Source of the DNA: Dulcicalothrix desertica PCC 7102
GTDB lineage: Bacteria > Cyanobacteriota > Cyanobacteriia > Cyanobacteriales > Nostocaceae
Assembly: GCF_003991905.1 (NCBI RefSeq)
Contig: NZ_RSCL01000003.1
Span: forward strand, 706 to 64,705
Direction of reading: 5' to 3'
DNA length: 64,000 nucleotides
This document shows, piece by piece, positions 1-64,000 of this stretch (its first letter is position 1; every line of letters begins with the position of its first letter). Position numbers and translations under genes: made by a program. The notes under the pieces are model-generated. The model did no database searches. It saw nothing but the letters and a program-made list of their open reading frames with translations, and was not told where the DNA came from.

Positions 1-972
1 GTTTGAAGCTTGCTGTAATGGTACTGTTTGTGAAGTTTGAAGTGGTACTGGTTGCTCAGAAGTTGGTAGGGTTGTTTCTACATTTGGTATAGTCGGGTTA
101 TTATTCTGATTTGATGCTTGTTGTAATGGTTTAACTTCTGAAGTTTGTGGTAATACAGGTTGACCTAAAATAGGCGCCGTTGTTTCTATATTTTGTATAG
201 TCGGGTTATTATTCTGATTTGATGCTTGTTGTAATGCGTCAGCTTCAGAAGTTTTAGGTGATACTGTTTGTTCAAAAACAGGTGCCGTTGTTTCTAAATT
301 CGTCGTTGTTAGGTTAGGTGTTTGGTTTAAAGCTTGTTGTAATGGTACAACTTCTGGAGCTTGATGTGGTACTGGTTGCTCAGATGTTTGTACGGTTGTT
401 TCTAAATTTGCTGTTGTTGGGTTAATTGTTTGGTGGGATGCTTGCTGTAATGGTACAATTTCTGAAGCCTTCGTACTTGTCTTGGAAGATTTGTTTGTTT
501 TTTTCTGTTGAGGTTTGGAATTTGATGTCGGTTTAGATTTTGGTTTTTTCTGAGATTTTTTGTTTGCTTTTTCACCTGTAGGTGTATTTAAATTACCTAA
601 GTTATTTGAATTTAATGTCTCTGTTTGTGGATTGTTATTAACAATGCTTTGATTGTGAGTTGATAATACATCATCACTAGAAGTACTTGTGTTTTGCTCT
701 TGATAATTCTCTAGTTCTGGAAAGTCAATACTTCCATCACTATCATTCCAAGAATTGAAATTTACTAAAGAATCAATGTTGAAAAATTTATTGTTTTGAC
801 GACGCGGTAAAAATTTGGATGTGGTTAGCGGTGTATGACTAGCAAGAGAATAAGCGGAATTGCTGAGGCGATAATTAGATTCTTGCCTCAATGTTAATTT
901 ATCGGGTTGAACTAAAGATTTTCCTAATCCAAGTCCATTTACTTTACTCCCTAATTGTTGAATGTTTTCCAT
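1..972 (-). CDS. Repeat-rich low-complexity protein, C-terminus beyond window edge
   Basis: An open frame begins at an ATG (complement of 970-972) and runs off the left edge, so only about 324 residues are visible. Residues 1-130 are polar and non-repetitive, followed by a Lys/Ser/Thr/Pro stretch (about 130-170). Then come at least four copies of a 36-residue repeat with the core PLQQASNQ...NPT..N.ETT...EQPV, rich in Gln, Pro and Thr. No signal peptide or membrane segment is visible. It lies 30 bp downstream of a tail-tube gene on the same strand, so it is probably part of the leftward contractile-injection operon. A linker, fibre or length-determining role is possible but is inference; I recognise no family. 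Confidence 0.75.
   Translation of the reverse strand, partial: MENIQQLGSKVNGLGLGKSLVQPDKLTLRQESNYRLSNSAYSLASHTPLTTSKFLPRRQNNKFFNIDSLVNFNSWNDSDGSIDFPELENYQEQNTSTSSDDVLSTHNQSIVNNNPQTETLNSNNLGNLNTPTGEKANKKSQKKPKSKPTSNSKPQQKKTNKSSKTSTKASEIVPLQQASHQTINPTTANLETTVQTSEQPVPHQAPEVVPLQQALNQTPNLTTTNLETTAPVFEQTVSPKTSEADALQQASNQNNNPTIQNIETTAPILGQPVLPQTSEVKPLQQASNQNNNPTIPNVETTLPTSEQPVPLQTSQTVPLQQASN
22..453 (-). repeat. Four tandem 108-bp coding repeats
   Basis: Units at 453-346, 345-238, 237-130 and 129-22 each encode 36 residues starting with (P/A)LQQA. They are diverged in sequence but constant in length, and the array continues toward the left edge. Confidence 0.85.
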
Positions 973-1002
973 ATATAACTTTAATCCTATTTAATCCTTG
1001 AT

Positions 1003-1518
1003 TTATTTGGAAGCAAAGAACCCTGACTTCGCTCTTGTTGACTGATTGCCACCACCTTTTTCTTTGCCGAATTGTAGACCTTCATAAGCTAAAGTTAATT
1101 CCTCTATTGCGGCAGCCGAACCATCTGCTTGCAGTGCAGGCGCCTTCCAAGCAATAGGAATAGCACCTATAAGTGTCCAACTCATCATTGTTTCACCAGC
1201 TTGGTTAAATACTAAAATATTCACGTTGCGTCGAGATGTTATTAGATTTTCGTCAAAAACTTCACTTATCCAGTTCCAAAAACCTGGATGGTCGGTAACA
1301 CCTCGCTTTAATGTCACATCATTAAATTCTACGTGTCCTAAATACACCCTCTGTTGGTCATTAACACCTCCTTCTGGGATGACCTTTTTGTGAATTTGGG
1401 CGCCTAGTCCTGAACATTCTGTAAAAGATGCAGCGATAGTACTTTCTATCTCAATATAAAACCGATTAGTTGTAACATAATTCAATTCATGAGTAACGTT
1501 GCTGTTATTACCTGCCAT
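1003..1518 (-). CDS. Contractile injection system tail tube protein (T4 gp19-like)
   Basis: A 171-residue protein of the phage tail tube / gp19 family, which stacks as hexamers to form the inner tube of contractile tails. Family features seen are the opening FYIEIESTIAASFTECSGLG, the central block TLKRGVTDHPGFWNWI, and the closing EELTLAYEGLQF. ATG at 1518 is the better start: it overlaps the upstream stop as TAATG, and a GGTGG ribosome site lies just upstream. A short Lys/Gly/Ser tail follows the tube fold. It is one of three tube paralogues in the window; the other two (13332, 13825) are in the rightward operon about 12 kb away. Family assignment is firm; its special role among the paralogues is unknown. 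Confidence 0.93.
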   Translation of the reverse strand: MAGNNSNVTHELNYVTTNRFYIEIESTIAASFTECSGLGAQIHKKVIPEGGVNDQQRVYLGHVEFNDVTLKRGVTDHPGFWNWISEVFDENLITSRRNVNILVFNQAGETMMSWTLIGAIPIAWKAPALQADGSAAAIEELTLAYEGLQFGKEKGGGNQSTRAKSGFFASK

Positions 1519-1808
1519 TAGAACCACCTTTTTTGACCGTAGTTACTTACTCTCTCTCGTTGATTACGAATATCTTCTAGTAATAGTTCATACACTCGCT
1601 GGGTGAGTTTAGCAAGTTTAAGCGAGTCTTTGAGACATTGTTCTGCCTCGGAAGAAACTTTACTAGGATTAGATACCGCTGGAATATCGGCATATCCCGC
1701 TGTACCACCAACGTCCCCAAGGGGTGTATAAAAAATTTCTCTTTTCTCTAAGTCCATAATTGCTAACTGTGTACATTTAGCACCATCGCTGTTGTAATCA
1801 AAGTCCAA
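1518..1808 (-). CDS. Small protein upstream of the tail tube gene
   Basis: About 96 residues, or 79 if translation starts at the internal ATG (1757). The longer frame can only start at TTG (1808), because a TAG lies three codons upstream. The C-terminal half is a predicted amphipathic helix (KVSSEAEQCLKDSLKLAKLT). The stop overlaps the tail-tube ATG by one base, implying translational coupling and a shared operon. I do not recognise the family. Its position suggests a CIS assembly or accessory factor, which is inference. The lack of an upstream ATG could also mean its 5' end has been lost. Confidence 0.6.
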   Translation of the reverse strand: MDFDYNSDGAKCTQLAIMDLEKREIFYTPLGDVGGTAGYADIPAVSNPSKVSSEAEQCLKDSLKLAKLTQRVYELLLEDIRNQRERVSNYGQKRWF

Positions 1809-2191
1809 CGTATGCTATTAAATCTAGGCTAAAGGCACAGCTTCAGAATCAAAAGTAGCCAAAGGTCTAACTTATATATATGTTGGATGGCACGCTTTAT
1901 CATTACAATTACAAAAGGCGCCGATGCTATGAGATTGTGTGTTGGGTATCGAGGTGCCTTCACCCAACCTACAGTTCTTAGGTAAAAGTTTAAACATAAA
2001 CAATTGAGTTCATAAATTCTTTACAATATTCTTGTAGATGCAACACTTTTCTAAAAATTTTAGCTAAACACACGATATTATAGTGGTCATAGTTTAAGAT
2101 TATTCGTGTATTTAAGTAATATTACATACATATGTTCTAATTAGTGAACATATACAGCAACAGTAGATAAATAACCAATTGATACATCGAT
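1809..2191. other. Divergent intergenic region with a small hairpin repeat
   Basis: This AT-rich spacer lies between the leftward CIS operon and the rightward esterase gene and should hold both promoters. It contains a hairpin with arms GTTGGGT (1941-1947) and ACCCAAC (1962-1968), a type of dispersed repeat common in cyanobacterial spacers. I saw no further gene. Confidence 0.5.
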
Positions 2192-3238
2192 ATGAAAAAA
2201 GTATTACTAGCTGCTGGATGCATTATCTTCTCTGTAATGTCGTCATCGAAGGCAATGGCTGCGGATTTTAATTTTAGTCAGTTTTTTGTTTTTGGTGATA
2301 GTCTCTCTGATACGGGTAATACATTTACTGCGACAAAAGGTACAATACCTGTACCTACAAGTTCTTTAGGACAGCCTGCTTATTTTCAGGGACGTTTTTC
2401 TAATGGTCCAATATGGGTTGATTATTTTGGTCAACAAATTGGTAAAACACCTACACCTGCCCTTCCTCTCCAATTAAATCCTAGCCTTGGGAGCCAAGGT
2501 GGTGTAAATTTTGCTTTGGGTGGCGCCCAATCAGGTATAAGTGCTACGTTCCCTGGTTTTCAAGGTGATATACCAGGTGTAGTAGGGCAAGTTGGTTTAT
2601 TTAGTTCACAACCAAATGTACCTGTTGATTCAAATGCTATATACTCTATTTTTGGTGGTTCAAATGATTACATTGCAGGTAATACAAATGTTAGTCAAGT
2701 AGTTACAAATTTAGCAAGCTCGATTGATTTACTTGCTCAAAAAAATGCTAAGAATTTCTTAGTGTTTAACTTACCAGATTTAGGCGACACTCCTTTTGCA
2801 AGGGTTCGAGGTGCGACTGGAGTATTAAACGGTTTAGCACAAGAGCATAACAAGGAACTAGCATCAGCTTTGGATAATCTTCGCACTGCGAGACCCGATT
2901 TAAATATCTATTCTGTTGATATTAATACACTGTTTAAAACAGTGCGCGCAAATCCTAGCTCATTTGGTTTTGAAAATGTTGTAGATGCTTGTGTAACTGG
3001 GAATTTTTTATCAGTAACAAATGTCTGTAGTAACCCGAATGATTTTGTGTTCTTTGATGATGTGCATCCTTCGGAGCGCGCCCACAGTTTAATTGCTAGC
3101 GCTGCACTAGCATCAATTAAGAGTGGTAATAAATCAGTACCTGAACCTTCGGTGGTTGTTGGTGTGCTAACGCTTGCCTCTTTAGGCGCTGTACGAGTGC
3201 TAAAACGCAAGAATAAAAAGTTGGTACTTCTTAAATAA
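2192..3238 (+). CDS. Secreted GDSL/SGNH esterase-lipase with PEP-CTERM anchor
   Basis: A 348-residue SGNH hydrolase. A signal peptide spans about residues 1-23 (cleavage after AMA). Block I is FVFGDSLSDTGN with nucleophile Ser37; the SNDY region is present as GGSNDYIAG; block V is DDVHPSERAH near residues 288-296, giving the catalytic Asp-His pair. The C-terminus has a PEP-CTERM sorting signal (VPEP near 315, a hydrophobic stretch, then a Lys/Arg cluster). It should therefore be exported, processed and retained at the cell surface, acting on ester bonds of unknown substrates. It is a single gene between the left CIS operon and the IS607 element. Family certainty is high, substrate unknown. 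Confidence 0.92.
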   Translation: MKKVLLAAGCIIFSVMSSSKAMAADFNFSQFFVFGDSLSDTGNTFTATKGTIPVPTSSLGQPAYFQGRFSNGPIWVDYFGQQIGKTPTPALPLQLNPSLGSQGGVNFALGGAQSGISATFPGFQGDIPGVVGQVGLFSSQPNVPVDSNAIYSIFGGSNDYIAGNTNVSQVVTNLASSIDLLAQKNAKNFLVFNLPDLGDTPFARVRGATGVLNGLAQEHNKELASALDNLRTARPDLNIYSVDINTLFKTVRANPSSFGFENVVDACVTGNFLSVTNVCSNPNDFVFFDDVHPSERAHSLIASAALASIKSGNKSVPEPSVVVGVLTLASLGAVRVLKRKNKKLVLLK

Positions 3239-3285
3239 TTCTATCCTAACCGCTTCTAAAAATCTAGGAAAATCTAGTTTCCTCT

Positions 3286-3348
3286 ATCCAAGTCCACGGT
3301 ATAACTTACTTTGAATAAGAATGGAAACGCTACTAAGTAGACTTGGAT
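3286..3348. ncRNA. Hairpin-forming inverted repeat at the 3' end of tnpB
   Basis: Perfect 9-bp arms ATCCAAGTC (3286-3294) and GACTTGGAT (3340-3348) lie at the 3' end of the TnpB gene, the second arm inside its last codons. TnpB elements usually encode a guide (omega) RNA overlapping this end, so this may be part of that RNA or of the element's right end. It was not verified by covariance. Confidence 0.35.
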
Positions 3349-4838
3349 GCTGCCCGACGTTCAGTTTTTACACGTACTTGCTCGACAATATCCTTAACCA
3401 CCATTCTCCAGTTAGGGACGCTGAAATAATCGTGCCGTGACTTGATTATGGCAGCGTTCAAAGTGATTTTATTCAATTTCGACCAACCGCTCCATACGTG
3501 TTTTCTTGGATTCACTTCAAGATAAGCGGACACGGATGCGGGTAATCTCTCAGACAGATTCATTCCTCTTCTTGCTATGACTAAAGCAGCTGCAACATCG
3601 CTACTTAGACCATACATTTTGGAATATTTTACTAATCCAATAATTGACGTGTAGGCAGAATTCTTTTTATATAAACTAATTCCTCTGTTTGAAAGTATTG
3701 ATTCAAGGAATTGATACAATTTACTGTAAGCAAAATTTGATAACATTCGTGCATATTTTCTACCTTTCTCCCGTAATAATTCTTTTTTCTTGCTAAAATC
3801 TAATTCCTCACAAATAACTGGACAAGCATATTTAGTTGCCAGTGTTGCTAGTTCAAGACTTGCGTTAACTAACTGTTGGGAATTAAAATTTTTACCGAGA
3901 CCGGATTGTAATGGAATAGTACCAAATTCTTTTAAATTGCCACAGTTATCTACATAAGCCCAACCTATAGACCCAGGATTTATGTCTATACCAATAGCGC
4001 CGTATTGAATTGCTCTACTAACCTTGGGCACAGGTTTTGGCGTGAATTGTACTGCTACAATCCAACGATTATTTTTTCTATAAAAGTGCCAAGTTTTAGC
4101 TCCGCATAAAGGCAACCTATTAATATTTCTATCAAAGTTTCCTATCTCAGTTTCAACGTATTTACCATAAGACGCTTCTAAACAATATGGGACACGGAAT
4201 GAAAGTTTTAAACCATCATATTGACAAGTTTGATTACCAAAGCTTTCATCACTTGAACCAACTATAAAAACTTCACTGCTTGCAACCTTTACTCTAAGAC
4301 GTGCCGTTTTTAGGTGAGCTATTTTCTGATCAAGTTGGTAGACATAACGTTTTTTGTTATGAATTTGGAATTTGAGACTGTGCCAATTAGAACAACCTGT
4401 GTTTAAATCGCAGCATAAAGGAAACTTGCATCCAGTTTTGGATTGGAGCCAGTTTTTCTTCGCATAAAATTTCTGACTGTCTAACAGTCTTTTTTCAGCA
4501 TTTTTAATCCATGTCAATGCTGATTTTAACTTTCCTTCTAGCTGTTTTATATGGTTTTTGCGGCATTCTGAAGCTGAACAAACTTTGCTTAATGCGAGTG
4601 TTATTACTCCATTAACTTGTCTTTTACTTAGATTAAACTCTTTTTGTAGTTGCGTATTTAATTGACTTTTTATTTTTTCAAAGTTGTTCGATGACAAGAT
4701 AATATCAACAGCCTTGATAGTTGCTTGTCTGAAAAGTAATGAGAAATCCGTCAAGAACATTTCAAACTTAGTAAAACCAAGATTGTTCATTTCTTTTGAC
4801 GGTGTTGGCAATCCTTTCACATAAGTGATGGTAGACAT
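3333..4838 (-). CDS. tnpB: TnpB-family RNA-guided nuclease of an IS607 element
   Basis: 501 residues. The RuvC-like site is readable: Asp285 in GIDINPGSIGWAY, Glu344/345 in ICEELDF, and Asp414 in LSSDVAAALVIARRG. The motif NSAYTSIIGLVKYSKMYGLS is typical of the cyanobacterial IS607-linked TnpB group. The usual CxxC...CxxC zinc finger between RuvC-II and RuvC-III is absent, although an extra Cys-rich patch (CKFPLCCDLNTGC) lies near residues 136-149. TnpB proteins cut DNA guided by an RNA made from the element's end and help the element persist. This copy has no frameshift and could be active; whether the group lacking the zinc finger is a nuclease is uncertain. Confidence 0.88.
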   Translation of the reverse strand: MSTITYVKGLPTPSKEMNNLGFTKFEMFLTDFSLLFRQATIKAVDIILSSNNFEKIKSQLNTQLQKEFNLSKRQVNGVITLALSKVCSASECRKNHIKQLEGKLKSALTWIKNAEKRLLDSQKFYAKKNWLQSKTGCKFPLCCDLNTGCSNWHSLKFQIHNKKRYVYQLDQKIAHLKTARLRVKVASSEVFIVGSSDESFGNQTCQYDGLKLSFRVPYCLEASYGKYVETEIGNFDRNINRLPLCGAKTWHFYRKNNRWIVAVQFTPKPVPKVSRAIQYGAIGIDINPGSIGWAYVDNCGNLKEFGTIPLQSGLGKNFNSQQLVNASLELATLATKYACPVICEELDFSKKKELLREKGRKYARMLSNFAYSKLYQFLESILSNRGISLYKKNSAYTSIIGLVKYSKMYGLSSDVAAALVIARRGMNLSERLPASVSAYLEVNPRKHVWSGWSKLNKITLNAAIIKSRHDYFSVPNWRMVVKDIVEQVRVKTERRAASKST

Positions 4839-4874
4839 TTAACGACCCAGAATCACGCCCGATAAATATCTACA

Positions 4875-5495
4875 TTAATCTAGACTATTCTGGCTGTCAA
4901 GAGCTTTGACAATATTTTTCAAGATTTCTTGATTTTTTCGAGAACGACTACCGTAAAGACGTGCGGAGAAAACTGTTATAATTTCCAAAACGTCTTTGGC
5001 TAAGTCTTCCTCAAACGAAGCATCTTCTTTCTTATTGAGGATAATAACTTCCACCCCGAAATGCTCGCAAAGTCCAAAAATCAATTCGGAACCAAATCTT
5101 AACAACCTATCTTTGTTAGTAATAATCAACCGATCAACTTCTTCAATTAGAATTAAATCGATTAACTTCTTCAGTCCCTTTTTCTTATAATTAAGTCCAC
5201 TACCTAAGTCTTGAATAAGGATATAGTTGTAATTTTGATGTTCACAGTATGCAGACAGAACCAATGCTTGTCTCTCTAAATCAGCTTTTTGGTCATGACT
5301 AGACACTCTTGCATAAGCTACTGTCTTTTTATCTGTATTGTTGTTTGCACCCAAAAGGTCAGAAAGTTTGTACCTGCGATGCCCACCTTCTGTCCTTACA
5401 GGTATTAATATCTCTTTTTCTTCCCAAAGTCTCAACGTATCAACACTTACACCTTTTATTTGGGCTGCTTCTCCTATCGATACATATCTTTCCAT
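4875..5495 (-). CDS. tnpA: IS607-family serine recombinase (transposase)
   Basis: 206 residues. Residues 1-48 are a MerR-like winged helix (VSIGEAAQIKGVSVDTLRLW). From about residue 58 there is a serine resolvase catalytic domain with YARVSSHDQ (nucleophile Ser65 or Ser66) and the Arg-containing motif NKDRLLRFG. IS607 transposases use a synaptic tetramer to insert the circular element with little target specificity. The gene is intact, ends 36 bp before tnpB, and begins just downstream of a 14-bp palindrome that may be its own operator. Confidence 0.93.
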   Translation of the reverse strand: MERYVSIGEAAQIKGVSVDTLRLWEEKEILIPVRTEGGHRRYKLSDLLGANNNTDKKTVAYARVSSHDQKADLERQALVLSAYCEHQNYNYILIQDLGSGLNYKKKGLKKLIDLILIEEVDRLIITNKDRLLRFGSELIFGLCEHFGVEVIILNKKEDASFEEDLAKDVLEIITVFSARLYGSRSRKNQEILKNIVKALDSQNSLD

Positions 5496-5536
5496 GTCTT
5501 CAGCTATAATCTCGTAATTTACTTACTAATTATCGG

Positions 5537-5550
5537 AATACCTAGGTATT
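5537..5550. promoter_or_regulatory. 14-bp perfect palindrome upstream of tnpA
   Basis: AATACCTAGGTATT is a perfect palindrome 42 bp upstream of the tnpA start. MerR-type regulators bind such dyads in promoter spacers, and tnpA has a MerR-type head, so autoregulation or recombinase end recognition is a reasonable inference. Confidence 0.4.
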
Positions 5551-5566
5551 TCAGCAACAGTTGTCA

Positions 5567-5593
5567 ACCCCTGCCCTTGCCAAGGATAGGGGT
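5567..5593. terminator. Hairpin after the FHA/kinase operon
   Basis: Outer arms ACCCCT/AGGGGT enclose an inner palindrome CCTTG-C-CAAGG just beyond the stop of the leftward FHA gene. There is no clear T-run, so this may be a weak terminator or only a repeat hairpin. Confidence 0.4.
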
Positions 5594-5598
5594 ATAAA

Positions 5599-6228
5599 TT
5601 ATCCAACAGATACAGTAAAAGTAACTAAGTTATCTTGACCGAGTTGTAAAGTATCACCGTTGAGTATGCGGTAAGATACACCAGCATTAAGAAGATTTCC
5701 GTTTAAATAAATTCCATTTGTACTTGTATCAACAAGCATATAAGCGTTTTGCGACCAGTCCCAAAATATACGAGCATGGCGCCGAGAAACAATACCTTCT
5801 TGAGGAATGCCTGTTAAGTCAATTTCTGGTGGAGTTGGCATACTTTGAGTACGGCGTCCGAGCGAACCGACTTCACCCGATAGGTAAAATTCTCTGCCGG
5901 TGGAGTGGATAAGTTTGAAAACTGGCAGTCTGGAAGAAGGTACGGAGGGGGCAGGTGGAGGTGGTGAAGTATATCCACGCTCCTGATATTGTGTTGAATA
6001 ATTTGGATTTGAATTTGGATTTGGATTTGAATAATTAGGAGAAGGAGGAGGTTGATAGTTCGGTTGTTCTTGTATTGGTGGTGTCGGTTGAGCAGGTGGT
6101 GGGTTACTCCCTTGAGGAGGAATTACATTACCTAAAGGAGTTGAACACCAAGGACATACCTTGGCATTATTTGGCAAGGCACGATTAAAATACTCGCAGC
6201 TAGGGTTTGGACACCGATTCGCAGGCAT
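5599..6228 (-). CDS. Zinc-ribbon + FHA domain protein
   Basis: 209 residues. The N-terminus is a four-cysteine zinc ribbon (Cys6, Cys11, Cys25, Cys28). A Pro/Asn/Gln linker (about 35-95) follows, then an FHA domain (about 110-205) with GSLGRR, the core SRRHARI, and DTSTNGIYLNG. FHA domains bind phosphothreonine peptides. The start overlaps the 3' end of the pseudokinase gene by about 28 bp, so the two are probably co-translated and work together. It is the last gene of the leftward regulatory operon. A reader or adaptor role in phospho-signalling to the contractile system is inference. Confidence 0.9.
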   Translation of the reverse strand: MPANRCPNPSCEYFNRALPNNAKVCPWCSTPLGNVIPPQGSNPPPAQPTPPIQEQPNYQPPPSPNYSNPNPNSNPNYSTQYQERGYTSPPPPAPSVPSSRLPVFKLIHSTGREFYLSGEVGSLGRRTQSMPTPPEIDLTGIPQEGIVSRRHARIFWDWSQNAYMLVDTSTNGIYLNGNLLNAGVSYRILNGDTLQLGQDNLVTFTVSVG

Positions 6229-8350
6229 AATTTATATCATTAGGCATAGGTTGTAAGGGAACAAGACCTACCTTATTTAGTAAACACTGACCTTGGCGGG
6301 TTTTCAGCATATTAGCAAAAATTAACCCCGTTGGCTGAACATCACTCTTTTTAGGATACACTACATACACTGCATACCCCAAAGGATATTTTACTATACC
6401 ATCTGATTCAAATGTTTCGACATCAAAGTAATTGGCTTTATCACATAAGTCATCTGTTGGGTTAATTGCACGCCTTGTAACGCGACGAAATAGTGGTTGA
6501 ATCATTTGGTCATTTTTATCGACTATTGCTAGAGGATAACCCGAACACTGATCCCAGGTTTTGCTAAGAATACCGAAACTGATGATACCAGTAGTTTTTT
6601 TGTTTTCAATTGCTGTACGTATCCTGATTTGCGTAGTACCTGTGTTCTCACGAAATTGAGCAAACTTCTGCTCAAATAAACTTATATATTGCTCATTGTT
6701 TGCTAGAACTAGCTTTTTGAATTGCTGTACTGCCTCTGGTTCGGTTGGAACAAAAGGTTCAATCTTAAGACTAGAAAGATTTGGGTTAACTTGGCGCCAG
6801 TCTGTATATTCGCCTGTATATATCTTACGCAGTTGTTCAAGAGAAATTTTTCCACCCAAAGCGGCAGGGAGATTAGAGTTGTTTTTACTAAACGCGACAA
6901 ATACTAGCAAACCATCATAAGCAACTTTCTTGTTGTTTAAATTTATCATTTTCTCTTCTAATGAAGTCATAGCAAAGTCTTTTGATTGCTTTTCTACTTC
7001 ACCTAACACTATTTTTAAAGGTTGACTAGCTGTAGCAATATTCTCGGATACAACTCCTTGATACTCAAATGTCGTGAAAGCATTTTGTATGGGCTTGGTT
7101 AATATATCGTTTAATCTGCTCTCGTTCTCAGGCGCCTGTGTCAAAATAAAAGTCCAAGTGCCATTTTGTTCTCCAGTGTATGTAAATTTACCAGGAGGTA
7201 CGTTATTTACGTTGGAGAAATTCGGCACAAGTGCTTGCCAATCTGCAAATTTATCGTCATCCATTTTTTTTAGGTGCCAAAAATAATACCAGGCGCCACC
7301 AATCAATAAAAAGGCTAGTATCAAGAGCCAAAACCAAGGGTTTAAAAAAAACTTCGGGAAGCGTTTGTGTTCTTCAAGGTCAGACGATGGTAGTATACCG
7401 CTTTGATCAGGTTTAGGAAGTTTTAGCAGTTCAGTACGCGCGATTTCTGCACTTTTATAACTCGTGTCAAGAGAAAGCAAACGATACAGGTACTTCTTTA
7501 AATGAATATCAGTATCAGGCCATGCTTGATCCTCTTTAGGGTCAACAGATTGTGTTTTGCCGACCCACAACTGAAATGCTACTAACCCTAAAGCTTCTAA
7601 ATCTTGTGCCATTGTTGTAACTGCGGGTTGAGCAATGCTAGGAGGAACAAACAGGTTTTCCCAGATGGCTATATCACAAAGGTATGTCACAAATCTCTGT
7701 TTATTTTCTACTTTTATTAATACGCTATCTAAATTAATGTTGCCATGCTCCAAACCTCGCTGGATTTGATTCGAGGGAAAACGTAGTTTTTGTGAGTGCA
7801 TAAATACTAAAGTTTGTAGCACCTCATCTAAAAACTCGCGGACTTGCTCTGGCTCCATTGCACCATATTGCTTTAAGTACTGACGTAAAGTTTGGGATGG
7901 TTGTATATCTTTAGTAATTAAATAGCAGCGTTCTCCCTGTTCGGGTGCAATAGCTTCCCAAGTTTGAATCAAGCGAAAATTTTGAACTCGACCATCTGCT
8001 AATTCTACTCCTCCTATGCGTTTAAAAGTTTCTTTACGTTTGAAAGTTTCATCTAGGTTAAAACTACGACTCGGTAGTAAGTATTCTTTAATTAGTACTG
8101 GCTGTTGGTCTCTTATCTGTACACCCGAATATAAACGTCCAAACCCCCGCACACCCAAGTACTTTGTTACCCGATAACTACCTCTGTATCCTTTAATTTC
8201 TACTTCATCTGGTAAATTTGTTGGAAAACCACACTCAAAACAGAACTTAGCTCCCTTGACTTCCTTAATGGTTTCTAATGGTTTATCGCAATTCAAGGGT
8301 GAATTGTAAGAACACGGATACTCTTTGTAAAATGATTCTATAGAAAGCAT
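6200..8350 (-). CDS. Membrane pseudokinase fused to a PstS-like substrate-binding domain
   Basis: About 716 residues. The N-terminus has a CFECGF zinc-knuckle patch (Cys10-Cys40), then a Ser/Thr kinase-like fold. The ATP-site Lys is kept (VLIKEY), but the catalytic HRD loop reads HGN (His202-Asn204) and DFG reads DIA, so it is probably a pseudokinase. A transmembrane helix (about 337-359, FWLLILAFLLIGGAWYYF) leads to a C-terminal half resembling phosphate/PstS-type periplasmic binding proteins (GTTQIRIRTAIENKKTTGII, YPLGYAVYVVYPK). ATG at 8350 is preferred over TTG at 8356. The architecture suggests ligand sensing across the membrane with a non-catalytic cytoplasmic kinase fold. It lies between the two-component genes and an FHA gene in one operon. 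Confidence 0.82.
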   Translation of the reverse strand: MLSIESFYKEYPCSYNSPLNCDKPLETIKEVKGAKFCFECGFPTNLPDEVEIKGYRGSYRVTKYLGVRGFGRLYSGVQIRDQQPVLIKEYLLPSRSFNLDETFKRKETFKRIGGVELADGRVQNFRLIQTWEAIAPEQGERCYLITKDIQPSQTLRQYLKQYGAMEPEQVREFLDEVLQTLVFMHSQKLRFPSNQIQRGLEHGNINLDSVLIKVENKQRFVTYLCDIAIWENLFVPPSIAQPAVTTMAQDLEALGLVAFQLWVGKTQSVDPKEDQAWPDTDIHLKKYLYRLLSLDTSYKSAEIARTELLKLPKPDQSGILPSSDLEEHKRFPKFFLNPWFWLLILAFLLIGGAWYYFWHLKKMDDDKFADWQALVPNFSNVNNVPPGKFTYTGEQNGTWTFILTQAPENESRLNDILTKPIQNAFTTFEYQGVVSENIATASQPLKIVLGEVEKQSKDFAMTSLEEKMINLNNKKVAYDGLLVFVAFSKNNSNLPAALGGKISLEQLRKIYTGEYTDWRQVNPNLSSLKIEPFVPTEPEAVQQFKKLVLANNEQYISLFEQKFAQFRENTGTTQIRIRTAIENKKTTGIISFGILSKTWDQCSGYPLAIVDKNDQMIQPLFRRVTRRAINPTDDLCDKANYFDVETFESDGIVKYPLGYAVYVVYPKKSDVQPTGLIFANMLKTRQGQCLLNKVGLVPLQPMPNDINYACESVSKP

Positions 8351-8375
8351 ATACAAGTGAAAAATAAATAAAATA

Positions 8376-9062
8376 CTAAGCTTGGACTAATCCTAATCTG
8401 ATTGCAGTTACAATTGCCTGAGTTCTGCTACTAACTTTCAATTTCTCGAAAATACTTGTAAGATGAGCTTTGACTGTAGCGACGGTTACATACAGATTTT
8501 TGGCAATTTCGTCATTCGAGGCGCCTTGAGTTAACAATTGTAAGACTTCTTGTTCTCTTTCAGTTAAGTGCAATTGATGAGATGCCTTAGAGACAGCACT
8601 AGCATTTTGCTGAAAACAACGAAAAAATCCACTTGCTGCTTCTGGTGGCAAATATATTTCTGACCGAAGTACTGTGTTTATTGCATCACAAAGCTGATTT
8701 GCCACACGGTTTTTAAAAACATAACCAGAGGCGCCTTTTTGCATAGCTTGAAAAACCCAATCATCTTCTTGGTGAGCAGATAATACCAAGATTTTACCAG
8801 CGTAAGAAATATCTTTCAATCGTTCTATTGCGGTAATTCCATCGCTATTTACCAATTCTAAATCGAGCAAAATTATATCTGGATTTTTCTGAATTGCTAA
8901 TTTTACAACTTGCTCGACACAATTAGCTTCACCAACAATGTTTACAGCAAATGAAGCACTAGTACTATAAAAAGTTAGAAGAGTTCGCAGTCCTTCACGA
9001 AAGCGTTCTTCGTCGTCTACAAGCACAATAGATATTAGTTTATTGTTCATAATCTTTTCCAT
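8376..9062 (-). CDS. NarL/LuxR-family response regulator
   Basis: 228 residues. The receiver domain (about 10-130) has the acidic pocket VDDEE (Asp16/17) and phospho-acceptor Asp67 in IILLDLELV. A LuxR-type helix-turn-helix (about 165-222) has LTEREQEVLQLLTQGASNDE and ATVKAHLTSIFEKL. It is encoded 17 bp after the histidine kinase gene, so the two form a cognate pair. The start could be 9062 or the in-frame ATG at 9050, which has a GGAAAAG site upstream. The divergent CIS operon and the pseudokinase/FHA genes are plausible targets, judged by position only. Confidence 0.93.
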   Translation of the reverse strand: MEKIMNNKLISIVLVDDEERFREGLRTLLTFYSTSASFAVNIVGEANCVEQVVKLAIQKNPDIILLDLELVNSDGITAIERLKDISYAGKILVLSAHQEDDWVFQAMQKGASGYVFKNRVANQLCDAINTVLRSEIYLPPEAASGFFRCFQQNASAVSKASHQLHLTEREQEVLQLLTQGASNDEIAKNLYVTVATVKAHLTSIFEKLKVSSRTQAIVTAIRLGLVQA

Positions 9063-9079
9063 TTTAGTCTGCTCGTCCC

Positions 9080-10207
9080 TTAATTCTTTTTAGTAGGTAA
9101 AATTATAGAAAACTGTGTACCTCCTCCTGATACACTGTGTGCCCAAATATTTCCATAATGGTCTAATACTATTTTCTTGGCTATAGTTAAACCTAACCCT
9201 GTACCTCCTGGGCGCCGTGAGTAAAAAGGGGTGAACATTTTTTGCATGTCTTCTTGTGATACTCCTGGTCCTTCGTCTAAAATCTTGATTAATATTTCTT
9301 CATGAAATACTTGCCAGCTAAAAGTAATAACGCCATTTTCATAGCTAAAGTGAATTGCATTGCCAAGCAAGTTATCAAACACTTGCTTCATCTGCAATCT
9401 ATCTAACGGTAATGTAGCAGATGTTTGAGGTACATGAACTTTTAATTTTTTGTCATTAATTAATGGCTGAAAAGATTTTATACTTTCGTCTACTAGGCTT
9501 CTTAAGTCTTGAGAAGTTATCTTTAGTATAGTTCCTTGACCGCAGGAGATGATGTCCGTTAAATTTGCGTCTAAATCTTCTACGCTCTCACAAATTACTT
9601 TTGCTTGTTCAATATACGAGCTATCTTGCAGTCCTATAAGTAAATTTTGTGCATAAAGTTTTATCAATGCTATATAGTTCCGCAGTTGATGACCAACTTT
9701 ATGAAGGACATGCTCTAGTAACTGAATTTGATATTTATGCTGTAATTTTTCTGAGTAAACATCAATATATTTACCTAGAATTTTTGCAGCATTCCTTACA
9801 TAATTTTGAAGTTGTAAAGAAAGAGGTTTATGAGTAACTATTTGGATGTATTCTGGTTTTTGATTTTTATAGCCGATAGGACAAACATAAGTAAATGACT
9901 CAGTAGGATGTGCGAGTTTAAACTCCGAAACATCCCACACGTGAGGAAAATCTGTTAACCAAGTTTCTGACCTGATATATGCTATATCTTTTTGAGAAAA
10001 ACTAGGTTGATTATCTGCGTAACAAATTACCTCTTCATGTGATTTTGATACTGAATCGTAGTAGACAATACGGGCAAAGCAAATTGTTCCCTGAGAAACT
10101 AGTTGCTCTGCTTGCAGTTCTACAAAGCTTCTGACACTTTCTACATTTGGCGCTTTCTTTAAATGAAAGTCATTTTTTGGTGTCTCGAGAGAGAAGCTGA
10201 TGGTCAT
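9080..10207 (-). CDS. Soluble sensor histidine kinase
   Basis: About 375 residues from the ATG at 10207, which has AAGGTGAG upstream; a GTG at 10225 is an alternative. The first 150 residues resemble a GAF-like sensor without transmembrane segments. The dimerisation helix carries His173 in KVGHQLRNYIALIK, a variant H-box. The ATPase domain shows the N-box DNLLGNAIHFS, G1 DEGPGVS and G2 GGTGLGLTIAKK. It is the first gene of the leftward operon and is paired with the LuxR-type regulator. The signal is unknown; the sensor is cytosolic. Confidence 0.9.
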   Translation of the reverse strand: MTISFSLETPKNDFHLKKAPNVESVRSFVELQAEQLVSQGTICFARIVYYDSVSKSHEEVICYADNQPSFSQKDIAYIRSETWLTDFPHVWDVSEFKLAHPTESFTYVCPIGYKNQKPEYIQIVTHKPLSLQLQNYVRNAAKILGKYIDVYSEKLQHKYQIQLLEHVLHKVGHQLRNYIALIKLYAQNLLIGLQDSSYIEQAKVICESVEDLDANLTDIISCGQGTILKITSQDLRSLVDESIKSFQPLINDKKLKVHVPQTSATLPLDRLQMKQVFDNLLGNAIHFSYENGVITFSWQVFHEEILIKILDEGPGVSQEDMQKMFTPFYSRRPGGTGLGLTIAKKIVLDHYGNIWAHSVSGGGTQFSIILPTKKN

Positions 10208-10625
10208 AGCTTTACTCACCTTCACAACTAAATTTTCCCTTTACTCTTATTTAGTGGGGGTTTAAATAGGGTTATGCAATATGAAGCTGTTTTGTTAAGT
10301 TTTCTTAATATATCTTTATATTGCGTACAAATCGGGCTTCCTTATGAAAAATTAATTTTTTATTTGTAAAGTTTATTGTATGTAGCTCGGTCTGTTGAAG
10401 GTTTAGGAATTATAAAAATGCTTCAGTTTCCTAAAGATATATCAATGTAGTAATAAATTTGGGGTAACGGGCAAGGATTAGAATTCCACAAAGCTGTTGT
10501 ATAAAGCTGTTGTATAAAGCGAAATCAAATCTCGACAAAAGTCTAATTACCACAAAGGTTTGCTTCTTATAACCTAGATGTATACGAAAAACATTCTTTT
10601 GTGCGTGTAGAAATCATGCGAACAC
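10208..10625. promoter_or_regulatory. Divergent promoter region between signalling and structural CIS operons
   Basis: About 420 bp, AT-rich, between two divergently transcribed operons. It holds a 13-bp tandem repeat (AAAGCTGTTGTAT, two copies plus a partial third, 10490-10520). No confident -35/-10 pair was identified. Its position makes it the likely control point linking the two-component system to the injection apparatus. Confidence 0.5.
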
Positions 10626-11498
10626 ATGCTTATTTTTATTCTTCAAACCCTAGCTTCTATTCTTGCTGGAGGTACATCAGTTAATAATACGGAACAAATT
10701 GAGTTTAGTCATCCGAGTAAGCGTAAAGAAGAAGGTGGTGGCGCCATTCTCAATTTGTATATATATGATGTTCGTGAGAGTAAGCAGATCCAACATTCGG
10801 GAAGGCAAGTTGAGCGCAAGCTAACACAAGCTTTGCAACCTGCTACTGTAAACTGGTCTCCATCCTGGTTTGATGTCTCTATGGTGCTAACGGCTTGGGA
10901 TAGGACAGCTTTAGGTGAACATTACCTGCTGTCGCAAGCTTTGGCGTTACTACTGCGTCACCGGGCACTGAAGGAAGAGTTTTTGGTACCGGAGTTGCGC
11001 GGTTTTGGAAGTTTGAATATGACGGTTTGCGTGGAGCCGCAAATTGAGGCTGGGTCTTTATGGAGTGCGCTAACTATACCTTTACGTCCAGCTTTGTATT
11101 TGATGGTGACAGTGCCAGTAGAGCCGCAAGTGTCTCCAGTCTCTCTAGTTTGGGAACGAATTTTTCGACTTAAGAATAGTTTTGATACTGAAAATCTAGG
11201 TGAAAATGGAAATGGAAATGGAAATGGAAATATTGAAACTATCACCAAGCGGGTAGTAGTCGCAGGAGTTGTCAGAAGTGCTGTTACCAATCTGCCAATG
11301 CAGCAAATAGAAGTTAAGGTGATAGGAACACAAAAGTCGTCTACTACCAATAAAGAAGGGTTATTTTATTTTGAAGAACTTCGTAATGGTAACTACGTGT
11401 TAGAAATTACGAGTTCAAGATATTTACCCTGTCAAGTGAATGCATTGGTAGATGGTGTGGGCTGTACCTTCAAGGAAATCTCGTTAACTCCTGTATAG
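10626..11498 (+). CDS. DUF4255 (Pvc16-type) CIS protein with a carboxypeptidase-regulatory-like C-terminus
   Basis: 290 residues. Residues 1-180 match the DUF4255 / Pvc16 N-terminal family, a tail-terminator/cap-type component of contractile injection systems (LNLYIYDVRES, HYLLSQALALLLRH, RPALYLMVTVPVE). A Gly-Asn linker encoded by GGAAAT repeats (11203-11230) leads to a small beta-sandwich (about 208-290) resembling carboxypeptidase-regulatory / CNA-B-like domains (VVRSAVTNLPMQQIEVKVIG). First gene of the rightward structural operon, immediately before the sheath gene as in other CIS loci. The added domain may decorate the tail end; that is inference. Confidence 0.85.
   Translation: MLIFILQTLASILAGGTSVNNTEQIEFSHPSKRKEEGGGAILNLYIYDVRESKQIQHSGRQVERKLTQALQPATVNWSPSWFDVSMVLTAWDRTALGEHYLLSQALALLLRHRALKEEFLVPELRGFGSLNMTVCVEPQIEAGSLWSALTIPLRPALYLMVTVPVEPQVSPVSLVWERIFRLKNSFDTENLGENGNGNGNGNIETITKRVVVAGVVRSAVTNLPMQQIEVKVIGTQKSSTTNKEGLFYFEELRNGNYVLEITSSRYLPCQVNALVDGVGCTFKEISLTPV
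11203..11230 (+). repeat. GGAAAT microsatellite in the DUF4255 gene
   Basis: Four to five hexamer units of GGAAAT/GAAATG encode the Gly-Asn linker between the two domains. The period is a multiple of three, so length changes would keep the frame. Confidence 0.7.
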
Positions 11499-11540
11499 TG
11501 CTGAGTGCTGAGTGCTGAGTGTTGAGTGCTGAGTGCTGAG
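11497..11540 (+). repeat. Heptameric short tandem repeat (GCTGAGT)n
   Basis: About six copies of a 7-bp unit, one with a GTTGAGT variant, start at the DUF4255 stop codon and fill the gap before the sheath gene. The same unit recurs at 63394-63462 in inverse orientation and in short form near 63250-63268. Confidence 0.9.
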
Positions 11541-11594
11541 TATGGTTGTGGGTGGGTGATATTTTTTACATTGATTAGATTGGAGATATTTTTA

Positions 11595-13259
11595 ATGCCA
11601 AGACTTGATTATTTTGCTCCTGGTGTCTATATCGAAGAAATAGACCGAGGTAGTCGTCCTATAGAAGGTGTTAGTACGGCAATAGCTGGATTTGTTGGCT
11701 TTACTGAAGATGTGCGCGGTGGGGCTGAGTTGTTTAAGCCGATGCTTGTTACTAACTGGACGCAGTATTTAAACTACTTTAGTCGTCCTAATTCGGATGG
11801 TTATACAGATTTTAATGCTTACTTGCCTTTTGCTGTCTACGGCTATTTTATGAATGGTGGTGGCCGCTGTTGGATTACGAGTATTGGTACGCAGTTACCT
11901 AACGCTCCTAAAACACCTGACCCACAACCAGCTTCATTGCGGATTACTGGTCGAGGCAACCGTCCGGCGCTACGTTTTAATATGCGTCCTGAGCAATTAG
12001 CAGGCGGCACGATTACTATCTTGATTAGTGATAGTGGACCTCGTGCGTTACCAGAAGGAACAGAAGGGTCGGCACCACCAAATACAGGTGAATACTTTAA
12101 GGTGCAAATTCGTCGAGGAGATGAAACGCTTGAAGAGTATGACAACTTGACGATGAACCGTGATGGGAATGCTCAATTTGCTACTTATGCGGTTGCGGCA
12201 TTGCGAAATTCGATGTTCATAACTATCGAGGATATATCTCAAACTGGACAACCTTTAGCGCGTCGTCCTGGGAACGGTCAATACGAACTTGCAGCACCAT
12301 TACTTGCCGCAGAACCTGCTAGATTTTCTAGCGATGTTGAGGGTGTACGCGACGACCGTACAGGGGTACGTGGTTTATTTGAAATCGATGAAATTACGAT
12401 GGTTGCTTGTCCTGATTTGATGCGTGCGTATCAGTCAGAGTTGATGAACTTAGACCAAGTTCACGGCATAATGGAATTAATGCTTAGTATGTGCGAAGGC
12501 GCCAACAATGGTGATATTCCCAACCCACCTAACCGCATGGTAGTTCTTGATTCTCCTCCTGACTGTCCCAAACCACAGCAGGTTGTAGAATGGTTGAACC
12601 GATTTAATCGTCGTTCAATGTTCGGCGCCCTTTATTATCCTTGGATTAAAGTCGCTAATCCCCGCGACCGTGGTAATCCAATTAGTGTTCCTCCTTGCGG
12701 TCATGTTATGGGAGTTTGGGGTCGTACTGATGAAACTCGCGGAGTTTACAAGGCGCCTGCCAACGAAGTACCTAGAGGTGTAATCGGTTTAGACTACGAT
12801 ACTAACTTCCGTGAGCAAGAACTTTTAAACCCATTGGGTATAAATTGTATTCGTAGATTTCCAAATCGAGGTATTCGGATTTGGGGCGCCCGTACACTAG
12901 TTGAACCTGATAAAACTGAATGGCGTTATATCAGCGTTCGTAGATTGATTAGCTACATCGAAAAATCTTTGGAACTAGGTACTCAATGGGTAGTATTCGA
13001 GCCAAACGACGAAGATTTGTGGGCGCGCGTGCGACGAACAGTCAGTAATTTCTTGGAAAGAATCTGGCGTGAAGGAGCATTATTTGGTGCCTCGCCCGAA
13101 CAAGCATTTTACGTCAAATGCGATGAAGAATTAAATCCACCAGAAACCAGAATTTTAGGTCGTTTATACATTGAAGTCGGTTTATGTCCGGTTAGACCAG
13201 CAGAATTTGTGATCATCCGTGTCAGCCAGTGGAACGGAATTGAAGACGACGAACAATAG
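11595..13259 (+). CDS. Contractile injection system sheath protein
   Basis: 554 residues from the ATG at 11595; upstream in-frame codons lie in repeat-derived DNA. The opening DYFAPGVYIEEIDRGSRPIE is the classic tail-sheath N-terminus. The conserved C-terminal domain, which makes the contractile handshake, contains RRLISYIEKSLELGTQWVVF and ARVRRTVSNFLERIWREGAL. The middle (about 120-250) is the variable surface domain. Sheath subunits form hexameric rings around the tube and contract to drive it into a target. It is the only sheath gene in the window, followed directly by tube genes. Confidence 0.97.
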   Translation: MPRLDYFAPGVYIEEIDRGSRPIEGVSTAIAGFVGFTEDVRGGAELFKPMLVTNWTQYLNYFSRPNSDGYTDFNAYLPFAVYGYFMNGGGRCWITSIGTQLPNAPKTPDPQPASLRITGRGNRPALRFNMRPEQLAGGTITILISDSGPRALPEGTEGSAPPNTGEYFKVQIRRGDETLEEYDNLTMNRDGNAQFATYAVAALRNSMFITIEDISQTGQPLARRPGNGQYELAAPLLAAEPARFSSDVEGVRDDRTGVRGLFEIDEITMVACPDLMRAYQSELMNLDQVHGIMELMLSMCEGANNGDIPNPPNRMVVLDSPPDCPKPQQVVEWLNRFNRRSMFGALYYPWIKVANPRDRGNPISVPPCGHVMGVWGRTDETRGVYKAPANEVPRGVIGLDYDTNFREQELLNPLGINCIRRFPNRGIRIWGARTLVEPDKTEWRYISVRRLISYIEKSLELGTQWVVFEPNDEDLWARVRRTVSNFLERIWREGALFGASPEQAFYVKCDEELNPPETRILGRLYIEVGLCPVRPAEFVIIRVSQWNGIEDDEQ

Positions 13260-13331
13260 AGACGCTGCTCCCTTTCGTCTTTACCAATGATTCATTTGAA
13301 CAAATAACAATTACAAAGGAGTTAAAACACC

Positions 13332-13787
13332 ATGCCAGGAGAATTTCTTACAGCTTGTAAATTTTACTTTTCAGCAGGCGACATCACAGATAAATTCATC
13401 AAAGAAATCAGTGGCTTGGGTATAGAAAATACCCCCGCACAAGAAGTTCACGGCTCATCAAAGCAAGGAAAACTCTCGCGGCAAGCAACGCCTACTGTTG
13501 TAAAATTTACAAATATAACAATAAAAGTTATCGCTACTGATGATATAGACCTGTATAAGTGGTATCAAGACTGTAACGAAGACATGGGAGACCCGCGAAA
13601 ATGGTCAGATAATCGTAAGGAAGGTTCAGTAGTTGCTTACGACCAAAAAGGTGAGGAAAAAGCACGTTGGGACATCAAATTTTGTTATCCCTGTAAATAC
13701 ACAGGTCCTACCTTAACAGCATCTGGTGGCGATATGGCAAATGAGACCATCGAATTGGTTCACGAAGGAATTAAACGTGTGAAGTAA
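13332..13787 (+). CDS. Contractile injection system tail tube protein (gp19-like)
   Basis: 151 residues of the gp19 tube family: EFLTACKFYFSAGDITDKFI at the start and a closing ETIELVHEGIKRVK. A strong AAAGGAG site lies 12 bp upstream of the ATG. The position right after the sheath is where the main inner-tube subunit is usually encoded, so this is the best candidate for it. It differs from its paralogue at 13825 in length and in the central block, which is typical of CIS loci with two tube-like proteins. Confidence 0.93.
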   Translation: MPGEFLTACKFYFSAGDITDKFIKEISGLGIENTPAQEVHGSSKQGKLSRQATPTVVKFTNITIKVIATDDIDLYKWYQDCNEDMGDPRKWSDNRKEGSVVAYDQKGEEKARWDIKFCYPCKYTGPTLTASGGDMANETIELVHEGIKRVK

Positions 13788-13824
13788 GAGGGGGTAAAGG
13801 GGAAAGGAACGGGGGGAAGAGACA

Positions 13825-14316
13825 GTGGTACAAGCAGGTGGACAAAATTCCGAAATTCTTACGGCACATCGTTTCTATTTAGGACTAGCGCTAGACGGGC
13901 AAAAAGAGTCTGAAGCTTACTTTTTGGAGTGTCAAGGTTTTACAAGAACACAGGATGTAATTGAAATTTGTGAAGTTACTTCTCAAAGTTTGGGAAACGG
14001 ACAATCTAAAGGTTTGCCAGTTAGAACCAAAATTCCAGGCAATGTTAAGAGTGGCAATATTACCCTTCGTAGAGGTATGACCAACTCGGTAGATTTTTGG
14101 AACTGGTTTGATAAGGTTCAAGCAGGTCAATGGGCAAAGCAACGAAAACTAGTTTCTTTGTCGATTTACAATCAAGCAAGTGTCGAAGTTGCTAGGTTTG
14201 AGTTAGCTGGAGCTTGGCCGACTCGTTACAAAATTGCCGATGTTAATGCGCGCAGCACTGAAATAGAAATTGAGGAAGTCGAAGTTGCTTTTGAGGAATT
14301 TAAACGGGTGAAATAA
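13825..14316 (+). CDS. Second gp19-like tube/tube-initiator protein
   Basis: 163 residues starting at GTG with a GGGGGAAGA purine stretch upstream. It carries the gp19 core LRRGMTNSVDFWNWFDKVQ and the closing EIEEVEVAFEEFKRVK. Its central block is closer to the leftward tube paralogue at 1003 than to the neighbour at 13332. In CIS loci a second tube-like protein often joins the tube to the baseplate, which is a reasonable role here but unproven. Confidence 0.92.
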   Translation: MVQAGGQNSEILTAHRFYLGLALDGQKESEAYFLECQGFTRTQDVIEICEVTSQSLGNGQSKGLPVRTKIPGNVKSGNITLRRGMTNSVDFWNWFDKVQAGQWAKQRKLVSLSIYNQASVEVARFELAGAWPTRYKIADVNARSTEIEIEEVEVAFEEFKRVK

Positions 14317-14336
14317 TTGGAGGTCGAAGACAGACT

Positions 14337-14675
14337 ATGTTTGCTACAGAGTTTGAGTTTACATTGCCGAAGGGATATATAGACACCTCGGGCAACCTCC
14401 ATCGTAAAGGTGTAATGAGGTTATCAACAGCGATAGACGAGATTTCACCTTTACGTGACCCGCGCGTAATTGCGAATCCTGCTTATGCCACCATTATTAT
14501 TTTGGCGCGCGTGATTACTTGTTTAGGCGCCTTATCTGAAGTAACCCCTGCAATAGTAGAAAACTTTTTTAGTCAGGATTTAAATTACCTCCAAGATTTC
14601 TACCGTCAAATCAATGGGTTGGAAGATAAATCCTCACAAGAAACAGTAAATTCTTCTGAACCAGCTGTTTGTTAA
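14337..14675 (+). CDS. Tail-assembly-like CIS protein, paralogue without zinc motif
   Basis: 112 residues. The N-terminal 85 residues align well by eye with the next gene: FATEFEFTLPKGYIDTSGN, GVMRLSTAIDEI, NPAYATIIILARVI and YLQDFYRQIN. These features resemble the phage tail assembly / chaperone-like proteins found after tube genes in CIS loci. The zinc-binding tail of its paralogue is replaced by a Ser/Glu-rich end. A GGAGG site precedes the ATG. It is probably a tandem duplicate with divided function. The name is by resemblance and position. Confidence 0.7.
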   Translation: MFATEFEFTLPKGYIDTSGNLHRKGVMRLSTAIDEISPLRDPRVIANPAYATIIILARVITCLGALSEVTPAIVENFFSQDLNYLQDFYRQINGLEDKSSQETVNSSEPAVC

Positions 14676-14698
14676 GTGTAAAAAGAAGACCTTAAATT

Positions 14699-15073
14699 AT
14701 GCGCCGTAAGCAACTTTGTACTGAATTTAATTTTACGCTTCCTAGAGGATTAATTGACTCGCAAGACCGAGTACATCGTCATGGTGTAATGCGTTTAGCT
14801 ACTGCCAAGGATGAAATTTGGGTGCAGCAAGAACGTGTAGTTCAGGATAATCCAGCTTACGGCGCTTTAGTTATGCTTTCGCGCGTTATTTCACGCTTAG
14901 GTAGTCTTAACTCTGTGACTTCTGAACAGTTAGAAGGGTTAGTACTACGTGACATTTCATACCTGAGAGAATTCTATAATCGAATTAATCAGCAAGGAAA
15001 TACGCATATTCCAACGCATTGCCCACATTGTGATACGCAATTTAATGTGAGGTTAGAGTTCGCGGGGGAGTAA
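14699..15073 (+). CDS. Tail-assembly-like CIS protein with CxxC zinc motif
   Basis: 124 residues, paralogous to the preceding gene (TEFNFTLPRGLIDSQDRVHR, GVMRLATAKDEI, NPAYGALVMLSRVI). The C-terminus adds CPHCDTQFNV, a two-cysteine half of a zinc ribbon that may complete a site in a dimer or pair with its His residues. Its stop overlaps the start of the DUF6760 gene (TAATG), so the two are translationally coupled. A role in tube or baseplate assembly is inferred from genomic position. Confidence 0.72.
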   Translation: MRRKQLCTEFNFTLPRGLIDSQDRVHRHGVMRLATAKDEIWVQQERVVQDNPAYGALVMLSRVISRLGSLNSVTSEQLEGLVLRDISYLREFYNRINQQGNTHIPTHCPHCDTQFNVRLEFAGE

Positions 15074-15225
15074 TGAGCTACCCCTCAGATACTTTGTATG
15101 AGGAGGTAGCTTTTATTGCTTATCATTTCCATTGGTCGCAAGACGATATTTTAAACCTAGAACATATTGCTCGCCAGCGATGGGTAGCCCAAATAAATAA
15201 AATTAACCAGAAAATCCACTATTAA
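15073..15225 (+). CDS. DUF6760-like small CIS protein
   Basis: A 50-residue protein, MSYPSDTLYEEVAFIAYHFH at the start and WSQDDILNLEHIARQRWV in the middle. The pattern (aromatic-rich helix, W-S-x-D-D-I-L, E/H-R-x-RW) matches small proteins annotated as DUF6760 that follow tail-assembly genes in phage-like clusters. The ATG shares a base with the previous stop (TAATG). The family match and tight coupling argue that it is real despite its size. Confidence 0.75.
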   Translation: MSYPSDTLYEEVAFIAYHFHWSQDDILNLEHIARQRWVAQINKINQKIHY

Positions 15226-15243
15226 ATTAACTACAACCTGAAT

Positions 15244-16926
15244 ATGAAAGTAAAAGTTACTACATCTCCAACACAAACCGAATTCGAGGAAGTTGACCTT
15301 ACTTTAACAACTAGACGAGGAAGCGAATGTTTAATAGGTCGTTCTCCTGATTCTGATTTAGTTCTCGATAGCGATGATGTTAGTCGATTACATGGAAAGT
15401 TCTTTTCTCAAGGAGGAAATTACTATTTCTGCGACGTTGGTAGTAGAAATGGCTCTATAGTCAATGGTAAATTGGCTGAAAAAGACCGTTCATACGTACT
15501 AAGAAATGGGGATATTATCCGCATTGGTGATTTTATGCTGATGTTGGAAGATGAAATGCCTGATTCCCAGCAAGCGGAAACTGTTGTTAGAATTATTAAT
15601 CCTTCGGTATTTTCTAATTGGCGCTCTCAAAATGAAGGTGTTGCACAGGAACCACAACCTGCGATTAATCAATTAAGTAATGAATCAGTTAGTTCGCACC
15701 CCGCTGAAACTCCTCATGAACAAAAAGAACAACAAGAAGTTGTCAATACCTCAAGAGAGGTAGAACAAAAAGAACAACCAGCAGAACAAGTTGAACAATC
15801 TGAACCAACTTTTATTCAGCCAGAAAATATTACTATACCTCAGAGCGCTATTGAATCTCCACACGAAAGCAACGAAGCATTTGAACATCATGATGAGCCT
15901 ACTGTAGTTCCATTTAGTGATATCAACCAACATAACGCTGCAACTGATGTTGAACATCAAACCGAGAATGTTGCTAGCACAGAACATGAGTTGGAGCAAG
16001 AGGACTTAAATCACGATTACACGGTTGTTCAAGCACACGATGTTGTTAGTCAAGATAATGCTGCAACTGATGTTGAACATCAAACCGAGAATGTTGCTAG
16101 CACAGAACATGAGTTGGAGCAAGAGGACTTAAATCACGATTACACGGTTGTTCAAGCACACGATGTTGTTAGTCAAGATAATGCTGCAACTGATGTTGAA
16201 CATCAAACCGAGAATGTTGCTAGCACGGAACATGAGGAAGTTGCAACACATACACATGACGAGCATGAAACAGAAGAAGCTCATCATGAGGAAGCGCGCG
16301 AAACTATCGAAGCTGTAAGTAATGATAATGAGAAGGTGGAAGTAGATACACCATCTCAACAACATGTAGAGGAACAATTAGAGGAAGAATTAATGCCTGA
16401 AAGTGTTTCTGTCTCAACACAACCGCTCAAGGGCGAAGAAATAGCTACTAGTCACGACGAAGAAGTTTTATTAGACACCGAAGAACCAGAATTAGAGGAA
16501 GCTGAATCAGAAAAATCATTTATACAGCTTGCTAAAGTTCTTGAAGAAAAGCAAATAGTGCTTGTAGCTCACGATAGCAAAAAATCTGAACTAACAGAGC
16601 TTGTTGCTGAACACGAGGAATTTTTATCGTACTGCTTAACAAGAACATGGCAAACTTTCAGCGATGATTTGTATAAACAAACTGGTTTAAGCGTTACGCA
16701 AGAAATTCCTCCAGCAAATTCGGGAGGGTATCAAGCTATCAACTCGTTAGTTAACTCTGGAGAAATTTTAGCTGTTATTTTCATTAGAGATTTGATGGCG
16801 CCTCAAAAGAATCAGGCAAGTGAAGAAGCTTTGTTAAGAATATGTAATATTAACAATGTTTTACTTGCTACCAATTTACCTACAGCGCGGGCAATATTAC
16901 ATTATCTCAAGAACTTGAAGGATTAA
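15244..16926 (+). CDS. FHA domain protein with repeat linker and methylglyoxal-synthase-like C-terminus
   Basis: 560 residues in three parts. An FHA domain (about 22-100) shows LIGRSPDSDLVL, VSRLHGKF and SRNGSIVNGK, all residues for phosphothreonine binding. An acidic Glu/His/Gln linker (about 115-430) includes three near-identical 41-residue repeats. Residues 436-560 follow the methylglyoxal synthase fold: KQIVLVAHDSKKSELTELV opens like the family's VAHDxKK, and LLRICNINNVLLATNLPTAR matches its closing block. The family's TGTTG phosphate loop is TRTWQ and SGPxGGDxQ is NSGGYQ, so catalysis is doubtful and ligand sensing more likely. It follows the CIS assembly genes in one orientation, 18 bp after DUF6760. 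Confidence 0.85.
   Translation: MKVKVTTSPTQTEFEEVDLTLTTRRGSECLIGRSPDSDLVLDSDDVSRLHGKFFSQGGNYYFCDVGSRNGSIVNGKLAEKDRSYVLRNGDIIRIGDFMLMLEDEMPDSQQAETVVRIINPSVFSNWRSQNEGVAQEPQPAINQLSNESVSSHPAETPHEQKEQQEVVNTSREVEQKEQPAEQVEQSEPTFIQPENITIPQSAIESPHESNEAFEHHDEPTVVPFSDINQHNAATDVEHQTENVASTEHELEQEDLNHDYTVVQAHDVVSQDNAATDVEHQTENVASTEHELEQEDLNHDYTVVQAHDVVSQDNAATDVEHQTENVASTEHEEVATHTHDEHETEEAHHEEARETIEAVSNDNEKVEVDTPSQQHVEEQLEEELMPESVSVSTQPLKGEEIATSHDEEVLLDTEEPELEEAESEKSFIQLAKVLEEKQIVLVAHDSKKSELTELVAEHEEFLSYCLTRTWQTFSDDLYKQTGLSVTQEIPPANSGGYQAINSLVNSGEILAVIFIRDLMAPQKNQASEEALLRICNINNVLLATNLPTARAILHYLKNLKD
15937..16239 (+). repeat. 123-bp coding tandem repeat, about 2.5 copies
   Basis: Units start at 15937, 16060 and 16183 (partial), each beginning GCTGCAACTGATG, and are nearly identical at the nucleotide level. 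Each full unit encodes 41 residues. Such identity implies a recent expansion or ongoing homogenisation. Confidence 0.92.
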
Positions 16927-16954
16927 AACTACAGCCTGAAAAGTTAATAATTTC

Positions 16955-16978
16955 GTAGGGTGGGCACTGCCCACGTTA
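16955..16978. repeat. Dispersed GTGGGCA-C-TGCCCAC hairpin
   Basis: Perfect 7-bp arms at 16960-16966 and 16968-16974 lie between the FHA-MGS gene and the next gene. It is similar in style to the GTGGGGTGGGCATCC repeats found elsewhere in the window. The in-frame GTG/ATG candidates inside it are not used as starts here. Confidence 0.6.
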
Positions 16979-16998
16979 CCCTCTTATATATTTATCAT

Positions 16999-19251
16999 AT
17001 GGAAAGTAATAATGTTATAGGCGCCAGTCTTTCAACAACAAGTTTAAGGTTTTACCCGAATAAAGGTGAGGTTTCTTTTGAAGTTACGGTTAATAATGAT
17101 AGTGACCGTTTTGCCAATTTTCAATTAGAACTTATCGCTGCTGGTGAAATTCGGAAACTTGATTATCGCTGGTATCGACTTGAACCAGAAGTTGCTGCTG
17201 CTAAACCTCCTGGTAGCAGTACTAAGTTCCAAGTTTTTATTTTTAATACACCTATACCTGCATTTGTTGGTACAGTTAATCTGACTGTCAAAATATTTTC
17301 TCCTCAGTTAGCACGAGAGCGTAGACTTCCACTACGTTTGGAAATTGAGCAAGATGATAAACCTATTCTTCTTAGTGTTGAATTACCAATACGCGCGTTT
17401 CAAGTGTATCCTGGTAACTCGATAGATATACCTGTGCGGGTTAGAAATCAGGGACAAGTAGCTAGTAATGTGCTACTGCGTTTTACGGGTATTGATTCAT
17501 CTTGGGTGACTAATAGTGCAGAACGTCGGTTTACAATAAATCCTGGTAGTCAGACAGAACTTACTTTTCAATGCCAACCACCATCTGTGGTTCAAGCTCC
17601 TAGTCAAAATTATGTCTTTACTGTTGAAGCTACAAGTAATAATAGTTATCCAGCAGATGCAAAAGGTAATATAGAAGTGTTACCTGTGGGCTTTATTAAG
17701 TTTAGCACCCCACAGTATAAACAAAGAATTCCGCAGCGGGACCCGTGGTTGCCTGACTGGAAGTCAAAAACTGCTTCATACGATTTGCTATTTAAAAATA
17801 ACAGTAATCTTCGTCAAGAAATTAATGTACAAATGAGGGGTAGAGATTCAGGAAAATGTACATTTAAAAAGTTTCCTGAAGTTGCAAATCTAGATTTAGC
17901 AGAAACAGCAAAAGTTGTTTTAGAAGTTACAACAAAACGTCCTTGGGTTGGAGTTGGGAAAACTTTATTTTTAGAAGCAAGAGCAGAACTATCTGACCAA
18001 AGGCTTGGTAGTACAGACCCTGCAACTCAAAGTTTAGAGTTAAAGGTTTTACCAATTATACCACTGTGGCTTCAGTTAGCGATTCTTGCCTTGATAGCTG
18101 CTTTACTAGCTTTACTGTTTAGAGAAGAAGCTATTGCACATACAGGTTCTGTAAATTCTGTTCGTGTTAGCGGTATTGGCTCGTCTGTTGTTAGTGCTTC
18201 AGATGATTGTACACTACGATTATGGAGAATAGGTAATAATACATTGCCGCCAGAAGAAACAGTAAAATTTTCAGGAAAACCTTTAGCTTGTAGTAAACTT
18301 CAAAAACGCCAAGGATTATTAGCTATTGCTAACGATATTATTAGAGTTGTGCGGTTTGTGCCAGTCGAAAATGACCGCGTTGCTATTGGTCTAGATAATG
18401 GAGTTATCGAGTTAAGAAAAGTACCTACTGGTCAACAAAATATTACACTCCAAGATTCTAAACAACCAGGTGATAGAGTATTTGATTTAGCGTTTACTAC
18501 AGACTCACTGAATTTATTAAGCGGTTCTGGCAAAGGTAAGTTAAGAAGATGGTCAAGAACAAGCGTTGACACAGAATTTCAGCAAGAGCCAGTTGAAACA
18601 TTTGACTTAGAAAAACAACAAAAGTTAACACAGTTTCAAATCCGCGCGATAGCTTTGAGTCCCGACGATAAAATAATTGTTGCTTCTGGTAACTTTAATC
18701 GTTTTTTAGTACTGCCTGTAGGTTCAAATCAATCTAATAATCAGTTTAAAGGTATATCTTTGCAAAAATTAGAAAAGTTGTCAGATGGAAGAGGGGGATC
18801 GAATGACTTTGTTTTTGGGTTAGCTTTTATTCCTAGCTCGAAAGAAAAAATTCTAGCAACCTCAGATTCATCGGGGTTTATTACAACTTGGAATTTAAGC
18901 CAATGCAAAACTGTAGGCAATACTCAACAACAAATCAATAATTTGGAATGTACACCACTAGACCGTTGGCAAGGTGAGTCATCAAACCCTATACGTACTT
19001 TAGCATTCAATGAAGATGGTAGTTTGCTAGTTAGTGGTGGAGATGACGGACGAGTTATTATATGGCACTTAACTCGTGAACATAAACTCGACAAAACAAA
19101 ATCACCAACAGGTAAAGGTATAATAATTTTTCCAAGTAACAAATATATCCCAAGTGACAAAAAAATTAATAGCGTTGACTTTAAAAGCAGCCAAAATGTT
19201 GTTATCAGTGGCAGTGAAGATTTTCAAGTGAGACTCCACCATATTAAATAG
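16999..19251 (+). CDS. Membrane protein: Ig-like domains, one TM helix, WD40 half
   Basis: About 750 residues from the ATG at 16999. Residues 1-345 form two to three Ig-like/NEW3-type beta domains (FEVTVNNDSDRFANFQLELI, IDIPVRVRNQGQVASNVLL). One helix follows (about 356-375, LQLAILALIAALLALLF), then a WD40-type propeller (about 378-750) with HTGSVNSVRVSG, SASDDCTLRLWRI and SGGDDGRVIIWHL. There is no signal peptide, so topology is uncertain. It shares the Ig-TM layout with the next gene, and both follow the CIS genes in the same direction. An anchoring or scaffold role for the apparatus at the membrane is plausible inference, since cyanobacterial CIS are known to be thylakoid-anchored. Confidence 0.8.
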   Translation: MESNNVIGASLSTTSLRFYPNKGEVSFEVTVNNDSDRFANFQLELIAAGEIRKLDYRWYRLEPEVAAAKPPGSSTKFQVFIFNTPIPAFVGTVNLTVKIFSPQLARERRLPLRLEIEQDDKPILLSVELPIRAFQVYPGNSIDIPVRVRNQGQVASNVLLRFTGIDSSWVTNSAERRFTINPGSQTELTFQCQPPSVVQAPSQNYVFTVEATSNNSYPADAKGNIEVLPVGFIKFSTPQYKQRIPQRDPWLPDWKSKTASYDLLFKNNSNLRQEINVQMRGRDSGKCTFKKFPEVANLDLAETAKVVLEVTTKRPWVGVGKTLFLEARAELSDQRLGSTDPATQSLELKVLPIIPLWLQLAILALIAALLALLFREEAIAHTGSVNSVRVSGIGSSVVSASDDCTLRLWRIGNNTLPPEETVKFSGKPLACSKLQKRQGLLAIANDIIRVVRFVPVENDRVAIGLDNGVIELRKVPTGQQNITLQDSKQPGDRVFDLAFTTDSLNLLSGSGKGKLRRWSRTSVDTEFQQEPVETFDLEKQQKLTQFQIRAIALSPDDKIIVASGNFNRFLVLPVGSNQSNNQFKGISLQKLEKLSDGRGGSNDFVFGLAFIPSSKEKILATSDSSGFITTWNLSQCKTVGNTQQQINNLECTPLDRWQGESSNPIRTLAFNEDGSLLVSGGDDGRVIIWHLTREHKLDKTKSPTGKGIIIFPSNKYIPSDKKINSVDFKSSQNVVISGSEDFQVRLHHIK

Positions 19252-19272
19252 TAATGAAATAGTACAATTGTT

Positions 19273-21591
19273 ATGTCTAATCCACTATCTGTTATTATTA
19301 ACCCACCTGGAATTCAATATGGAATGCCAGGGGACATTGTATCATTTTATGCTGTTGTAATTAATGAAGGAGACCAAAGCGCTGTTATTGATTTATTTTT
19401 TACTTTTGATGAGACGTTTCAAAAAATCAGTGGTTGGTCTAATTCTCCAAGGGCAAGTTTAGCTGTTGCTCCGAAAGAAAGTAGTGATGAAGTAACGTTT
19501 GATTTTGAAATTCCTGCAGATGCGCTTGCGGGAACTTATGATTATACTTTTGTCGTAGATTCTCCTGAGCATTATCCCCAAGATACTCCAATAAACTTTC
19601 CAGGACAACTCAAAGTTCTACTTAAAGAACAAACTGTAATCCGCGCGTTTGACCCAAGTTTTTCGATTATACCTGCCACAAATCCAAATAAACCTATAAC
19701 TTACAGGCTTGACCAACCTTTAAAAGTGGTGGTAAAAGTCGAAAATCGCTCAAACCGTGTAGACAGATTTCGCTTGACTTGTCCTGATTTAGATGATAAC
19801 TGGTTTAAAATATCTTATCCTGCTAGTGGAGTGGAAGGAGTGGGGTTGTTTGATGTTAGTGCGCTGGAACTCAACCCGAATACAGAAGGTGAAATTACTT
19901 TAGAACTTCGTCCTCCTATTGATACTCTCGCTGGCAGCTATTCTCCAACAATTCGCTTGCTTTCAGAAAATAATCCAGATTTGATACTACTGGATTTGAT
20001 ATATATAAACATACCAAGCAATTATCAAGTTGGTGTGGAGCTTCATACTATTTTAGGAACAGTTAGCCGCAAACCTGGTAAGTATCAATTAGTACTAAAT
20101 AATCAAGGTAATTTAATACGAGAGTTATTTTTTAATGCGAAAAGTAGGGATGAAGATGAAATTTGCACTTATAAATTTCAGCCTAAAGAATTAAGATTAT
20201 TACCAAACATGACTGAAGAAACAATTCTTACAGTTAAACCTAGACATTGGTGGCGCCGACCTTTATTTGGTCAATCGTTAGTAATAAATTTTCAAGTTGA
20301 TGTTATGGATATGCAAAGCTATCCTTTAGCTAACGCATCTCCCCAAGCTACTTTATCATGGAAAGCGCGTTCTTGGTGGCAATTTTTACTATTAATTTTA
20401 CTTGGACTCGGGTTATTTGCAGGCACCTCATATATTATCTGGAGAATTTTAAACCCTGACCCTTTAAAAATAGAAAGTTTTAGTGCTGATAGTCCTATAA
20501 TAACTGAAGGTGATGAAGTTACCTTAAGCTGGAGAATTAATAACTATAAACAAATGCAAAAACTGGCAGTGGTAACAAAACAACCACCAAATAATGACAT
20601 TGGGCTTAATTTTGATAAAAATAGTATTAACCAGCTAATTCGACCAAGTAAAGAGAATCAAAATCCTCCCTGTAGCATAGTTCAGGAAGAATTAAGATGT
20701 AATCGTGTTCCAACCGGAATTAAAAATCCAGGTAAATACGTTTTTGAACTGCAAGCCTCTCATTTACAAGGTTCATCACTTTTTAAGCGCACAAGTCAAA
20801 CCGATGTCAAAACCGCTGAAGCTGTTGAAGTTACGCAAAGACCAATCGCAGAAGTAATAGAATTTAAAGCAAATAAACGACAATATCGAAAAGGTGACAA
20901 AGTAAATCTAAAGTGGAAAATTACGCATCCTGAGTTAGTCTTTAAAGCTATAATTAATCTTAAAACTGCTGATAATTTACTAGCAATGCCGCCTTTAAAT
21001 ATACGATTTAAAGAGCCAAATGGTAGTGCCATTAAAAACCCTCAAGTCAAAGTTCCTTGTACACAAAATTTTCCAGATACACAATTCTTTAAATGCGAGA
21101 TTGATATTTTAGTCAACAAAGTTGGAATTTTTAGTCCCGAAATAGTAGTTGAAACTTTTAATGAATTCAATAGAAAAAGTATTAAACAAGCTGAAAGTAA
21201 AATTGAAATATTGCCAAAACCATTTCAACTTATCTTTTTTAGAATTAACAACCGTGACCAACCACCAAATCTAGAACTAAAGGAAGGAGAAAAGGTTACG
21301 CTCAGTTGGAGAGTAGAGGGAGAAAATATTCAAGTTAAATTAGACCCTTATGGCAATGTCAAACCAAGTGATACAATACAACTTCCTGTTATTACTAACT
21401 TCCCATCACGAGTTGCTCTTCAAGTAACCGATAAATCTGGTAAGCAGCAACCTCAAGAAAAAGCATTTATTATCACCGTCAAACCTAAACCTACTCCGAC
21501 TCCGACTCCGGCGCCTTTTCCATTTAACACCATCAACCCTAACATACCCATTCCATCACCAACAAGAAACCCTTTTATAACAAGACCCTAG
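19273..21591 (+). CDS. Membrane protein with Ig-like domains on both sides of one TM helix
   Basis: 772 residues. Residues 1-350 hold two to three CARDB/NEW3-like beta domains (VSFYAVVINEGDQSAVIDLF, KVVVKVENRSNRVDRFRL). A single helix (about 368-390, WWQFLLLILLGLGLFAGTSY) is followed by three more Ig-like modules with a recurring GDEVTLSWRI / GDKVNLKWKI / GEKVTLSWRV motif. A Pro-Thr tail (PKPTPTPTPAPFP) ends the protein. It starts 21 bp after the preceding Ig-WD40 gene and is clearly related to it. There is no enzymatic motif. Structural anchoring of the CIS is an inference from context. Confidence 0.8.
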   Translation: MSNPLSVIINPPGIQYGMPGDIVSFYAVVINEGDQSAVIDLFFTFDETFQKISGWSNSPRASLAVAPKESSDEVTFDFEIPADALAGTYDYTFVVDSPEHYPQDTPINFPGQLKVLLKEQTVIRAFDPSFSIIPATNPNKPITYRLDQPLKVVVKVENRSNRVDRFRLTCPDLDDNWFKISYPASGVEGVGLFDVSALELNPNTEGEITLELRPPIDTLAGSYSPTIRLLSENNPDLILLDLIYINIPSNYQVGVELHTILGTVSRKPGKYQLVLNNQGNLIRELFFNAKSRDEDEICTYKFQPKELRLLPNMTEETILTVKPRHWWRRPLFGQSLVINFQVDVMDMQSYPLANASPQATLSWKARSWWQFLLLILLGLGLFAGTSYIIWRILNPDPLKIESFSADSPIITEGDEVTLSWRINNYKQMQKLAVVTKQPPNNDIGLNFDKNSINQLIRPSKENQNPPCSIVQEELRCNRVPTGIKNPGKYVFELQASHLQGSSLFKRTSQTDVKTAEAVEVTQRPIAEVIEFKANKRQYRKGDKVNLKWKITHPELVFKAIINLKTADNLLAMPPLNIRFKEPNGSAIKNPQVKVPCTQNFPDTQFFKCEIDILVNKVGIFSPEIVVETFNEFNRKSIKQAESKIEILPKPFQLIFFRINNRDQPPNLELKEGEKVTLSWRVEGENIQVKLDPYGNVKPSDTIQLPVITNFPSRVALQVTDKSGKQQPQEKAFIITVKPKPTPTPTPAPFPFNTINPNIPIPSPTRNPFITRP

Positions 21592-21927
21592 TGCAGGGCT
21601 GGCAAAAATAACTTACCAGCTTACAAGGTAGAGTAGCGCTGTGGTCAGTACTGATGAACATCAATTTTATTTATAAATATCAAACCATCATTTTTGAAGA
21701 ATTAAATTCTATTACCAAAAGCCGCAATCTCATAATACTAAAATACTAAAAAAATCATATTAACTAAAGCGGAAGATTCTTACAGACAATTTGCTAAGGG
21801 TTTATTTAGTGCGCTGTTATCACCATATCGTTGTAATTAATGAGTTATATCATGTCCGGGAGCATAACCATAATAAAATCTTCGTAGAGACGCGATGTTC
21901 CTCGCGTCTCTACATGATGCGGTAATT
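21592..21927. other. Spacer after the CIS operon
   Basis: About 335 bp with no gene recognised up to 21846. The right end is occupied by a nested inverted-repeat element (21847-21952, separate entry) that reaches into the next gene's start. Confidence 0.5.
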
Positions 21928-21952
21928 ATGGGTAATCAACCGGACATGATAT
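21847..21952. repeat. Nested inverted-repeat element at the 5' end of the next gene
   Basis: Outer arms ATATCATGTCCGG (21847-21859) and CCGGACATGATAT (21940-21952) are perfect 13-bp complements. Nested inside is a 12-bp hairpin GTAGAGACGCGA / TCGCGTCTCTAC (21884-21895, 21902-21913). This is a small palindromic, MITE-like unit. Confidence 0.75.
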
Positions 21953-22182
21953 TACCTAAAACTTATGATACTCTTTGGTTAAGACTTTTAACGAAAGCAA
22001 AAGTGTTGTTGGAAGCTATAAATGAGTTAGAAGCGCTCCCTGCAAGTAATGTTTTACGCTTTAAAGCTTTAAATTCATTAATGGGTTTGTATACTAATTT
22101 ACAAGCTGATCAAGATTTAGATGCTCAAGACCAGGAATTAATCGCGCGGTTATCACGAATATATCGTCAGGAAATGAATTAA
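21928..22182 (+). CDS. Small helical protein of unknown function
   Basis: 84 residues if the ATG at 21928 is used, 78 from the ATG at 21946; both fall within the inverted-repeat element. The body (TYDTLWLRLLTKAKVLLEAI, LQADQDLDAQDQELIARLSR) is predicted all-helical and soluble. I do not recognise the family. The native 5' end may have been altered by the repeat element. Confidence 0.6.
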   Translation: MGNQPDMILPKTYDTLWLRLLTKAKVLLEAINELEALPASNVLRFKALNSLMGLYTNLQADQDLDAQDQELIARLSRIYRQEMN

Positions 22183-22446
22183 TCATTTTTGATCCCCTAC
22201 TACAGAGCGCACAGTTATTAAGGGGGATTTAGGGGGATTTCTTTTTGGTATATAGTTACTAACGAGCAATTGGAAGAATTGTTAAATTTATAGTAAATTT
22301 ATATTGAATTGATCAGCTCTAGCAACATGACCTAGTAACATGCTGATACAGTAGAGATGTAAGATGTTGCGTCTTTACAGATGATTTTAACTTTTTTAAT
22401 TTATATTTAATTCTTGTTTAATTTATTTAATATTTATTTAACAGTT

Positions 22447-23136
22447 ATGAAGATTAATCAACGTCATGAGTGGTCACTGTCAACAGAACAAGCAATAGCT
22501 ATTCAGGAACAGTTGAGTGGTGAGGTTATAACCGATGATGAACTTAAGCCAAATATCGAGTACGTTGCAGGAGTCGATATGGGGTTTGAGGAAAATGGCG
22601 CCGTTAGTCGTGCAGCTGTTGCGGTGTTAAGTTATCCTGACTTGCAGGTAGTTGAAACGAGTATAGCTTACCGTCCAACTGCGTTTCCTTATATTCCAGG
22701 TTTTCTTTCGTTTCGAGAAGTACCTGCGGTGCTAGATGCGTTAGAAAAGCTACAAATTACACCTGATATAATTCTTTGTGACGGTCAAGGTATTGCTCAT
22801 CCACGAAGATTTGGTATTGCTTGTCATTTGGGAGTTATAGTAGATATCCCGACAATTGGTGTAGCAAAATCGTTGCTTGTTGGCAAACATCAACCTTTGG
22901 CTGATGTAAAGGGTAGCTGGCAACCTTTGATATACAAAAAACAAACGGTTGGTGCAGTGGTACGCACACGAACGGGTGTAAAGCCTGTTTATGTTTCACC
23001 TGGTCATCGTATCAGTTTGCCTACGGCTATTGATTATGCGTTGTGCTGTACTACTAAATATCGTCTTCCAGAAACAACGCGCATTGCCGACCGAATAGCT
23101 TCGGCGAGAGGCGAGGTTTCAATTGTGGAATCGTAA
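22447..23136 (+). CDS. nfi: Endonuclease V (deoxyinosine 3'-endonuclease)
   Basis: 229 residues from the ATG at 22447, the family's normal length. It cuts the second phosphodiester 3' to deoxyinosine, starting repair of deaminated adenine. Motifs are GVDMGF with catalytic Asp44, YRPTAFPYIPGFLSFREVPA, LCDGQGIAHPRRFGIACHLG with the second Asp, and IGVAKSLLVG. It is a single intact housekeeping gene between the CIS genes and the FHA genes and has no obvious link to either. Confidence 0.96.
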   Translation: MKINQRHEWSLSTEQAIAIQEQLSGEVITDDELKPNIEYVAGVDMGFEENGAVSRAAVAVLSYPDLQVVETSIAYRPTAFPYIPGFLSFREVPAVLDALEKLQITPDIILCDGQGIAHPRRFGIACHLGVIVDIPTIGVAKSLLVGKHQPLADVKGSWQPLIYKKQTVGAVVRTRTGVKPVYVSPGHRISLPTAIDYALCCTTKYRLPETTRIADRIASARGEVSIVES

Positions 23137-23186
23137 AATCAAAAGTTAAAGTAAAAATTTAAGAGGAGTATCTAGGGCAATTAACA

Positions 23187-23756
23187 ATGAGCGCACTAAC
23201 TTTACAGTGGTACGATGCAGGTCGAGAAAAAACTCAGACAATTTACGAACAGCAGCAGCAAACTAAGAACCCTGGAACTGTTCGCATTGGTCGCGACCCA
23301 CTTCGTTGCGATATTGTTCTTTCTGACCCTACGGTATCTGGTTTGCATGTTGAAATCTTTTTTAATTTAGGGCAGTTTTTGGTTCGGAATTTACGCTCCT
23401 CGAATCCTCCAAATGTGGATGGGAAGAAATTAACTCACGGTGAACAACCTCTTAAACAGGGTAGTGTTATTTTTCTTGGGCAAGCTCAACTGAAGGTAAT
23501 AGCTGTATTTTCTTCTGAAGCTAGTAGTGTTCCACCAACTGTTTTGTCTGGCCCTCCTGTTAATATACCAGTACAGGCGCCTCGTACTCCTCTTGGTAAT
23601 CAGCAACAGCATGTACACCAGCACCAAGCGGCTTATGGGTTAGAGTGTCCTAAATGCCATAAAGTTTCTTCAACCGATTTTCTACATATTGGATGTCGGT
23701 GGTGCGGGACTTCGCTTGCTGCTGCTGCGAGTGTTCTCGTCGAGCCAAAGAATTAA
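23187..23756 (+). CDS. FHA domain protein with C-terminal zinc ribbon
   Basis: 189 residues. The FHA domain (about 25-110) has RIGRDPLRCDIVLSDPTVSG, LHVEIFFN in place of the usual S-x-x-H block, and SSNPPNVDGKKL. A Pro/Gln/His linker is followed by a zinc ribbon with CPKC...CRWC. The domain order is reversed relative to the zinc-ribbon/FHA protein at 5599. An AGAGGAG sequence lies about 20 bp upstream. It is probably expressed with the FHA-FAD gene 80 bp downstream. A phosphopeptide reader is likely; the partner is unknown. Confidence 0.88.
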   Translation: MSALTLQWYDAGREKTQTIYEQQQQTKNPGTVRIGRDPLRCDIVLSDPTVSGLHVEIFFNLGQFLVRNLRSSNPPNVDGKKLTHGEQPLKQGSVIFLGQAQLKVIAVFSSEASSVPPTVLSGPPVNIPVQAPRTPLGNQQQHVHQHQAAYGLECPKCHKVSSTDFLHIGCRWCGTSLAAAASVLVEPKN

Positions 23757-23835
23757 TAGTATTCGGGCGCGAACTTGTATATAGGATATATTCTAATATC
23801 ATCAAATTAAATTATAAACTATTAAATATTAAGCA

Positions 23836-25794
23836 ATGACCAGTAACCAACAAATACAACTAAGTTGGGATGACCCGGTAAGTGGGGAACGGCGTGAACC
23901 TTCTTTAAGTCCGCCAATTGCTTTTGGTCGAGAATTTGCACGAATGCCTACTGAGTATAATGGGCAACGTGTAGCGCGGATGATACTTAATAGTGATGAG
24001 ATCTCTAGATTCCATGCGTTACTCGAATGGCAGCAAAACGAGCTTGTCATTACCGACCAAGTTAGTGTTAATGGCATATTTGTAAACGGTCAGCGTCAAA
24101 CACGAAGTGTGATCTTAAGCGGTGATACGTTACAAATGGGCCCTTACATCATAACTATTACGCTTGTAACTGGCGCCACTCCTCCACAGGCGCCGAGTCA
24201 TTCAGCAATTCAATTTAATCCTGCTACAAATTTACCTGACCCAAGTTGGCGCCATAGTCCCCAAGCGACACCATTAGGCAGCAGTTTTCCTCCTCCTTTA
24301 TTTCAGCAGCAAAAAATAGCTGTGCAAGAACTGCACGCGACTGGTTTGCCTGTAGAAGAATTTGATTTTCTTTCGGTTGGTGGTGGTTTAGGCAGTTTTA
24401 TTTGGGCTGACTTGCTGAGAATTTGTGGTGTTAAAACTGAGAAAATAATTGCTTTAGGTTTAGAGAAAGAACCTTACGCACGTTATAAACGTCTTTGCCT
24501 TAATTCGCAGATTCCTTTATATGAACGTTTGCGCTCAAATTCTGACTCTTGCCCTGATAATATTTGGGGATATCCTAGCTATGCATTGCGTGAAGCTTGG
24601 CGAGATGCAACAAAAGGCAAACTAAATCAAGCGATTAAACATTTATGGCAAGTATTTGCCGAACCTACTTTTGCTGAAACTTATACACCCCGTGCGGGAA
24701 ATGTTTTTGATTCAATTGACCGCGAAGCCAAGCGCATAGGTTGGGATAAGATATACCGCTACGGAAGAGTTAGAGGTATCCGTAAAACTGATGATGGTAG
24801 ATATTGTATCGCTTATTCGCGGGCGCCGGGTTCGCATGCGTATATGGTAACGCGACACCTGCATCTAGCAACAGGATATCCAGCTATTCAATTTTTACCA
24901 GACCTGCAAGCATATCGGGAAAAATATCAAGATTTTAAATCGGTTGTAAATGCTTACGAAGACCATGACCATGTGTACGAACAACTCGAACGTCTTGGTG
25001 GTAAAGTCTTAATTCGTGGACGAGGTATTGTAGCTTCGCGTGTTGTCCAACGACTTTATGAAGCCCGCAAGAAAAATAATAATATAACAGTATTGCATTT
25101 GATGCGTTCGCCTAAACCACAGGGTAATAAATTTCAAAAAGCCCAACGTTTAGTTAAAAACCATTATGAGTTTCAACCTTTTAACTGGCCCAAAGCTTGT
25201 TGGGGTGGAGAACTTCGCGTCATGCTCGAAAAAGCTAGTCCAGAGGAACGTAAAACCCTACTTGCAGATTGGGGTGGTACAACAACAGCCGACCGTTCGG
25301 ACTGGCAACGTATTACCGAAATAGGGTTACGGGAAGGTTGGTATAATATACAGTTTGGCAAAGTCAAAAAAGTAGAGCGCGACCCAAAAGGACGGACAAT
25401 TACATATATAGAAGAGCAGAATTTTGGGCAAATTACTCTCGATGCCGATTTTATTGTAGATGCAACAGGACTTGATGCCAAAGTTGAAGCAAGTCCTTTA
25501 CTTGATGATTTGGTAAAGCATTACAATTTACCGCTGAATAATTTAGGAAGATTATCGGTAGCGAACAATTTTGAGCTAGTAGAAATGCGGAATGACAAAG
25601 CGAAAATGTATGCTGCTGGCGCCATTACTCTTGGTGGCCCCTATGCTGCTGTAGATAGTTTTCTAGGTTTGCAGTACGCTTGTTTGGTGTCAGTTGATTC
25701 ATTAGGGGCTACACGGGCGCCTGGAGTACACCGTTTAAATTTAGTCACATCTTTTGGGCAATGGCTGAAGTGGGTATTTAATCAATCACCCTAA
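23836..25794 (+). CDS. FHA domain fused to an FAD/NAD(P)-binding oxidoreductase
   Basis: 652 residues. The N-terminal FHA domain (about 20-110) contains ISRFHALLEW and VSVNGIFVNG. A short Pro/Gln linker is followed from residue 176 by a flavoprotein with the Rossmann motif SVGGGLGSF (FAD). A second dinucleotide motif, GRGIVASRVVQRL, lies near residue 394 (NADPH). ADFIVDATGLDA and MYAAGAITLGGPYA resemble the class B monooxygenase / pyridine nucleotide-disulphide oxidoreductase superfamily. No signal peptide or TM helix. It is the fourth FHA gene of the region. A phosphorylation-dependent redox enzyme is the simplest reading; the substrate is unknown. Confidence 0.86.
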   Translation: MTSNQQIQLSWDDPVSGERREPSLSPPIAFGREFARMPTEYNGQRVARMILNSDEISRFHALLEWQQNELVITDQVSVNGIFVNGQRQTRSVILSGDTLQMGPYIITITLVTGATPPQAPSHSAIQFNPATNLPDPSWRHSPQATPLGSSFPPPLFQQQKIAVQELHATGLPVEEFDFLSVGGGLGSFIWADLLRICGVKTEKIIALGLEKEPYARYKRLCLNSQIPLYERLRSNSDSCPDNIWGYPSYALREAWRDATKGKLNQAIKHLWQVFAEPTFAETYTPRAGNVFDSIDREAKRIGWDKIYRYGRVRGIRKTDDGRYCIAYSRAPGSHAYMVTRHLHLATGYPAIQFLPDLQAYREKYQDFKSVVNAYEDHDHVYEQLERLGGKVLIRGRGIVASRVVQRLYEARKKNNNITVLHLMRSPKPQGNKFQKAQRLVKNHYEFQPFNWPKACWGGELRVMLEKASPEERKTLLADWGGTTTADRSDWQRITEIGLREGWYNIQFGKVKKVERDPKGRTITYIEEQNFGQITLDADFIVDATGLDAKVEASPLLDDLVKHYNLPLNNLGRLSVANNFELVEMRNDKAKMYAAGAITLGGPYAAVDSFLGLQYACLVSVDSLGATRAPGVHRLNLVTSFGQWLKWVFNQSP

Positions 25795-25874
25795 ATATAC
25801 CTTCCCATTCCATTCCCAGGCTAGTAACGCAAGTCCATTTTAATGGACTCTAAATCAAAAAGTTTTATTTAATT

Positions 25875-26492
25875 ATGGTACTACAAGACCATTTTCATCC
25901 TCCCCTGTCACTAGGGCGCCATTGGCACTCGTTCCATAATGCTTGGGCAACATACATTGCATCTGATTTAAATTCTAAATTACCCGAAGATTATTTTGCA
26001 GAAATTAATGTACAGTTTAAGATAAAACCTATAATACAAACCGTTGAAATAAATATCTTTAACACAGAAGCAGGCGTCGTTTTAGCAGGAGCAATTGAAT
26101 TAGTTAGTCCAGCAAATAAAGATAGAGCATCACATCGTAAGGCATTTGTGTCTAAATGCGAAACATTATTACGACAGGGAATTGGTTTGGTAATTGTTGA
26201 TGTCGTCACCGAACGCAAAGCAAATCTTCATGATGAACTATTAAATAGAATTACTGAAGGAACATCGAATTTAGGCGCCCCTGAACGATTACAACTATAC
26301 GCTACTTCTTATCGAGTAATTGAACGTAGCGGGCAACCAAGTATTGATATTTGGCAAGAAAAAATTAATGTAGGTGATACTTTACCAACTGTACCATTTT
26401 GGTTGCGAGGAAATAATTGCTTACCTCTAGAATTAGACAATATTTACAAGCGTACTTGTCAAGAACAACGAATTTATGCTGGTAGCGCTTAA
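25875..26492 (+). CDS. DUF4058 family protein
   Basis: 205 residues, soluble. FHNAWATYIASDLNSKLPED, IELVSPANK and CETLLRQGIGLVIVDVVTER are typical of DUF4058, a family abundant in cyanobacteria and planctomycetes with no known function. The IEL(V/L)SPANK motif resembles a degenerate nuclease-like E-x-K site, an observation only. It follows the FHA-FAD gene by 80 bp and may be its last co-transcribed neighbour. Confidence 0.85.
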   Translation: MVLQDHFHPPLSLGRHWHSFHNAWATYIASDLNSKLPEDYFAEINVQFKIKPIIQTVEINIFNTEAGVVLAGAIELVSPANKDRASHRKAFVSKCETLLRQGIGLVIVDVVTERKANLHDELLNRITEGTSNLGAPERLQLYATSYRVIERSGQPSIDIWQEKINVGDTLPTVPFWLRGNNCLPLELDNIYKRTCQEQRIYAGSA

Positions 26493-26523
26493 TTGGCAAC
26501 GGATGTAACGGATAAGTTATTTT
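26493..26523. repeat. Dispersed repeat TTGGCAACGGATGTAACGGATA
   Basis: The core matches 48909-48941 almost exactly, where one extra GGAACGGAT unit is present. Both copies lie in spacers just after or near gene ends. Confidence 0.6.
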
Positions 26524-26584
26524 TTATTGTTACATCTGTTTATAATTTGTTGAGAATGGTTACAGTTGTTGAATTTTTCAGTAA

Positions 26585-26968
26585 TTCTACTCTAAGAAGT
26601 ATTCAAAGCCATTTGTAGAAACTTTAAAAAATCAATTTGCATGTAAAAATTATTCCAATAAAGTTTTTATTGCTCCAGATATTCCTTTAGATAAGCTTGC
26701 AAATTTCCTTTCTCAATTTGGATTTGATAAACAAGAGAAGGTTCTTGCTTTATTTAATACAACAGTTTTGGGTCAAACTAAAAATGTCTTATTTTTCACT
26801 ACGAAGCGAATGATTTGGAAGGAATTTTTACAAGATGTCGGTTCCTTGGCATATCAAGATTTACATAACCCCAACAATTCGAGGAAACTTCCTAACTTTT
26901 TTGACAAAGATGAAGATAAAGATTTTGGAGAATTATTATCAAACTTAGCCGAAATGCACAATGCATAA
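26585..26968 (+). pseudogene. Remnant of a bacterial PH-domain-like protein, start lost
   Basis: An open frame of about 127 codons follows a TAA at 26582 but has no ATG at its head; the first usable codon is TTG at 26768. It has coding character throughout (KPFVETLKNQFACKNYSNKV, GQTKNVLFFTTKRMIWKEFL). The G-x-x-K-x-x-x-x-F-T-x-K-R motif resembles bacterial PH-like domains (bPH/YokE type). It is either a 5'-truncated remnant or a short protein from TTG. The PH-like call is weak. Confidence 0.45.
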
Positions 26969-26982
26969 GCAGTGTCAATAAT

Positions 26983-27003
26983 TGTGCTACAATTTGTAGC
27001 ACA
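26983..27003. terminator. 21-bp perfect hyphenated palindrome
   Basis: TGTGCTACAA-T-TTGTAGCACA lies 15 bp after the stop of the PH-like remnant. Without a following T-run it could equally be an operator. It stands alone in a 290-bp spacer before the histidine kinase gene. Confidence 0.4.
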
Positions 27004-27261
27004 TAGGAGACAGATGTGCAATCATTAAAGTAATTATTTTTACAACAGAAACACAGAGGAGACAGAGAAGAGGTTCATAGTATTTGTGTATATGCCCAGG
27101 CGCCTCATAGTCTATGATTATTAATAGTTATAGTATAAACAAAGTGTATGTATAACGAACCACAAAGGTCGCTCTTAAAGTTGGCGGAATCTGGCATCAT
27201 TAAATAACGCCATGTCATTCCCGTTACGTTTGTAGCTTTTTACTCGCCTGTTGATTTAAAG

Positions 27262-29862
27262 ATGACTGAAACTTCCCCTAAACCGATTGTGACAACCGCC
27301 CCTTTTCCTGCAAATGAGGTGGAACGCTTAGAGGCGCTGCGACGGTACAATATTCTCGATACGCCACCGGAAGTTGCTTTTGACCGCATCACTTCCTTGG
27401 CTGCGCGTTTATTTAATATGCCGATTACGCTGGTTTCCCTAGTTGATGAATCGAGAGGTTGGTTTAAATCTGCCTACGGGTTTGATATGCGCGAGGTGCA
27501 GCGAGATACAACTATTTGCAGTTTTGCGCTGTTAAGTAATGAAGTTTTAGTCATTCCTGATACTAGGCAAGATAGTCGCCTAGTTTGTAATCCCTTTGTA
27601 CAAAATGAACCGGGTCTGCGGTTCTATGCAGGCGCCCCGTTGCTGACGCAAGATGGTTTTAACTTAGGCACTCTTTGTTTGTTAGATACGAAACCGCGTG
27701 ATGGCTTGAGTGATGAGCAAAAAAGTGTGCTGACTGACCTTGCCGCAATGGTGATGGATGAGCTAGAACTGCGGTTGGCTGCCCATAAGGTTGCTCAAAT
27801 GGATGCAGCGTTGCTGGAAGTGACTCAAGGCGTTTCTACTGCGACGGGTGAAGCTTTTTTCTCTGCTTTAGTACAGCATATGCTCAAAGTGCTGGGGGTT
27901 GATTATGTCTATATTGGTTTAGTTGACCTCGATAACCAGGAAATAATTCGGACGATTGCTGCCTGTGCCAAGGGGCAGATTATTGAAAACTTTGAATATT
28001 TGTTGCGTGAGACCCCTTGCGAGCAAGTACTCCAGAAACGAAAATTGTGTTGCTATCCCCATCGAGTTCAAGCTTTGTTTCCCAAGGCGCCTCTTTTAGA
28101 ACCTTTGGGTGTAGAAAGCTATGTAGCGGTTCCATTTTTTGACACCATCGGTTTACCTCTGGGCTTACTAGGGGTGATGGATGGCAACGCTTTGACAAAT
28201 GTTCAACTGGCAGAATCTTTATTGACAATTTTTGCTCTACGTATTGCGACTGAACTAGAGCGACAGCAAACAGAAGCAGCACGGCAACAAGCCCAGTATG
28301 AATTGGAACGCTTGGTTGAAAAGCGAACAACTGAATTATCCCAAGCCAACGAATTACTCAAAGTGCTGCTTGATAATGTGCAGGCAGGAATCGTAGCCTG
28401 TGATGCTGAGGGAATTTTGACTTTATTTAATCAAGCAGCACGAGAATTTCATGGTTTGCCAGAGCAAGCATTGCCACCCGAAAAATGGGCGGAACATTAC
28501 GACCTGTATTTGCCTGATGGCAAAACGCGGATGTCTAAAAACGAGATTCCTTTATTTCAAGTGTTACAGGAGCAGACGGTCAAGAATGTTGAAATGGTGA
28601 TTGCGCCTAAACATGGAAAGGTAAAGACGCTGCTTGCTAGTGGGCAGGCAATTGTCGATAACGAAGGTAAAAAACAAGGGGCAGTTGTGGTGATGCACGA
28701 CATCACCGAACGCAAAATTGCCGAAGCCGAGCTACTAATTTCTGATGTTGCTTTGCAGCAAATGCCCGATGCTATTTTGTTGACCGATTTGGAGTGTAAT
28801 ATTCAACGTTGGCTGGGTAATGCCGAGCAAATCTTTGGGTATACAGCCGCAGAGGTGATTGGCAAACCCGTTAGTTTCCTCCATCATCCGGATATTAAAT
28901 CGACTCAGACGGCTGAAATAATTCGCGACCTTCAAGAAACTGGCGCCTTTTGCAGTGAAATTGCCTGTCTGCGAAAAGATGGCTCGCCAGTGCCAATCGA
29001 AACAACAGCCAAAACTGTGTACGACAAAGCTGGAAATGCTATCTTTATTATTAGCATTAACAGAGATATTACCGAGCGTAAACAGGCAGAAGCCGAACGT
29101 ACACAATTGATGCGTCAGCAAGTTCAAGAACAAAGCGCACGTCTAAAAGCAGAAGAAGCAAATCGAATCAAAGATGAATTTTTAGCGGTGTTGTCTCATG
29201 AGTTACGAACACCACTCAATCCGATTTTGGGTTGGACTAAATTGCTTCGTGCTGGAAAATTGGATAGCGCAAAAACAGATTATGCCTTAGAAACAATTGA
29301 GCGCAATGCTAAACTCCAAACCCAATTAATTGGAGACCTTTTAGATGTGTCGCGCATTTTGCAAGGCAAGCTCAGTCTTAGTATGGCTACTGTCAATTTG
29401 GCGCCTACAATATCTGCGGCGATTGAAACTGTGCAGTTGGCAGCGCAAGCTAAATCAATTCAAATTAAGACGGTGTTTGACCCAAATGTTGGGCAAGTTT
29501 TGGGTGATTCTGCTCGGTTACAGCAAGTGTTTTGGAATTTACTTAGCAATGCTGTAAAATTCACAGAAAATGGCGGACGGGTAGAAATTAGACTGGGGTG
29601 TGTTGACTCGCAGGCTGAAATTAAAGTTAGCGATACAGGTAAAGGCATTAGTCCTGACTTTTTGCCCCACGTATTTGAGTCTTTTCGGCAGGCAGATGCA
29701 ACAATAACTAGAAAGTTTGGTGGGCTAGGGTTAGGGCTAGCAATTGTTCGTCACTTGGTCGAACTGCATGGAGGAACTATTTATGCAGAAAGTCCTGGTG
29801 AGGATTTAGGCGCCACGTTTACGGTAAGATTGCCATTAATAGCCGTTGTCAAAACCTGTTGA
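27262..29862 (+). CDS. GAF-GAF-PAS-PAS sensor histidine kinase
   Basis: 866 residues, soluble. A first GAF domain (about 17-165, with FDRITSLAARLFNMPITLVS) is followed by a second GAF (about 180-330). Two PAS domains follow (about 355-480, ending VVVMHDITERKIAEAE, and about 485-610, ending SINRDITERKQAEAE). The HisKA helix has His646 in LSHELRTPLNPILGW. The ATPase domain has N-box QQVFWNLLSNAVKFTENGG, G1 SDTGKGISPDF and G2 FGGLGLGLAIVRHL. No receiver domain or adjacent regulator gene, so it is an orphan kinase. No chromophore Cys was identified in the GAF domains. Confidence 0.94.
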   Translation: MTETSPKPIVTTAPFPANEVERLEALRRYNILDTPPEVAFDRITSLAARLFNMPITLVSLVDESRGWFKSAYGFDMREVQRDTTICSFALLSNEVLVIPDTRQDSRLVCNPFVQNEPGLRFYAGAPLLTQDGFNLGTLCLLDTKPRDGLSDEQKSVLTDLAAMVMDELELRLAAHKVAQMDAALLEVTQGVSTATGEAFFSALVQHMLKVLGVDYVYIGLVDLDNQEIIRTIAACAKGQIIENFEYLLRETPCEQVLQKRKLCCYPHRVQALFPKAPLLEPLGVESYVAVPFFDTIGLPLGLLGVMDGNALTNVQLAESLLTIFALRIATELERQQTEAARQQAQYELERLVEKRTTELSQANELLKVLLDNVQAGIVACDAEGILTLFNQAAREFHGLPEQALPPEKWAEHYDLYLPDGKTRMSKNEIPLFQVLQEQTVKNVEMVIAPKHGKVKTLLASGQAIVDNEGKKQGAVVVMHDITERKIAEAELLISDVALQQMPDAILLTDLECNIQRWLGNAEQIFGYTAAEVIGKPVSFLHHPDIKSTQTAEIIRDLQETGAFCSEIACLRKDGSPVPIETTAKTVYDKAGNAIFIISINRDITERKQAEAERTQLMRQQVQEQSARLKAEEANRIKDEFLAVLSHELRTPLNPILGWTKLLRAGKLDSAKTDYALETIERNAKLQTQLIGDLLDVSRILQGKLSLSMATVNLAPTISAAIETVQLAAQAKSIQIKTVFDPNVGQVLGDSARLQQVFWNLLSNAVKFTENGGRVEIRLGCVDSQAEIKVSDTGKGISPDFLPHVFESFRQADATITRKFGGLGLGLAIVRHLVELHGGTIYAESPGEDLGATFTVRLPLIAVVKTC

Positions 29863-30024
29863 ACCTGAAGAGTTAGTCAAGCCTATCGTAACACTGACTG
29901 TTACAATTGATGCACAGAACGAACGGGTCAGGTAAACAAAATTAATAAAAGCCAAATCTATTTTGCTGGCGCCATTATTTTTGGTAATTTATAAAACAGT
30001 CTTAAATACAAAAATAAAAAATTA

Positions 30025-30915
30025 TTATGCAAGACTCCTAATAATTTCTAAAAAAGCTAACAGTACTGGTATAATATTTTCTGGTTTCCAAGCAATACCT
30101 AACCCTGTAATCGGTGCTTCAGGATTCAGAGTACGGTAAACAACACCTGTACGCTGAAAGTTTTTCACATGGGATGGTAATAAAGAAATACCCATTCCTG
30201 CAGCAACGAATCCCAACATGACTTGCATTTCTCTAGCTGCACAAACAACATTTGGATACAAACCAGCTTTTTGATAAATATCAAAAATCTGTTCGTGTAA
30301 TCCGCAACCCCTGTCACGGGAAGCTAAAATTAGCGGTTCATTAGCAAGTGCGGCAATAGAAATTTCTGAGTGTGCAGCTAAAGGATGATTCTCTGGTAAA
30401 GCCAAAACTAAAGGTTCTTGAAGCAAAATTTCCAGTTCTAAATTTGCATCAGTGATGGGTGGTGTCACGAAACCAACATCCAGATTATTTTCTGAGAGCG
30501 CAATTAATTGTTCGCTGGTGGTCATATGCTGCATGATTATCTCCACTTCAGGGAAACGCTCGCGAAAGACTTTAATCGAAATAGGTATAATGTCATACAC
30601 GGATGAGCCTTGAAATCCAACCGTTAATTGACCAATTTCTCCACGATTAGCTCTCTTGATTATTCGTATTCCTTGGTCGAATCGTAAAAGAATTTGTTCA
30701 GCTTCTGTGAGGAAAATTTGACCAGGTGCAGTTAATTTTATTTGACGTGGGTTACGTTCAAATAGTATAATCCCAAGTTCTTTTTCTAAATTTTGAATTT
30801 GACGACTTAAGGATGGTTGGGTAATATTTAACCTTTCTGCTGCACGACCAAAATTTAACTCTTCCGCTACAGCTAAAAAATATCTAAGGTGACGCAATTC
30901 TATATTTTGATTCAT
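30025..30915 (-). CDS. LysR-family transcriptional regulator
   Basis: 296 residues. Winged HTH at 1-62 (LRHLRYFLAVAEELNFGRAA, RLNITQPSLSRQIQNLE), then a periplasmic-binding-like effector domain (about 90-296). It belongs to the BenM/CatR-like branch often responding to aromatic compounds, judging from RDRGCGLHEQIFDIY. It is divergent from the SDR gene 90 bp away, the usual arrangement for a LysR protein and its target. It probably controls the SDR-azoreductase-porin-MFS genes in response to a quinone or aromatic signal (inference). Confidence 0.94.
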   Translation of the reverse strand: MNQNIELRHLRYFLAVAEELNFGRAAERLNITQPSLSRQIQNLEKELGIILFERNPRQIKLTAPGQIFLTEAEQILLRFDQGIRIIKRANRGEIGQLTVGFQGSSVYDIIPISIKVFRERFPEVEIIMQHMTTSEQLIALSENNLDVGFVTPPITDANLELEILLQEPLVLALPENHPLAAHSEISIAALANEPLILASRDRGCGLHEQIFDIYQKAGLYPNVVCAAREMQVMLGFVAAGMGISLLPSHVKNFQRTGVVYRTLNPEAPITGLGIAWKPENIIPVLLAFLEIIRSLA

Positions 30916-31005
30916 GCTTTTAAACTATCGATTCATAGCCCAGAAGGCATTAGACTTAAATACCAGCTTTAGCATAGATTATTAGAGAAGAATAAAAAAA
31001 TACCC
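30916..31005. promoter_or_regulatory. Divergent LysR/SDR promoter region
   Basis: A 90-bp spacer between divergent genes containing AT-rich dyad-like sequence around 30925-30950. LysR operators (T-N11-A) are expected here; I could not single one out with confidence. Confidence 0.35.
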
Positions 31006-31746
31006 ATGAAACTTGAAAATGCTGTGGTCCTGGTTACAGGAGCAAATGGTGGTATTGGTGGTCATTGGATTCAAGGATTACGGGATAATGGAGTATCAAA
31101 AATTTATGCTTGTGTGCGAAATACGCAAAAATTAGACAGCATATTAACCACAGACCCACAAAAAATTGTTGCTGTAGAGCTTGATATTACCGATGAGACT
31201 TCCATCGCCAAAGCCGCAGCACAATGTCCTGATGTTACTTTATTAATTAACAATGCTGGTGTCGGATTTAACCAAGGTTTCATTGCCTCAAAAGACCTAT
31301 CAGCAGCTAGAACCGAAATAGAGATTAATTATTTTGGAACATTGGCAATGTGCCGCGCTTTTGCTCCAGTTCTCAAAATGAATGGCGGTGGTGCAATTGT
31401 CAATATGCTAACCATTTTAGCAAAGGTCAACCTGCCTGCAAACGGTTCCTACTGTGCAGCGAAAGCTGCTACATTTTCCATGACTCAAGGGGTGAGAGCT
31501 GAATTAGCAAATCAAGGAACCCTTGTTATTGGTGTAATGCCAGCTACAGTAGATACGGGAATGAGTAAAGATTATCCTCCACCAAAAGTTTCTCCCGTAG
31601 AAGTGGTCAGGGAAGCACTACAAGCAGTTGCGAACGGAGTAGAGGACGTTTATCCTGGTGAACAGGCAAAGCATTTAGCTGCACAGTTATTGAGTGACCC
31701 CAAAGCAGTTGAAAAAGCTTTAGCGCAAATGTTACCAATGAGTTAA
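31006..31746 (+). CDS. Short-chain dehydrogenase/reductase (SDR)
   Basis: 246 residues, classical SDR size. Cofactor motif TGANGGIGG (residues 10-18), NNAG for fold stability, and the catalytic pair Tyr149/Lys153 in GSYCAAKAA. Asp after the second strand (LDITDET) is present. It reduces or oxidises carbonyls using NAD(P)H; the substrate is unknown. It lies directly downstream of the divergent LysR gene and upstream of an azoreductase, suggesting a stress or xenobiotic detoxification cluster. Confidence 0.94.
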   Translation: MKLENAVVLVTGANGGIGGHWIQGLRDNGVSKIYACVRNTQKLDSILTTDPQKIVAVELDITDETSIAKAAAQCPDVTLLINNAGVGFNQGFIASKDLSAARTEIEINYFGTLAMCRAFAPVLKMNGGGAIVNMLTILAKVNLPANGSYCAAKAATFSMTQGVRAELANQGTLVIGVMPATVDTGMSKDYPPPKVSPVEVVREALQAVANGVEDVYPGEQAKHLAAQLLSDPKAVEKALAQMLPMS

Positions 31747-31843
31747 TTTACTAGTATTTTTGTTTAGCTTGCTAACTATAGTATTAATTTAATACTAGTA
31801 CACACGCGAGAATACATTTTTTAAGAAAGCGGAGAAACTAGAT

Positions 31844-32470
31844 ATGACAAAGATTCTGCATGTTGATACTAGTCCTAGAGGACAACGTTCTCACTCACGG
31901 ACTTTAACTAATAATTTTGTAGCCGATTGGAAAAATAGTTATCTTAACTCCACTATTATTTACCGAGATATCGGACATCAAATTGTTCCCCCAGTCAGCG
32001 AAACTTGGATTGCAGCAGCATTTTCTCCTCCAGATACCCACACACCAGAGTTGAATACCGCACTGCAACTTTCCAATGAATTAATTGATGAACTGATTGA
32101 TTGTGACCGCTATATTTTTAGCGTACCAATGTACAATTTTGGCATTCCCGCAAATTTTAAAGCATATATTGGCCAGGTTTGTAGGGTTGGACGCACTTTT
32201 GCCGTTAATTTACAAGGTGGTTATGAAGGATTATTAGTAGGGAAGAAAATGCTAGTCATTACTGCGCGGGGTGGAAGCTTTCCTGTGGGAACTCCTGCTG
32301 CTAGTTTTGATTTCCAAGAACCTTATATTCGGACTATTTTTGGTTTAATGGGTGTTACCGATATTACCTTTGTTCATGCAGAAAACCTGGCAATGAAAGG
32401 TGATGCGCGGGAACAATCTTTACAGTTAGTAAAAACTAAATTAGCAGCATTAATTACAGAGTGGAGTTAA
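31844..32470 (+). CDS. azoR: FMN-dependent NADH:quinone oxidoreductase / azoreductase
   Basis: 208 residues of the AzoR flavodoxin-like family. The FMN phosphate loop is DTSPRGQRSHSR near the N-terminus. The flavin-binding PMYNFGIPANFKAYIGQV and the ARGGSF motif are characteristic. It reduces quinones and azo bonds by two-electron transfer from NADH, protecting against electrophilic quinones. The stop overlaps the porin start as TAATG. The gene symbol refers to the family. Confidence 0.93.
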   Translation: MTKILHVDTSPRGQRSHSRTLTNNFVADWKNSYLNSTIIYRDIGHQIVPPVSETWIAAAFSPPDTHTPELNTALQLSNELIDELIDCDRYIFSVPMYNFGIPANFKAYIGQVCRVGRTFAVNLQGGYEGLLVGKKMLVITARGGSFPVGTPAASFDFQEPYIRTIFGLMGVTDITFVHAENLAMKGDAREQSLQLVKTKLAALITEWS

Positions 32471-34035
32471 TGCTAAAAGTCAAATTTTCATTTGTTTCAG
32501 CAATATTTTTTCTGGCGACTACAGGGATAAATTTTTTGGGCGCCACAACTCCCTCATTTGCAGATACAACCAACGAAGTTATTCGTGTTACTTCCGCCAG
32601 TCAATTAAAAGATGTCGAACCGACCGATTGGGCTTTTCAAGCATTACAATCTTTGGTCGAACGTTATGGTGTAATCGCAGGATACCCCGACGCAAGTTTT
32701 AGCGGGAAAAATGCCATTACTCGCTATGAATTTGCTGCAGGTTTAAATGCTGCTTTGAACGAAATCAATCAATTAATCAGTGCTGGCAAAGGAAATTTAG
32801 TTTTGTCTGATGATCTAATCATATTACAAAGATTACAAAGCGAGTTTGCAGAAGAATTAGCCACTTTACAGGCAAGGATTAATGTATCAGAAACTCGTAA
32901 TGCAGAATTGTCAGCAAACCAATTTTCTACCACTACCAAATTAACAGGACAAGTGGTGATGGCAGTTAACGCTGGTGAATTTGCTGGAGAAAAAATTATT
33001 GCTCCTAGAGGTGCCGTAATTAGTGAAAATGACCCAAATCCAACCTTTATTTACCGCAGCAGTTTGGATTTAAATACCAGCTTTAAAGGTACAGATTTAT
33101 TAAAGATTCGCTTAGTAACTGGAAGTGATGGTGCAAATGATAACGCGACAGGTTTTCTCGAAGCGAATTTTGGTAGTGTTTTAGATTATTCAATTCAAGG
33201 ACGAAATAATCAAATCAGTCTAGCTCGTTTATATTACAGTTTTGCCCCTAGTCCGAATTTAAAAGTTTCGATTGGACCAGCACTAGTAGCACCCGATTTT
33301 GTTGATAAAAACCGCTACGCTAATGTTAGTTTTAAAGACTTTTCTACCCAAGCTTTCGCTAACAATTTCATTTTATTACCTAGAGCAGGTGGTGCGGGTG
33401 CTGTAATCGACTGGCATCCGAAAGGTAGTTCAGTAAAATTACGAGCAGTATATATAGCTGGAGATGCAACAAACATACTACCAGATAACCAGCGCTTAAT
33501 TGGAGGAGGAGGTTCAGAAGATATCCGTTTGTTCCCTAACGCTGGAGGTGGTGCAGATGGAGGTTTATTTGGAGACCCATATCAAGGTTTTGCAGAATTA
33601 GAATATTCCCCCAGTAAAGCTTTTAATGTCCGTTTGCAATACAGTGGTGGAAAAGTTTTTGGTAGCAGCTTTCAAGGAGTTGGTGTCAATTTTGACTATT
33701 CTTTGAATTCACAAATTGGTATATTTGGTCGCTACGGTTATGCAAGTTATACAAATACTAGTTTAGGTAATATTTATCCTAATTATTGGATGGCAGGATT
33801 TAGTTTACAACATTTGTTTATCAAAGGGGGTATTTTTGGAGTTGCAGTTGGTCAACCTTTTATTGAAAGCGCTGTAGGAAATAGTACGCAAACAAACTAC
33901 GAATTTTTTTATAACTTCCCTGTGAGTGAGAATATTCGGGTTACACCATTACTGCAAGTTGTCACAAATCCCAGCAATCAAGATGATAATGGGAGAATTA
34001 TTAGTGGCACTTTGCGAACGGTATTTTCCTTTTAA
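32470..34035 (+). CDS. Cyanobacterial SLH-OprB outer membrane porin
   Basis: 521 residues from the ATG at 32470. A signal peptide spans about 1-33 (ending near PSFAD). An SLH domain (about 48-110, DVEPTDWAFQALQSLVERYG) binds pyruvylated cell-wall polysaccharide, a short coiled coil follows (about 120-150), and an OprB-type beta barrel (about 165-521) ends in Phe (TLRTVFSF), the usual outer-membrane sorting signal. It is translationally coupled to the azoreductase. Homologues carry iron or small organic solutes. Placement in a redox/MFS cluster suggests traffic of the same compound. Confidence 0.93.
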   Translation: MLKVKFSFVSAIFFLATTGINFLGATTPSFADTTNEVIRVTSASQLKDVEPTDWAFQALQSLVERYGVIAGYPDASFSGKNAITRYEFAAGLNAALNEINQLISAGKGNLVLSDDLIILQRLQSEFAEELATLQARINVSETRNAELSANQFSTTTKLTGQVVMAVNAGEFAGEKIIAPRGAVISENDPNPTFIYRSSLDLNTSFKGTDLLKIRLVTGSDGANDNATGFLEANFGSVLDYSIQGRNNQISLARLYYSFAPSPNLKVSIGPALVAPDFVDKNRYANVSFKDFSTQAFANNFILLPRAGGAGAVIDWHPKGSSVKLRAVYIAGDATNILPDNQRLIGGGGSEDIRLFPNAGGGADGGLFGDPYQGFAELEYSPSKAFNVRLQYSGGKVFGSSFQGVGVNFDYSLNSQIGIFGRYGYASYTNTSLGNIYPNYWMAGFSLQHLFIKGGIFGVAVGQPFIESAVGNSTQTNYEFFYNFPVSENIRVTPLLQVVTNPSNQDDNGRIISGTLRTVFSF

Positions 34036-34125
34036 TTTTCATTTCTGATATATTTTATATTCTATAATTTTTGACAAATTTGAAATATTGAGTTATCAAA
34101 CAATTAAATTTTCACGTTAAACACA

Positions 34126-35304
34126 ATGAGCAAAACAAATTTAAACTCAACTTTTACCAAAGCTACTCTTTTATTAGTTAGCACCCTTACAGTTATGTCG
34201 GGTGCAACGATTGCCCCATCCTTACCTGCAATGCGGGAATATTTTTCAAATGTACAGAATGCAGATTATTTAGTTAAATTAGCACTAACTTTACCAGCTT
34301 TATTTATTGCATTGGGGGCGCCATTAGTTGGTATTATTATTGATAGAGTCGGGCGTAAACCGTTATTAATTATTGCCTTAATTATCTACGGAATTGCAGG
34401 ATGTTCCGGTTTAATTCTCAATGATTTGACTTTAATTCTAGTCGGACGAGCATTATTAGGTATTAGTGTTGCTGGAATCATGACGAGTGCCACAACCCTA
34501 ATAGCTGACTACTATATTGGTGCAGCACGAGCGCAGTTTTTAGGATTACAAGCCGCATTTATGGGGTTAGGAGGTGTATTATTTCTCTCAATCGGTGGTT
34601 TTATTGCAGAACAAAATTGGCGTTATCCCTTCGGTATTTACTTATTCTCTCTACTACTTGTGCCATGTGCTTCGAGCTTTTTACTGGAACCAGAACGTAA
34701 CCAACCCGTAAACAAAAATCAGGAAATAGTTACACAGACTCAGAAATTGCCGTTTAACTTAGTAATTATCACTTATGGAATTGGTATATTAACCCAAATT
34801 GTATTTTATTTAATCCCCGTACAATTACCCTTTTATCTCAAACAGTTATTTGGTGCAGGTGCATCTCAAAGTGGAATTGCGATTGCATTAGCGACTCTAT
34901 TCTCGGCGATGGCTTCGCTGTTATATAGACAAATCAAAGCCAAATTTAGTTTTACTGCTATTTATGGCATCGCGTTTCTAAATATAGGTATAGGTTATTA
35001 CTTTATTAGTATAGGAAAAGCATATCCAATTATTTTATTGGGATTAGTGATTGCAGGTTCCGGTTTGGGCTTATTAATGCCGAATATGAATCTTTGCCTC
35101 ATCTCCGTTACACCCGATACAATGCGGGGAAAAATTATTAGTGGGGTGACAACATCACTATTTTTAGGACAGTTTCTTTCACCTTTGTTAAGTCAACCAC
35201 TGAGTGCAAAAGTTGGTTTAGCTAACACCTACGCATCTGCAGGAGGATTTATGTTCGTTTTAGCAGTAATGGCATTAATCACCTTGTATAAATTTAAATC
35301 GTAG
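34126..35304 (+). CDS. MFS transporter, drug-efflux type
   Basis: 392 residues with about 12 membrane helices. The loop 2-3 signature reads GIIIDRVGRKPLL, and ISVAGIMTSATTLIADYY resembles the motif C antiporter region of 12-TM drug:H+ antiporters. It is the last gene of the LysR-linked cluster and would pump out the compound handled by the SDR and azoreductase. Substrate unknown. Confidence 0.92.
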   Translation: MSKTNLNSTFTKATLLLVSTLTVMSGATIAPSLPAMREYFSNVQNADYLVKLALTLPALFIALGAPLVGIIIDRVGRKPLLIIALIIYGIAGCSGLILNDLTLILVGRALLGISVAGIMTSATTLIADYYIGAARAQFLGLQAAFMGLGGVLFLSIGGFIAEQNWRYPFGIYLFSLLLVPCASSFLLEPERNQPVNKNQEIVTQTQKLPFNLVIITYGIGILTQIVFYLIPVQLPFYLKQLFGAGASQSGIAIALATLFSAMASLLYRQIKAKFSFTAIYGIAFLNIGIGYYFISIGKAYPIILLGLVIAGSGLGLLMPNMNLCLISVTPDTMRGKIISGVTTSLFLGQFLSPLLSQPLSAKVGLANTYASAGGFMFVLAVMALITLYKFKS

Positions 35305-35541
35305 ATTAATGTGTTTTTCAATGTTTTATTAATTATAAAATATAGATTGTTTTTATATAAAACTTACAATATTGGTGCGTGACGCTACAAGTTTGTAATA
35401 TAAGTATAAATTAATCGTAGCCTGATCGCACCCTACGATTAATTTGATTATTGTTCACAATTAACTACAACAAGTCTTATAACTTTGTTAAATATTATGT
35501 AAAGAATATTTACAAATATATTGACAAAAGGAAATATACTT

Positions 35542-36888
35542 ATGGTAGCTTCAGTTGAAAAGAATCAGCGACACCAGGTTGTAGTCATTGGTGGTGGCTT
35601 TGGTGGAATGTATACTGCAAAGGGGCTTGCTTCTGCAAATGTAGATGTTACTGTTATTGATAAACGTAATTTTCATTTGTTTCAACCACTTTTATATCAA
35701 GTTGCTACAGGTACGCTATCACCTAGTGATATTTCCGCGCCGTTACGCTCTATACTTAGCAAAAGCAAGAATACAAAAGTTTTGCTGGGAGAAGTTAAGG
35801 ACGTTGATACTAAAACACAAGAAGTGATATTGAATGATCGAGTAGTACGATACGATACTTTAGTTGTTGCTACAGGCGCCAATCATTCGTATTTTGGTAA
35901 TGATCAGTGGAAAGAAGTTGCTCCTGGTTTAAAGACTATTGAGGATGCGCTCGAAATACGTAGTCGGATATTTAATGCATTTGAGGCAGCAGAAAAAGAA
36001 ACTGATCCCCAAAAACGCCGTGCTTTGTTAACCTTTGTGATTGTGGGTGGTGGTCCAACGGGGGTAGAATTATCTGGCGCCATTGCAGAGTTGGCAAACA
36101 AAACTCTTCAAGAAGATTTTCGTAATATTGATACCTCAGAAACAAAAATTTTACTATTGCAAGGCGCCGATCGTGTTCTCCCAGGTATGGCACCTTCTTT
36201 ATCGCAAGCAGCAAAAGCATCTTTAGAAAAGTTGGGTGCGAGTGTACAGACACAAACGCGCGTAATAAATATTGAAAATAGTGTAGTTACTTACAAGCAA
36301 GGGGATGAGTTACACGAAATTGCCTCCAAGACTATATTGTGGGCAGCAGGTATTCAAGCTTCAACAATGGGAAGAATTCTAGGATTACGTACAGGTGCGG
36401 AGTGCGACCGCGCTGGACGAGTTATCGTCGAACCAGACTTGAGTATTAAAGGGCACAAAAATATTTTCGTCATCGGAGACTTAGCCAATTTTTCTCACCA
36501 AAACGAGCAACCGCTTCCAGGTGTGGCGCCAGTAGCTACACAAGAAGGTGAATACGTTGCGAAATTAATTCAAAAACGTCTCTCTGGTAAAACTATACCA
36601 GCATTTAAATATAATGATTATGGCAGCCTAGCAATGATTGGACAAAATGCTGCTGTTGTAGATTTAGGTGCAATCAAGTTAAAAGGTTTCTTTGCATGGA
36701 TATTCTGGCTATTAATCCACATTTATTTCTTAATTGAGTTCGACAGTAAATTCTTAGTAATGTTCCAGTGGGCATGGAACTATATCACCCGCAAACGTGG
36801 TTCAAGATTAATTACTGGTCAAGAATCTTTAACATTGGCTAAAGTCATAACAAAGCAGCCTACTATAGAAAAAACGGTAAAGGTTTAG
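35542..36888 (+). CDS. ndb: Type II NADH dehydrogenase (NDH-2)
   Basis: About 448 residues from the ATG at 35542, which has AAAGGAAA upstream. The FAD motif VVVIGGGFGGMY spans residues 13-24. The NADH-binding VIVGGGPTGVELSGAIAELA, the IGDLA flavin motif and GVAPVATQEGEY (quinone site) are all present. A C-terminal hydrophobic stretch (FFAWIFWLLIHIYFLIEF) attaches it to the membrane. It passes electrons from NADH to plastoquinone without pumping protons. The 3' end overlaps the convergent glycosyltransferase gene by 4 bp. Confidence 0.95.
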   Translation: MVASVEKNQRHQVVVIGGGFGGMYTAKGLASANVDVTVIDKRNFHLFQPLLYQVATGTLSPSDISAPLRSILSKSKNTKVLLGEVKDVDTKTQEVILNDRVVRYDTLVVATGANHSYFGNDQWKEVAPGLKTIEDALEIRSRIFNAFEAAEKETDPQKRRALLTFVIVGGGPTGVELSGAIAELANKTLQEDFRNIDTSETKILLLQGADRVLPGMAPSLSQAAKASLEKLGASVQTQTRVINIENSVVTYKQGDELHEIASKTILWAAGIQASTMGRILGLRTGAECDRAGRVIVEPDLSIKGHKNIFVIGDLANFSHQNEQPLPGVAPVATQEGEYVAKLIQKRLSGKTIPAFKYNDYGSLAMIGQNAAVVDLGAIKLKGFFAWIFWLLIHIYFLIEFDSKFLVMFQWAWNYITRKRGSRLITGQESLTLAKVITKQPTIEKTVKV

Positions 36889-38177
36889 TATAACAAAGCA
36901 ACACCACCCTTTTCGATTTCCTCTACAACAGCAACGGCGCAAAGTATCCCATCTTCAGCTTGAATTTTAGCTCCCAGATTAGCTGCTCGCTCACGCATTG
37001 TGGAATCTGCCAAAGTTTTTTGAATAGCTTGTGCAAGTCTTTCAGCGGTTAGTTGCTTACGCGGAATTGGTTCTGTCCCAACGCCTAATTTCGCGACGCG
37101 CTGCCCCCAAAAAAACTGATCACCAAAGAAAGGAATGATAATAGAAGGAACGCCTGCTCTCATACCAGCGGCTGTCGTACCGGCGCCACCGTGATGCACT
37201 ACAGCTGCGACACGAGGGAAAAGCCATGAATGCGGTACTGAGTCTATAAGATACACCGTATCTGGTAAATTATCTGAGTGTAAACCACCCCAGCCAGACA
37301 GCATAATGGCACGTTGTTGAGTTTTGGCTAGAGCTTCCAAAATAAGATTGGCAGTCGCTTCTGGATTTCGATTGCCCATACTCCCAAACCCAATATATAT
37401 AGGAGGTGAACCAGCTTGCAGAAAATCAACGAGAGCGGATGGTGGGTTCCAATCAGGCGCCTGCTGAACATTTACATCTAAAAACCAGTAGCCAGTAACA
37501 TAAGTATTATTCCAATCAGATGGTTTAGGAATAACTGATGGGCTAAAACCATAGAGAGTTGGATATTTTTTAAGGCAGTCAGTATTGTATGGCCCCCAAA
37601 ATGAAGCAGCGGCTAAACCAAGTACTTTTTGCCGTACAAGTTTATCAGCGTTCCGAAACCCCTGCCACAAAGCTTGTCTGACCAATTGATGTGACAAACG
37701 ATTGAAAAAGCCCCCTGTTTTATCTACAAAGTCAGGAAACAAAACACCAGGAAATGCTTTTGTTGGCGTAAAGGGAAAAACATAAGCTTGAAGTAGTGGA
37801 ATTCCCAACTTTTGGGCAAGAGCAACAGCAATATTTAGTCCCCCGACTCCTACAATCAATAAATCCATACCCTGACAAGCAGCCTTGCCTTGATTTGCCC
37901 AATCAATTGCAACACTTTGAACTAGTTCTGCTGTGCGCGACTGAATGGCAAGGAAATTTCCTTTCTCTAATAGCTCGCGCATTTCTTTGGTTTCGACAAT
38001 TTCTTGGACATTACCAGAGACTGCCCAGAATTCTAACCCGTGTACACTAACCAAATCTCCAAAGTTTTCTTGAGTTACCAGTCGCACCAAATGACCAGCT
38101 TGTTTTAAACCTTTTCCCAAAGCAACATAAGGTTGAACATCTCCTCGACTTCCCAAAGCAATAATAGCGATACGCAT
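36885..38177 (-). CDS. UDP-glycosyltransferase (MGT/GT28-like)
   Basis: 430 residues of the GT-B fold. The N-terminal IIALGSRGDVQPYVALGKGL is the sterol/macrolide glycosyltransferase signature. The nucleotide-sugar site is VHHGGAGTTAAGMRAGVPSI followed by FFGDQFFWGQRVAKLGVGT. It transfers a sugar to a lipid, macrolide or carotenoid-like acceptor; the acceptor is unknown. Divergent from a TetR gene with operator-like dyads between them, so repression by that regulator is likely. Confidence 0.93.
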   Translation of the reverse strand: MRIAIIALGSRGDVQPYVALGKGLKQAGHLVRLVTQENFGDLVSVHGLEFWAVSGNVQEIVETKEMRELLEKGNFLAIQSRTAELVQSVAIDWANQGKAACQGMDLLIVGVGGLNIAVALAQKLGIPLLQAYVFPFTPTKAFPGVLFPDFVDKTGGFFNRLSHQLVRQALWQGFRNADKLVRQKVLGLAAASFWGPYNTDCLKKYPTLYGFSPSVIPKPSDWNNTYVTGYWFLDVNVQQAPDWNPPSALVDFLQAGSPPIYIGFGSMGNRNPEATANLILEALAKTQQRAIMLSGWGGLHSDNLPDTVYLIDSVPHSWLFPRVAAVVHHGGAGTTAAGMRAGVPSIIIPFFGDQFFWGQRVAKLGVGTEPIPRKQLTAERLAQAIQKTLADSTMRERAANLGAKIQAEDGILCAVAVVEEIEKGGVALLY

Positions 38178-38211
38178 AAGTTAAGTCTCTATAGCTAATA
38201 AATGACGATTA

Positions 38212-38251
38212 TGTCAATTTGATGCTAACGTCATTTTGACAAATGTGTCAA
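38212..38251. promoter_or_regulatory. TetR operator-like dyad TTGACA-AATG-TGTCAA
   Basis: A perfect 6-bp dyad (38236-38241 / 38246-38251), with a further TGTCAA half-site at about 38210-38215, lies between the divergent glycosyltransferase and TetR genes. TTGACA also matches a -35 element, so repressor and polymerase binding would overlap. Confidence 0.55.
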
Positions 38252-38310
38252 TTTTAGTTTATATTAGGATTAGTAAGCAAATTGGCGCCATAATTTGGTT
38301 TTGTATACCT

Positions 38311-38940
38311 ATGAAGGAATCTCGTCGAGCATCAATTGGTTTAGACAAAAGGGAGCGTACACGAGCAAAACTAATTGAATCAGCTTACCGAGTTTTTGCT
38401 CGTAAAGCAGCGGATGCCGTTACTATTGATGACATCATTGCAGAAGCAGCAGTTGCAAGAGGCACATTCTATAACTATTTCCAAACACGAGAAGACGTGC
38501 TTAAAGCTGTAGCTGGCAACCTGAGTGACGAAATAAATCAAAAAATATGGGTACAGTACGCTGAGATTAGTGACCCTGCTGAACGTTTAGCAATTGCCAT
38601 TCGCCAATTTCTACATCAAGCAATTCGAGATTCGACTTGGGGATGGGTGATTGTGAGAATTGGATTAGTAGCAGCCCCATTAAGTGAGACAATGGAAAGA
38701 GGAATGATGACAGACTTAGAGGCTGGTATAAGACTCAACCGTTTCCAAGTTGATAGTTTACAAGCAGCTTCAGATTTAGTTTTGGGAACCGGACTAATGG
38801 CAATCCACAGCATTCTCGAAGGACGTGCAGAACCAGATTACCCGGAACAGATTGCTAAAATTATTCTCAAAACATTAGGGGTCAATGATGCTGATGCTCA
38901 TGCAATTGCTTTCAAATTTCTAGAACCACTGCATTCGTGA
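38311..38940 (+). CDS. TetR/AcrR-family transcriptional regulator
   Basis: 209 residues from the ATG at 38311; upstream in-frame codons run through the operator and are unlikely to be coding. HTH at about 12-60 (AKLIESAYRVFARKAADAVT, VARGTFYNYFQTREDVLKAV), then an all-helical ligand-binding domain. It is divergent from the glycosyltransferase, its probable target together with itself. Ligand unknown. Confidence 0.94.
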   Translation: MKESRRASIGLDKRERTRAKLIESAYRVFARKAADAVTIDDIIAEAAVARGTFYNYFQTREDVLKAVAGNLSDEINQKIWVQYAEISDPAERLAIAIRQFLHQAIRDSTWGWVIVRIGLVAAPLSETMERGMMTDLEAGIRLNRFQVDSLQAASDLVLGTGLMAIHSILEGRAEPDYPEQIAKIILKTLGVNDADAHAIAFKFLEPLHS

Positions 38941-39348
38941 GAAAATTTATTAAATCTTCAGTATATAGCGGTTCTTAATAAAGTGAGGTACAGATTAAAT
39001 TAATAAAGCTCTTGTGGGGTGGGCATCCTTGCCCGCCCTTGTGTACTTCATTAGAACGGGAACCGCTATATTAACGTTAGTATAATTAATTGTTGTATAC
39101 ATAGCAATCCTAAATCACTTGTTAAATATTTTCTCTTCTTTCCTTCCTTCCTTTGCGTCCTTTGCGTCCTTTGCGGTTCGTTACATAAGCATCATTTTTT
39201 AGAAATCAATTAGGAATGCTATAGCAGTACTAAATCATTTGTGTTCACATTAACGTAAACGAAGTTTTGCCGCAGGCTAGTTATCCCGAAGGGTAGTGTA
39301 CCGCAGGTAAATTCACGCATTGTAGAGACATTATTTCAACCCTTGTCT
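38941..39348. other. Repeat-filled spacer
   Basis: A spacer of about 400 bp made mainly of dispersed repeats. It includes a GTGGGGTGGGCATCC hairpin (39011-39040), an imperfect inverted pair ATAGCAATCCTAAA / ATTAGGAATGCTAT (39102-39115, 39208-39221), and a CCTTTGCGT microrepeat between them (about 39140-39180). No gene was seen. Confidence 0.6.
39011..39040 (+). repeat. Dispersed hairpin repeat CTTGTGGGGTGGGCATCC, copy 1
   Basis: GGGTGGGCATCC pairs imperfectly with the following TTGCCCGCCC. Related copies are at 45840-45867 (inverse), 48982-49010 and 59477-59506, so this is a small mobile or REP-like family in spacers. Confidence 0.75.
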
Positions 39349-39906
39349 CTACAACGCAGGATTTTTATTTGTGACTCTAATGAGAAAACGCAAAGCTTCA
39401 TTTACTGCTTGAGAGTTGGGAAATATTTCTGCAACATCTGCTTCTAAATGAATTGTCAGCCCTTTAATATTAATCGGTTCACATTCAGGTTTTTGTATGT
39501 TATTTATTTCTAAAACTTGATGTAGCTGAAGTTTACCCTCACCTATAAGCTTTTGGGAAGATGTTTCATTTAGTTTATTAGCAAGAGATTCCCAACTAGT
39601 GGCTTTTAGTTTAAAGTTGTCTTTTGCTTCGCGTAATGTTTTAAACTGTTGCTTGAGAATCTCAACTGTATAAATATGACTTTTAGATGCTTGGGTTTGT
39701 TGTTCAAGGTCTTCTCTTACCATCTCAACTACTTCATCTATAAGTTGCTCGTGATTTGCGGATATTTGAGCAGCGGCGCCTAAAATACGCGAGGTTGCTT
39801 TTTTCTGTATCTCAGTCTCTTGTTTCAGTCTATCGGCAATATTACGAATTTGCTCTCCTAACTTCGGTTTGCCTTGAGTTTTTGTCGATGCGGATTTTTT
39901 GCTCAT
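39349..39906 (-). CDS. Helical protein of unknown function, partner of a coiled-coil gene
   Basis: 185 residues with a basic N-terminus (MSKKSASTKTQGKPKLGEQI), then long helices (about 15-125) of coiled-coil character, and a C-terminal region including a possible small beta unit (INIKGLTIHLEADVAEIFPN). No signal peptide or TM helix. It starts 12 bp after the stop of the coiled-coil gene at 39919, so the two form an operon. I do not recognise the family; complex formation is likely from the helical content and pairing. Confidence 0.75.
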   Translation of the reverse strand: MSKKSASTKTQGKPKLGEQIRNIADRLKQETEIQKKATSRILGAAAQISANHEQLIDEVVEMVREDLEQQTQASKSHIYTVEILKQQFKTLREAKDNFKLKATSWESLANKLNETSSQKLIGEGKLQLHQVLEINNIQKPECEPINIKGLTIHLEADVAEIFPNSQAVNEALRFLIRVTNKNPAL

Positions 39907-39918
39907 AAAAGTGCTTGT

Positions 39919-41013
39919 TTACTCCGAAAGTATCTCTTTAATAGCAAACCAGATACGTTGAAATTTTTGTACTAACCCGACAGGATTGTTTGTTGTGTCC
40001 TCTTCCACTGAATCAACCAAAGATTGAATTTTATCCATACGCTCTGCAACAACATAAAGATTATTTATTGCTTCATCCTTAGAAACTAAAGAGTCGCGTA
40101 GCAAAACAACCATCTCGGCAATTTCCCGTTTTAGCTTTTCGTTCTCAGCTTTACGACGAGTTTCCCATCCTTTAATGCTAGCTTTTGAACGTCGCTCGAA
40201 TTTTAGTTGTGTTTGTGCCTCATTATATAAAGTCAAATAATTGTCTCGCTCAGAACTTACTTCTTCATATTTGGCGAGTAATTCACTTGCTCTAGCTTTT
40301 TCTTCATTATAACTCGCTAAAGCTTCTTGATAATTTTTTTGCTCATTGAGATATTTTTGGTAATTTTTTGCCGCGCTTTCTTCTAAATCATTAACCTTAA
40401 CTTGGTAAGTTTGCAAATCTAACTGAACTTGAATAAGCTCATATGCGGCTTTTTGATTTTCTGCGGCACGTTTTTGCAATTCATCACGTTGAGCAATTAA
40501 CTCAGTTGTTTTCGCTTTTGCTTCATGATAATCATGTAAAGTTTTCTGAGAATTTTTCTGCTCATCAAGATATTTTTGGTAATTTAATGCCGCGCGTTGT
40601 TTTAGCTCATTCATTTCAACTTGATAAGTTTCGACATCTTGCTTAACATGAACAAGTTGAGATTCATTTGTGACCGCGCGTTGTTGCCATTCATCACGCT
40701 GGGCAACTAACTGAGTTGCTCTAGCTTTTTCTTCATTGTAAAGAACTAAAGTTTGTTGATAATTTTTTTGTTCATTAAGATATACCTGATAGGTTTGTGC
40801 AGCGCGCTCTTTCAACTCATCAATTTCTTGCTGAACTTGAGTCAGTTGAGAGGCAGCTTCCTCATTATCTTTTGCGCGTTGTTGCCATTGATCACGTTGG
40901 GCACGAGCAGTCATTAATAACTGTTTAAGCTCATGAGTAGAAACTGGTTCTATCAGATGTTTTTTGGTAGGGGTCTCTTTACGACGGTCTTTGTCTGCGT
41001 CTCGCATTGCCAT
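39919..41013 (-). CDS. Long coiled-coil protein with internal repeats
   Basis: 364 residues. The region about 35-265 is a continuous coiled coil built of three repeats of about 66-70 residues, each starting RDQWQQRA / RDEWQQRA / RDELQKRA and containing YLNEQKNYQ and YNEEKARA. It ends with a non-repeated helix region (about 280-364). There are no membrane segments. Such proteins act as filaments, tethers or DNA-associated scaffolds; nothing here chooses among these. First gene of a two-gene operon. Confidence 0.8.
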   Translation of the reverse strand: MAMRDADKDRRKETPTKKHLIEPVSTHELKQLLMTARAQRDQWQQRAKDNEEAASQLTQVQQEIDELKERAAQTYQVYLNEQKNYQQTLVLYNEEKARATQLVAQRDEWQQRAVTNESQLVHVKQDVETYQVEMNELKQRAALNYQKYLDEQKNSQKTLHDYHEAKAKTTELIAQRDELQKRAAENQKAAYELIQVQLDLQTYQVKVNDLEESAAKNYQKYLNEQKNYQEALASYNEEKARASELLAKYEEVSSERDNYLTLYNEAQTQLKFERRSKASIKGWETRRKAENEKLKREIAEMVVLLRDSLVSKDEAINNLYVVAERMDKIQSLVDSVEEDTTNNPVGLVQKFQRIWFAIKEILSE

Positions 41014-41457
41014 AATTAATGTTATAAATATTACTTATTTTTATATTTTAATACGGTCTTAAATAAATGCGTATTTATACTGCGATATGATTAATATTTG
41101 ATTTTTATTATGCACGTAGAGTAGTTATTGCCCATCACAAAACCGACATGGTGAACAATGCCCAGCCTACAAAAACTTATTTTTTCAAAAACAATCAGAT
41201 GAATGAATTATCTACAAAAAATACATGTGGATGTTGCAGTATCAATGACTACACTTGATTTATAAATGTTCCGGAATAAGTAGAAATTTGCTCCAATAAT
41301 ATTTATATATATATTTCATTTAATTTCACTATGTAATATAACTAGTGCTATGGACACAGATGGCTTGTCCGAATATAGAATACGTGAGGCACCTCTCTTT
41401 GATAAGGATTTTCCCAGCAATAGCATAACCTTTTGTATACTCAGATTATCAAAAGCT
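41014..41457. other. Spacer without recognised genes
   Basis: About 440 bp, strongly AT-rich, between the coiled-coil operon (divergent side) and the LexA-like gene. No clear RNA gene or repeat was found. It should hold promoters for both flanking genes. Confidence 0.45.
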
Positions 41458-41682
41458 ATGGAGCAAAAGTACACCAAAAAGCAGGGTCAATACTTAGCTT
41501 TTATTTACTACTATACAAAGATAAATGGTTGCCCACCAGCCGAAGCTAACATGCAGCGATATTTTAAGACCACACTAGACCAACTAGGATATGCCAATAT
41601 AACTGATTGGAGTCCAATTCTACCAAGTGAGAACCCTGGTGAGGTTATAAGCGTACTTATACGGACTATTAGTGTTCGATAA
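41458..41682 (+). CDS. LexA-like winged-helix DNA-binding protein, C-terminal part diverged
   Basis: 75 residues from the ATG at 41458; an ATG at 41350 would extend it. The opening MEQKYTKKQGQYLAFIYYYT and CPPAEANMQRYFKTT match the small LexA N-terminal-type winged helix proteins of cyanobacteria, which usually continue with a recognition helix and VHQMV-like segment. Here the stretch after TT reads LDQLGYANITDWSPI, not the family form, so the end may be altered or degenerate. A DNA-binding role is uncertain. Confidence 0.55.
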   Translation: MEQKYTKKQGQYLAFIYYYTKINGCPPAEANMQRYFKTTLDQLGYANITDWSPILPSENPGEVISVLIRTISVR

Positions 41683-41848
41683 AGTACTGTTTATTAATGA
41701 TGGAAATGGCGCCAGTCTTTATGGTATGGCGCCACATACTGGAATATACAAATTTAGTGTGCTGGTTATATTTGTGCTTTTTAAATCCCACCTAACCCTC
41801 TTTTATACGATGGTTGGGGGTTCTTCTGACTCTAAGCGCATTACTATC

Positions 41849-42142
41849 TCATAAATCAAGAGCAGTATCAGTATCTTGACTTCTAAGAATTGCCATAATT
41901 TCAACCACATCATTTTCAATGCGGTAGTAGATGCTATGCACCCCATACACACTGCGGCGGTAGCCAGTACGGATAAAATTTACTTCAGGGTATAAATAAG
42001 GCTGTGCAGCTATCTGTTCAAAGCGGTCAAAAAGTTGATTATAATATTTGTCAGCGGCTGCTTCACCCCATGTCTCAAAGCCATAAAAATAAATTTGCCG
42101 TAAGTCTTCCTTTGCCGCTTGCGTCAATTTATAATTAGCCAT
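41849..42142 (-). CDS. ParE/RelE-family toxin
   Basis: 97 residues from the ATG at 42142. YKLTQAAKEDLRQIYFYGFE, RRSVYGVHSIYYRIENDVVE and IMAILRSQDTD are typical of ParE-type toxins, which poison gyrase. The start overlaps the antitoxin gene by 8 bp. It forms a type II toxin-antitoxin pair with the CopG/ParD-like gene upstream. It looks intact. Confidence 0.93.
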   Translation of the reverse strand: MANYKLTQAAKEDLRQIYFYGFETWGEAAADKYYNQLFDRFEQIAAQPYLYPEVNFIRTGYRRSVYGVHSIYYRIENDVVEIMAILRSQDTDTALDL

Positions 42143-42380
42143 TACTGTTAAGTTCTTTCTTAAATTCTGAAAGAATGGACTGGCGGTCAGGAGCGACAAA
42201 GCCGCTTTGCTCTGCATGAATTAGCCTTTTTTGGATTTCTTCAACTTCCTCTTGTTTGGCACGAGCCTTGCGTATCAGGTCATTTATCACATCGCTTTTG
42301 CTAGCGTACTCCTGACTCTCCACCTGTGCTTTTAACCAAGCATCATTCGGGGGTGTAAGTGAAATGCTTTGACGGGTCAT
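42135..42380 (-). CDS. ParD/CopG-like antitoxin
   Basis: 81 residues from the ATG at 42380. The ribbon-helix-helix start MTRQSISLTPPNDAWLKAQV and EYASKSDVINDLIRKARAKQ bind DNA and allow autoregulation; the C-terminal tail neutralises the ParE-like toxin encoded downstream. The overlap with the toxin start implies coupled translation. Confidence 0.92.
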   Translation of the reverse strand: MTRQSISLTPPNDAWLKAQVESQEYASKSDVINDLIRKARAKQEEVEEIQKRLIHAEQSGFVAPDRQSILSEFKKELNSNG

Positions 42381-42676
42381 AATCTTTCTTTTGAACATCT
42401 GGTGCAATTATACACCAGATTTACACCAGATTTTTAGAAACGAAAATTTTTGAAGCTAGAGGCGCGAAATTGATAATCACTGCTATGTAACAGCTACGAA
42501 AATATACTGGCGCCTCGGTATGCAACTATCATCGATTATCATAGTAGCGGGTTAATTGCTGGACAACATACCTATCGCCACTTGTGGGCGAATAATTTCA
42601 CCGTATTTTCCGTAAAGACTAAAGTACACGTTGTAGAAACTGGTAACAAATCAAACCATTCTCTACTGTAAAATAT
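42381..42676. other. Spacer with toxin-antitoxin promoter
   Basis: About 295 bp. A duplicated ACACCAGATTT motif (42411-42434) lies just upstream of the antitoxin and could be the RHH operator. Nothing else was recognised. Confidence 0.45.
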
Positions 42677-43081
42677 ATGCAATTCAATTCTAAGCGTGCT
42701 GCACAATTAGTTTTATCTGTGGCAGGTATCTGCTCACTTTCTCTTCCTTTTACACAAACCGCTCAAGCGCAACAAATTCGTAATTTATGTAGAAGCAATG
42801 AAAGTTCATTTATTATAGCCCAAACAAAGAATTTTTTAGTAAGTATTTGTGGCAGTGGAGATTCAGCACTTACTTATGTAGGTTTAGACAGAAAGACTGG
42901 TAAAGCTATACGTTTACCTTTAACTGTAGATGGTTCTAAAAATAGAGGAAGATATTTTGAAGCTGTCAATGGTGAATATAAATATGGTGTTTCTGTCTCT
43001 GGTGGAAAAAACGGAACCTTAACCGTGAGAAGAAATAATAGTGTAATTCTGCGTCAAGCATTAGTTCAAGAACTTTACTAA
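42677..43081 (+). CDS. Small secreted protein of unknown function
   Basis: 134 residues with a clear signal peptide (about 1-32, cleavage near AQA-QQ). The mature part contains two Cys (LCRSNE, VSICGS) that may form a disulphide, and is predicted beta-rich (SALTYVGLDRKTGKAIRLPL). It resembles small periplasmic proteins found widely in cyanobacteria, without known function. Confidence 0.8.
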   Translation: MQFNSKRAAQLVLSVAGICSLSLPFTQTAQAQQIRNLCRSNESSFIIAQTKNFLVSICGSGDSALTYVGLDRKTGKAIRLPLTVDGSKNRGRYFEAVNGEYKYGVSVSGGKNGTLTVRRNNSVILRQALVQELY

Positions 43082-43152
43082 AATTAAATGTGATTCTATA
43101 AAAGGCGCCTACTACCTTGTAAAATATCATAAATCTGATTCAAAGAAATTGA

Positions 43153-43263
43153 TTACGGAGTTGGTGCTGGTTTGATATGTTTGCCAGCATAAAAAACAAA
43201 AACTTTTTTCTCTTGTTTATAGGGGATATAAAATACTCTATCCCCAGAAGTTACTTCATACTG
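43153..43263 (-). pseudogene. In-frame continuation after a TAG stop
   Basis: Directly beyond the TAG of the membrane protein gene (43264-43266) the same frame stays open for 36 codons to TAA at 43153. It has protein-like composition (QYEVTSGDRVFYIPYKQEKK, VFVFYAGKHIKPAPTP). It looks like the original C-terminus cut off by a nonsense change; a chance open frame cannot be excluded. Confidence 0.5.
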
Positions 43264-44064
43264 CTATGCTTTGGTATAGGTTGCAAGACATTTATATTTT
43301 TCATCATCAGTTTTCATAGAAAATAGTGACATCTCTATAAACATAAATATTATACTTGTCCATATAATTTTTTGTCTTGTTTGCCTACGACTTTTCTTTG
43401 AGACATCTAAATATAAATCAATTGATACATCTTTTATTATACTAATATTTAAATCAGACATCATTTGCTTGCGGAATTCCAAGAATAATTTTAATAACTT
43501 ATCTAAGGGCATTTTCGATTTAAATATTGTTAATCTTTTTGGTACCCTTAGAGCATAAGCACCTATTTGATTGATATCATTATCTAGAAAAGCAACTGCC
43601 CAGCCTTGCTCAAATATATTACTAATACCACAATAAGTATAAGGGGATGTTTTATTTAGTGATTGAAGAATTTCAGCACCACACTGATATTCTGGATGCC
43701 ACAAAACCCTAATAACCGCTTCTCTTTCTTGAAAATCTGCGATTTGAACAAAACCTAATGATTTTAGAGAGCGTGTATATTGATTTAAACTTACATGATT
43801 TACTTCATATATATTATCTAAGCTTACAAGTTTTATATTTAAATTTTTGGGTGTAGCTTGCAATATCTGAAGTTTTATAAATATTTCTAATTCGAGAATA
43901 AATAGTAATAAATAAGGTATTATTGTTAATGCTAATATATTGCTCAACAATGGAAGTAAGCCTAGAGAGCTTAAGTATTGCAGTATTATTTTGTGAACAA
44001 ATAGATACCAGAAGACAAGAAATGCTGCACCAAAAATAAATGCCATTTTTCCTAAATTTGACAT
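43264..44064 (-). CDS. Membrane protein of unknown function, probably truncated by TAG
   Basis: 266 residues. Two TM helices at about 5-30 and 38-60 (LLPLLSNILALTIIPYLLLF), a cytosolic domain (about 70-225), and a third hydrophobic segment near 237-255 (IIWTSIIFMFIEMSLF). The frame ends KCLATYTKA then TAG, and continues open for 36 codons. I do not recognise the family. The truncation would remove only the tail, so function may be kept. Confidence 0.7.
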   Translation of the reverse strand: MSNLGKMAFIFGAAFLVFWYLFVHKIILQYLSSLGLLPLLSNILALTIIPYLLLFILELEIFIKLQILQATPKNLNIKLVSLDNIYEVNHVSLNQYTRSLKSLGFVQIADFQEREAVIRVLWHPEYQCGAEILQSLNKTSPYTYCGISNIFEQGWAVAFLDNDINQIGAYALRVPKRLTIFKSKMPLDKLLKLFLEFRKQMMSDLNISIIKDVSIDLYLDVSKKSRRQTRQKIIWTSIIFMFIEMSLFSMKTDDEKYKCLATYTKA

Positions 44065-44285
44065 AGTTTTTATAAAAAAATCTTTACACTATGTAGCTTA
44101 CCCAGGAAATAGCTTTTTCATAACAGCACCACAGCACATAATTTTTTTCAATCAAGCTTCACCGAACCTACGTAATTTACTTGCATCAAAAACATTTAGT
44201 AATTTTTTATTTATAACTTTTTAGACAGTTTTATTAAGGCGCCTAAACTTATTTCAATTTAGAATAAATGTATGCATAATTGCTC

Positions 44286-44714
44286 TTACTCTATGCTCTC
44301 TAGACCTTGTTTCTGGTAAGTCTGAAAAAGCCAGAAGATAAACGCCATTGCAAAAATAAAATCACCCAACCCTGCGAATAAGCAGATTGATGGCAAATAA
44401 CCAGTTGAACAAAATACGACAAAAAGAATTGTAAGTGCAAGCTTGCAAGATGCTGCTACAGCAATGAATAGACGCTCAGGTTTAGGTTTGAGTGCAAGCC
44501 AAGCATAACCAACTCCGAAGAGAAAAATCCAGGAAGCAATTACCCATAGGCCAAAAGGCGATGCATCTTGGGGGAGTTTAACTGTGTCACCAACCCTATA
44601 GTAAACCGGAGGAGCAAAGCTGATAGCTCCAAACAAATTAAAAATTGCTGCTGCCATCAAACAATATCGGAACCATGTTGATATTGATTGCTCAGGTAGA
44701 GGAAATTTTGGCAT
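44286..44714 (-). CDS. Four-TM membrane protein of unknown function
   Basis: 142 residues from the ATG at 44714. Four hydrophobic helices with a short periplasmic loop (YYRVGDTVKLPQDASPFGLW). The arrangement resembles small DoxX-like or DUF-type four-helix membrane proteins, but no motif decides. No neighbour suggests a function. Confidence 0.75.
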   Translation of the reverse strand: MPKFPLPEQSISTWFRYCLMAAAIFNLFGAISFAPPVYYRVGDTVKLPQDASPFGLWVIASWIFLFGVGYAWLALKPKPERLFIAVAASCKLALTILFVVFCSTGYLPSICLFAGLGDFIFAMAFIFWLFQTYQKQGLESIE

Positions 44715-44996
44715 AATTATAGATTTTAATAAACTACTCAACTGCGTTATCAAAAACTTTGTCCAGCTTCAGCAGTAAAATTACCACCATCATCGACTGG
44801 CGCCAGCTATTGTCTACAAACCCTACACTCATAAACCGCAGCCCAATACAGCATAACCCATACACATAGAGCCTTTCAGGTTTACACAGGTCTACACTGG
44901 CGCCTACACTGGCAAAAAACTAGATGTTGTGCAATCCGTGTTGGCGCCGTCTCAAAATGTTATAACAAATATTATAACGTAATAGTAATATTGGGT

Positions 44997-45329
44997 ATGA
45001 CAAGTAAAAATTACCGAGTAACTCATGCAAAAGTTGGCAATCAACATGGATTCCGCTTACCGAGCGCTTTTTTCAAAGACTTTCCGCATTTAGCAAAGGC
45101 ATCTGGTTATTTAGAGGTTGTATCAAAAAACACTTTATTAATTCGTTTGGATACAGAAGATGTAGAATCAGACGAAGAAGAAAGTTTGATGATGAGCCTA
45201 TTTCTCGATTTCTTGATGAAAGATATAATTGAAAATCCATCAAAGCTAGTTCCCTACACTCAAGAAATGAGTGACTACATGGATGATTTATTAGCTGATG
45301 TAACAATTGATGAAGATGAAGATGAATGA
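44997..45329 (+). CDS. PrlF-type antitoxin (AbrB/MazE-like)
   Basis: 110 residues from the ATG at 44997. The N-terminal swapped-hairpin AbrB-like domain is YRVTHAKVGNQHGFRLPSAF; the C-terminus is very acidic (DDLLADVTIDEDEDE), as in antitoxins. It overlaps the toxin gene as ATGA. It pairs with the YhaV-family toxin. Confidence 0.88.
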   Translation: MTSKNYRVTHAKVGNQHGFRLPSAFFKDFPHLAKASGYLEVVSKNTLLIRLDTEDVESDEEESLMMSLFLDFLMKDIIENPSKLVPYTQEMSDYMDDLLADVTIDEDEDE

Positions 45330-45775
45330 GTTCGACTAATTTTAACGGCTGGAAAATATTCTTTCATCCATTGTTTAATGAGCAATGGCAAGCTTTGTCA
45401 ATTCGTGTACTTGAATTAAAAGGCAAGTTATCAAAAGAAGAATTTATTACACATCCGGATGTCAAGCGGTTAAAAGCATTGGACATCGGTATAAAGAATA
45501 AAATACCTCAAGACCCCTTAGCTTCACATTTTGCTTTACAAAAGCCATTACAAAAATATAGCCGTCTCAAGAAAATGGGATTGGCATCACGTTACCGTTT
45601 ATTTTTTAGAGTATTTGATGAACAAAAAACTATAATAATCCTCTGGTTGGGATTTCCTCGTAAAGAAGGGGATAAAAATGATTGTTATGAAGTTTTTGCT
45701 AAAAAAGTGAAGAATGGCAATTTCCCTGAAAATTTAGATAAATTACTAGCCGAATGCAAAGTAGAACGTGATTAG
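45326..45775 (+). CDS. YhaV-family ribonuclease toxin
   Basis: 149 residues. WKIFFHPLFNEQWQALSIRV, DPLASHFALQKPLQKYSRLK and LASRYRLFFRVFDEQKTIII match YhaV, a RelE-superfamily ribosome-dependent mRNA interferase. Translation is coupled to the PrlF-like antitoxin by a 4-bp overlap. It looks intact. Confidence 0.93.
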   Translation: MSSTNFNGWKIFFHPLFNEQWQALSIRVLELKGKLSKEEFITHPDVKRLKALDIGIKNKIPQDPLASHFALQKPLQKYSRLKKMGLASRYRLFFRVFDEQKTIIILWLGFPRKEGDKNDCYEVFAKKVKNGNFPENLDKLLAECKVERD

Positions 45776-45839
45776 CCTGCGTAGGCAGGCTTTGTTCGTA
45801 TAGCCTCACCCTTATAGGGTGTAGGCGCTCAATATGAAA

Positions 45840-45867
45840 GGGCGGGCAAGGATGCCCACCCCACAAG
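45840..45867 (-). repeat. Dispersed hairpin repeat, copy 2 (inverse)
   Basis: GGGCGGGCAAGGATGCCCAC... is the reverse complement of the copy at 39011-39040, placed between the YhaV and ileS stops, where it could act as a bidirectional terminator. Confidence 0.7.
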
Positions 45868-45897
45868 ATGTTTTATGTAATTTTTGGGAGTGTTTTG

Positions 45898-48765
45898 TTA
45901 AAAGTCTCCAGCTAATGCGCTAACGCAGCGTTCACATAATAATGGGTCTTCTTTTGACTCTCCAACGTGGGTTGAATAGTTCCAGCAACGGTCACATTTT
46001 TCCCCTTCTGCATCAACTACTCCAATACCCCAATTTTCAGATATTGAGTTATATTTCAACCCTTCAAGTTGTTGTGCTGAATCTAATACTGTTGCTTGCG
46101 AGGTGATAAACAAATATCTTAATTCATCGATACCATTTGTATCTATTTCCAGTGCTTTTACTGCTGAACGTAGTTGTTCATCTGCTACGTACAGTAACAC
46201 TTTAGCTTCTAATGAAGAACCGATTTGTTTATCAACGCGCGCTTGTTCCAGCACTTTATTTACATCATTGCGGATATCACGCATTTTTTCCCAGAATGTT
46301 GCTAGTTCGGGATTTTCCCATTTACTATCTAATTTCACCCAACCAGCTTCAAATACTGATTTGTATGGTGTTTTGTAAGGAAGAAATTGCCAGATATCTT
46401 CGGCAAGGTGACATAATACAGGTGCTATGGCGCGCGTCAGGTTATCTAATGCATAGTACAACACTGTTTGACAGCTACGGCGCCTAAAGCCATCGGGTGT
46501 ACTGATATATAGTCTATCTTTGGCGATGTCTATATAAAAGCTAGATAAATCAACAACGCAGAAGTTTTGCACTGTTTGGAAGAAACGGAAGAACTGGAAG
46601 GTATCAAATGCATCGGTTACTTCTTTGAATACTTCCGTCATCCGGTGCAGCATGTAACGGTCAACTGCGGGTAGTTTATCTAGGGAAACTAAATGTTTCT
46701 CTGGGTCAAAGTCATGTAAGTTACCTAATAATACCCGTGCAGTGTTACGGATTTTTCCGCGTATATCTCCCAATTGCTTGATGATATTTTTACCGATACG
46801 CTGGTCAGAAGTGTAATCAACCGATGATGCCCATAATCTTAAAACATCGGCGCCATAGGGTGGTTCTTCTTTCTGATTTTTACCACCTTCGATTACAACG
46901 TTCGGGTCAAGCACGTTACCAAGCGATTTACTCATCTTGAAACCTTTTTCATCAAGAGTAAACCCGTGGGTCAACACTATTTTATATGGCGCCTGGTCAT
47001 GTACGGCAACGCTAGTTAACAAACTCGACTGGAACCATCCCCGGTGTTGGTCGGAACCTTCTAAATACATCTCTACAGGATAATGTAACTCACCCCGCTG
47101 TTCGGCAACTGCTGCCCACGATGAACCAGAGTCAAACCATACGTCCATCGTATCGGTTCCTTTACGGTACTGGCGCCCGTTGTTGCGGTATTTTTCTGGT
47201 AATAATTCTTCTACCGACATTTCCCACCAAACATCTGAACCTTTTTCTGCGATGATTTTTTGAACGTAGTTGATGGTTTCTTCGTTCAATAAAGGTTCGT
47301 TTGTTTCTTCATCGTAGAATACAGGTATAGGCACACCCCAATTGCGCTGACGTGATATACACCAGTCCGAACGGTCGGCTACCATTGGTGTGATTCTATT
47401 TTCACCTTGTGCAGGTATCCAGCGTACTTCAGAGATAGCTTTGAGTGCTTCGTCACGGAACCCTTCTACCGATGCAAACCATTGTTCAGTCGCGCGGAAT
47501 ATAGTGGGTTTTTTGGTTCTCCAGTCGTAAGGGTATTTATGTTGATATGGTTCTTCTTTTAATAAAGAACCTGCTTGTGTTAAAGCATCGATAACAGCTT
47601 GGTTGCCATCACCAAGTACATTCAAACCAGCAAATTGTCCAGCTTCAGCAGTAAAGTTACCACCATCATCAACAGGCGCCAAGATAGGTAAACCATAACG
47701 TTGCCCTACTATATAGTCCTCTTGACCATGACCAGGCGCCGTATGTACTAATCCTGTACCAGATTCTGTAGTGATATAATCTCCCCCTATGATTACCGGA
47801 CTCTCACGGTCATATAAAGGATGCTTGTAAGTAGAATGTTCTAATTCTTTGCCTTTAACAGTGGTTTTTACTGTTAATTGTGTGCTGAGAGTCGTAGATA
47901 AACGTTCTACTAAATCATTTGCAACGATTATATATTTAAAATTGATACCTTCGAGTGGCGCCTCAACAACTGCATAATCCAAATCTGGGTTTACAGCAAC
48001 AGCCAAATTTGCAGGTATTGTCCAAGGTGTGGTCGTCCAGATAGCAACACCTAAATCAGGCAAATACTCACCTAGCTTATCTTTTACCGCATCCGATAAA
48101 CTTGTCATTGGGAACGCAGCATACAAAGAGCGCGAAGTATGACCTTCTGGATATTCCAATTCAGCCTCAGCCAAAGCAGTCCTTGAACTGGGACTCCAGT
48201 TTACAGGCTTTAGTCCTCTATATATATACCCTTTCAAAACCATCTGCCCAAATACACTGATTTGTGCAGCTTCGTATTCAGGCGCCATCGTTAAATACGG
48301 GTGTTCCCAATCACCCCAAACACCGTAGCGTTTAAAACCTTTACGCTGCTCATCAACAGCTTGTAATGCAAACTCTTTCGCCTTTTGGCGTAACTTTATA
48401 GGTGTTAATTCCTGACGTTCTGCTTGTTTCATATTTTGCAGAACCTTAAGCTCGATAGGCAACCCGTGGCAGTCCCAACCCGGTACATAACGAACTTTAC
48501 GACCTTGTAAAAGCTGATAGCGATTTATGATATCTTTGAGAATTTTATTTAGAGCATGACCTACATGCAGCGAACCGTTTGCGTAGGGTGGTCCATCGTG
48601 CAGTATAAATAATTCGCCTGGGTTCTCTTCTGAGAGGCGCCCGTATATGTCGTTTTCTTCCCAAAACTTCTGTATTTCAGGCTCTCGCTTTACCGCATTC
48701 GCGCGCATGTCAAATTTCGTTTGCGGAAGATTTACTGTGTCTTTGTAACTTTTTGCTTCTGTCAC
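45898..48765 (-). CDS. ileS: Isoleucyl-tRNA synthetase
   Basis: 955 residues, the normal bacterial length. It charges tRNA-Ile with editing of valine. The HIGH motif is HVGH (residues 67-70) in ANGSLHVGHALNK; KMSKS begins at Lys610 in KGFKMSKSLGN; the editing domain carries TTPWTIPANLA and GTGLVHTAPGHG. The C-terminal zinc ribbon has CDRCWNY and CERC. It is intact and monocistronic. Six to nine GGCGCC sites fall inside it. Confidence 0.98.
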   Translation of the reverse strand: MTEAKSYKDTVNLPQTKFDMRANAVKREPEIQKFWEENDIYGRLSEENPGELFILHDGPPYANGSLHVGHALNKILKDIINRYQLLQGRKVRYVPGWDCHGLPIELKVLQNMKQAERQELTPIKLRQKAKEFALQAVDEQRKGFKRYGVWGDWEHPYLTMAPEYEAAQISVFGQMVLKGYIYRGLKPVNWSPSSRTALAEAELEYPEGHTSRSLYAAFPMTSLSDAVKDKLGEYLPDLGVAIWTTTPWTIPANLAVAVNPDLDYAVVEAPLEGINFKYIIVANDLVERLSTTLSTQLTVKTTVKGKELEHSTYKHPLYDRESPVIIGGDYITTESGTGLVHTAPGHGQEDYIVGQRYGLPILAPVDDGGNFTAEAGQFAGLNVLGDGNQAVIDALTQAGSLLKEEPYQHKYPYDWRTKKPTIFRATEQWFASVEGFRDEALKAISEVRWIPAQGENRITPMVADRSDWCISRQRNWGVPIPVFYDEETNEPLLNEETINYVQKIIAEKGSDVWWEMSVEELLPEKYRNNGRQYRKGTDTMDVWFDSGSSWAAVAEQRGELHYPVEMYLEGSDQHRGWFQSSLLTSVAVHDQAPYKIVLTHGFTLDEKGFKMSKSLGNVLDPNVVIEGGKNQKEEPPYGADVLRLWASSVDYTSDQRIGKNIIKQLGDIRGKIRNTARVLLGNLHDFDPEKHLVSLDKLPAVDRYMLHRMTEVFKEVTDAFDTFQFFRFFQTVQNFCVVDLSSFYIDIAKDRLYISTPDGFRRRSCQTVLYYALDNLTRAIAPVLCHLAEDIWQFLPYKTPYKSVFEAGWVKLDSKWENPELATFWEKMRDIRNDVNKVLEQARVDKQIGSSLEAKVLLYVADEQLRSAVKALEIDTNGIDELRYLFITSQATVLDSAQQLEGLKYNSISENWGIGVVDAEGEKCDRCWNYSTHVGESKEDPLLCERCVSALAGDF

Positions 48766-49173
48766 TGTACTAATTGTTTGGATTTATATAGGGTCAGATT
48801 TTCACTATTATCGTTGGAAATGTGGGGTGTGGGAGATATTGTAATCGGAATAATGTCCATATGTTTGTACCGCTAGATTTTCAGCTATTGTAGCATAAGT
48901 GTAGCATATTGGCAACGGATGGAACGGATGTAACGGATAGGTTATTTGTTTTGGATTACGGCGCCTGATATAGTAGAACTTCTTGTGGAGCAGGCATCCC
49001 TGCCTGCCCCGTATAATTCATTTAAATAAAACCCCTATAGATTTTTTTCAATTGTATTTCAACCCACATCAGGTTGAAAACGCGATGCTAATAGCAAAAG
49101 TCCTCCATAAGAGGACTAAGGTAAAAAACAAAATTTTTGCATTTATGCCACTTAAAAGTTACTTATATATACT
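48766..49173. other. Spacer with two dispersed repeats
   Basis: About 400 bp upstream of ileS. It contains the ACGGATGTAACGGATA repeat (48909-48941) and the GTGGAGCAGGCATCC hairpin (48982-49010). No leader RNA of recognisable type was found. Confidence 0.5.
48982..49010 (+). repeat. Dispersed hairpin repeat, copy 3
   Basis: CTTGTGGAGCAGGCATCC followed by CTGCCTGCCCC. It is related to copies at 39011, 45840 and 59477 with compensatory changes (GGGTGGGCA to GAGCAGGCA and GCCCGCCC to GCCTGCCC), which suggests the hairpin itself is conserved. Confidence 0.7.
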
Positions 49174-50040
49174 ATGCAGCCTAAAACAGAACAATTATTA
49201 GCAACTGTAGAAACCGTCATCAAAAATTTGACATCAGGTGGAAGCGGTATTGGAAGCGAAGGAGATCACCCTTTCCGTCCTCTAGTTTGGTCAATATCCG
49301 AGCAAGGAGAGTTTAGCTTTGTTAAACTATTAGAAGCTTCAGGATTGTTAACGGAGATAAACCAGCAAGAGCTAATAGTAATTTGGAGAAATCGATTTAT
49401 TCGTCCAGGTCGCTATTCTGAAGCTAGTATTAATAGAATGATTTCTCAAGCTCTACCACAGTATCAATCTCTAATTGAAATATTACAAACACAATTGGAA
49501 GAGTTGCGGTTCTTTAAAATCCAAACCTATAACGAAAAAAGCGGGAAAGCTGGTAGTGATGGATTTAGGGGTTATGATTTGCTTGGATTAATAGTTGGGC
49601 AAACAACTACAGGTGACTAGGTAGCATTTACTCAAAAAGTTGAACTTCCTGACAGCAGCGGGTTTGGAGAACGTTTACCCAGATATAATTATCCTCTTAA
49701 CGAAGAATTATCAAGTTTATCGGGACAAATCAAACCTATTTTAGAAGACCCAGCATCACTTATTGTTTTTAAAGCTTCTCTTAGGCAGGATTGGGCAATA
49801 GAAGAAGTTTTAAGGTCTATTCAGTTTTTAGAGATTTACAGCTTTCAGGGATATTTTGATGTAGAGCAAGGGGCAGGCTATCCTTATCAATATGCAAATT
49901 TTGAAGAGTTTATAGCTACTTTTTTAAAAGATACACGAGTTTATGTATTAGGTAATGATGCTCTGTACAGGCTTTATATTATTGGCAAGTGTTTGACCGG
50001 AGATTGGTTAGGAGCGTTAACACTAGCTGTTTGGACATAA
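49174..50040 (+). pseudogene. Tandem NuiA-like (nuclease A inhibitor-like) gene interrupted by TAG
   Basis: The frame from ATG 49174 is interrupted by TAG at 49618-49620 and then stays open to TAA at 50038, 288 codons in all. The first half has DHPFRPLVW and LLGLIVGQTTTGD, the second RVYVLGNDALYRLYIIGKCL and TGDWLGALTL. The two halves end in the same way (G-x-T-x-T-G-D-W), so the TAG sits where Trp (TGG) is expected, a one-base change. The motifs resemble NuiA, the Anabaena inhibitor of the sugar-nonspecific nuclease NucA. As it stands, only the first 148 residues are made. Family assignment is moderate. Confidence 0.6.
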
Positions 50041-50318
50041 ATGTAATGAGATAGGTATTAGGTGAAGCACCAGATAATAATTTTTAAACGCATATCAAAA
50101 TTGGAACCCGAATTTAACAATGAAATAATAACCTATTTGAAACGAATGAGAGTTATGGGGAACTTGCGTCTTTTAATTCTCAAATGTACGAATGCTACAC
50201 TGTAAATATAATTGAAGTTTGGCGCCAACACTTTTATTGTCAGTTGAGGCGCCTCTGCTGAAAGTGTAAACTTAAGACCAGATTGCTATAGTTACGCCAA
50301 TACCCGTGCGTGTGCAAT

Positions 50319-50522
50319 TTACCTACTGCTCAGAGAACGTACTTGCTCTGCAAATAACGAAACTACTACTATAGTTTCTCCACTTAAAGTAACAAACTCA
50401 ACCTCATAGCCTTTGCCACCTTGATGCACTAAAACGACTGTACCTATATCACCAGTTTCCAAACCGTAATCGGGTATATCAGTTGTAAGAATTACTCTAT
50501 CAAGTTCTGTAATCATTGTCAT
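50319..50522 (-). CDS. DUF4926 domain protein
   Basis: 67 residues from the ATG at 50522 (or 50516). The family pattern LTTDIPDYGLETGDIGTVVL and GKGYEVEFVTLSGETI forms a small SH3-like beta barrel. Its start lies within the end of the upstream DUF6883-like gene (23-bp overlap). The pair recurs in cyanobacteria and may be a small toxin-antitoxin-like or immunity unit; function unknown. Confidence 0.85.
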   Translation of the reverse strand: MTMITELDRVILTTDIPDYGLETGDIGTVVLVHQGGKGYEVEFVTLSGETIVVVSLFAEQVRSLSSR

Positions 50523-50859
50523 TAACCTTGAGCGGATAAGCAGTAACAAACTTGGGAATATCTTCGCCTGTTCCAATAAACCATACAGAACGCAGAAAAG
50601 GATTCCTACCATCTGGGGAAATAATAGTTCCCTCTACAACATATCTGGTTCCGAACGGCGAATCTTCTACCTTTGTAACATTATTGTCTGCAACATGGGT
50701 GACTAATGCTGCTGCGAGTGTTTCCCATTCTTCTAAGGAAAAACCAAATGCGGTAAAAAATTTTTCCTTACCGCTTCCGTCGGGATGGGTAGGTGACAAC
50801 AAATACGCTGTGATTTTTCTCTCAGGTACGACTGCTTGATAATAATTTGGCAGCTTCAA
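50500..50859 (-). CDS. DUF6883-like protein
   Basis: 119 residues. PERKITAYLLSPTHPDGSGK, FFTAFGFSLEEWETLAAAL and GTRYVVEGTIISPDGRNPFL match a family usually found next to DUF4926. Some toxins end in this kind of domain, so it may be a stand-alone form of a polymorphic-toxin module; no activity is known to me. Confidence 0.8.
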   Translation of the reverse strand: MKLPNYYQAVVPERKITAYLLSPTHPDGSGKEKFFTAFGFSLEEWETLAAALVTHVADNNVTKVEDSPFGTRYVVEGTIISPDGRNPFLRSVWFIGTGEDIPKFVTAYPLKVNDNDYRT

Positions 50860-51008
50860 GTAAATCTCCTAAATATACTCTTTATAAATAAAACTCTGTA
50901 TATCTATAACTGCTTTAGCATTATTTAAAATACTGAGGTCAGCCAGAGGCTTAACAACTATTAACCTTATAAATTCTAATTTAGTTATTCAAACACTGCT
51001 CAAATAAA

Positions 51009-51209
51009 CTAATGTGTAGGAATATAATATTTTACAAAACGTGGATTATCCATTTTTGGGAAAGCATCTAATATTTTTAAGCCAACAATATTCCCATTTA
51101 TGTCATAATCAAATACAACACCTTGTTTTTCTTCGTCACTTTCCTCTATTGGCGCCTCACTAAACACGATTCTCAAAACATTGACTTCTGGCTCGTAGGT
51201 AATTTTCAT
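51009..51209 (-). CDS. DUF2283 family protein
   Basis: 66 residues from the ATG at 51209. MKITYEPEVNVLRIVFSEAP, IEESDEEKQGVVFDYDINGN and IVGLKILDA are diagnostic for DUF2283. It is often paired with a DUF4258 toxin-like gene; no such partner lies upstream here, so it is an orphan. Confidence 0.88.
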   Translation of the reverse strand: MKITYEPEVNVLRIVFSEAPIEESDEEKQGVVFDYDINGNIVGLKILDAFPKMDNPRFVKYYIPTH

Positions 51210-51312
51210 TCTTGCCTCCAGCATTTTTAAAGTTTACTAAAGTTATAAACATAATCAAATAACAGGGAAAAACTTTTTCCCCGTCCTCCATACAAGCGCT
51301 CAATTGTGAGTT

Positions 51313-51744
51313 TTAGTTGAGGTCTTGCTTGCTAAATCCACCAAATCCCCGTTTAGGCATTTTGCTAATAGGTAGTTCGGTAAAACGTGAATATTTAACC
51401 ATACCAGTAGGGGGATGATCTGCCGATACTGCAATTAGACCAACTCTTACATCTTCAAAATAAATAAAACCGCCAATACGTCCTCCTGCTTGGAACGGCC
51501 CATGAAAAAATTTATGCTCTGGAATGTAGATTGTGAGGTCGTGATTAATCTTTACTTTCTTGCCAAACATTTCCTCACTAGTCTGCCGAACAACACTATC
51601 TAAGTGTTTATTATACGCACGTTTGCCAATTTCGATGAATTCTGGATGGTCTGCAAAATTATCCATGTAAAACAACCAGATTTTAGAAAAGTCTGTTTCC
51701 GATGTCAGTTTTTGCTTGAGTTCCTGCAATAGGTCAAGTTTCAT
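51313..51744 (-). CDS. Hypothetical protein
   Basis: 143 residues, soluble. MKLDLLQELKQKLTSETDFS at the start, a central beta-rich part (INHDLTIYIPEHKFFHGPFQ), and a basic end. I do not recognise the family. The lack of overlap with neighbours and normal codon use support it as a real gene. Confidence 0.65.
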   Translation of the reverse strand: MKLDLLQELKQKLTSETDFSKIWLFYMDNFADHPEFIEIGKRAYNKHLDSVVRQTSEEMFGKKVKINHDLTIYIPEHKFFHGPFQAGGRIGGFIYFEDVRVGLIAVSADHPPTGMVKYSRFTELPISKMPKRGFGGFSKQDLN

Positions 51745-52191
51745 AGTTTAGATGATTATACTGATAAGATAGAAGTGATCTGATAACACGGTTCTGAAGT
51801 AATACAAATCTAACACAGCAGGCGCCAGTCTAGGTCAAGCAGAAGAGTAGAATTTTATATAAAGATTCAACAATGATTTTTAAAATCAAATTAGTTTTTC
51901 AAGCATAAACTAGTTACAATTAATACCAAGGATAGAATACTTTATAAACTGAAAAGTATAAGGCTAAAACTTTTTTGAAGATATTGCAAAATATTCTAAG
52001 TATGAAAATACACCAAAAAGATTAAGGGTAGGGGAGATACGATTCACTTGAGTTTAAAAAATTTACAATAATAAGTTTTATAAACGGCGCCTTCACTCAA
52101 GCAACAGGATTGCTATAAGCTTAATAATAAATATTTTTACGCTTATAATAACTCTAATCCTTAAATTTTGCATGGTACGATATTGTATAAG
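51745..52191. other. Spacer downstream of the truncated dynamin gene
   Basis: About 450 bp, very AT-rich, where the rest of a dynamin-like protein would be expected on the minus strand. I found no continuation of that frame and no other gene; probably a deletion scar. Confidence 0.4.
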
Positions 52192-52962
52192 TTAAGTGTT
52201 TGTATCCGCAACCTTCCGGTCGGTTAATTCTGCATCTCTTTGTACAGGAGCATCAATTCCTGGTAGATCAACTAATACGTTACCATCCTCTAACAATGTG
52301 TGATGACAATAATATGTAATGCGCTGAAGAACTGCGCTGTTACTACCTCGACGAGCGTATTTATGTGCTTCTTGTGGAGCAAGACCTAGGTCTTCCATTG
52401 CAAAAGTTTGATGTTGATGCTCATGAATATATTTGCGATTTTCTTTGAATCCATTTAGTAACTCTTGTAATCCATTTGCTTCTTCTGCCTTTTCAGTGCT
52501 TTTTGAACCTCCTTCCTCTTGTATAATTTGCTGACATTGTTGAGATAAATCTTCAATTTCTTTATCTTTATTAATATCATATTTTTTCTTAATCTTAAGT
52601 GTTTTTGATTGGCATCTATCATTAACCTCTTCTTGAATTTCTTTTACACTTAGAAAAGTGAAATCGCATCGTTCTTCCTCTTGCGATTTGGCAAACTCAA
52701 TGTAACATTCTAGACCAGTTGCATGACCAGTAGCGCTGTAGAGTAAATCGTTTCCTAACAAAGCATTTATCAGCATTGACTTGCCAGCGCTGTATGTTCC
52801 TGCGAAGATAATTTCAAATCTAGGATCAACTACCTTATCACGAGATGTTTTGATTTTACGTATATCATGCTTTCCTTTAAGAAAAGGCTCTTTGTCTACT
52901 AAGCGCAGTAGAGAGTTTATGTGTATTTCTATACTTTTAGATTCAGATGTAATTTGCTTCAT
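52192..52962 (-). pseudogene. Truncated dynamin-family GTPase (N-terminal part only)
   Basis: 256 codons. The P-loop FAGTYSAGKSMLINALLG and switch/G3 region VLVDLPGIDAPVQRDAELTD are present. The frame stops ten residues after G3 (KVADTNT). G4, the rest of the G domain and the membrane-binding stalk of bacterial dynamin-like proteins (usually 500-800 residues) are missing. A helical insertion (about 110-190) lies within the G domain. Dynamin-like proteins occur in defence islands, which fits the neighbourhood. Probably non-functional. Confidence 0.8.
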
Positions 52963-53157
52963 TGGTTTACAAGCCTACTGCTTTAGGGTAGATAACAGGA
53001 TAATTAAGCGTATGGACTAGTATTCTTTAGTACCAAAGCAATCAAATCCCTTAAGCTTAGGGTTCCCTGAAATAAGGCTGTTTAATACAGAGAAGGCAAA
53101 AATTTACTATATACGAACAATTTAATCAATATACATATACTGCGAAGTTACCAAGCG

Positions 53158-53589
53158 TTAATCTTCTGGAGGGTGCCATCCAGCAAGCACCCAATAACTA
53201 CGAACTTCGAGCGCATCTGGGTCATTGCTCAAATGTAGGGCTATAACTGTTGCGCGACCAGTAGGTGTTTTACCCACAATACGCAAACCATCTTGAGTCC
53301 AGTAAAAATGTTCAGACCAGACTTGGGTACGAGGATTAAACAACTCTACTGTTTCACCTGTGTCGGGATCAGTTGCTGTGGTTTTATCACTTTTGTAGCC
53401 ATTACAAAGTGGGCAAGCTAGCCACAAATTTATTTCCTCACTGCTGCCACCCTTAGAAACAGGTTTTATATGGTCAATTTCCAAACGAGCCATAACCAAA
53501 TGCTGAGGGCTTAAGCAGTAACCACAGCGGTTTTTGGCAGTGCTGCGAACACGACGTTCTACTTCGACTGGAATATAAGGGCGAGCCAT
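53158..53589 (-). CDS. HNH endonuclease
   Basis: 143 residues. A zinc-binding CGYC...CPLC pair frames the beta-beta-alpha site LEIDHIKPVSKGGSSEEINL, with His in IDH and Asn in INLW. The third His position is Asn (CPLCNGYKSD), a common variant in cyanobacterial HNH proteins. The gene starts 3 bp after the stop of the 53593 gene, so the two are paired. Its last 126 bp are duplicated at 58717-58842. It could be a nicking or defence nuclease; target unknown. Confidence 0.9.
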   Translation of the reverse strand: MARPYIPVEVERRVRSTAKNRCGYCLSPQHLVMARLEIDHIKPVSKGGSSEEINLWLACPLCNGYKSDKTTATDPDTGETVELFNPRTQVWSEHFYWTQDGLRIVGKTPTGRATVIALHLSNDPDALEVRSYWVLAGWHPPED

Positions 53590-53592
53590 TAG

Positions 53593-53955
53593 TTAATATA
53601 AGGATGATTTCAAGCCACGTTCTACTGCTACTTTTAAGGCTCTTGCTTTGCGAACTAAGCCACGTCGGTACAATTGCATTAGTTCTTCGAGTTGCTGAGT
53701 TTCTTGTTGATTAAGCTGTCCTTCTGTATTGCGCGCTAGTAAATCACTAAAAATTTCTTGCTGCTCTGTTTCCATCTGCATGTCACACAAAGCCAAAACT
53801 TGCTCGTCAGGTAGTGACTCTACAGGTTGTTCTGTTATGGCACGATCTATAAATTCAATTAATAAATCTTCTAACTGCTGATGATTGAGAGCAGCTATTT
53901 CTTTTGCTCTTTGCGCCAAGTAGGTCGGAAGTTGAAGGGTAACAATTTCAGCCAT
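53593..53955 (-). CDS. Helical protein paired with the HNH gene
   Basis: 120 residues, all-helical, acidic middle (ETEQQEIFSDLLARNTEGQL). The opening MAEIVTLQLPTYLAQRAKEI resembles a ribbon-helix-helix-like beginning, as in antitoxins. It is encoded directly upstream of the HNH gene with a 3-bp gap, so a regulator or inhibitor of the nuclease is a fair guess, but unproven. Confidence 0.75.
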   Translation of the reverse strand: MAEIVTLQLPTYLAQRAKEIAALNHQQLEDLLIEFIDRAITEQPVESLPDEQVLALCDMQMETEQQEIFSDLLARNTEGQLNQQETQQLEELMQLYRRGLVRKARALKVAVERGLKSSLY

Positions 53956-54156
53956 GTGTCAACAGCGTGCTTTTTATATTTTAATTATACGCATGAATAT
54001 AGAAAAGCAGCAGTGGTATATACACGTTAAACCGAAATCATGGCACCATTACCGAAAGTTTAGGTTTGCTCAAATATCATGAAGGTGTCGCTTAGAGAAT
54101 TTGGATTAAGCAAATAATACAGATGGCGCCTTTACCTAAGCTAAAATTAGTCTTCA

Positions 54157-54276
54157 TCAAATAGTTAAGTATGTGTCCATTGAACTGGTAGCTAACACTC
54201 TTAGCTTTTAATTTTCCAAGTCTAATTCTATACCTAAAGCTTCTAGTGGAATCACACCCAAAAGTCCATCACGTCC
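54157..54276 (-). pseudogene. 3' remnant of a retropepsin-like gene
   Basis: It encodes GRDGLLGVIPLEALGIELDL then EN-stop-KLRVLATSSMDTYLTI, a diverged copy of the last 40 residues of the aspartic protease at 58903 with an in-frame TAA where that gene has CAA (Gln). Homology stops abruptly at 54276, where the PIN-domain fragment begins on the other strand. Confidence 0.85.
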
Positions 54277-54624
54277 CCTCGCTTGGGAGATAAAGCCAAA
54301 GCAATTCTTTCTGCTCCTGATAGCCAACTAGTAATACCTGCCACAGTTTTGGCTGAAGCTGTATGGATTGTTGAACGTGGGCGAACATCTATCTCGGAAG
54401 CTATAACAATAGTTGAGTCGATAAATTTAGATACTCGTGCGGTAGTATATCCATCAGATACAAATGTAATACAAAAAACTATCAACTTGGTTGCTATAGG
54501 TGAAATGCACGACAGACAGATTGTTGCGACTGCAATGGTTTTAGAGCAACAAGGTGAAAAAGTCGCATTATTAAGCTGTGACCAAAATATCACAGCATCA
54601 GGATTAGTAACAATTATTTGGTAA
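54277..54624 (+). pseudogene. 5'-truncated PIN-domain (VapC-like) toxin gene
   Basis: The frame reads RLGDKAKAILSAPDSQLVIP, TVLAEAVWIVERGR and MHDRQIVATAMVLE, a PIN domain missing its first 15-20 residues, including the first metal-binding Asp. The only start now is TTG at 54283. The later acidic residues (Glu in LAEAV, Asp in MHDRQ and SCDQN) remain. The break coincides with the end of the retropepsin remnant, so a recombination joined the two. No antitoxin gene lies next to it. Confidence 0.85.
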
Positions 54625-54626
54625 CT

Positions 54627-56072
54627 TCAAATATTTTTACAATAGTCTTTTGCTTCCTGCTCTAGCTGAGAAATTATTTTACGCCACCCTTGTAGTTGAA
54701 AATCTCGCTCTCGCTGTTTGTCAGGTGAAGGTGTGACAAGTCCGGTAACTGGGTTATACTTACCAAACCTTTCAGGTAAGCCTTTGAAGTAAGATATACC
54801 TTCATTAGGCAAAATACTATTTTGTCTTAGCCATCTTTCACAATCCCATTGCCAACAAATAACATGGTCATGTGCCTCAGCAGGAATACTACGAATGCTT
54901 TTAAGTGAAATAGGTAAGGAACCAAAAAGTTTCCTTTCAACATCATCGCTTTTACGAATAAGCCTAGTTTCGCTACCACGCCCGTGAAAAAATTCTACGA
55001 CTAGAAAACTCCCAAAATCAAAAATACAAACTTCTGTTGCATCACTGCTATCTTTTTGGAGAACGTGAACATCTTCACCTTGCCTAAATCGACCACCAAT
55101 AGCTGTAAAATAATCTTCTGGTATGAGAATGCGAATATGCTCAAAACGGTCGCTATAGTTTGCCCAAAACTCTTTTCGCTTTTGCAATTGCTCCTTTGCT
55201 CTACCTTCCAGCTGGCGCCTTTCTAAAATCAAACTTACTAAATTTTGAAAATCATTATAGTTAATCGAACCAATCCACTCACGCAAAGCTTGTTTTGCTT
55301 GCTCTGTTATTAAATTCCATCCGGTGCAGTTACGGTAGTTTAGTTGCAACCAATCAACTAACTGTGGATATTGGCTTGCTGTCTCTTTGTTAATATGGAT
55401 TAGTAGATAGTTAACTGCATCTACTTGTACCTCTATAGACATTTCATCCAAACAGCTTATAAGCCAATTAACCTGGTGCGCTGTTGGAGAACTAAGATTG
55501 CAAAACTGGCAAGAAACATATTTCAAAAAGTTAAGCGCTTCTATCCAAGTAGGTATCTGATTATATATTTCTCTTTTTAAACCGTTATAACTAAGATTTT
55601 GTTTACAAGCTATTTTTGTTATTTCTAAACCTGGCTCTTGACTACGAAGCGCAAGAATAATTTTTACTGATAACTGCTGATTAACCGAAGGCTCATTAAC
55701 TAAAGTATCAAAAGAATCAGCTAAAGACTTAGGCAATACTTTTTGTTGCTGACCACTATAGTATAAAGCTAAACGCCACAGAAGCTGTTTTTGTAGCCAA
55801 GGGTTATTAACAGATGCTTTCCAAATATGACTTGATGTTATGTAGCTATTCTGAGGGTGTTGTTTATCCCAGTTTGCCTTGGCGTAGATGCAATAAATCC
55901 ATTCTATATTGCTAACTTTAGCATAATTTACTTCTTGAACAGTTTGTAGTATTTTGTCTACATTTGGGATAAAAACTCTATGAGACGATAATTGGTTAGC
56001 AACCTGAATTAATCTTGTAGGAACGTTATCTTTAAGGTCGTATAAAGTTGGTTTGGGAAAGTTAAAATTCAT
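54627..56072 (-). CDS. zorC: ZorC-like EH-signature protein of a Zorya system
   Basis: 481 residues. The C-terminal third (RFEHIRILIPEDYFTAIGGR, GSFLVVEFFHGRGSETRLIR, KGLPERFGKYNPVTGLVTPS) fits the EH-signature domain of ZorC; the N-terminal part is helical-repeat-like. It lies 28 bp after zorB in the usual zorA-zorB-zorC order. ZorC is a cytosolic partner that binds DNA and acts with the ZorAB motor and the ZorD nuclease-helicase. No zorD follows: the stop is 2 bp from the convergent PIN fragment. Assignment rests on motif pattern plus context. Confidence 0.7.
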   Translation of the reverse strand: MNFNFPKPTLYDLKDNVPTRLIQVANQLSSHRVFIPNVDKILQTVQEVNYAKVSNIEWIYCIYAKANWDKQHPQNSYITSSHIWKASVNNPWLQKQLLWRLALYYSGQQQKVLPKSLADSFDTLVNEPSVNQQLSVKIILALRSQEPGLEITKIACKQNLSYNGLKREIYNQIPTWIEALNFLKYVSCQFCNLSSPTAHQVNWLISCLDEMSIEVQVDAVNYLLIHINKETASQYPQLVDWLQLNYRNCTGWNLITEQAKQALREWIGSINYNDFQNLVSLILERRQLEGRAKEQLQKRKEFWANYSDRFEHIRILIPEDYFTAIGGRFRQGEDVHVLQKDSSDATEVCIFDFGSFLVVEFFHGRGSETRLIRKSDDVERKLFGSLPISLKSIRSIPAEAHDHVICWQWDCERWLRQNSILPNEGISYFKGLPERFGKYNPVTGLVTPSPDKQRERDFQLQGWRKIISQLEQEAKDYCKNI

Positions 56073-56100
56073 AATGTATGTACTTAATAAGGATTATGTT

Positions 56101-56757
56101 TCATTTTTTTGAAGTCTTTTTGCGTAATTTATCACCAACTTCCTCACTGCGAAATTGAAAGCGAAACACAACTTTACGGTCAGATGGCTTATCGTAGCGG
56201 TCTTCTGCTTCAATTTCACCACGTCCAGCGGCTAAAATCTTTTGACTAAAACGTTCTTGCTTGGAAAATTTCATTTCATCAAATATAAATCTAGTTACAG
56301 AAGCAGAACGTCGCAAACTTAGCTCCATATTATCTTTGTAATCTCCTGCTGAACTGGTATGACCCTCGATAACAACACGGCTAACTTCTTTATCAAATTC
56401 TGGTTTTGACAAAATCACATCACTATAAGCGGGAATAAAGTCACGAAGGAAAGCTTTACCTTGTGGTTTTAACTCTGCGCTGCCTTTATCAAATAATATT
56501 GATTCTCTAATACTGATATCACCATTATCTGGATTAACTTTTACGTCAATGTTTTTACTTTGCATCGCTTCTACAACATTACCAATCACAACTCGTTTTG
56601 GTTCATCTCTCTCTGCAAGCTGGAGTAATGCTGTAATAAATAGCAAGGCAAAAAACATTAACAAACCAGACATCAAGTCACCGATAGAAAGATAAACACT
56701 ACCATCCTCTTCTTCGCTAATATCTGTTTCTAACCCACCATTAGTAAAATCAGTCAT
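56101..56757 (-). CDS. zorB: ZorB, peptidoglycan-binding stator protein of Zorya
   Basis: 218 residues from the ATG at 56757. One TM helix (about 29-47, GLLMFFALLFITALLQL) is preceded by Asp27 in SIGDLMSG, in the place of the ion-carrying Asp of MotB/ZorB. An OmpA-like peptidoglycan-binding domain (about 85-215) has SILFDKGSAELKPQGKAFLR and VVIEGHTSSAGDYKDNMELS. Cyanobacteria lack flagella, so MotB itself is unlikely. It is intact, starts just beyond the end of the zorA reading frame, and is followed by the ZorC-like gene. Confidence 0.85.
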   Translation of the reverse strand: MTDFTNGGLETDISEEEDGSVYLSIGDLMSGLLMFFALLFITALLQLAERDEPKRVVIGNVVEAMQSKNIDVKVNPDNGDISIRESILFDKGSAELKPQGKAFLRDFIPAYSDVILSKPEFDKEVSRVVIEGHTSSAGDYKDNMELSLRRSASVTRFIFDEMKFSKQERFSQKILAAGRGEIEAEDRYDKPSDRKVVFRFQFRSEEVGDKLRKKTSKK

Positions 56758-56758
56758 C

Positions 56759-58234
56759 TTAATTGCCCCTGTTAATAATGTTATGATTGTCGTTAGCAGC
56801 AACCAAGACCTCGGCAGTTTTTAGTAATTCGGAGCAAACATCAGCCATTGCAGAATCAGCTTTACTGAAGAAATTTTCTCTTGAAACTGCAAAGTGATTT
56901 TTCCAATCTTGTAGAGTTTCTCGAAACGTGTAAGACAATCTGCTATATGAATCATTTACACTTTGTACTTGAGTGCCTATATCTTTACTAGCTCTTCTCT
57001 AATACCTCGAAATGTATTTGCGGCTTCGTTTGCGCTTGCTTCAAAAGCTGTACGTTGTAACTCCATTCCCTATTCCCTCAATACTTTTTTCAACCGCACG
57101 ATTAATTTCTTTTCCTGTTTGTTCTAAAACACCTTTTGTTTCGCTCTGAAAAGTACTTAAAGTGTTTTTTAAATTTTCAGCAAAATTTTGTAACTTACCT
57201 AAAGTCTCTTTTTGAAAAGTCTGAATTGTTTCTATCGAACTTGCTAAACTTTGAGTAATACTACCTAATTCTTGACGTAGTTCTTGCACTGCTTGAGAAG
57301 CTTCTTTGGTTAAATTAGCGCTATTGCCTAATTCCTTGACTAGCGGTTCGATTAAATCTACTCGTAAGTCCTGAATAAGTTGTTCTAAAACCCTTTGCCC
57401 TTGGTTTTGCTGTAATTCTCTAATTTGCTTTTGTTCTTTGTAAATAGCTTCTAATGCTGGTAAAACCTTTCTGCCTACTGCTTCACCAATAGTTGTAGAG
57501 CTTAGTTGTTGTAGTCCTTGTAGTTGTTCTGCAATACTTTTAGCTACAGCATCACCTATTGCTTCAGCACTAATATTTTCCAATTTACTTGCTATATGGC
57601 TTAATTGCAGTGCGACTTCTTTACTGTCATTGTTTGCTGCTATTGGAATTGTGACTATGCTTAACTGTTTACGTAAATCATCACGTCGTTTTTGTCGTAA
57701 CGATTCGCAAAAGAATAACACTAAAGTAAAAAAGCTACCCGAACCGAGTCCCATTAAGGAAGTAGAGAATGCTGTCTTCATCCCTACTAACAACTCCTTA
57801 CTCGAAGCCATTAATTGCTCCGAACTACTTGTATCCAAATTTATTCCCTGTAACCCTTCTTGTATTCCGTAAAAGGTTCCTAGAACACCAATGGCTGTAC
57901 ACAGAGTAGTAACGAAGCGTAAAGAACTCCGAGGAACGGGGCGTAATAATACTTCTGGATACTTTATCAGTATATATTTATTGTCTTGTTTGACAACGGC
58001 GCCTTCATTATTAATTTGTAAATGTTCCTGCTTCCATCGGCGAATACTTCTATCTTCCCCTTGGTTGGGATTTTTCAGAGATTTAATAGCGGCGCCTGTA
58101 GTTCCACAATCAGACTTCCAATACTGCCATACTGTATACAACTCAACAGATACAGCACTAAACACCACAATTGCAGTAGCCCAATGAAAAAGGCTATTAT
58201 CCCAAACAATGTCCCAAATCTTTGCTAATGCCAT
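56759..58234 (-). pseudogene. zorA: ZorA, MotA-like stator/tail protein, two frameshifts
   Basis: The 5' part (397 codons) encodes TM helices near 15-36, 103-123 and 155-177 (TAFSTSLMGLGSGSFFTLVL), typical of the MotA/ZorA stator, then a long helical tail (LQQLSSTTIGEAVGRKVLPA). The frame stops at TGA (57041-57043), but coding sense continues in the next frame (MELQRTAFEASANEAANTFR) and then, after a second shift near 57000, in the first frame (VQSVNDSYSRLSYTFRETLQ) to TAA at 56759, just before zorB. The shifts compensate each other. Full length would be about 490 residues. Either the gene is broken or these are sequencing errors. Confidence 0.8.
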
Positions 58235-58242
58235 ATAACACC

Positions 58243-58605
58243 CTATGATTTCTTAAATGTTTCTACTTGTGTGGGTGTGAGCAACTTTTTTTTTACCCAC
58301 TCTTCAACTACCCGCACTGGCAAATGGTCTGCATCTGTCCACTCCCCGATAGTTTGTCTTAGACGTAACCCATATAAAGGTTCTGAGGCTTCAGTTTTTG
58401 TGTCAATAGCTAGATAAACCTGCTCAGGTGCATAGCTCAAGAGCAAACGCACTTGCAAACAGTTTTTCAAATCGCGCGTAGAAGTAGACAAGGGTGAGTC
58501 TTTGCCGAATAACTCGCTACTTGCCTTCCAAGCGTGATTAAATGCTTTAATTTCCCGAACCAATTGTTCGAGAGAGGGATGCAGCAAATCCCCGATGTTA
58601 TTCAT
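58243..58605 (-). CDS. Small protein at the head of the Zorya operon
   Basis: 120 residues, soluble, mixed alpha/beta. LEQLVREIKAFNHAWKASSE at the start and EEWVKKKLLTPTQVETFKKS at the end. It stops 8 bp before the zorA start, so it is in the same transcript. I know of no such gene in canonical Zorya operons. It might be a regulator, or a residual gene from the insertion site. Confidence 0.65.
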   Translation of the reverse strand: MNNIGDLLHPSLEQLVREIKAFNHAWKASSELFGKDSPLSTSTRDLKNCLQVRLLLSYAPEQVYLAIDTKTEASEPLYGLRLRQTIGEWTDADHLPVRVVEEWVKKKLLTPTQVETFKKS

Positions 58606-58902
58606 AATTTTTAATATTTGTTTGTACTTATTCGTATGGTTCCCACCAAGTACGCCGAACTAACATAAACACAATCATGTTAATCAATACATATATACTG
58701 TGAAGCTGCCAAGCGTTAATCTTCTGGAGGATGCCAGCCAGCAAGCACCCAATAACTGCGAACTTCGAGTGCATCCGGGTCATCGCTCAAATGTAACGCT
58801 ATAACTGTTGCACGACCAGTAGGTGTTTTGCCTACAATACGCTCATATCATTTAGATTTAATACATAATATAGGTGCCTTAACGTAAGTCTAGAACTAGT
58901 TT
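58606..58902. other. Junction spacer
   Basis: About 300 bp upstream of the Zorya operon. It holds the duplicated 3' end of the HNH gene (58717-58842) plus 33 bp of its flank (58684-58716). The remainder shows no gene. Confidence 0.6.
58717..58842 (-). pseudogene. 3' remnant of the HNH gene
   Basis: It encodes RIVGKTPTGRATVIALHLSD, then DPDALEVRSYWVLAGWHPPE and a terminal Asp, matching the last 41 residues of the HNH gene at 53158 with one substitution (Asn to Asp). The similarity extends about 30 bp past the stop and ends abruptly at 58842. Confidence 0.93.
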
Positions 58903-59346
58903 TTACAAAATAGTTAAATACGTATCTACTGAACTAGTGGGTAATACCTTTAACTTTTGGTTTTTCAAGTCTAATTCTATACCTAAAGCCTCTAACGGAA
59001 TAACACCCAAAAGTGCATCACGTCCTCCAGGTAGTTCTAAGCACTCAAAAGTTCCCTCTCTTCCACAAAGAGAAATAGTAGCATCACGGAAAATCCTTGC
59101 TTGCCCAATGCCCATTGCTGTTGCTACATCAACTTCTTTTAACAATTCTAAGCCGAGTTTAGCAATAACATCTCCTGGTAAACATAATGTTGTGGCGCCA
59201 GTATCCACTAATACATTTTCGAGCGTGACTGAGCGTACTTGTTCTGGTGATATTGTTCCATCCTTAGCGCGAATTTGGTCGGCACGATTTATCACAGTTA
59301 AGCTTGTTAAAACTTTACCCATTTGGCTTTTATCTTGAATTTGCAT
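58903..59346 (-). CDS. Retropepsin-like (clan AA) aspartic protease family protein
   Basis: 147 residues. The active-site motif is VLVDTGATTLCLPGDVIAKL; the closing IPLEALGIELDLKNQKLKVL is typical of the small clan AA proteins of cyanobacteria. A strong AGGAG lies 8 bp before the ATG at 59346. Such proteins dimerise to form the active site; substrates are unknown. Its 3' 120 bp are duplicated in diverged form at 54157-54276. Confidence 0.88.
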   Translation of the reverse strand: MQIQDKSQMGKVLTSLTVINRADQIRAKDGTISPEQVRSVTLENVLVDTGATTLCLPGDVIAKLGLELLKEVDVATAMGIGQARIFRDATISLCGREGTFECLELPGGRDALLGVIPLEALGIELDLKNQKLKVLPTSSVDTYLTIL

Positions 59347-59476
59347 GACTATCTCCTACGTACCATGCACAATATGGCATTGAAAAATTTTATAATTTTA
59401 TTTTAACGTTTATATTTCTTTATATTAAGGCAAATTTAAAACTAATTTTTCCAGTTTCACACTTGAATGTGTAATT

Positions 59477-59506
59477 CTTGTGGGATGGGCAGAGAAAGCC
59501 CGTCCC
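59477..59506 (+). repeat. Dispersed hairpin repeat, copy 4
   Basis: CTTGTGGGATGGGCAGAG followed by AAAGCCCGTCCC. Arms GGGATGGGC / GCCCGTCCC pair; the sequence changes relative to the other copies preserve pairing. Confidence 0.7.
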
Positions 59507-59527
59507 AATATAAATTCCCACTATCAA

Positions 59528-61387
59528 TTAGTACCCTTTACGATTACGCTCTTCGCCTAACATATCTACACGATATCGCTCCGGCGCCAAAAATACTTTA
59601 ATTCCTTTGTCTTCGCATTGTTTTGATAGAACTTGTGATAATTTAATCATTGCTTCTTTATAAGCATCAAATGGGGTCTGTTGACTATTTGATGATGTTT
59701 CAATTTGTGCCGCTATTTCTTGATAATCAGGTTCATCTTTTAAAGAAACTAAAAAGTCTTTATATCCTAAAAATGCTAACCGATAAAGCATTTTTCTGCT
59801 GAACTCTCCTTGGAAGTATCCACCATGAACGTTCTTTTCAATTACGATGGCATCAGAAATAAGAACTAAGCAATTCACAAAAGAAAGTTTGCTTTGACGC
59901 AATGCTCTAGTTAAAACACCCTCTGGCTTTTCACTAATCTTTTCATCAATAACTACTTTATCTCTGTAATCTGTGCAGTCGAAGTAAGTAAATAATCCAG
60001 CGATGGCGTAATTTTGAGTTATCTTACTATTGTTTGACAACAGGTCTGATAAGGTTTTTAGTGTGTTGTCAGAAACAATACCTATGTCTGCCATTGCACT
60101 TCTATCATCAGCATTTACACTACCATCATGGTTTTGATTAATAATGCCATAACGCATCGGCGCCGAATTTGATTTGTCATTTTTATCAATACGACTATCT
60201 ACTACTATATTACCTAATCGAAAACCTCGGTCATAAGTATTTGCGGGGAAACTTATATAGTTTGCTGCTGTTGATGCAACTCGTAGTATGACATCTCCCT
60301 GGCTACTAAATAAATAAGATTCTTCAAAACGACGTAGTGAGGAACGCAAAAAGTTAGACCTTTCGGGCATTATTGTCTCGATAGGTATATCTGGTGAAGC
60401 TAATACTAAGCGACCTAATGAGAATACATTACCAATGTTTGGTGATGGTTCTATTTCTACATTATCTTGACTTAATTTGGGTATTGAGTTTTCATCGAAT
60501 ATATCAGAGAGGATACGAATTACGTTTGTGGTGACGAATGCACCCATACTATGAGCAATAAAAGATAACTTAATTCTAGGATTATTTTTCCTAGAAAAAT
60601 TCATTTTTTTCTCATACCGCGTATCTCCCTCCGCCTGCTCTATAATTGCATTATCTATTTGCCGAATAAACTCTACTAAGTCTGGAACTCCGTAGTTAAC
60701 CGCGCGGTAGTTATCTCGAAAGTATATTGAAACCCTCAGTAATATAGAGCCACCAACCCAACCAAATAAACTGGCAAAAAAGGCAATTCCTAACGTAAAT
60801 AAGAAAAAGGCAAACCCAGAAAACTTGAATGAAAAATTATCATTGATACTTAAGCCTGAAATAGCTAAAATAAAGGAAAAAGCAGCTATCAAACCCAAAC
60901 TTGAATAATTGTATACAGTTTTAAAGAAAATTGGTAGGCTTTTAATTGCCTTACCAAAGTGGCTAGTTACCGATTCTTCTTTATCATTTGACTTGAAATT
61001 AATATATTCTGAGGGCCAGTAATAACCGATAAAAGCAAGTTTTTTTTGCTTAATCAATGCATCTGTGGTAATATACCGCTCTATCTCTCTTACCCAGTTA
61101 TCAAAATCTTTAATTTTTGTATTGTATCCATGAATATGGATAACCACTTCGGCTTGATTGTTCTTATCCGTTAAAAAATGAGCTATTTTAGCAATTTTTT
61201 GGCGCGTTAAATCTGGCCCATCATTAAAATCTAAGCCATCATTATTCTCATCAGTACGTGGTTGACTACTAATTTCAACATTTTTTGGTGCATTACTTGC
61301 AACTAAATACGTTACGATATTAGGGGCGTTTTCATTACCAACTGATATTTCTTTGATATCAAATGGGTAGTTTGGATAAGTTGCCAT
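59528..61387 (-). CDS. Alpha/beta hydrolase with inserted transmembrane region (DUF900-like)
   Basis: 619 residues. The first beta-alpha unit is EVVIHIHGYNTKIKDFDNWV (HGYN oxyanion-type motif). A membrane region with two to three helices follows (about 155-225, SLGLIAAFSFILAISG, FAFFLFTLGIAFFASLFGWV). The nucleophile elbow is LSFIAHSMGAFVTT (Ser near 279). The remaining 300 residues hold further hydrolase core and an extra C-terminal domain. The layout resembles the DUF900/esterase group with the membrane part inserted into the fold. It sits next to the Zorya island; a defence effector role is possible but speculative. Confidence 0.8.
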   Translation of the reverse strand: MATYPNYPFDIKEISVGNENAPNIVTYLVASNAPKNVEISSQPRTDENNDGLDFNDGPDLTRQKIAKIAHFLTDKNNQAEVVIHIHGYNTKIKDFDNWVREIERYITTDALIKQKKLAFIGYYWPSEYINFKSNDKEESVTSHFGKAIKSLPIFFKTVYNYSSLGLIAAFSFILAISGLSINDNFSFKFSGFAFFLFTLGIAFFASLFGWVGGSILLRVSIYFRDNYRAVNYGVPDLVEFIRQIDNAIIEQAEGDTRYEKKMNFSRKNNPRIKLSFIAHSMGAFVTTNVIRILSDIFDENSIPKLSQDNVEIEPSPNIGNVFSLGRLVLASPDIPIETIMPERSNFLRSSLRRFEESYLFSSQGDVILRVASTAANYISFPANTYDRGFRLGNIVVDSRIDKNDKSNSAPMRYGIINQNHDGSVNADDRSAMADIGIVSDNTLKTLSDLLSNNSKITQNYAIAGLFTYFDCTDYRDKVVIDEKISEKPEGVLTRALRQSKLSFVNCLVLISDAIVIEKNVHGGYFQGEFSRKMLYRLAFLGYKDFLVSLKDEPDYQEIAAQIETSSNSQQTPFDAYKEAMIKLSQVLSKQCEDKGIKVFLAPERYRVDMLGEERNRKGY

Positions 61388-61634
61388 AGATTTATTAATT
61401 TAGATTAATTGACATTAAAATTCATGTGTGGTTAACGTAGCCGGAATTTCATCATTATAGGGATATGGTCTGATGCCGTTTTTGGTTCAGTCATAATTAA
61501 GGCGCCTATTTTCAATAGTAGTACCATTGGCACACACGTCTTGATTTAACTTACATATAGATGTTACTATTTTTACATCCAATATTTTCTGCTTCGAGTT
61601 ATATCTTCTTATATCTTAAAGATTTTTAGGGCAA

Positions 61635-61883
61635 ATGTACCAAGAAGATGACATTGATTTTTTTACAATCTGGGGCGCCACGGTTGGAGTTCTAGCAGGT
61701 AGGTACATTACATCTTGCACCAGTCCGAGAAACCGGGCTTCTTGAGAAAGATTTTGCTATAAACCCTTGGTTTGTCGTAAAGAAGCCCGGTTTCTTAGAA
61801 CTACCAGGTAGGTACACTAGGTGGTGTAGATGGCGCATGCAAACAAATATTTAACAAGCTATTTTTAGTAATTCACTTACTAA
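61635..61883 (+). pseudogene. Possible small gene split by a repeat element
   Basis: ATG 61635 opens MYQEDDIDFFTIWGATVGVL-AG up to 61700. If the 122-bp element is removed, the frame continues at 61823 as GVDGACKQIFNKLFLVIHLL. The junction restores a Gly-rich membrane-like sequence. The reconstruction is plausible but unverified. Confidence 0.4.
61701..61822. repeat. 122-bp MITE-like element with 16-bp inverted repeats
   Basis: Perfect inverted arms AGAAACCGGGCTTCTT (61728-61743) and AAGAAGCCCGGTTTCT (61780-61795), with 12-bp direct copies of CAGGTAGGTACA at 61696-61707 and 61805-61816. A 4-bp AGGT flank at 61697-61700 and 61819-61822 would fit a target duplication. Confidence 0.7.
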
Positions 61884-62498
61884 CTAGCTTCCGTAATAAA
61901 GCTTAAACGGTTCAGCAAGGATACCTAATATTTTGTCGATTTGATTAATAAAATATTCAGTTAAATCGATTTTGACTACATTTCCTTCTAGTATCAAAAA
62001 TTTCCAGTTAGTGCCTGTTGATACCGCACCGTAGATATTTTTTTGTTCTGTCCCTTTTCGATCATTAAATATTTGGGCGCCAACCATTTGTGCTATACAT
62101 TGTCCCAGCCCAATACTAATATCATTATCCTTAGCTTCTACTAAGGTTAGTACAGGTGCTGTAATTAATGATTGATTGTTTGATGCACTTAATATAAAGT
62201 CACAGGCACCTGTTAAACCTTTTGATGCATCAATATTAAATGTGTTGCCGGAAAAATAGCCAATTTTATTTTTGAAGAGGCGCCGTATTTCTAGCAAGAT
62301 GGGTGTGATAATCAGTTCTGAACGCGCTTTCTCGGTACTTATGCTGGCTGCTAAGTCTAAGGTTTCTTCTAGTGTTTCTTTTAGCCTAAGCGATGGTTCA
62401 ATTGTTGGTATTTGGCTAAATAGGTGGGGAATATCTTCTACTGTTAAGTCCAGAGCGGTAACTACTTGTTCAATTTTTGTGAAGTCGCTGTAAGACAT
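61884..62498 (-). CDS. Nuclease-fold-like protein (type I restriction R N-terminal-like)
   Basis: 204 residues. ARSELIITPILLEIRRLFKN, GACDFILSASNNQ and LTLVEAKDNDISIGLGQCIA give the order E...D...E-x-K of a PD-(D/E)XK-type nuclease core, as in type I restriction R subunit N-termini. GAVSTGTNWKFL follows. The family is common in cyanobacteria as a stand-alone protein of unknown function. It lies at the edge of the defence island. Confidence 0.8.
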   Translation of the reverse strand: MSYSDFTKIEQVVTALDLTVEDIPHLFSQIPTIEPSLRLKETLEETLDLAASISTEKARSELIITPILLEIRRLFKNKIGYFSGNTFNIDASKGLTGACDFILSASNNQSLITAPVLTLVEAKDNDISIGLGQCIAQMVGAQIFNDRKGTEQKNIYGAVSTGTNWKFLILEGNVVKIDLTEYFINQIDKILGILAEPFKLYYGS

Positions 62499-62525
62499 AT
62501 GTTTGTTACATTAAGTGCATCTTAT

Positions 62526-62552
62526 TTGATCCCCGCGAATTCGGGGGATCAA
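62526..62552. terminator. Hairpin TTGATCCCC...GGGGATCAA after the Ycf66 gene
   Basis: Perfect 9-bp arms (62526-62534 and 62544-62552) around a 9-nt loop lie 5 bp beyond the Ycf66 stop on the minus strand. A T-rich tract follows only on the plus side, so efficiency for the minus transcript is uncertain. Confidence 0.6.
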
Positions 62553-62557
62553 TTTGT

Positions 62558-63217
62558 TTATTGAGTTGGTGGTTCTTCTACAGGAGGAGTTGGCGCCTCT
62601 TCGGTCGTTGCTTGTGTTGGTTCTACTATTTCTGGTGATGGTGGAATAGGTTCGGCAATTTTAGTTTCTGCGGTAGGTGCTGGTATTATTTCGATTGTTG
62701 AGTTTACAATGTTAGCTTTTGGTGCTGGTGTAGTTGGCGCCTCTTCAATAAGTGCATCAATAATTTGTGTGGGTGAGGCAGTTGCGGAAGTTGTATCCTG
62801 CGGTTTAGCTTTTTTGATTGTTTCTTGTGCTTTGTTCTTTGCTCCAGAAAAGGCGCCTGTAATGCTTCTTTGTAGTTGCCCAAGACTTTGAGGTAATGAA
62901 AACTTGTTACCATCAACTTTGGCTTTGACTTCTTCTGCACTGGGTAGGGGAGTTCGTTGTGACGCTGGTACAATTTGACGACGTAGTGCAAATGTTTGCC
63001 AGCCAAACCAATATAGTAGTGAGACGCTAGCAATGTGACCTAGTAAAAGACCTCCACCAATACGACGCGCGAATATCCATAGTACTAATGCGTAAAAGAA
63101 ACCCACACCGCTCCAAATAAAATCATTCTTTTTGTGGATTTCAGGAAAAAAGAAAGCTGCTAAATATAGCGCGATACTGCCGATTCCAACTGCTAAAGCT
63201 AGGACATATGCCAGCAT
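62558..63217 (-). CDS. ycf66: Ycf66 family protein with long Pro/Thr-rich tail
   Basis: 219 residues. Residues 1-90 are the Ycf66 family core with three TM helices: MLAYVLALAVGIGSIALYLA, FFPEIHKKNDFIWSGVGFFY and GHIASVSLLYWFGWQTFALR. The tail (about 90-219) is low-complexity, rich in Pro, Thr, Glu and Ala. Ycf66 is conserved in cyanobacteria and some plastids; function unknown, thylakoid-associated by inference. Confidence 0.93.
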   Translation of the reverse strand: MLAYVLALAVGIGSIALYLAAFFFPEIHKKNDFIWSGVGFFYALVLWIFARRIGGGLLLGHIASVSLLYWFGWQTFALRRQIVPASQRTPLPSAEEVKAKVDGNKFSLPQSLGQLQRSITGAFSGAKNKAQETIKKAKPQDTTSATASPTQIIDALIEEAPTTPAPKANIVNSTIEIIPAPTAETKIAEPIPPSPEIVEPTQATTEEAPTPPVEEPPTQ

Positions 63218-63647
63218 TTTTATGTACTCCTGTAAAAAGTAATGAGTGATGAGGGCTGAGTGCTGAGTATAAAATTTTATTCTTTGATAATATTTACTTA
63301 TTAGTTAAACAGTTTTTAGAGTCTCAAGTTGTCATTAGTTGTCATTATAAGTGCATGAATACAAAATAAATATCTGTTATTACTTAACCTCTTCTCACTC
63401 AGCACTCAGCACTCAACACTCAGCACTCAGCACTCAGCACTCAGCACTCAGCACTCAGCACTATGATTATGTCAATTTAGGGATTTTTGCAAGAGAAAGT
63501 TTACCTAGATACAAATTTAAATATTTTATGTGTGTTGGCAATGTATTTTTACTCTGCGCTATAACTCTTAATGTCTTCTTTAGGGGAGAAGCGAAATTCT
63601 CGGACTACCCTAAAGAATGAAAGGAACAGCAATTAGCCAATAGGATT
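63218..63647. other. Spacer between ycf66 and gnd with heptamer repeats
   Basis: About 430 bp with a short GCTGAGT run near 63250-63268 and the main array at 63394-63462. Promoters for both divergent genes must lie here; none was assigned with confidence. Confidence 0.5.
63394..63462 (-). repeat. Heptameric short tandem repeat (ACTCAGC)n
   Basis: About ten 7-bp units, one variant (ACTCAAC). It is the reverse complement of the GCTGAGT array at 11497-11540. There are no spacers, so it is not a CRISPR. Confidence 0.92.
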
Positions 63648-64000
63648 ATGACATTGCAAAGCTTTGGTGTGATTGGTCTAGCTGTTATGGGCGAGAATAT
63701 CGCGCTTAACGTCGAACGTAACGGCTTCCCAATTGCGGTTTACAACCGTTCGAGAGAAAAAACTGATGCCTTCATGGCGAAGCGCGCTGGAGGTCGGAAC
63801 GTCAAAGCGGCTTTTGATTTGAAGGAATTTGTCGGCGCCCTTGAACGTCCCCGTCGTATTTTGGTGATGGTACAAGCAGGCAAACCTGTTGATGCGGTTA
63901 TTGAGCAACTCAAACCCTTGCTTGATGAAGGCGATATCATCATTGATGGTGGTAACTCTTGGTTTGAAGATACCGACCGACGCACCCGCGAATTAGAACC
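63648..64000 (+). CDS. gnd: 6-phosphogluconate dehydrogenase, 5' part
   Basis: Starts at ATG 63648 and runs off the right edge (117 codons seen). FGVIGLAVMGENIALNVERN is the NADP-binding N-terminus, with NRSREKTDAFM and ILVMVQAGKPVDAVIEQL; IIIDGGNSWFEDTDRRTREL is the family's active-region signature. It catalyses oxidative decarboxylation of 6-phosphogluconate to ribulose 5-phosphate in the oxidative pentose phosphate pathway, the main dark and heterocyst carbon route in cyanobacteria. Confidence 0.97.
   Translation, partial: MTLQSFGVIGLAVMGENIALNVERNGFPIAVYNRSREKTDAFMAKRAGGRNVKAAFDLKEFVGALERPRRILVMVQAGKPVDAVIEQLKPLLDEGDIIIDGGNSWFEDTDRRTRELE

Follow-up and report, generated by a model that had tools for sequence, protein, structure and literature searches.

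In the T6SS of Agrobacterium, the Fha protein binds TssL that is phosphorylated at Thr14, within the peptide DLPpTVVEI, and secretion is thereby activated (PMC3953482). The same paper gives a Kd for Fha and phosphorylated TssL of 1.58 mM with an 8-mer and 0.54 mM with a 20-mer, no binding being detected for the unphosphorylated 8-mer, and it states that the FHA ligand requires Thr rather than Ser. In cyanobacteria, the thylakoid-anchored CIS of Anabaena PCC 7120 contains a Cis11-Cis12 hexamer of heterodimers in its baseplate and has been linked to stress-induced ghost cells (PMC8894136). The main text of that paper has no mention of FHA, forkhead, methylglyoxal or kinase. Among open-licence PMC papers (main articles), no protein with both an MGS and an FHA domain was found, and open-licence PMC papers yielded no cyanobacterial CIS with an FHA domain or a threonine kinase. 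Those on CIS baseplates and threonine phosphorylation all concerned the T6SS, as judged by title or start of the abstract. Open-licence PMC titles that pair forkhead-associated with CIS were on the T6SS and on PVC nanosyringes, and papers there that combine extracellular contractile injection with FHA were, going by their titles, on unrelated subjects.

The window analyzed here is the whole stretch of 64,000 nucleotides from the filamentous cyanobacterium Dulcicalothrix desertica PCC 7102. It contains a gene (15244..16926, + strand) that starts with ATG and encodes a protein of 560 residues, referred to as FHA-MGS. Profile searches and AlphaFold confirmed that this open reading frame consists of an FHA domain, an acidic linker that is predicted to be disordered, and an MGS fold. 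A preliminary description of this DNA knew of no described CIS component of such an architecture, and none was found in open-licence PMC papers. What is new in this analysis is a threonine motif that is repeated in the linker, together with a like motif in a loop of the cognate baseplate protein J. A scan for promoters and terminators gave nothing above chance level.

The gene follows a set of CIS genes on the + strand, as had been noted before. These are a Pvc16-like cap gene (10626..11498; PF14065), the contractile sheath (11526..13259; PF17482 and PF04984), two gp19 tube proteins (13332..13787 and 13825..14316; both PF06841, the second also matching NF053770 CIS5 below its cut-off), and two tail-assembly-chaperone-like ORFs (14337..14675, phrog_508 E 1.5e-4; 14699..15073, phrog_508 E 1.2e-6), the latter being the upstream neighbor of FHA-MGS. 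Downstream on the same strand lie a WD40-repeat protein (16960..19251; PF00400) and a large protein with a weak NEW3-like match (19273..21591), both of which are also found near some homologues. The − strand carries a divergent histidine-kinase-like gene (9080..10225; PF02518), which is the divergent neighbor in many loci, a LuxR-type response regulator (8376..9062; PF00072 and PF00196), a pseudokinase-like protein with a PBP-like part (6200..8356; weak matches to PF00069 and PF12849, both below cut-off), and the second FHA protein of the locus (5599..6228; PF00498, E 1.8e-11). In the pseudokinase-like protein, HGN and DIA replace HRD and DFG, as judged by eye. Anti-phage defence was also considered and set aside, as the three proteins examined gave no PADLOC match.

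No place for gp25 was found on the contig of the window. A CIS without a baseplate was nevertheless dropped as an explanation, because another contig of the same genome, C73, holds a baseplate module with gp25, J, and a Ser/Thr kinase (STPK) with MORN repeats. C73 also appears to carry hub, spike, Tail_P2_I-like, and DUF4159 genes, by their order and their likeness to genes of a relative (G004). The genes identified for the tail and the baseplate are CIS-type genes. The distance between J and FHA-MGS is 19-22 kb in seven relatives (G001-G006 and G025) but larger in G011 (36 kb) and G017 (104 kb). Given the distances of 19-22 kb and a window that begins 706 bases into its contig (C3), C73 may adjoin the start of C3.

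The FHA domain is situated at the N terminus, as proposed earlier, and covers residues 30–95 (15331..15528, +). It matches PF00498 with an E value of 1.5e-17 and a score of 64.2 bits, against a curated cut-off of 20.7, and it shows the GR, SRxH, and NG signature. The GR, SxxH, and NG residues belong to the phosphothreonine-contact signature of FHA domains. Gly32, Arg33, Ser47, Arg48, His50, Asn69, Gly70, and Asn74 are unchanged across 28 full-length aligned rows. Directly behind the FHA domain, an ETV[VFY][RK]-like site is present across the homologue set; here it reads ETVVR (15577..15591, +), and its Thr113 and Val114 are invariant in all 28 aligned rows. The AlphaFold model of the full-length protein shows ordered FHA and MGS domains, and its pLDDT falls below 50 at 301 residues, almost all of them in the linker.

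Residues 434–556 (16543..16911, +) form a catalytically degenerate MGS domain. This region matches the NCBIfam methylglyoxal synthase model NF003559 with an E value of 8e-21 and 74.3 bits, which is below the curated cut-off of 84, and a sequence search of the Protein Data Bank matched it to the solved MGS 2xw6 (E 4e-17). An AlphaFold model of the domain, built from 48 rows, has a pLDDT of 94.9 and a pTM of 0.90, and its best Foldseek match is the MGS 1wo8 (E 7e-13, TM 0.90, rmsd 1.0). These results agree with the assignment of residues 436–560 to the MGS fold in the preliminary description. That description had suggested PF02142 as the profile to use, but PF02142 does not match the 560-residue protein at E ≤ 1, and its only two matches across the genome lie elsewhere, one in a 1098-residue frame and the other in a 522-residue frame. 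Used alone as a membership test the model is misleading, its negative result being a false one since the fold and the other profiles agree. No second place in the genome resembles the MGS domain of FHA-MGS better than E 0.3.

The catalytic residues were compared in an alignment of 52 homologues and 10 ordinary MGS rows, with the roles of the catalytic and phosphate-binding residues taken from PMC7843640. Asp71 is replaced by Tyr in 50 homologues and by Phe in the other 2, His98 by Gly, Asn, or Ser in all 52, and Asp101 by Asn or Ser in all 52. Active production of methylglyoxal is rejected on the loss of these three residues in 52/52, and the MGS domain, read from its residues, is a pseudo-enzyme. 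The altered catalytic loops reported before are thus real, but the alignment places Thr45–Gly49 of the E. coli enzyme (TGTTG) opposite W-Q-T-F-S and not opposite TRTWQ. Of the phosphate-binding residues, Thr45 is retained in 3/52, Thr48 in 0/52, Ser65 in 6/52, and Gly66 in 2/52 homologues. His19 and Asp91 are retained in all 52 and Lys23 in 45.

The uniform Tyr or Phe at position 71, together with the retention of His19, Asp91, and Lys23, suggests that the old pocket is under selection, and with these three residues in place another ligand is still conceivable. Like its counterpart in carbamoyl-phosphate synthetase (CPS), the MGS fold might bind a small ligand; this would gate binding by the FHA domain. 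The MGS domains of CPS are indeed matched by structure as well, but they rank later in Foldseek than the MGS enzyme (E about 5e-5 versus 7e-13), and each of the four phosphate-holding residues is changed in 46 to 52 of the 52 homologues. We regard such a metabolite sensor as unlikely. The preliminary description had suggested that a metabolite signal may be coupled to phospho-dependent assembly or firing; the phospho part is plausible in light of the threonine motifs in the linker and J and of the Ser/Thr kinases near some loci, and it is the metabolite half that the changed phosphate residues speak against.

The linker (residues 109–430; 15568..16533, +) is predicted to be disordered, as the pLDDT stays under 50 along almost the whole of residues 130–425. 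Its acidic and repetitive nature had been recognized before, and both features are borne out by a composition of 25% Asp plus Glu and 3% Lys plus Arg and by an in-frame tandem repeat of 123 bp in 2.5 copies (15928..16236, +). Reading the linker revealed a recurrent threonine motif. It occurs as TFIQ of EPTFIQ (Thr189; 15808..15819, +), which also belongs to the enriched pattern, and as the variant TVVP of EPTVVP (Thr220; 15901..15912, +). Two copies of TVVQ, both within DYTVVQ (Thr260, 16021..16032, +; Thr301, 16144..16155, +), lie inside the tandem repeat and were matched by a genome-wide pattern. Each consensus unit of the repeat contains one threonine motif, so that the 123-bp unit multiplies the motif in this linker.

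The same motif, [D/E]-x-T-[F/V/I]-[V/I]-Q, is repeated across 49 linkers, which comprise that of the window and 48 others. Three loci without an FHA domain in the MGS frame were excluded, one with the frame broken into two ORFs (L091) and two at contig ends (L102 and L131); two linkers (L123 and L138) were delimited by length, as the end pattern missed them. The 49 linkers, from which the pattern was itself derived, contain 117 copies of T[FVI][VI]Q, against a mean of 3.1 (maximum 8 of 300) after shuffling. Asp or Glu precedes it at position −2 in 111 of the 117 matches. Variants with Ser in place of Thr occur 2 times and those with Asn 17 times, and T[SQ][VI]Q just 5 times. At least one T[FVI][VI]Q motif is present in 45 linkers and absent from 4. 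Because this pattern was drawn from the same data, the pattern defined by the window only, T[FV][IV]Q, was counted in the 48 other linkers, although these had already been seen. It occurs 88 times against a shuffled mean of 1.87 (maximum 8 of 500), and the control patterns gave 0 matches with Ser, 1 with Asn, and 0 when reversed. In 12 less related linkers, it occurs 19 times against 0.57 by shuffling (maximum 4).

When the whole 11.4-Mb genome was searched with a DNA pattern for the motif, three places were found, two in the FHA-MGS linker and one in the baseplate J gene on C73. A backward control pattern found two places, so a single extra match in J is at chance level, and only its location is notable. 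The site in J (PEDTFVQVRDIE) sits in a variable loop. In a first set of sequences, E[DQ]TxVQ was present by eye in 12/13 cognate J rows and in 0/11 others. In a larger set, [DE]xTx[VI]Q is present in 44 of 57 cognate J rows, which are part of about 83 listed, and in none of 32 rows from other CIS types (two of these, L198 and L199, are pieces from one genome, G028), a contrast that is confounded by the shared ancestry of the cognate J proteins.

Within the loop of the 57 cognate rows, Thr is found in 49, Val at +2 in 48, and Gln at +3 in 50, whereas position +1 and the later residues are more variable. Ser is the commonest residue at +1 (23/57). The strict linker pattern, with Phe, Val, or Ile at +1, fits 19 of the 57 loops and is absent from 38. 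The looser [DE]xTx[VI]Q is missing in 13, of which 8 have no Thr there. In one relative (G005), the J loop has lost the motif and the linker retains one, so the two motifs need not go together. Residues 408–441 of the J query are an insertion relative to the solved J 9gtp_1K, which has four residues there, and judging by this the J loop is probably surface-exposed. Around the locus of G004, some 59 kb were read, and [DE]xT[FVISQ][VI]Q is found there only in FHA-MGS, with five copies, and in J, with one. In two other relatives (G006 and G001), a long protein encoded upstream of the hub gene has one copy; the C-terminal part of this protein is related to a 1348-residue protein of G004.

Ser/Thr kinases occur close to some of the loci. 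In 16 of 51 listed loci, an STPK of 720–757 residues with HRD and DFG lies on the same strand within 320 bp behind FHA-MGS; in G004 it is a CHASE2-Pkinase protein. The other 35 have none within 320 bp, some of the flanks being short. In the window, no canonical STPK was found beside the FHA-MGS gene. In the Dulcicalothrix genome, J is followed by an STPK within 3 kb, as it is in 3 of the 10 further J neighborhoods that were read, and the one on C73, with its MORN repeats, has both HRD and DFG.

As Fha binds phosphorylated TssL and the motif described here has a T-V-V core, we propose that one subtype of cyanobacterial CIS uses FHA-MGS as a phospho-threonine adaptor, which would dock on the baseplate and in which the MGS domain would act as a scaffold. 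We assign this reading a probability of roughly 0.4. A local Ser/Thr kinase would phosphorylate the threonines of the motif. The FHA domain could then bind phosphothreonine in the J loop, which would dock the protein on the baseplate, and also phosphothreonine in its own or sister linkers. The latter would lead to autoinhibition, or else to a multivalent assembly that the number of repeats would tune. MGS enzymes are homohexamers, and the MGS domain would gather about six FHA arms, a number that could match a six-fold baseplate. Phosphorylation might either permit or restrain assembly or firing, in the way of Fha and phosphorylated TssL in a T6SS. A fuller version can be drawn, although it is a doubtful one. 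Here a kinase would mark the [D/E]-x-T-x-V-Q loops of J, and a hexameric pseudo-enzyme with six FHA arms and expandable motif arrays would cap or gather the baseplate. Repeat number would tune the firing threshold, and the arrangement would have evolved in Pvc/Afp-type CIS apart from the T6SS. An FHA protein with a repeated threonine motif that is echoed in one baseplate loop makes the triggering of a CIS directly testable.

The FHA domain may instead be directed only at its own protein, binding the juxta-FHA and linker threonines in an OdhI/GarA-like autoinhibition or a head-to-tail polymer, with the likeness in J being a coincidence or shared descent without binding. The invariance of Thr113 beside the FHA domain in 28/28 rows and the strong enrichment of the linker motif would fit such a switch, as would the presence of the strict linker pattern in merely 19/57 J loops. 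It does not account so well for the G004 stretches, where the motif is held only by FHA-MGS and J, or for a motif loop in J that is special to the cognate CIS subtype, and we consider it rather unlikely.

Among genome contigs, the best 80 loci were surveyed, in which a clear class has E values of 2e-38 or better, followed by ordinary MGS at 2e-20 and weaker; at least 51 of these loci belong to the FHA-MGS class. By title, all 51 listed loci are cyanobacterial, mostly from Nostocales genera, with one Plectonema and one Chamaesiphon metagenome-assembled genome. FHA and MGS share one frame in 48; one frame is broken and two are at contig ends. The chaperone-like gene is the upstream neighbor in 44/51, so that the homologues are found mainly next to CIS genes and not away from them. 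A sheath gene is present within the fetched flank in 41/51. Three of the listed loci end with the contig and are unjudgeable, and in four the flank contains no gene of the CIS set that was looked for. A Brasilonema plasmid bears the same arrangement. In a tree of 42 rows, the FHA-MGS family forms one clade (100/100). On viral contigs, 28 pattern matches were obtained, and tblastn confirmed none of them as a relative.

At the level of genomes, 27 of 150 (the Dulcicalothrix genome included) have an MGS match of the FHA-MGS class at E 1e-33 or better. In the 26 relatives, 23 frames contain FHA and MGS, one is broken, and two are cut. A sheath of at least 78% identity occurs in 21 of the 150 genomes, again counting our own, and all 21 are among the 27; the remaining 6 lack it, one of them having a decayed tail operon. 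Cognate J (at least 67% identity) is present in 79 of 217 genomes of the family, our own included, and every one of these 79 also has the MGS class, in a count that scores this class and not FHA in each genome and that shared ancestry inflates. Conversely, the MGS class is present in 92 genomes, and in 13 of them no cognate J was found at E 1e-150; two of these 13 are assemblies that are 89% and 93% complete. Orphan genes of the FHA-MGS class occur in several genera. Their dN/dS values are 0.18–0.41 for orphan domain pairs versus 0.04–0.59 for CIS-linked pairs, and these values mix time with and without a CIS. The persistence of the class without the cognate CIS, together with this constraint, suggests a CIS-independent role, and FHA-MGS may thus have a second job.

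The constrained orphan genes, and the 4/51 listed loci in whose flank no CIS gene was found, would also be expected of a host signalling protein that merely shares an operon with the CIS. This is very improbable in view of the one operon slot common to 44/51 listed loci and the occurrence of the MGS class in 79/79 genomes with cognate J and in 21/21 (of 150, own included) with the sheath. Least probable of all is a CIS cargo or tape-measure-like part, for which the slot after two chaperone-like ORFs and a length that ranges from 480 to 867 residues among the 48 listed frames with FHA and MGS might argue, but tape measures are expected to be long and helical and this linker is predicted to be disordered, the FHA and pseudo-MGS domains suggest regulation, and the gene is retained without tail genes in some loci. 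We conclude that FHA-MGS is a real, conserved accessory of one cyanobacterial CIS subtype.

Several known proteins resemble FHA-MGS in part. OdhI and GarA also have an FHA domain beside a conserved threonine motif that might bind in cis, and in OdhI the FHA domain is autoinhibited. In FHA-MGS, by contrast, the threonine is C-terminal to the FHA domain, a linker and an MGS domain are added, and the OdhI model of NCBIfam gives 45.9 bits, which does not reach its cut-off of 200. Methylglyoxal synthase (MgsA) shares the fold, with a TM of up to 0.91 and about 28–35% identity in structure alignments, but FHA-MGS has lost the three catalytic residues in every homologue and the phosphate loop in most, and it is fused to an FHA domain. 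A possible precedent for an MGS as the docking partner of a regulator is MgsA of B. subtilis, which reportedly interacts with Crh; unlike FHA-MGS, this MgsA is an active enzyme and has no FHA domain. Were the adaptor reading true, the MGS fold would have been recruited as a signalling scaffold.

The CIS of Anabaena PCC 7120 is likewise a cyanobacterial CIS (PMC8894136), but FHA-MGS probably belongs to another subtype. A close parallel to the proposed role is the PpkA/Fha pathway of the T6SS (PMC3953482), which likewise has an FHA protein in the locus of a contractile machine; Ser/Thr kinases lie near some of the loci here. The core of the candidate ligand, T-V/F-V, resembles the DLPpTVVEI of Agrobacterium (PMC3953482). 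The system described here differs from the T6SS in having Pvc/Afp-type tail and baseplate genes, in its candidate target, which is the baseplate protein J and not TssL, and in an FHA protein to which a motif-rich linker and a pseudo-MGS domain are joined. If the proposed role is correct, phospho-threonine control would extend from the T6SS to the wider class of CIS.

The FHA-MGS gene (15244-16926, forward strand) is followed by genes for a WD40 protein and a NEW3-like large protein (16960-21591, forward strand); some relatives likewise encode such proteins after FHA-MGS, and other relatives have them at a different position within the locus. On the reverse strand, a divergent pseudokinase-like gene with a PBP-like part (6200-8356) is also present near many FHA-MGS homologues, and by eye it has HGN in place of HRD and DIA in place of DFG. 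A third gp19/tail-tube-like gene (1003-1527, reverse strand) is situated at the far side of the locus, and its counterpart in the related genome G004 matches PF06841 with an E value of 4.8e-39.

In the relative G064, the tail operon (locus L065, 9869-16759) is decayed, yet the FHA-MGS frame is intact. A search of this operon for the sheath and the first tube found neither, and the second tube and the cap are both short. A cognate baseplate protein J is encoded elsewhere in the G064 genome. The 190-kb plasmid pBOCT2 of Brasilonema octagenarum (L089) bears a CIS tail operon with FHA-MGS, and an IS630-family transposase gene sits among its tail genes.

Upstream of the hub gene in G004 lies a gene for a 1348-aa protein (L200, 3458-7504), which has no match in Pfam or PHROG and is possibly a tape measure or cargo. 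Its relatives in G006 and G001, recognized by C-terminal likeness, each contain one Thr motif of the type repeated in the FHA-MGS linker.

The MGS domain also occurs in frames of 420–492 aa in other cyanobacteria (L042, L044-L053, and L055). The one frame of this set that was scanned (L044, 4478-5767) is a fusion with a YegS/DAGK-type lipid kinase domain. By eye, the MGS catalytic residues are retained in most of the set and incomplete in L052, L053, and L055. A further fusion, of an EF-hand pair with MGS, is found in the relative G066 (L054, 4730-5554).

The D. desertica genome contains three CIS sets. The first is divided between contigs C3, which includes the window, and C73. The second, on C19 (L083 and L084), is related to it, with a J protein that is 57.7% identical, and here the counterpart of the pseudokinase-like gene adjoins another FHA gene. 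The third, on C16 (L085 and L086), is divergent and includes a 1102-aa protein, which is similar in size to Cis12 of the Anabaena thylakoid-anchored CIS (PMC8894136).
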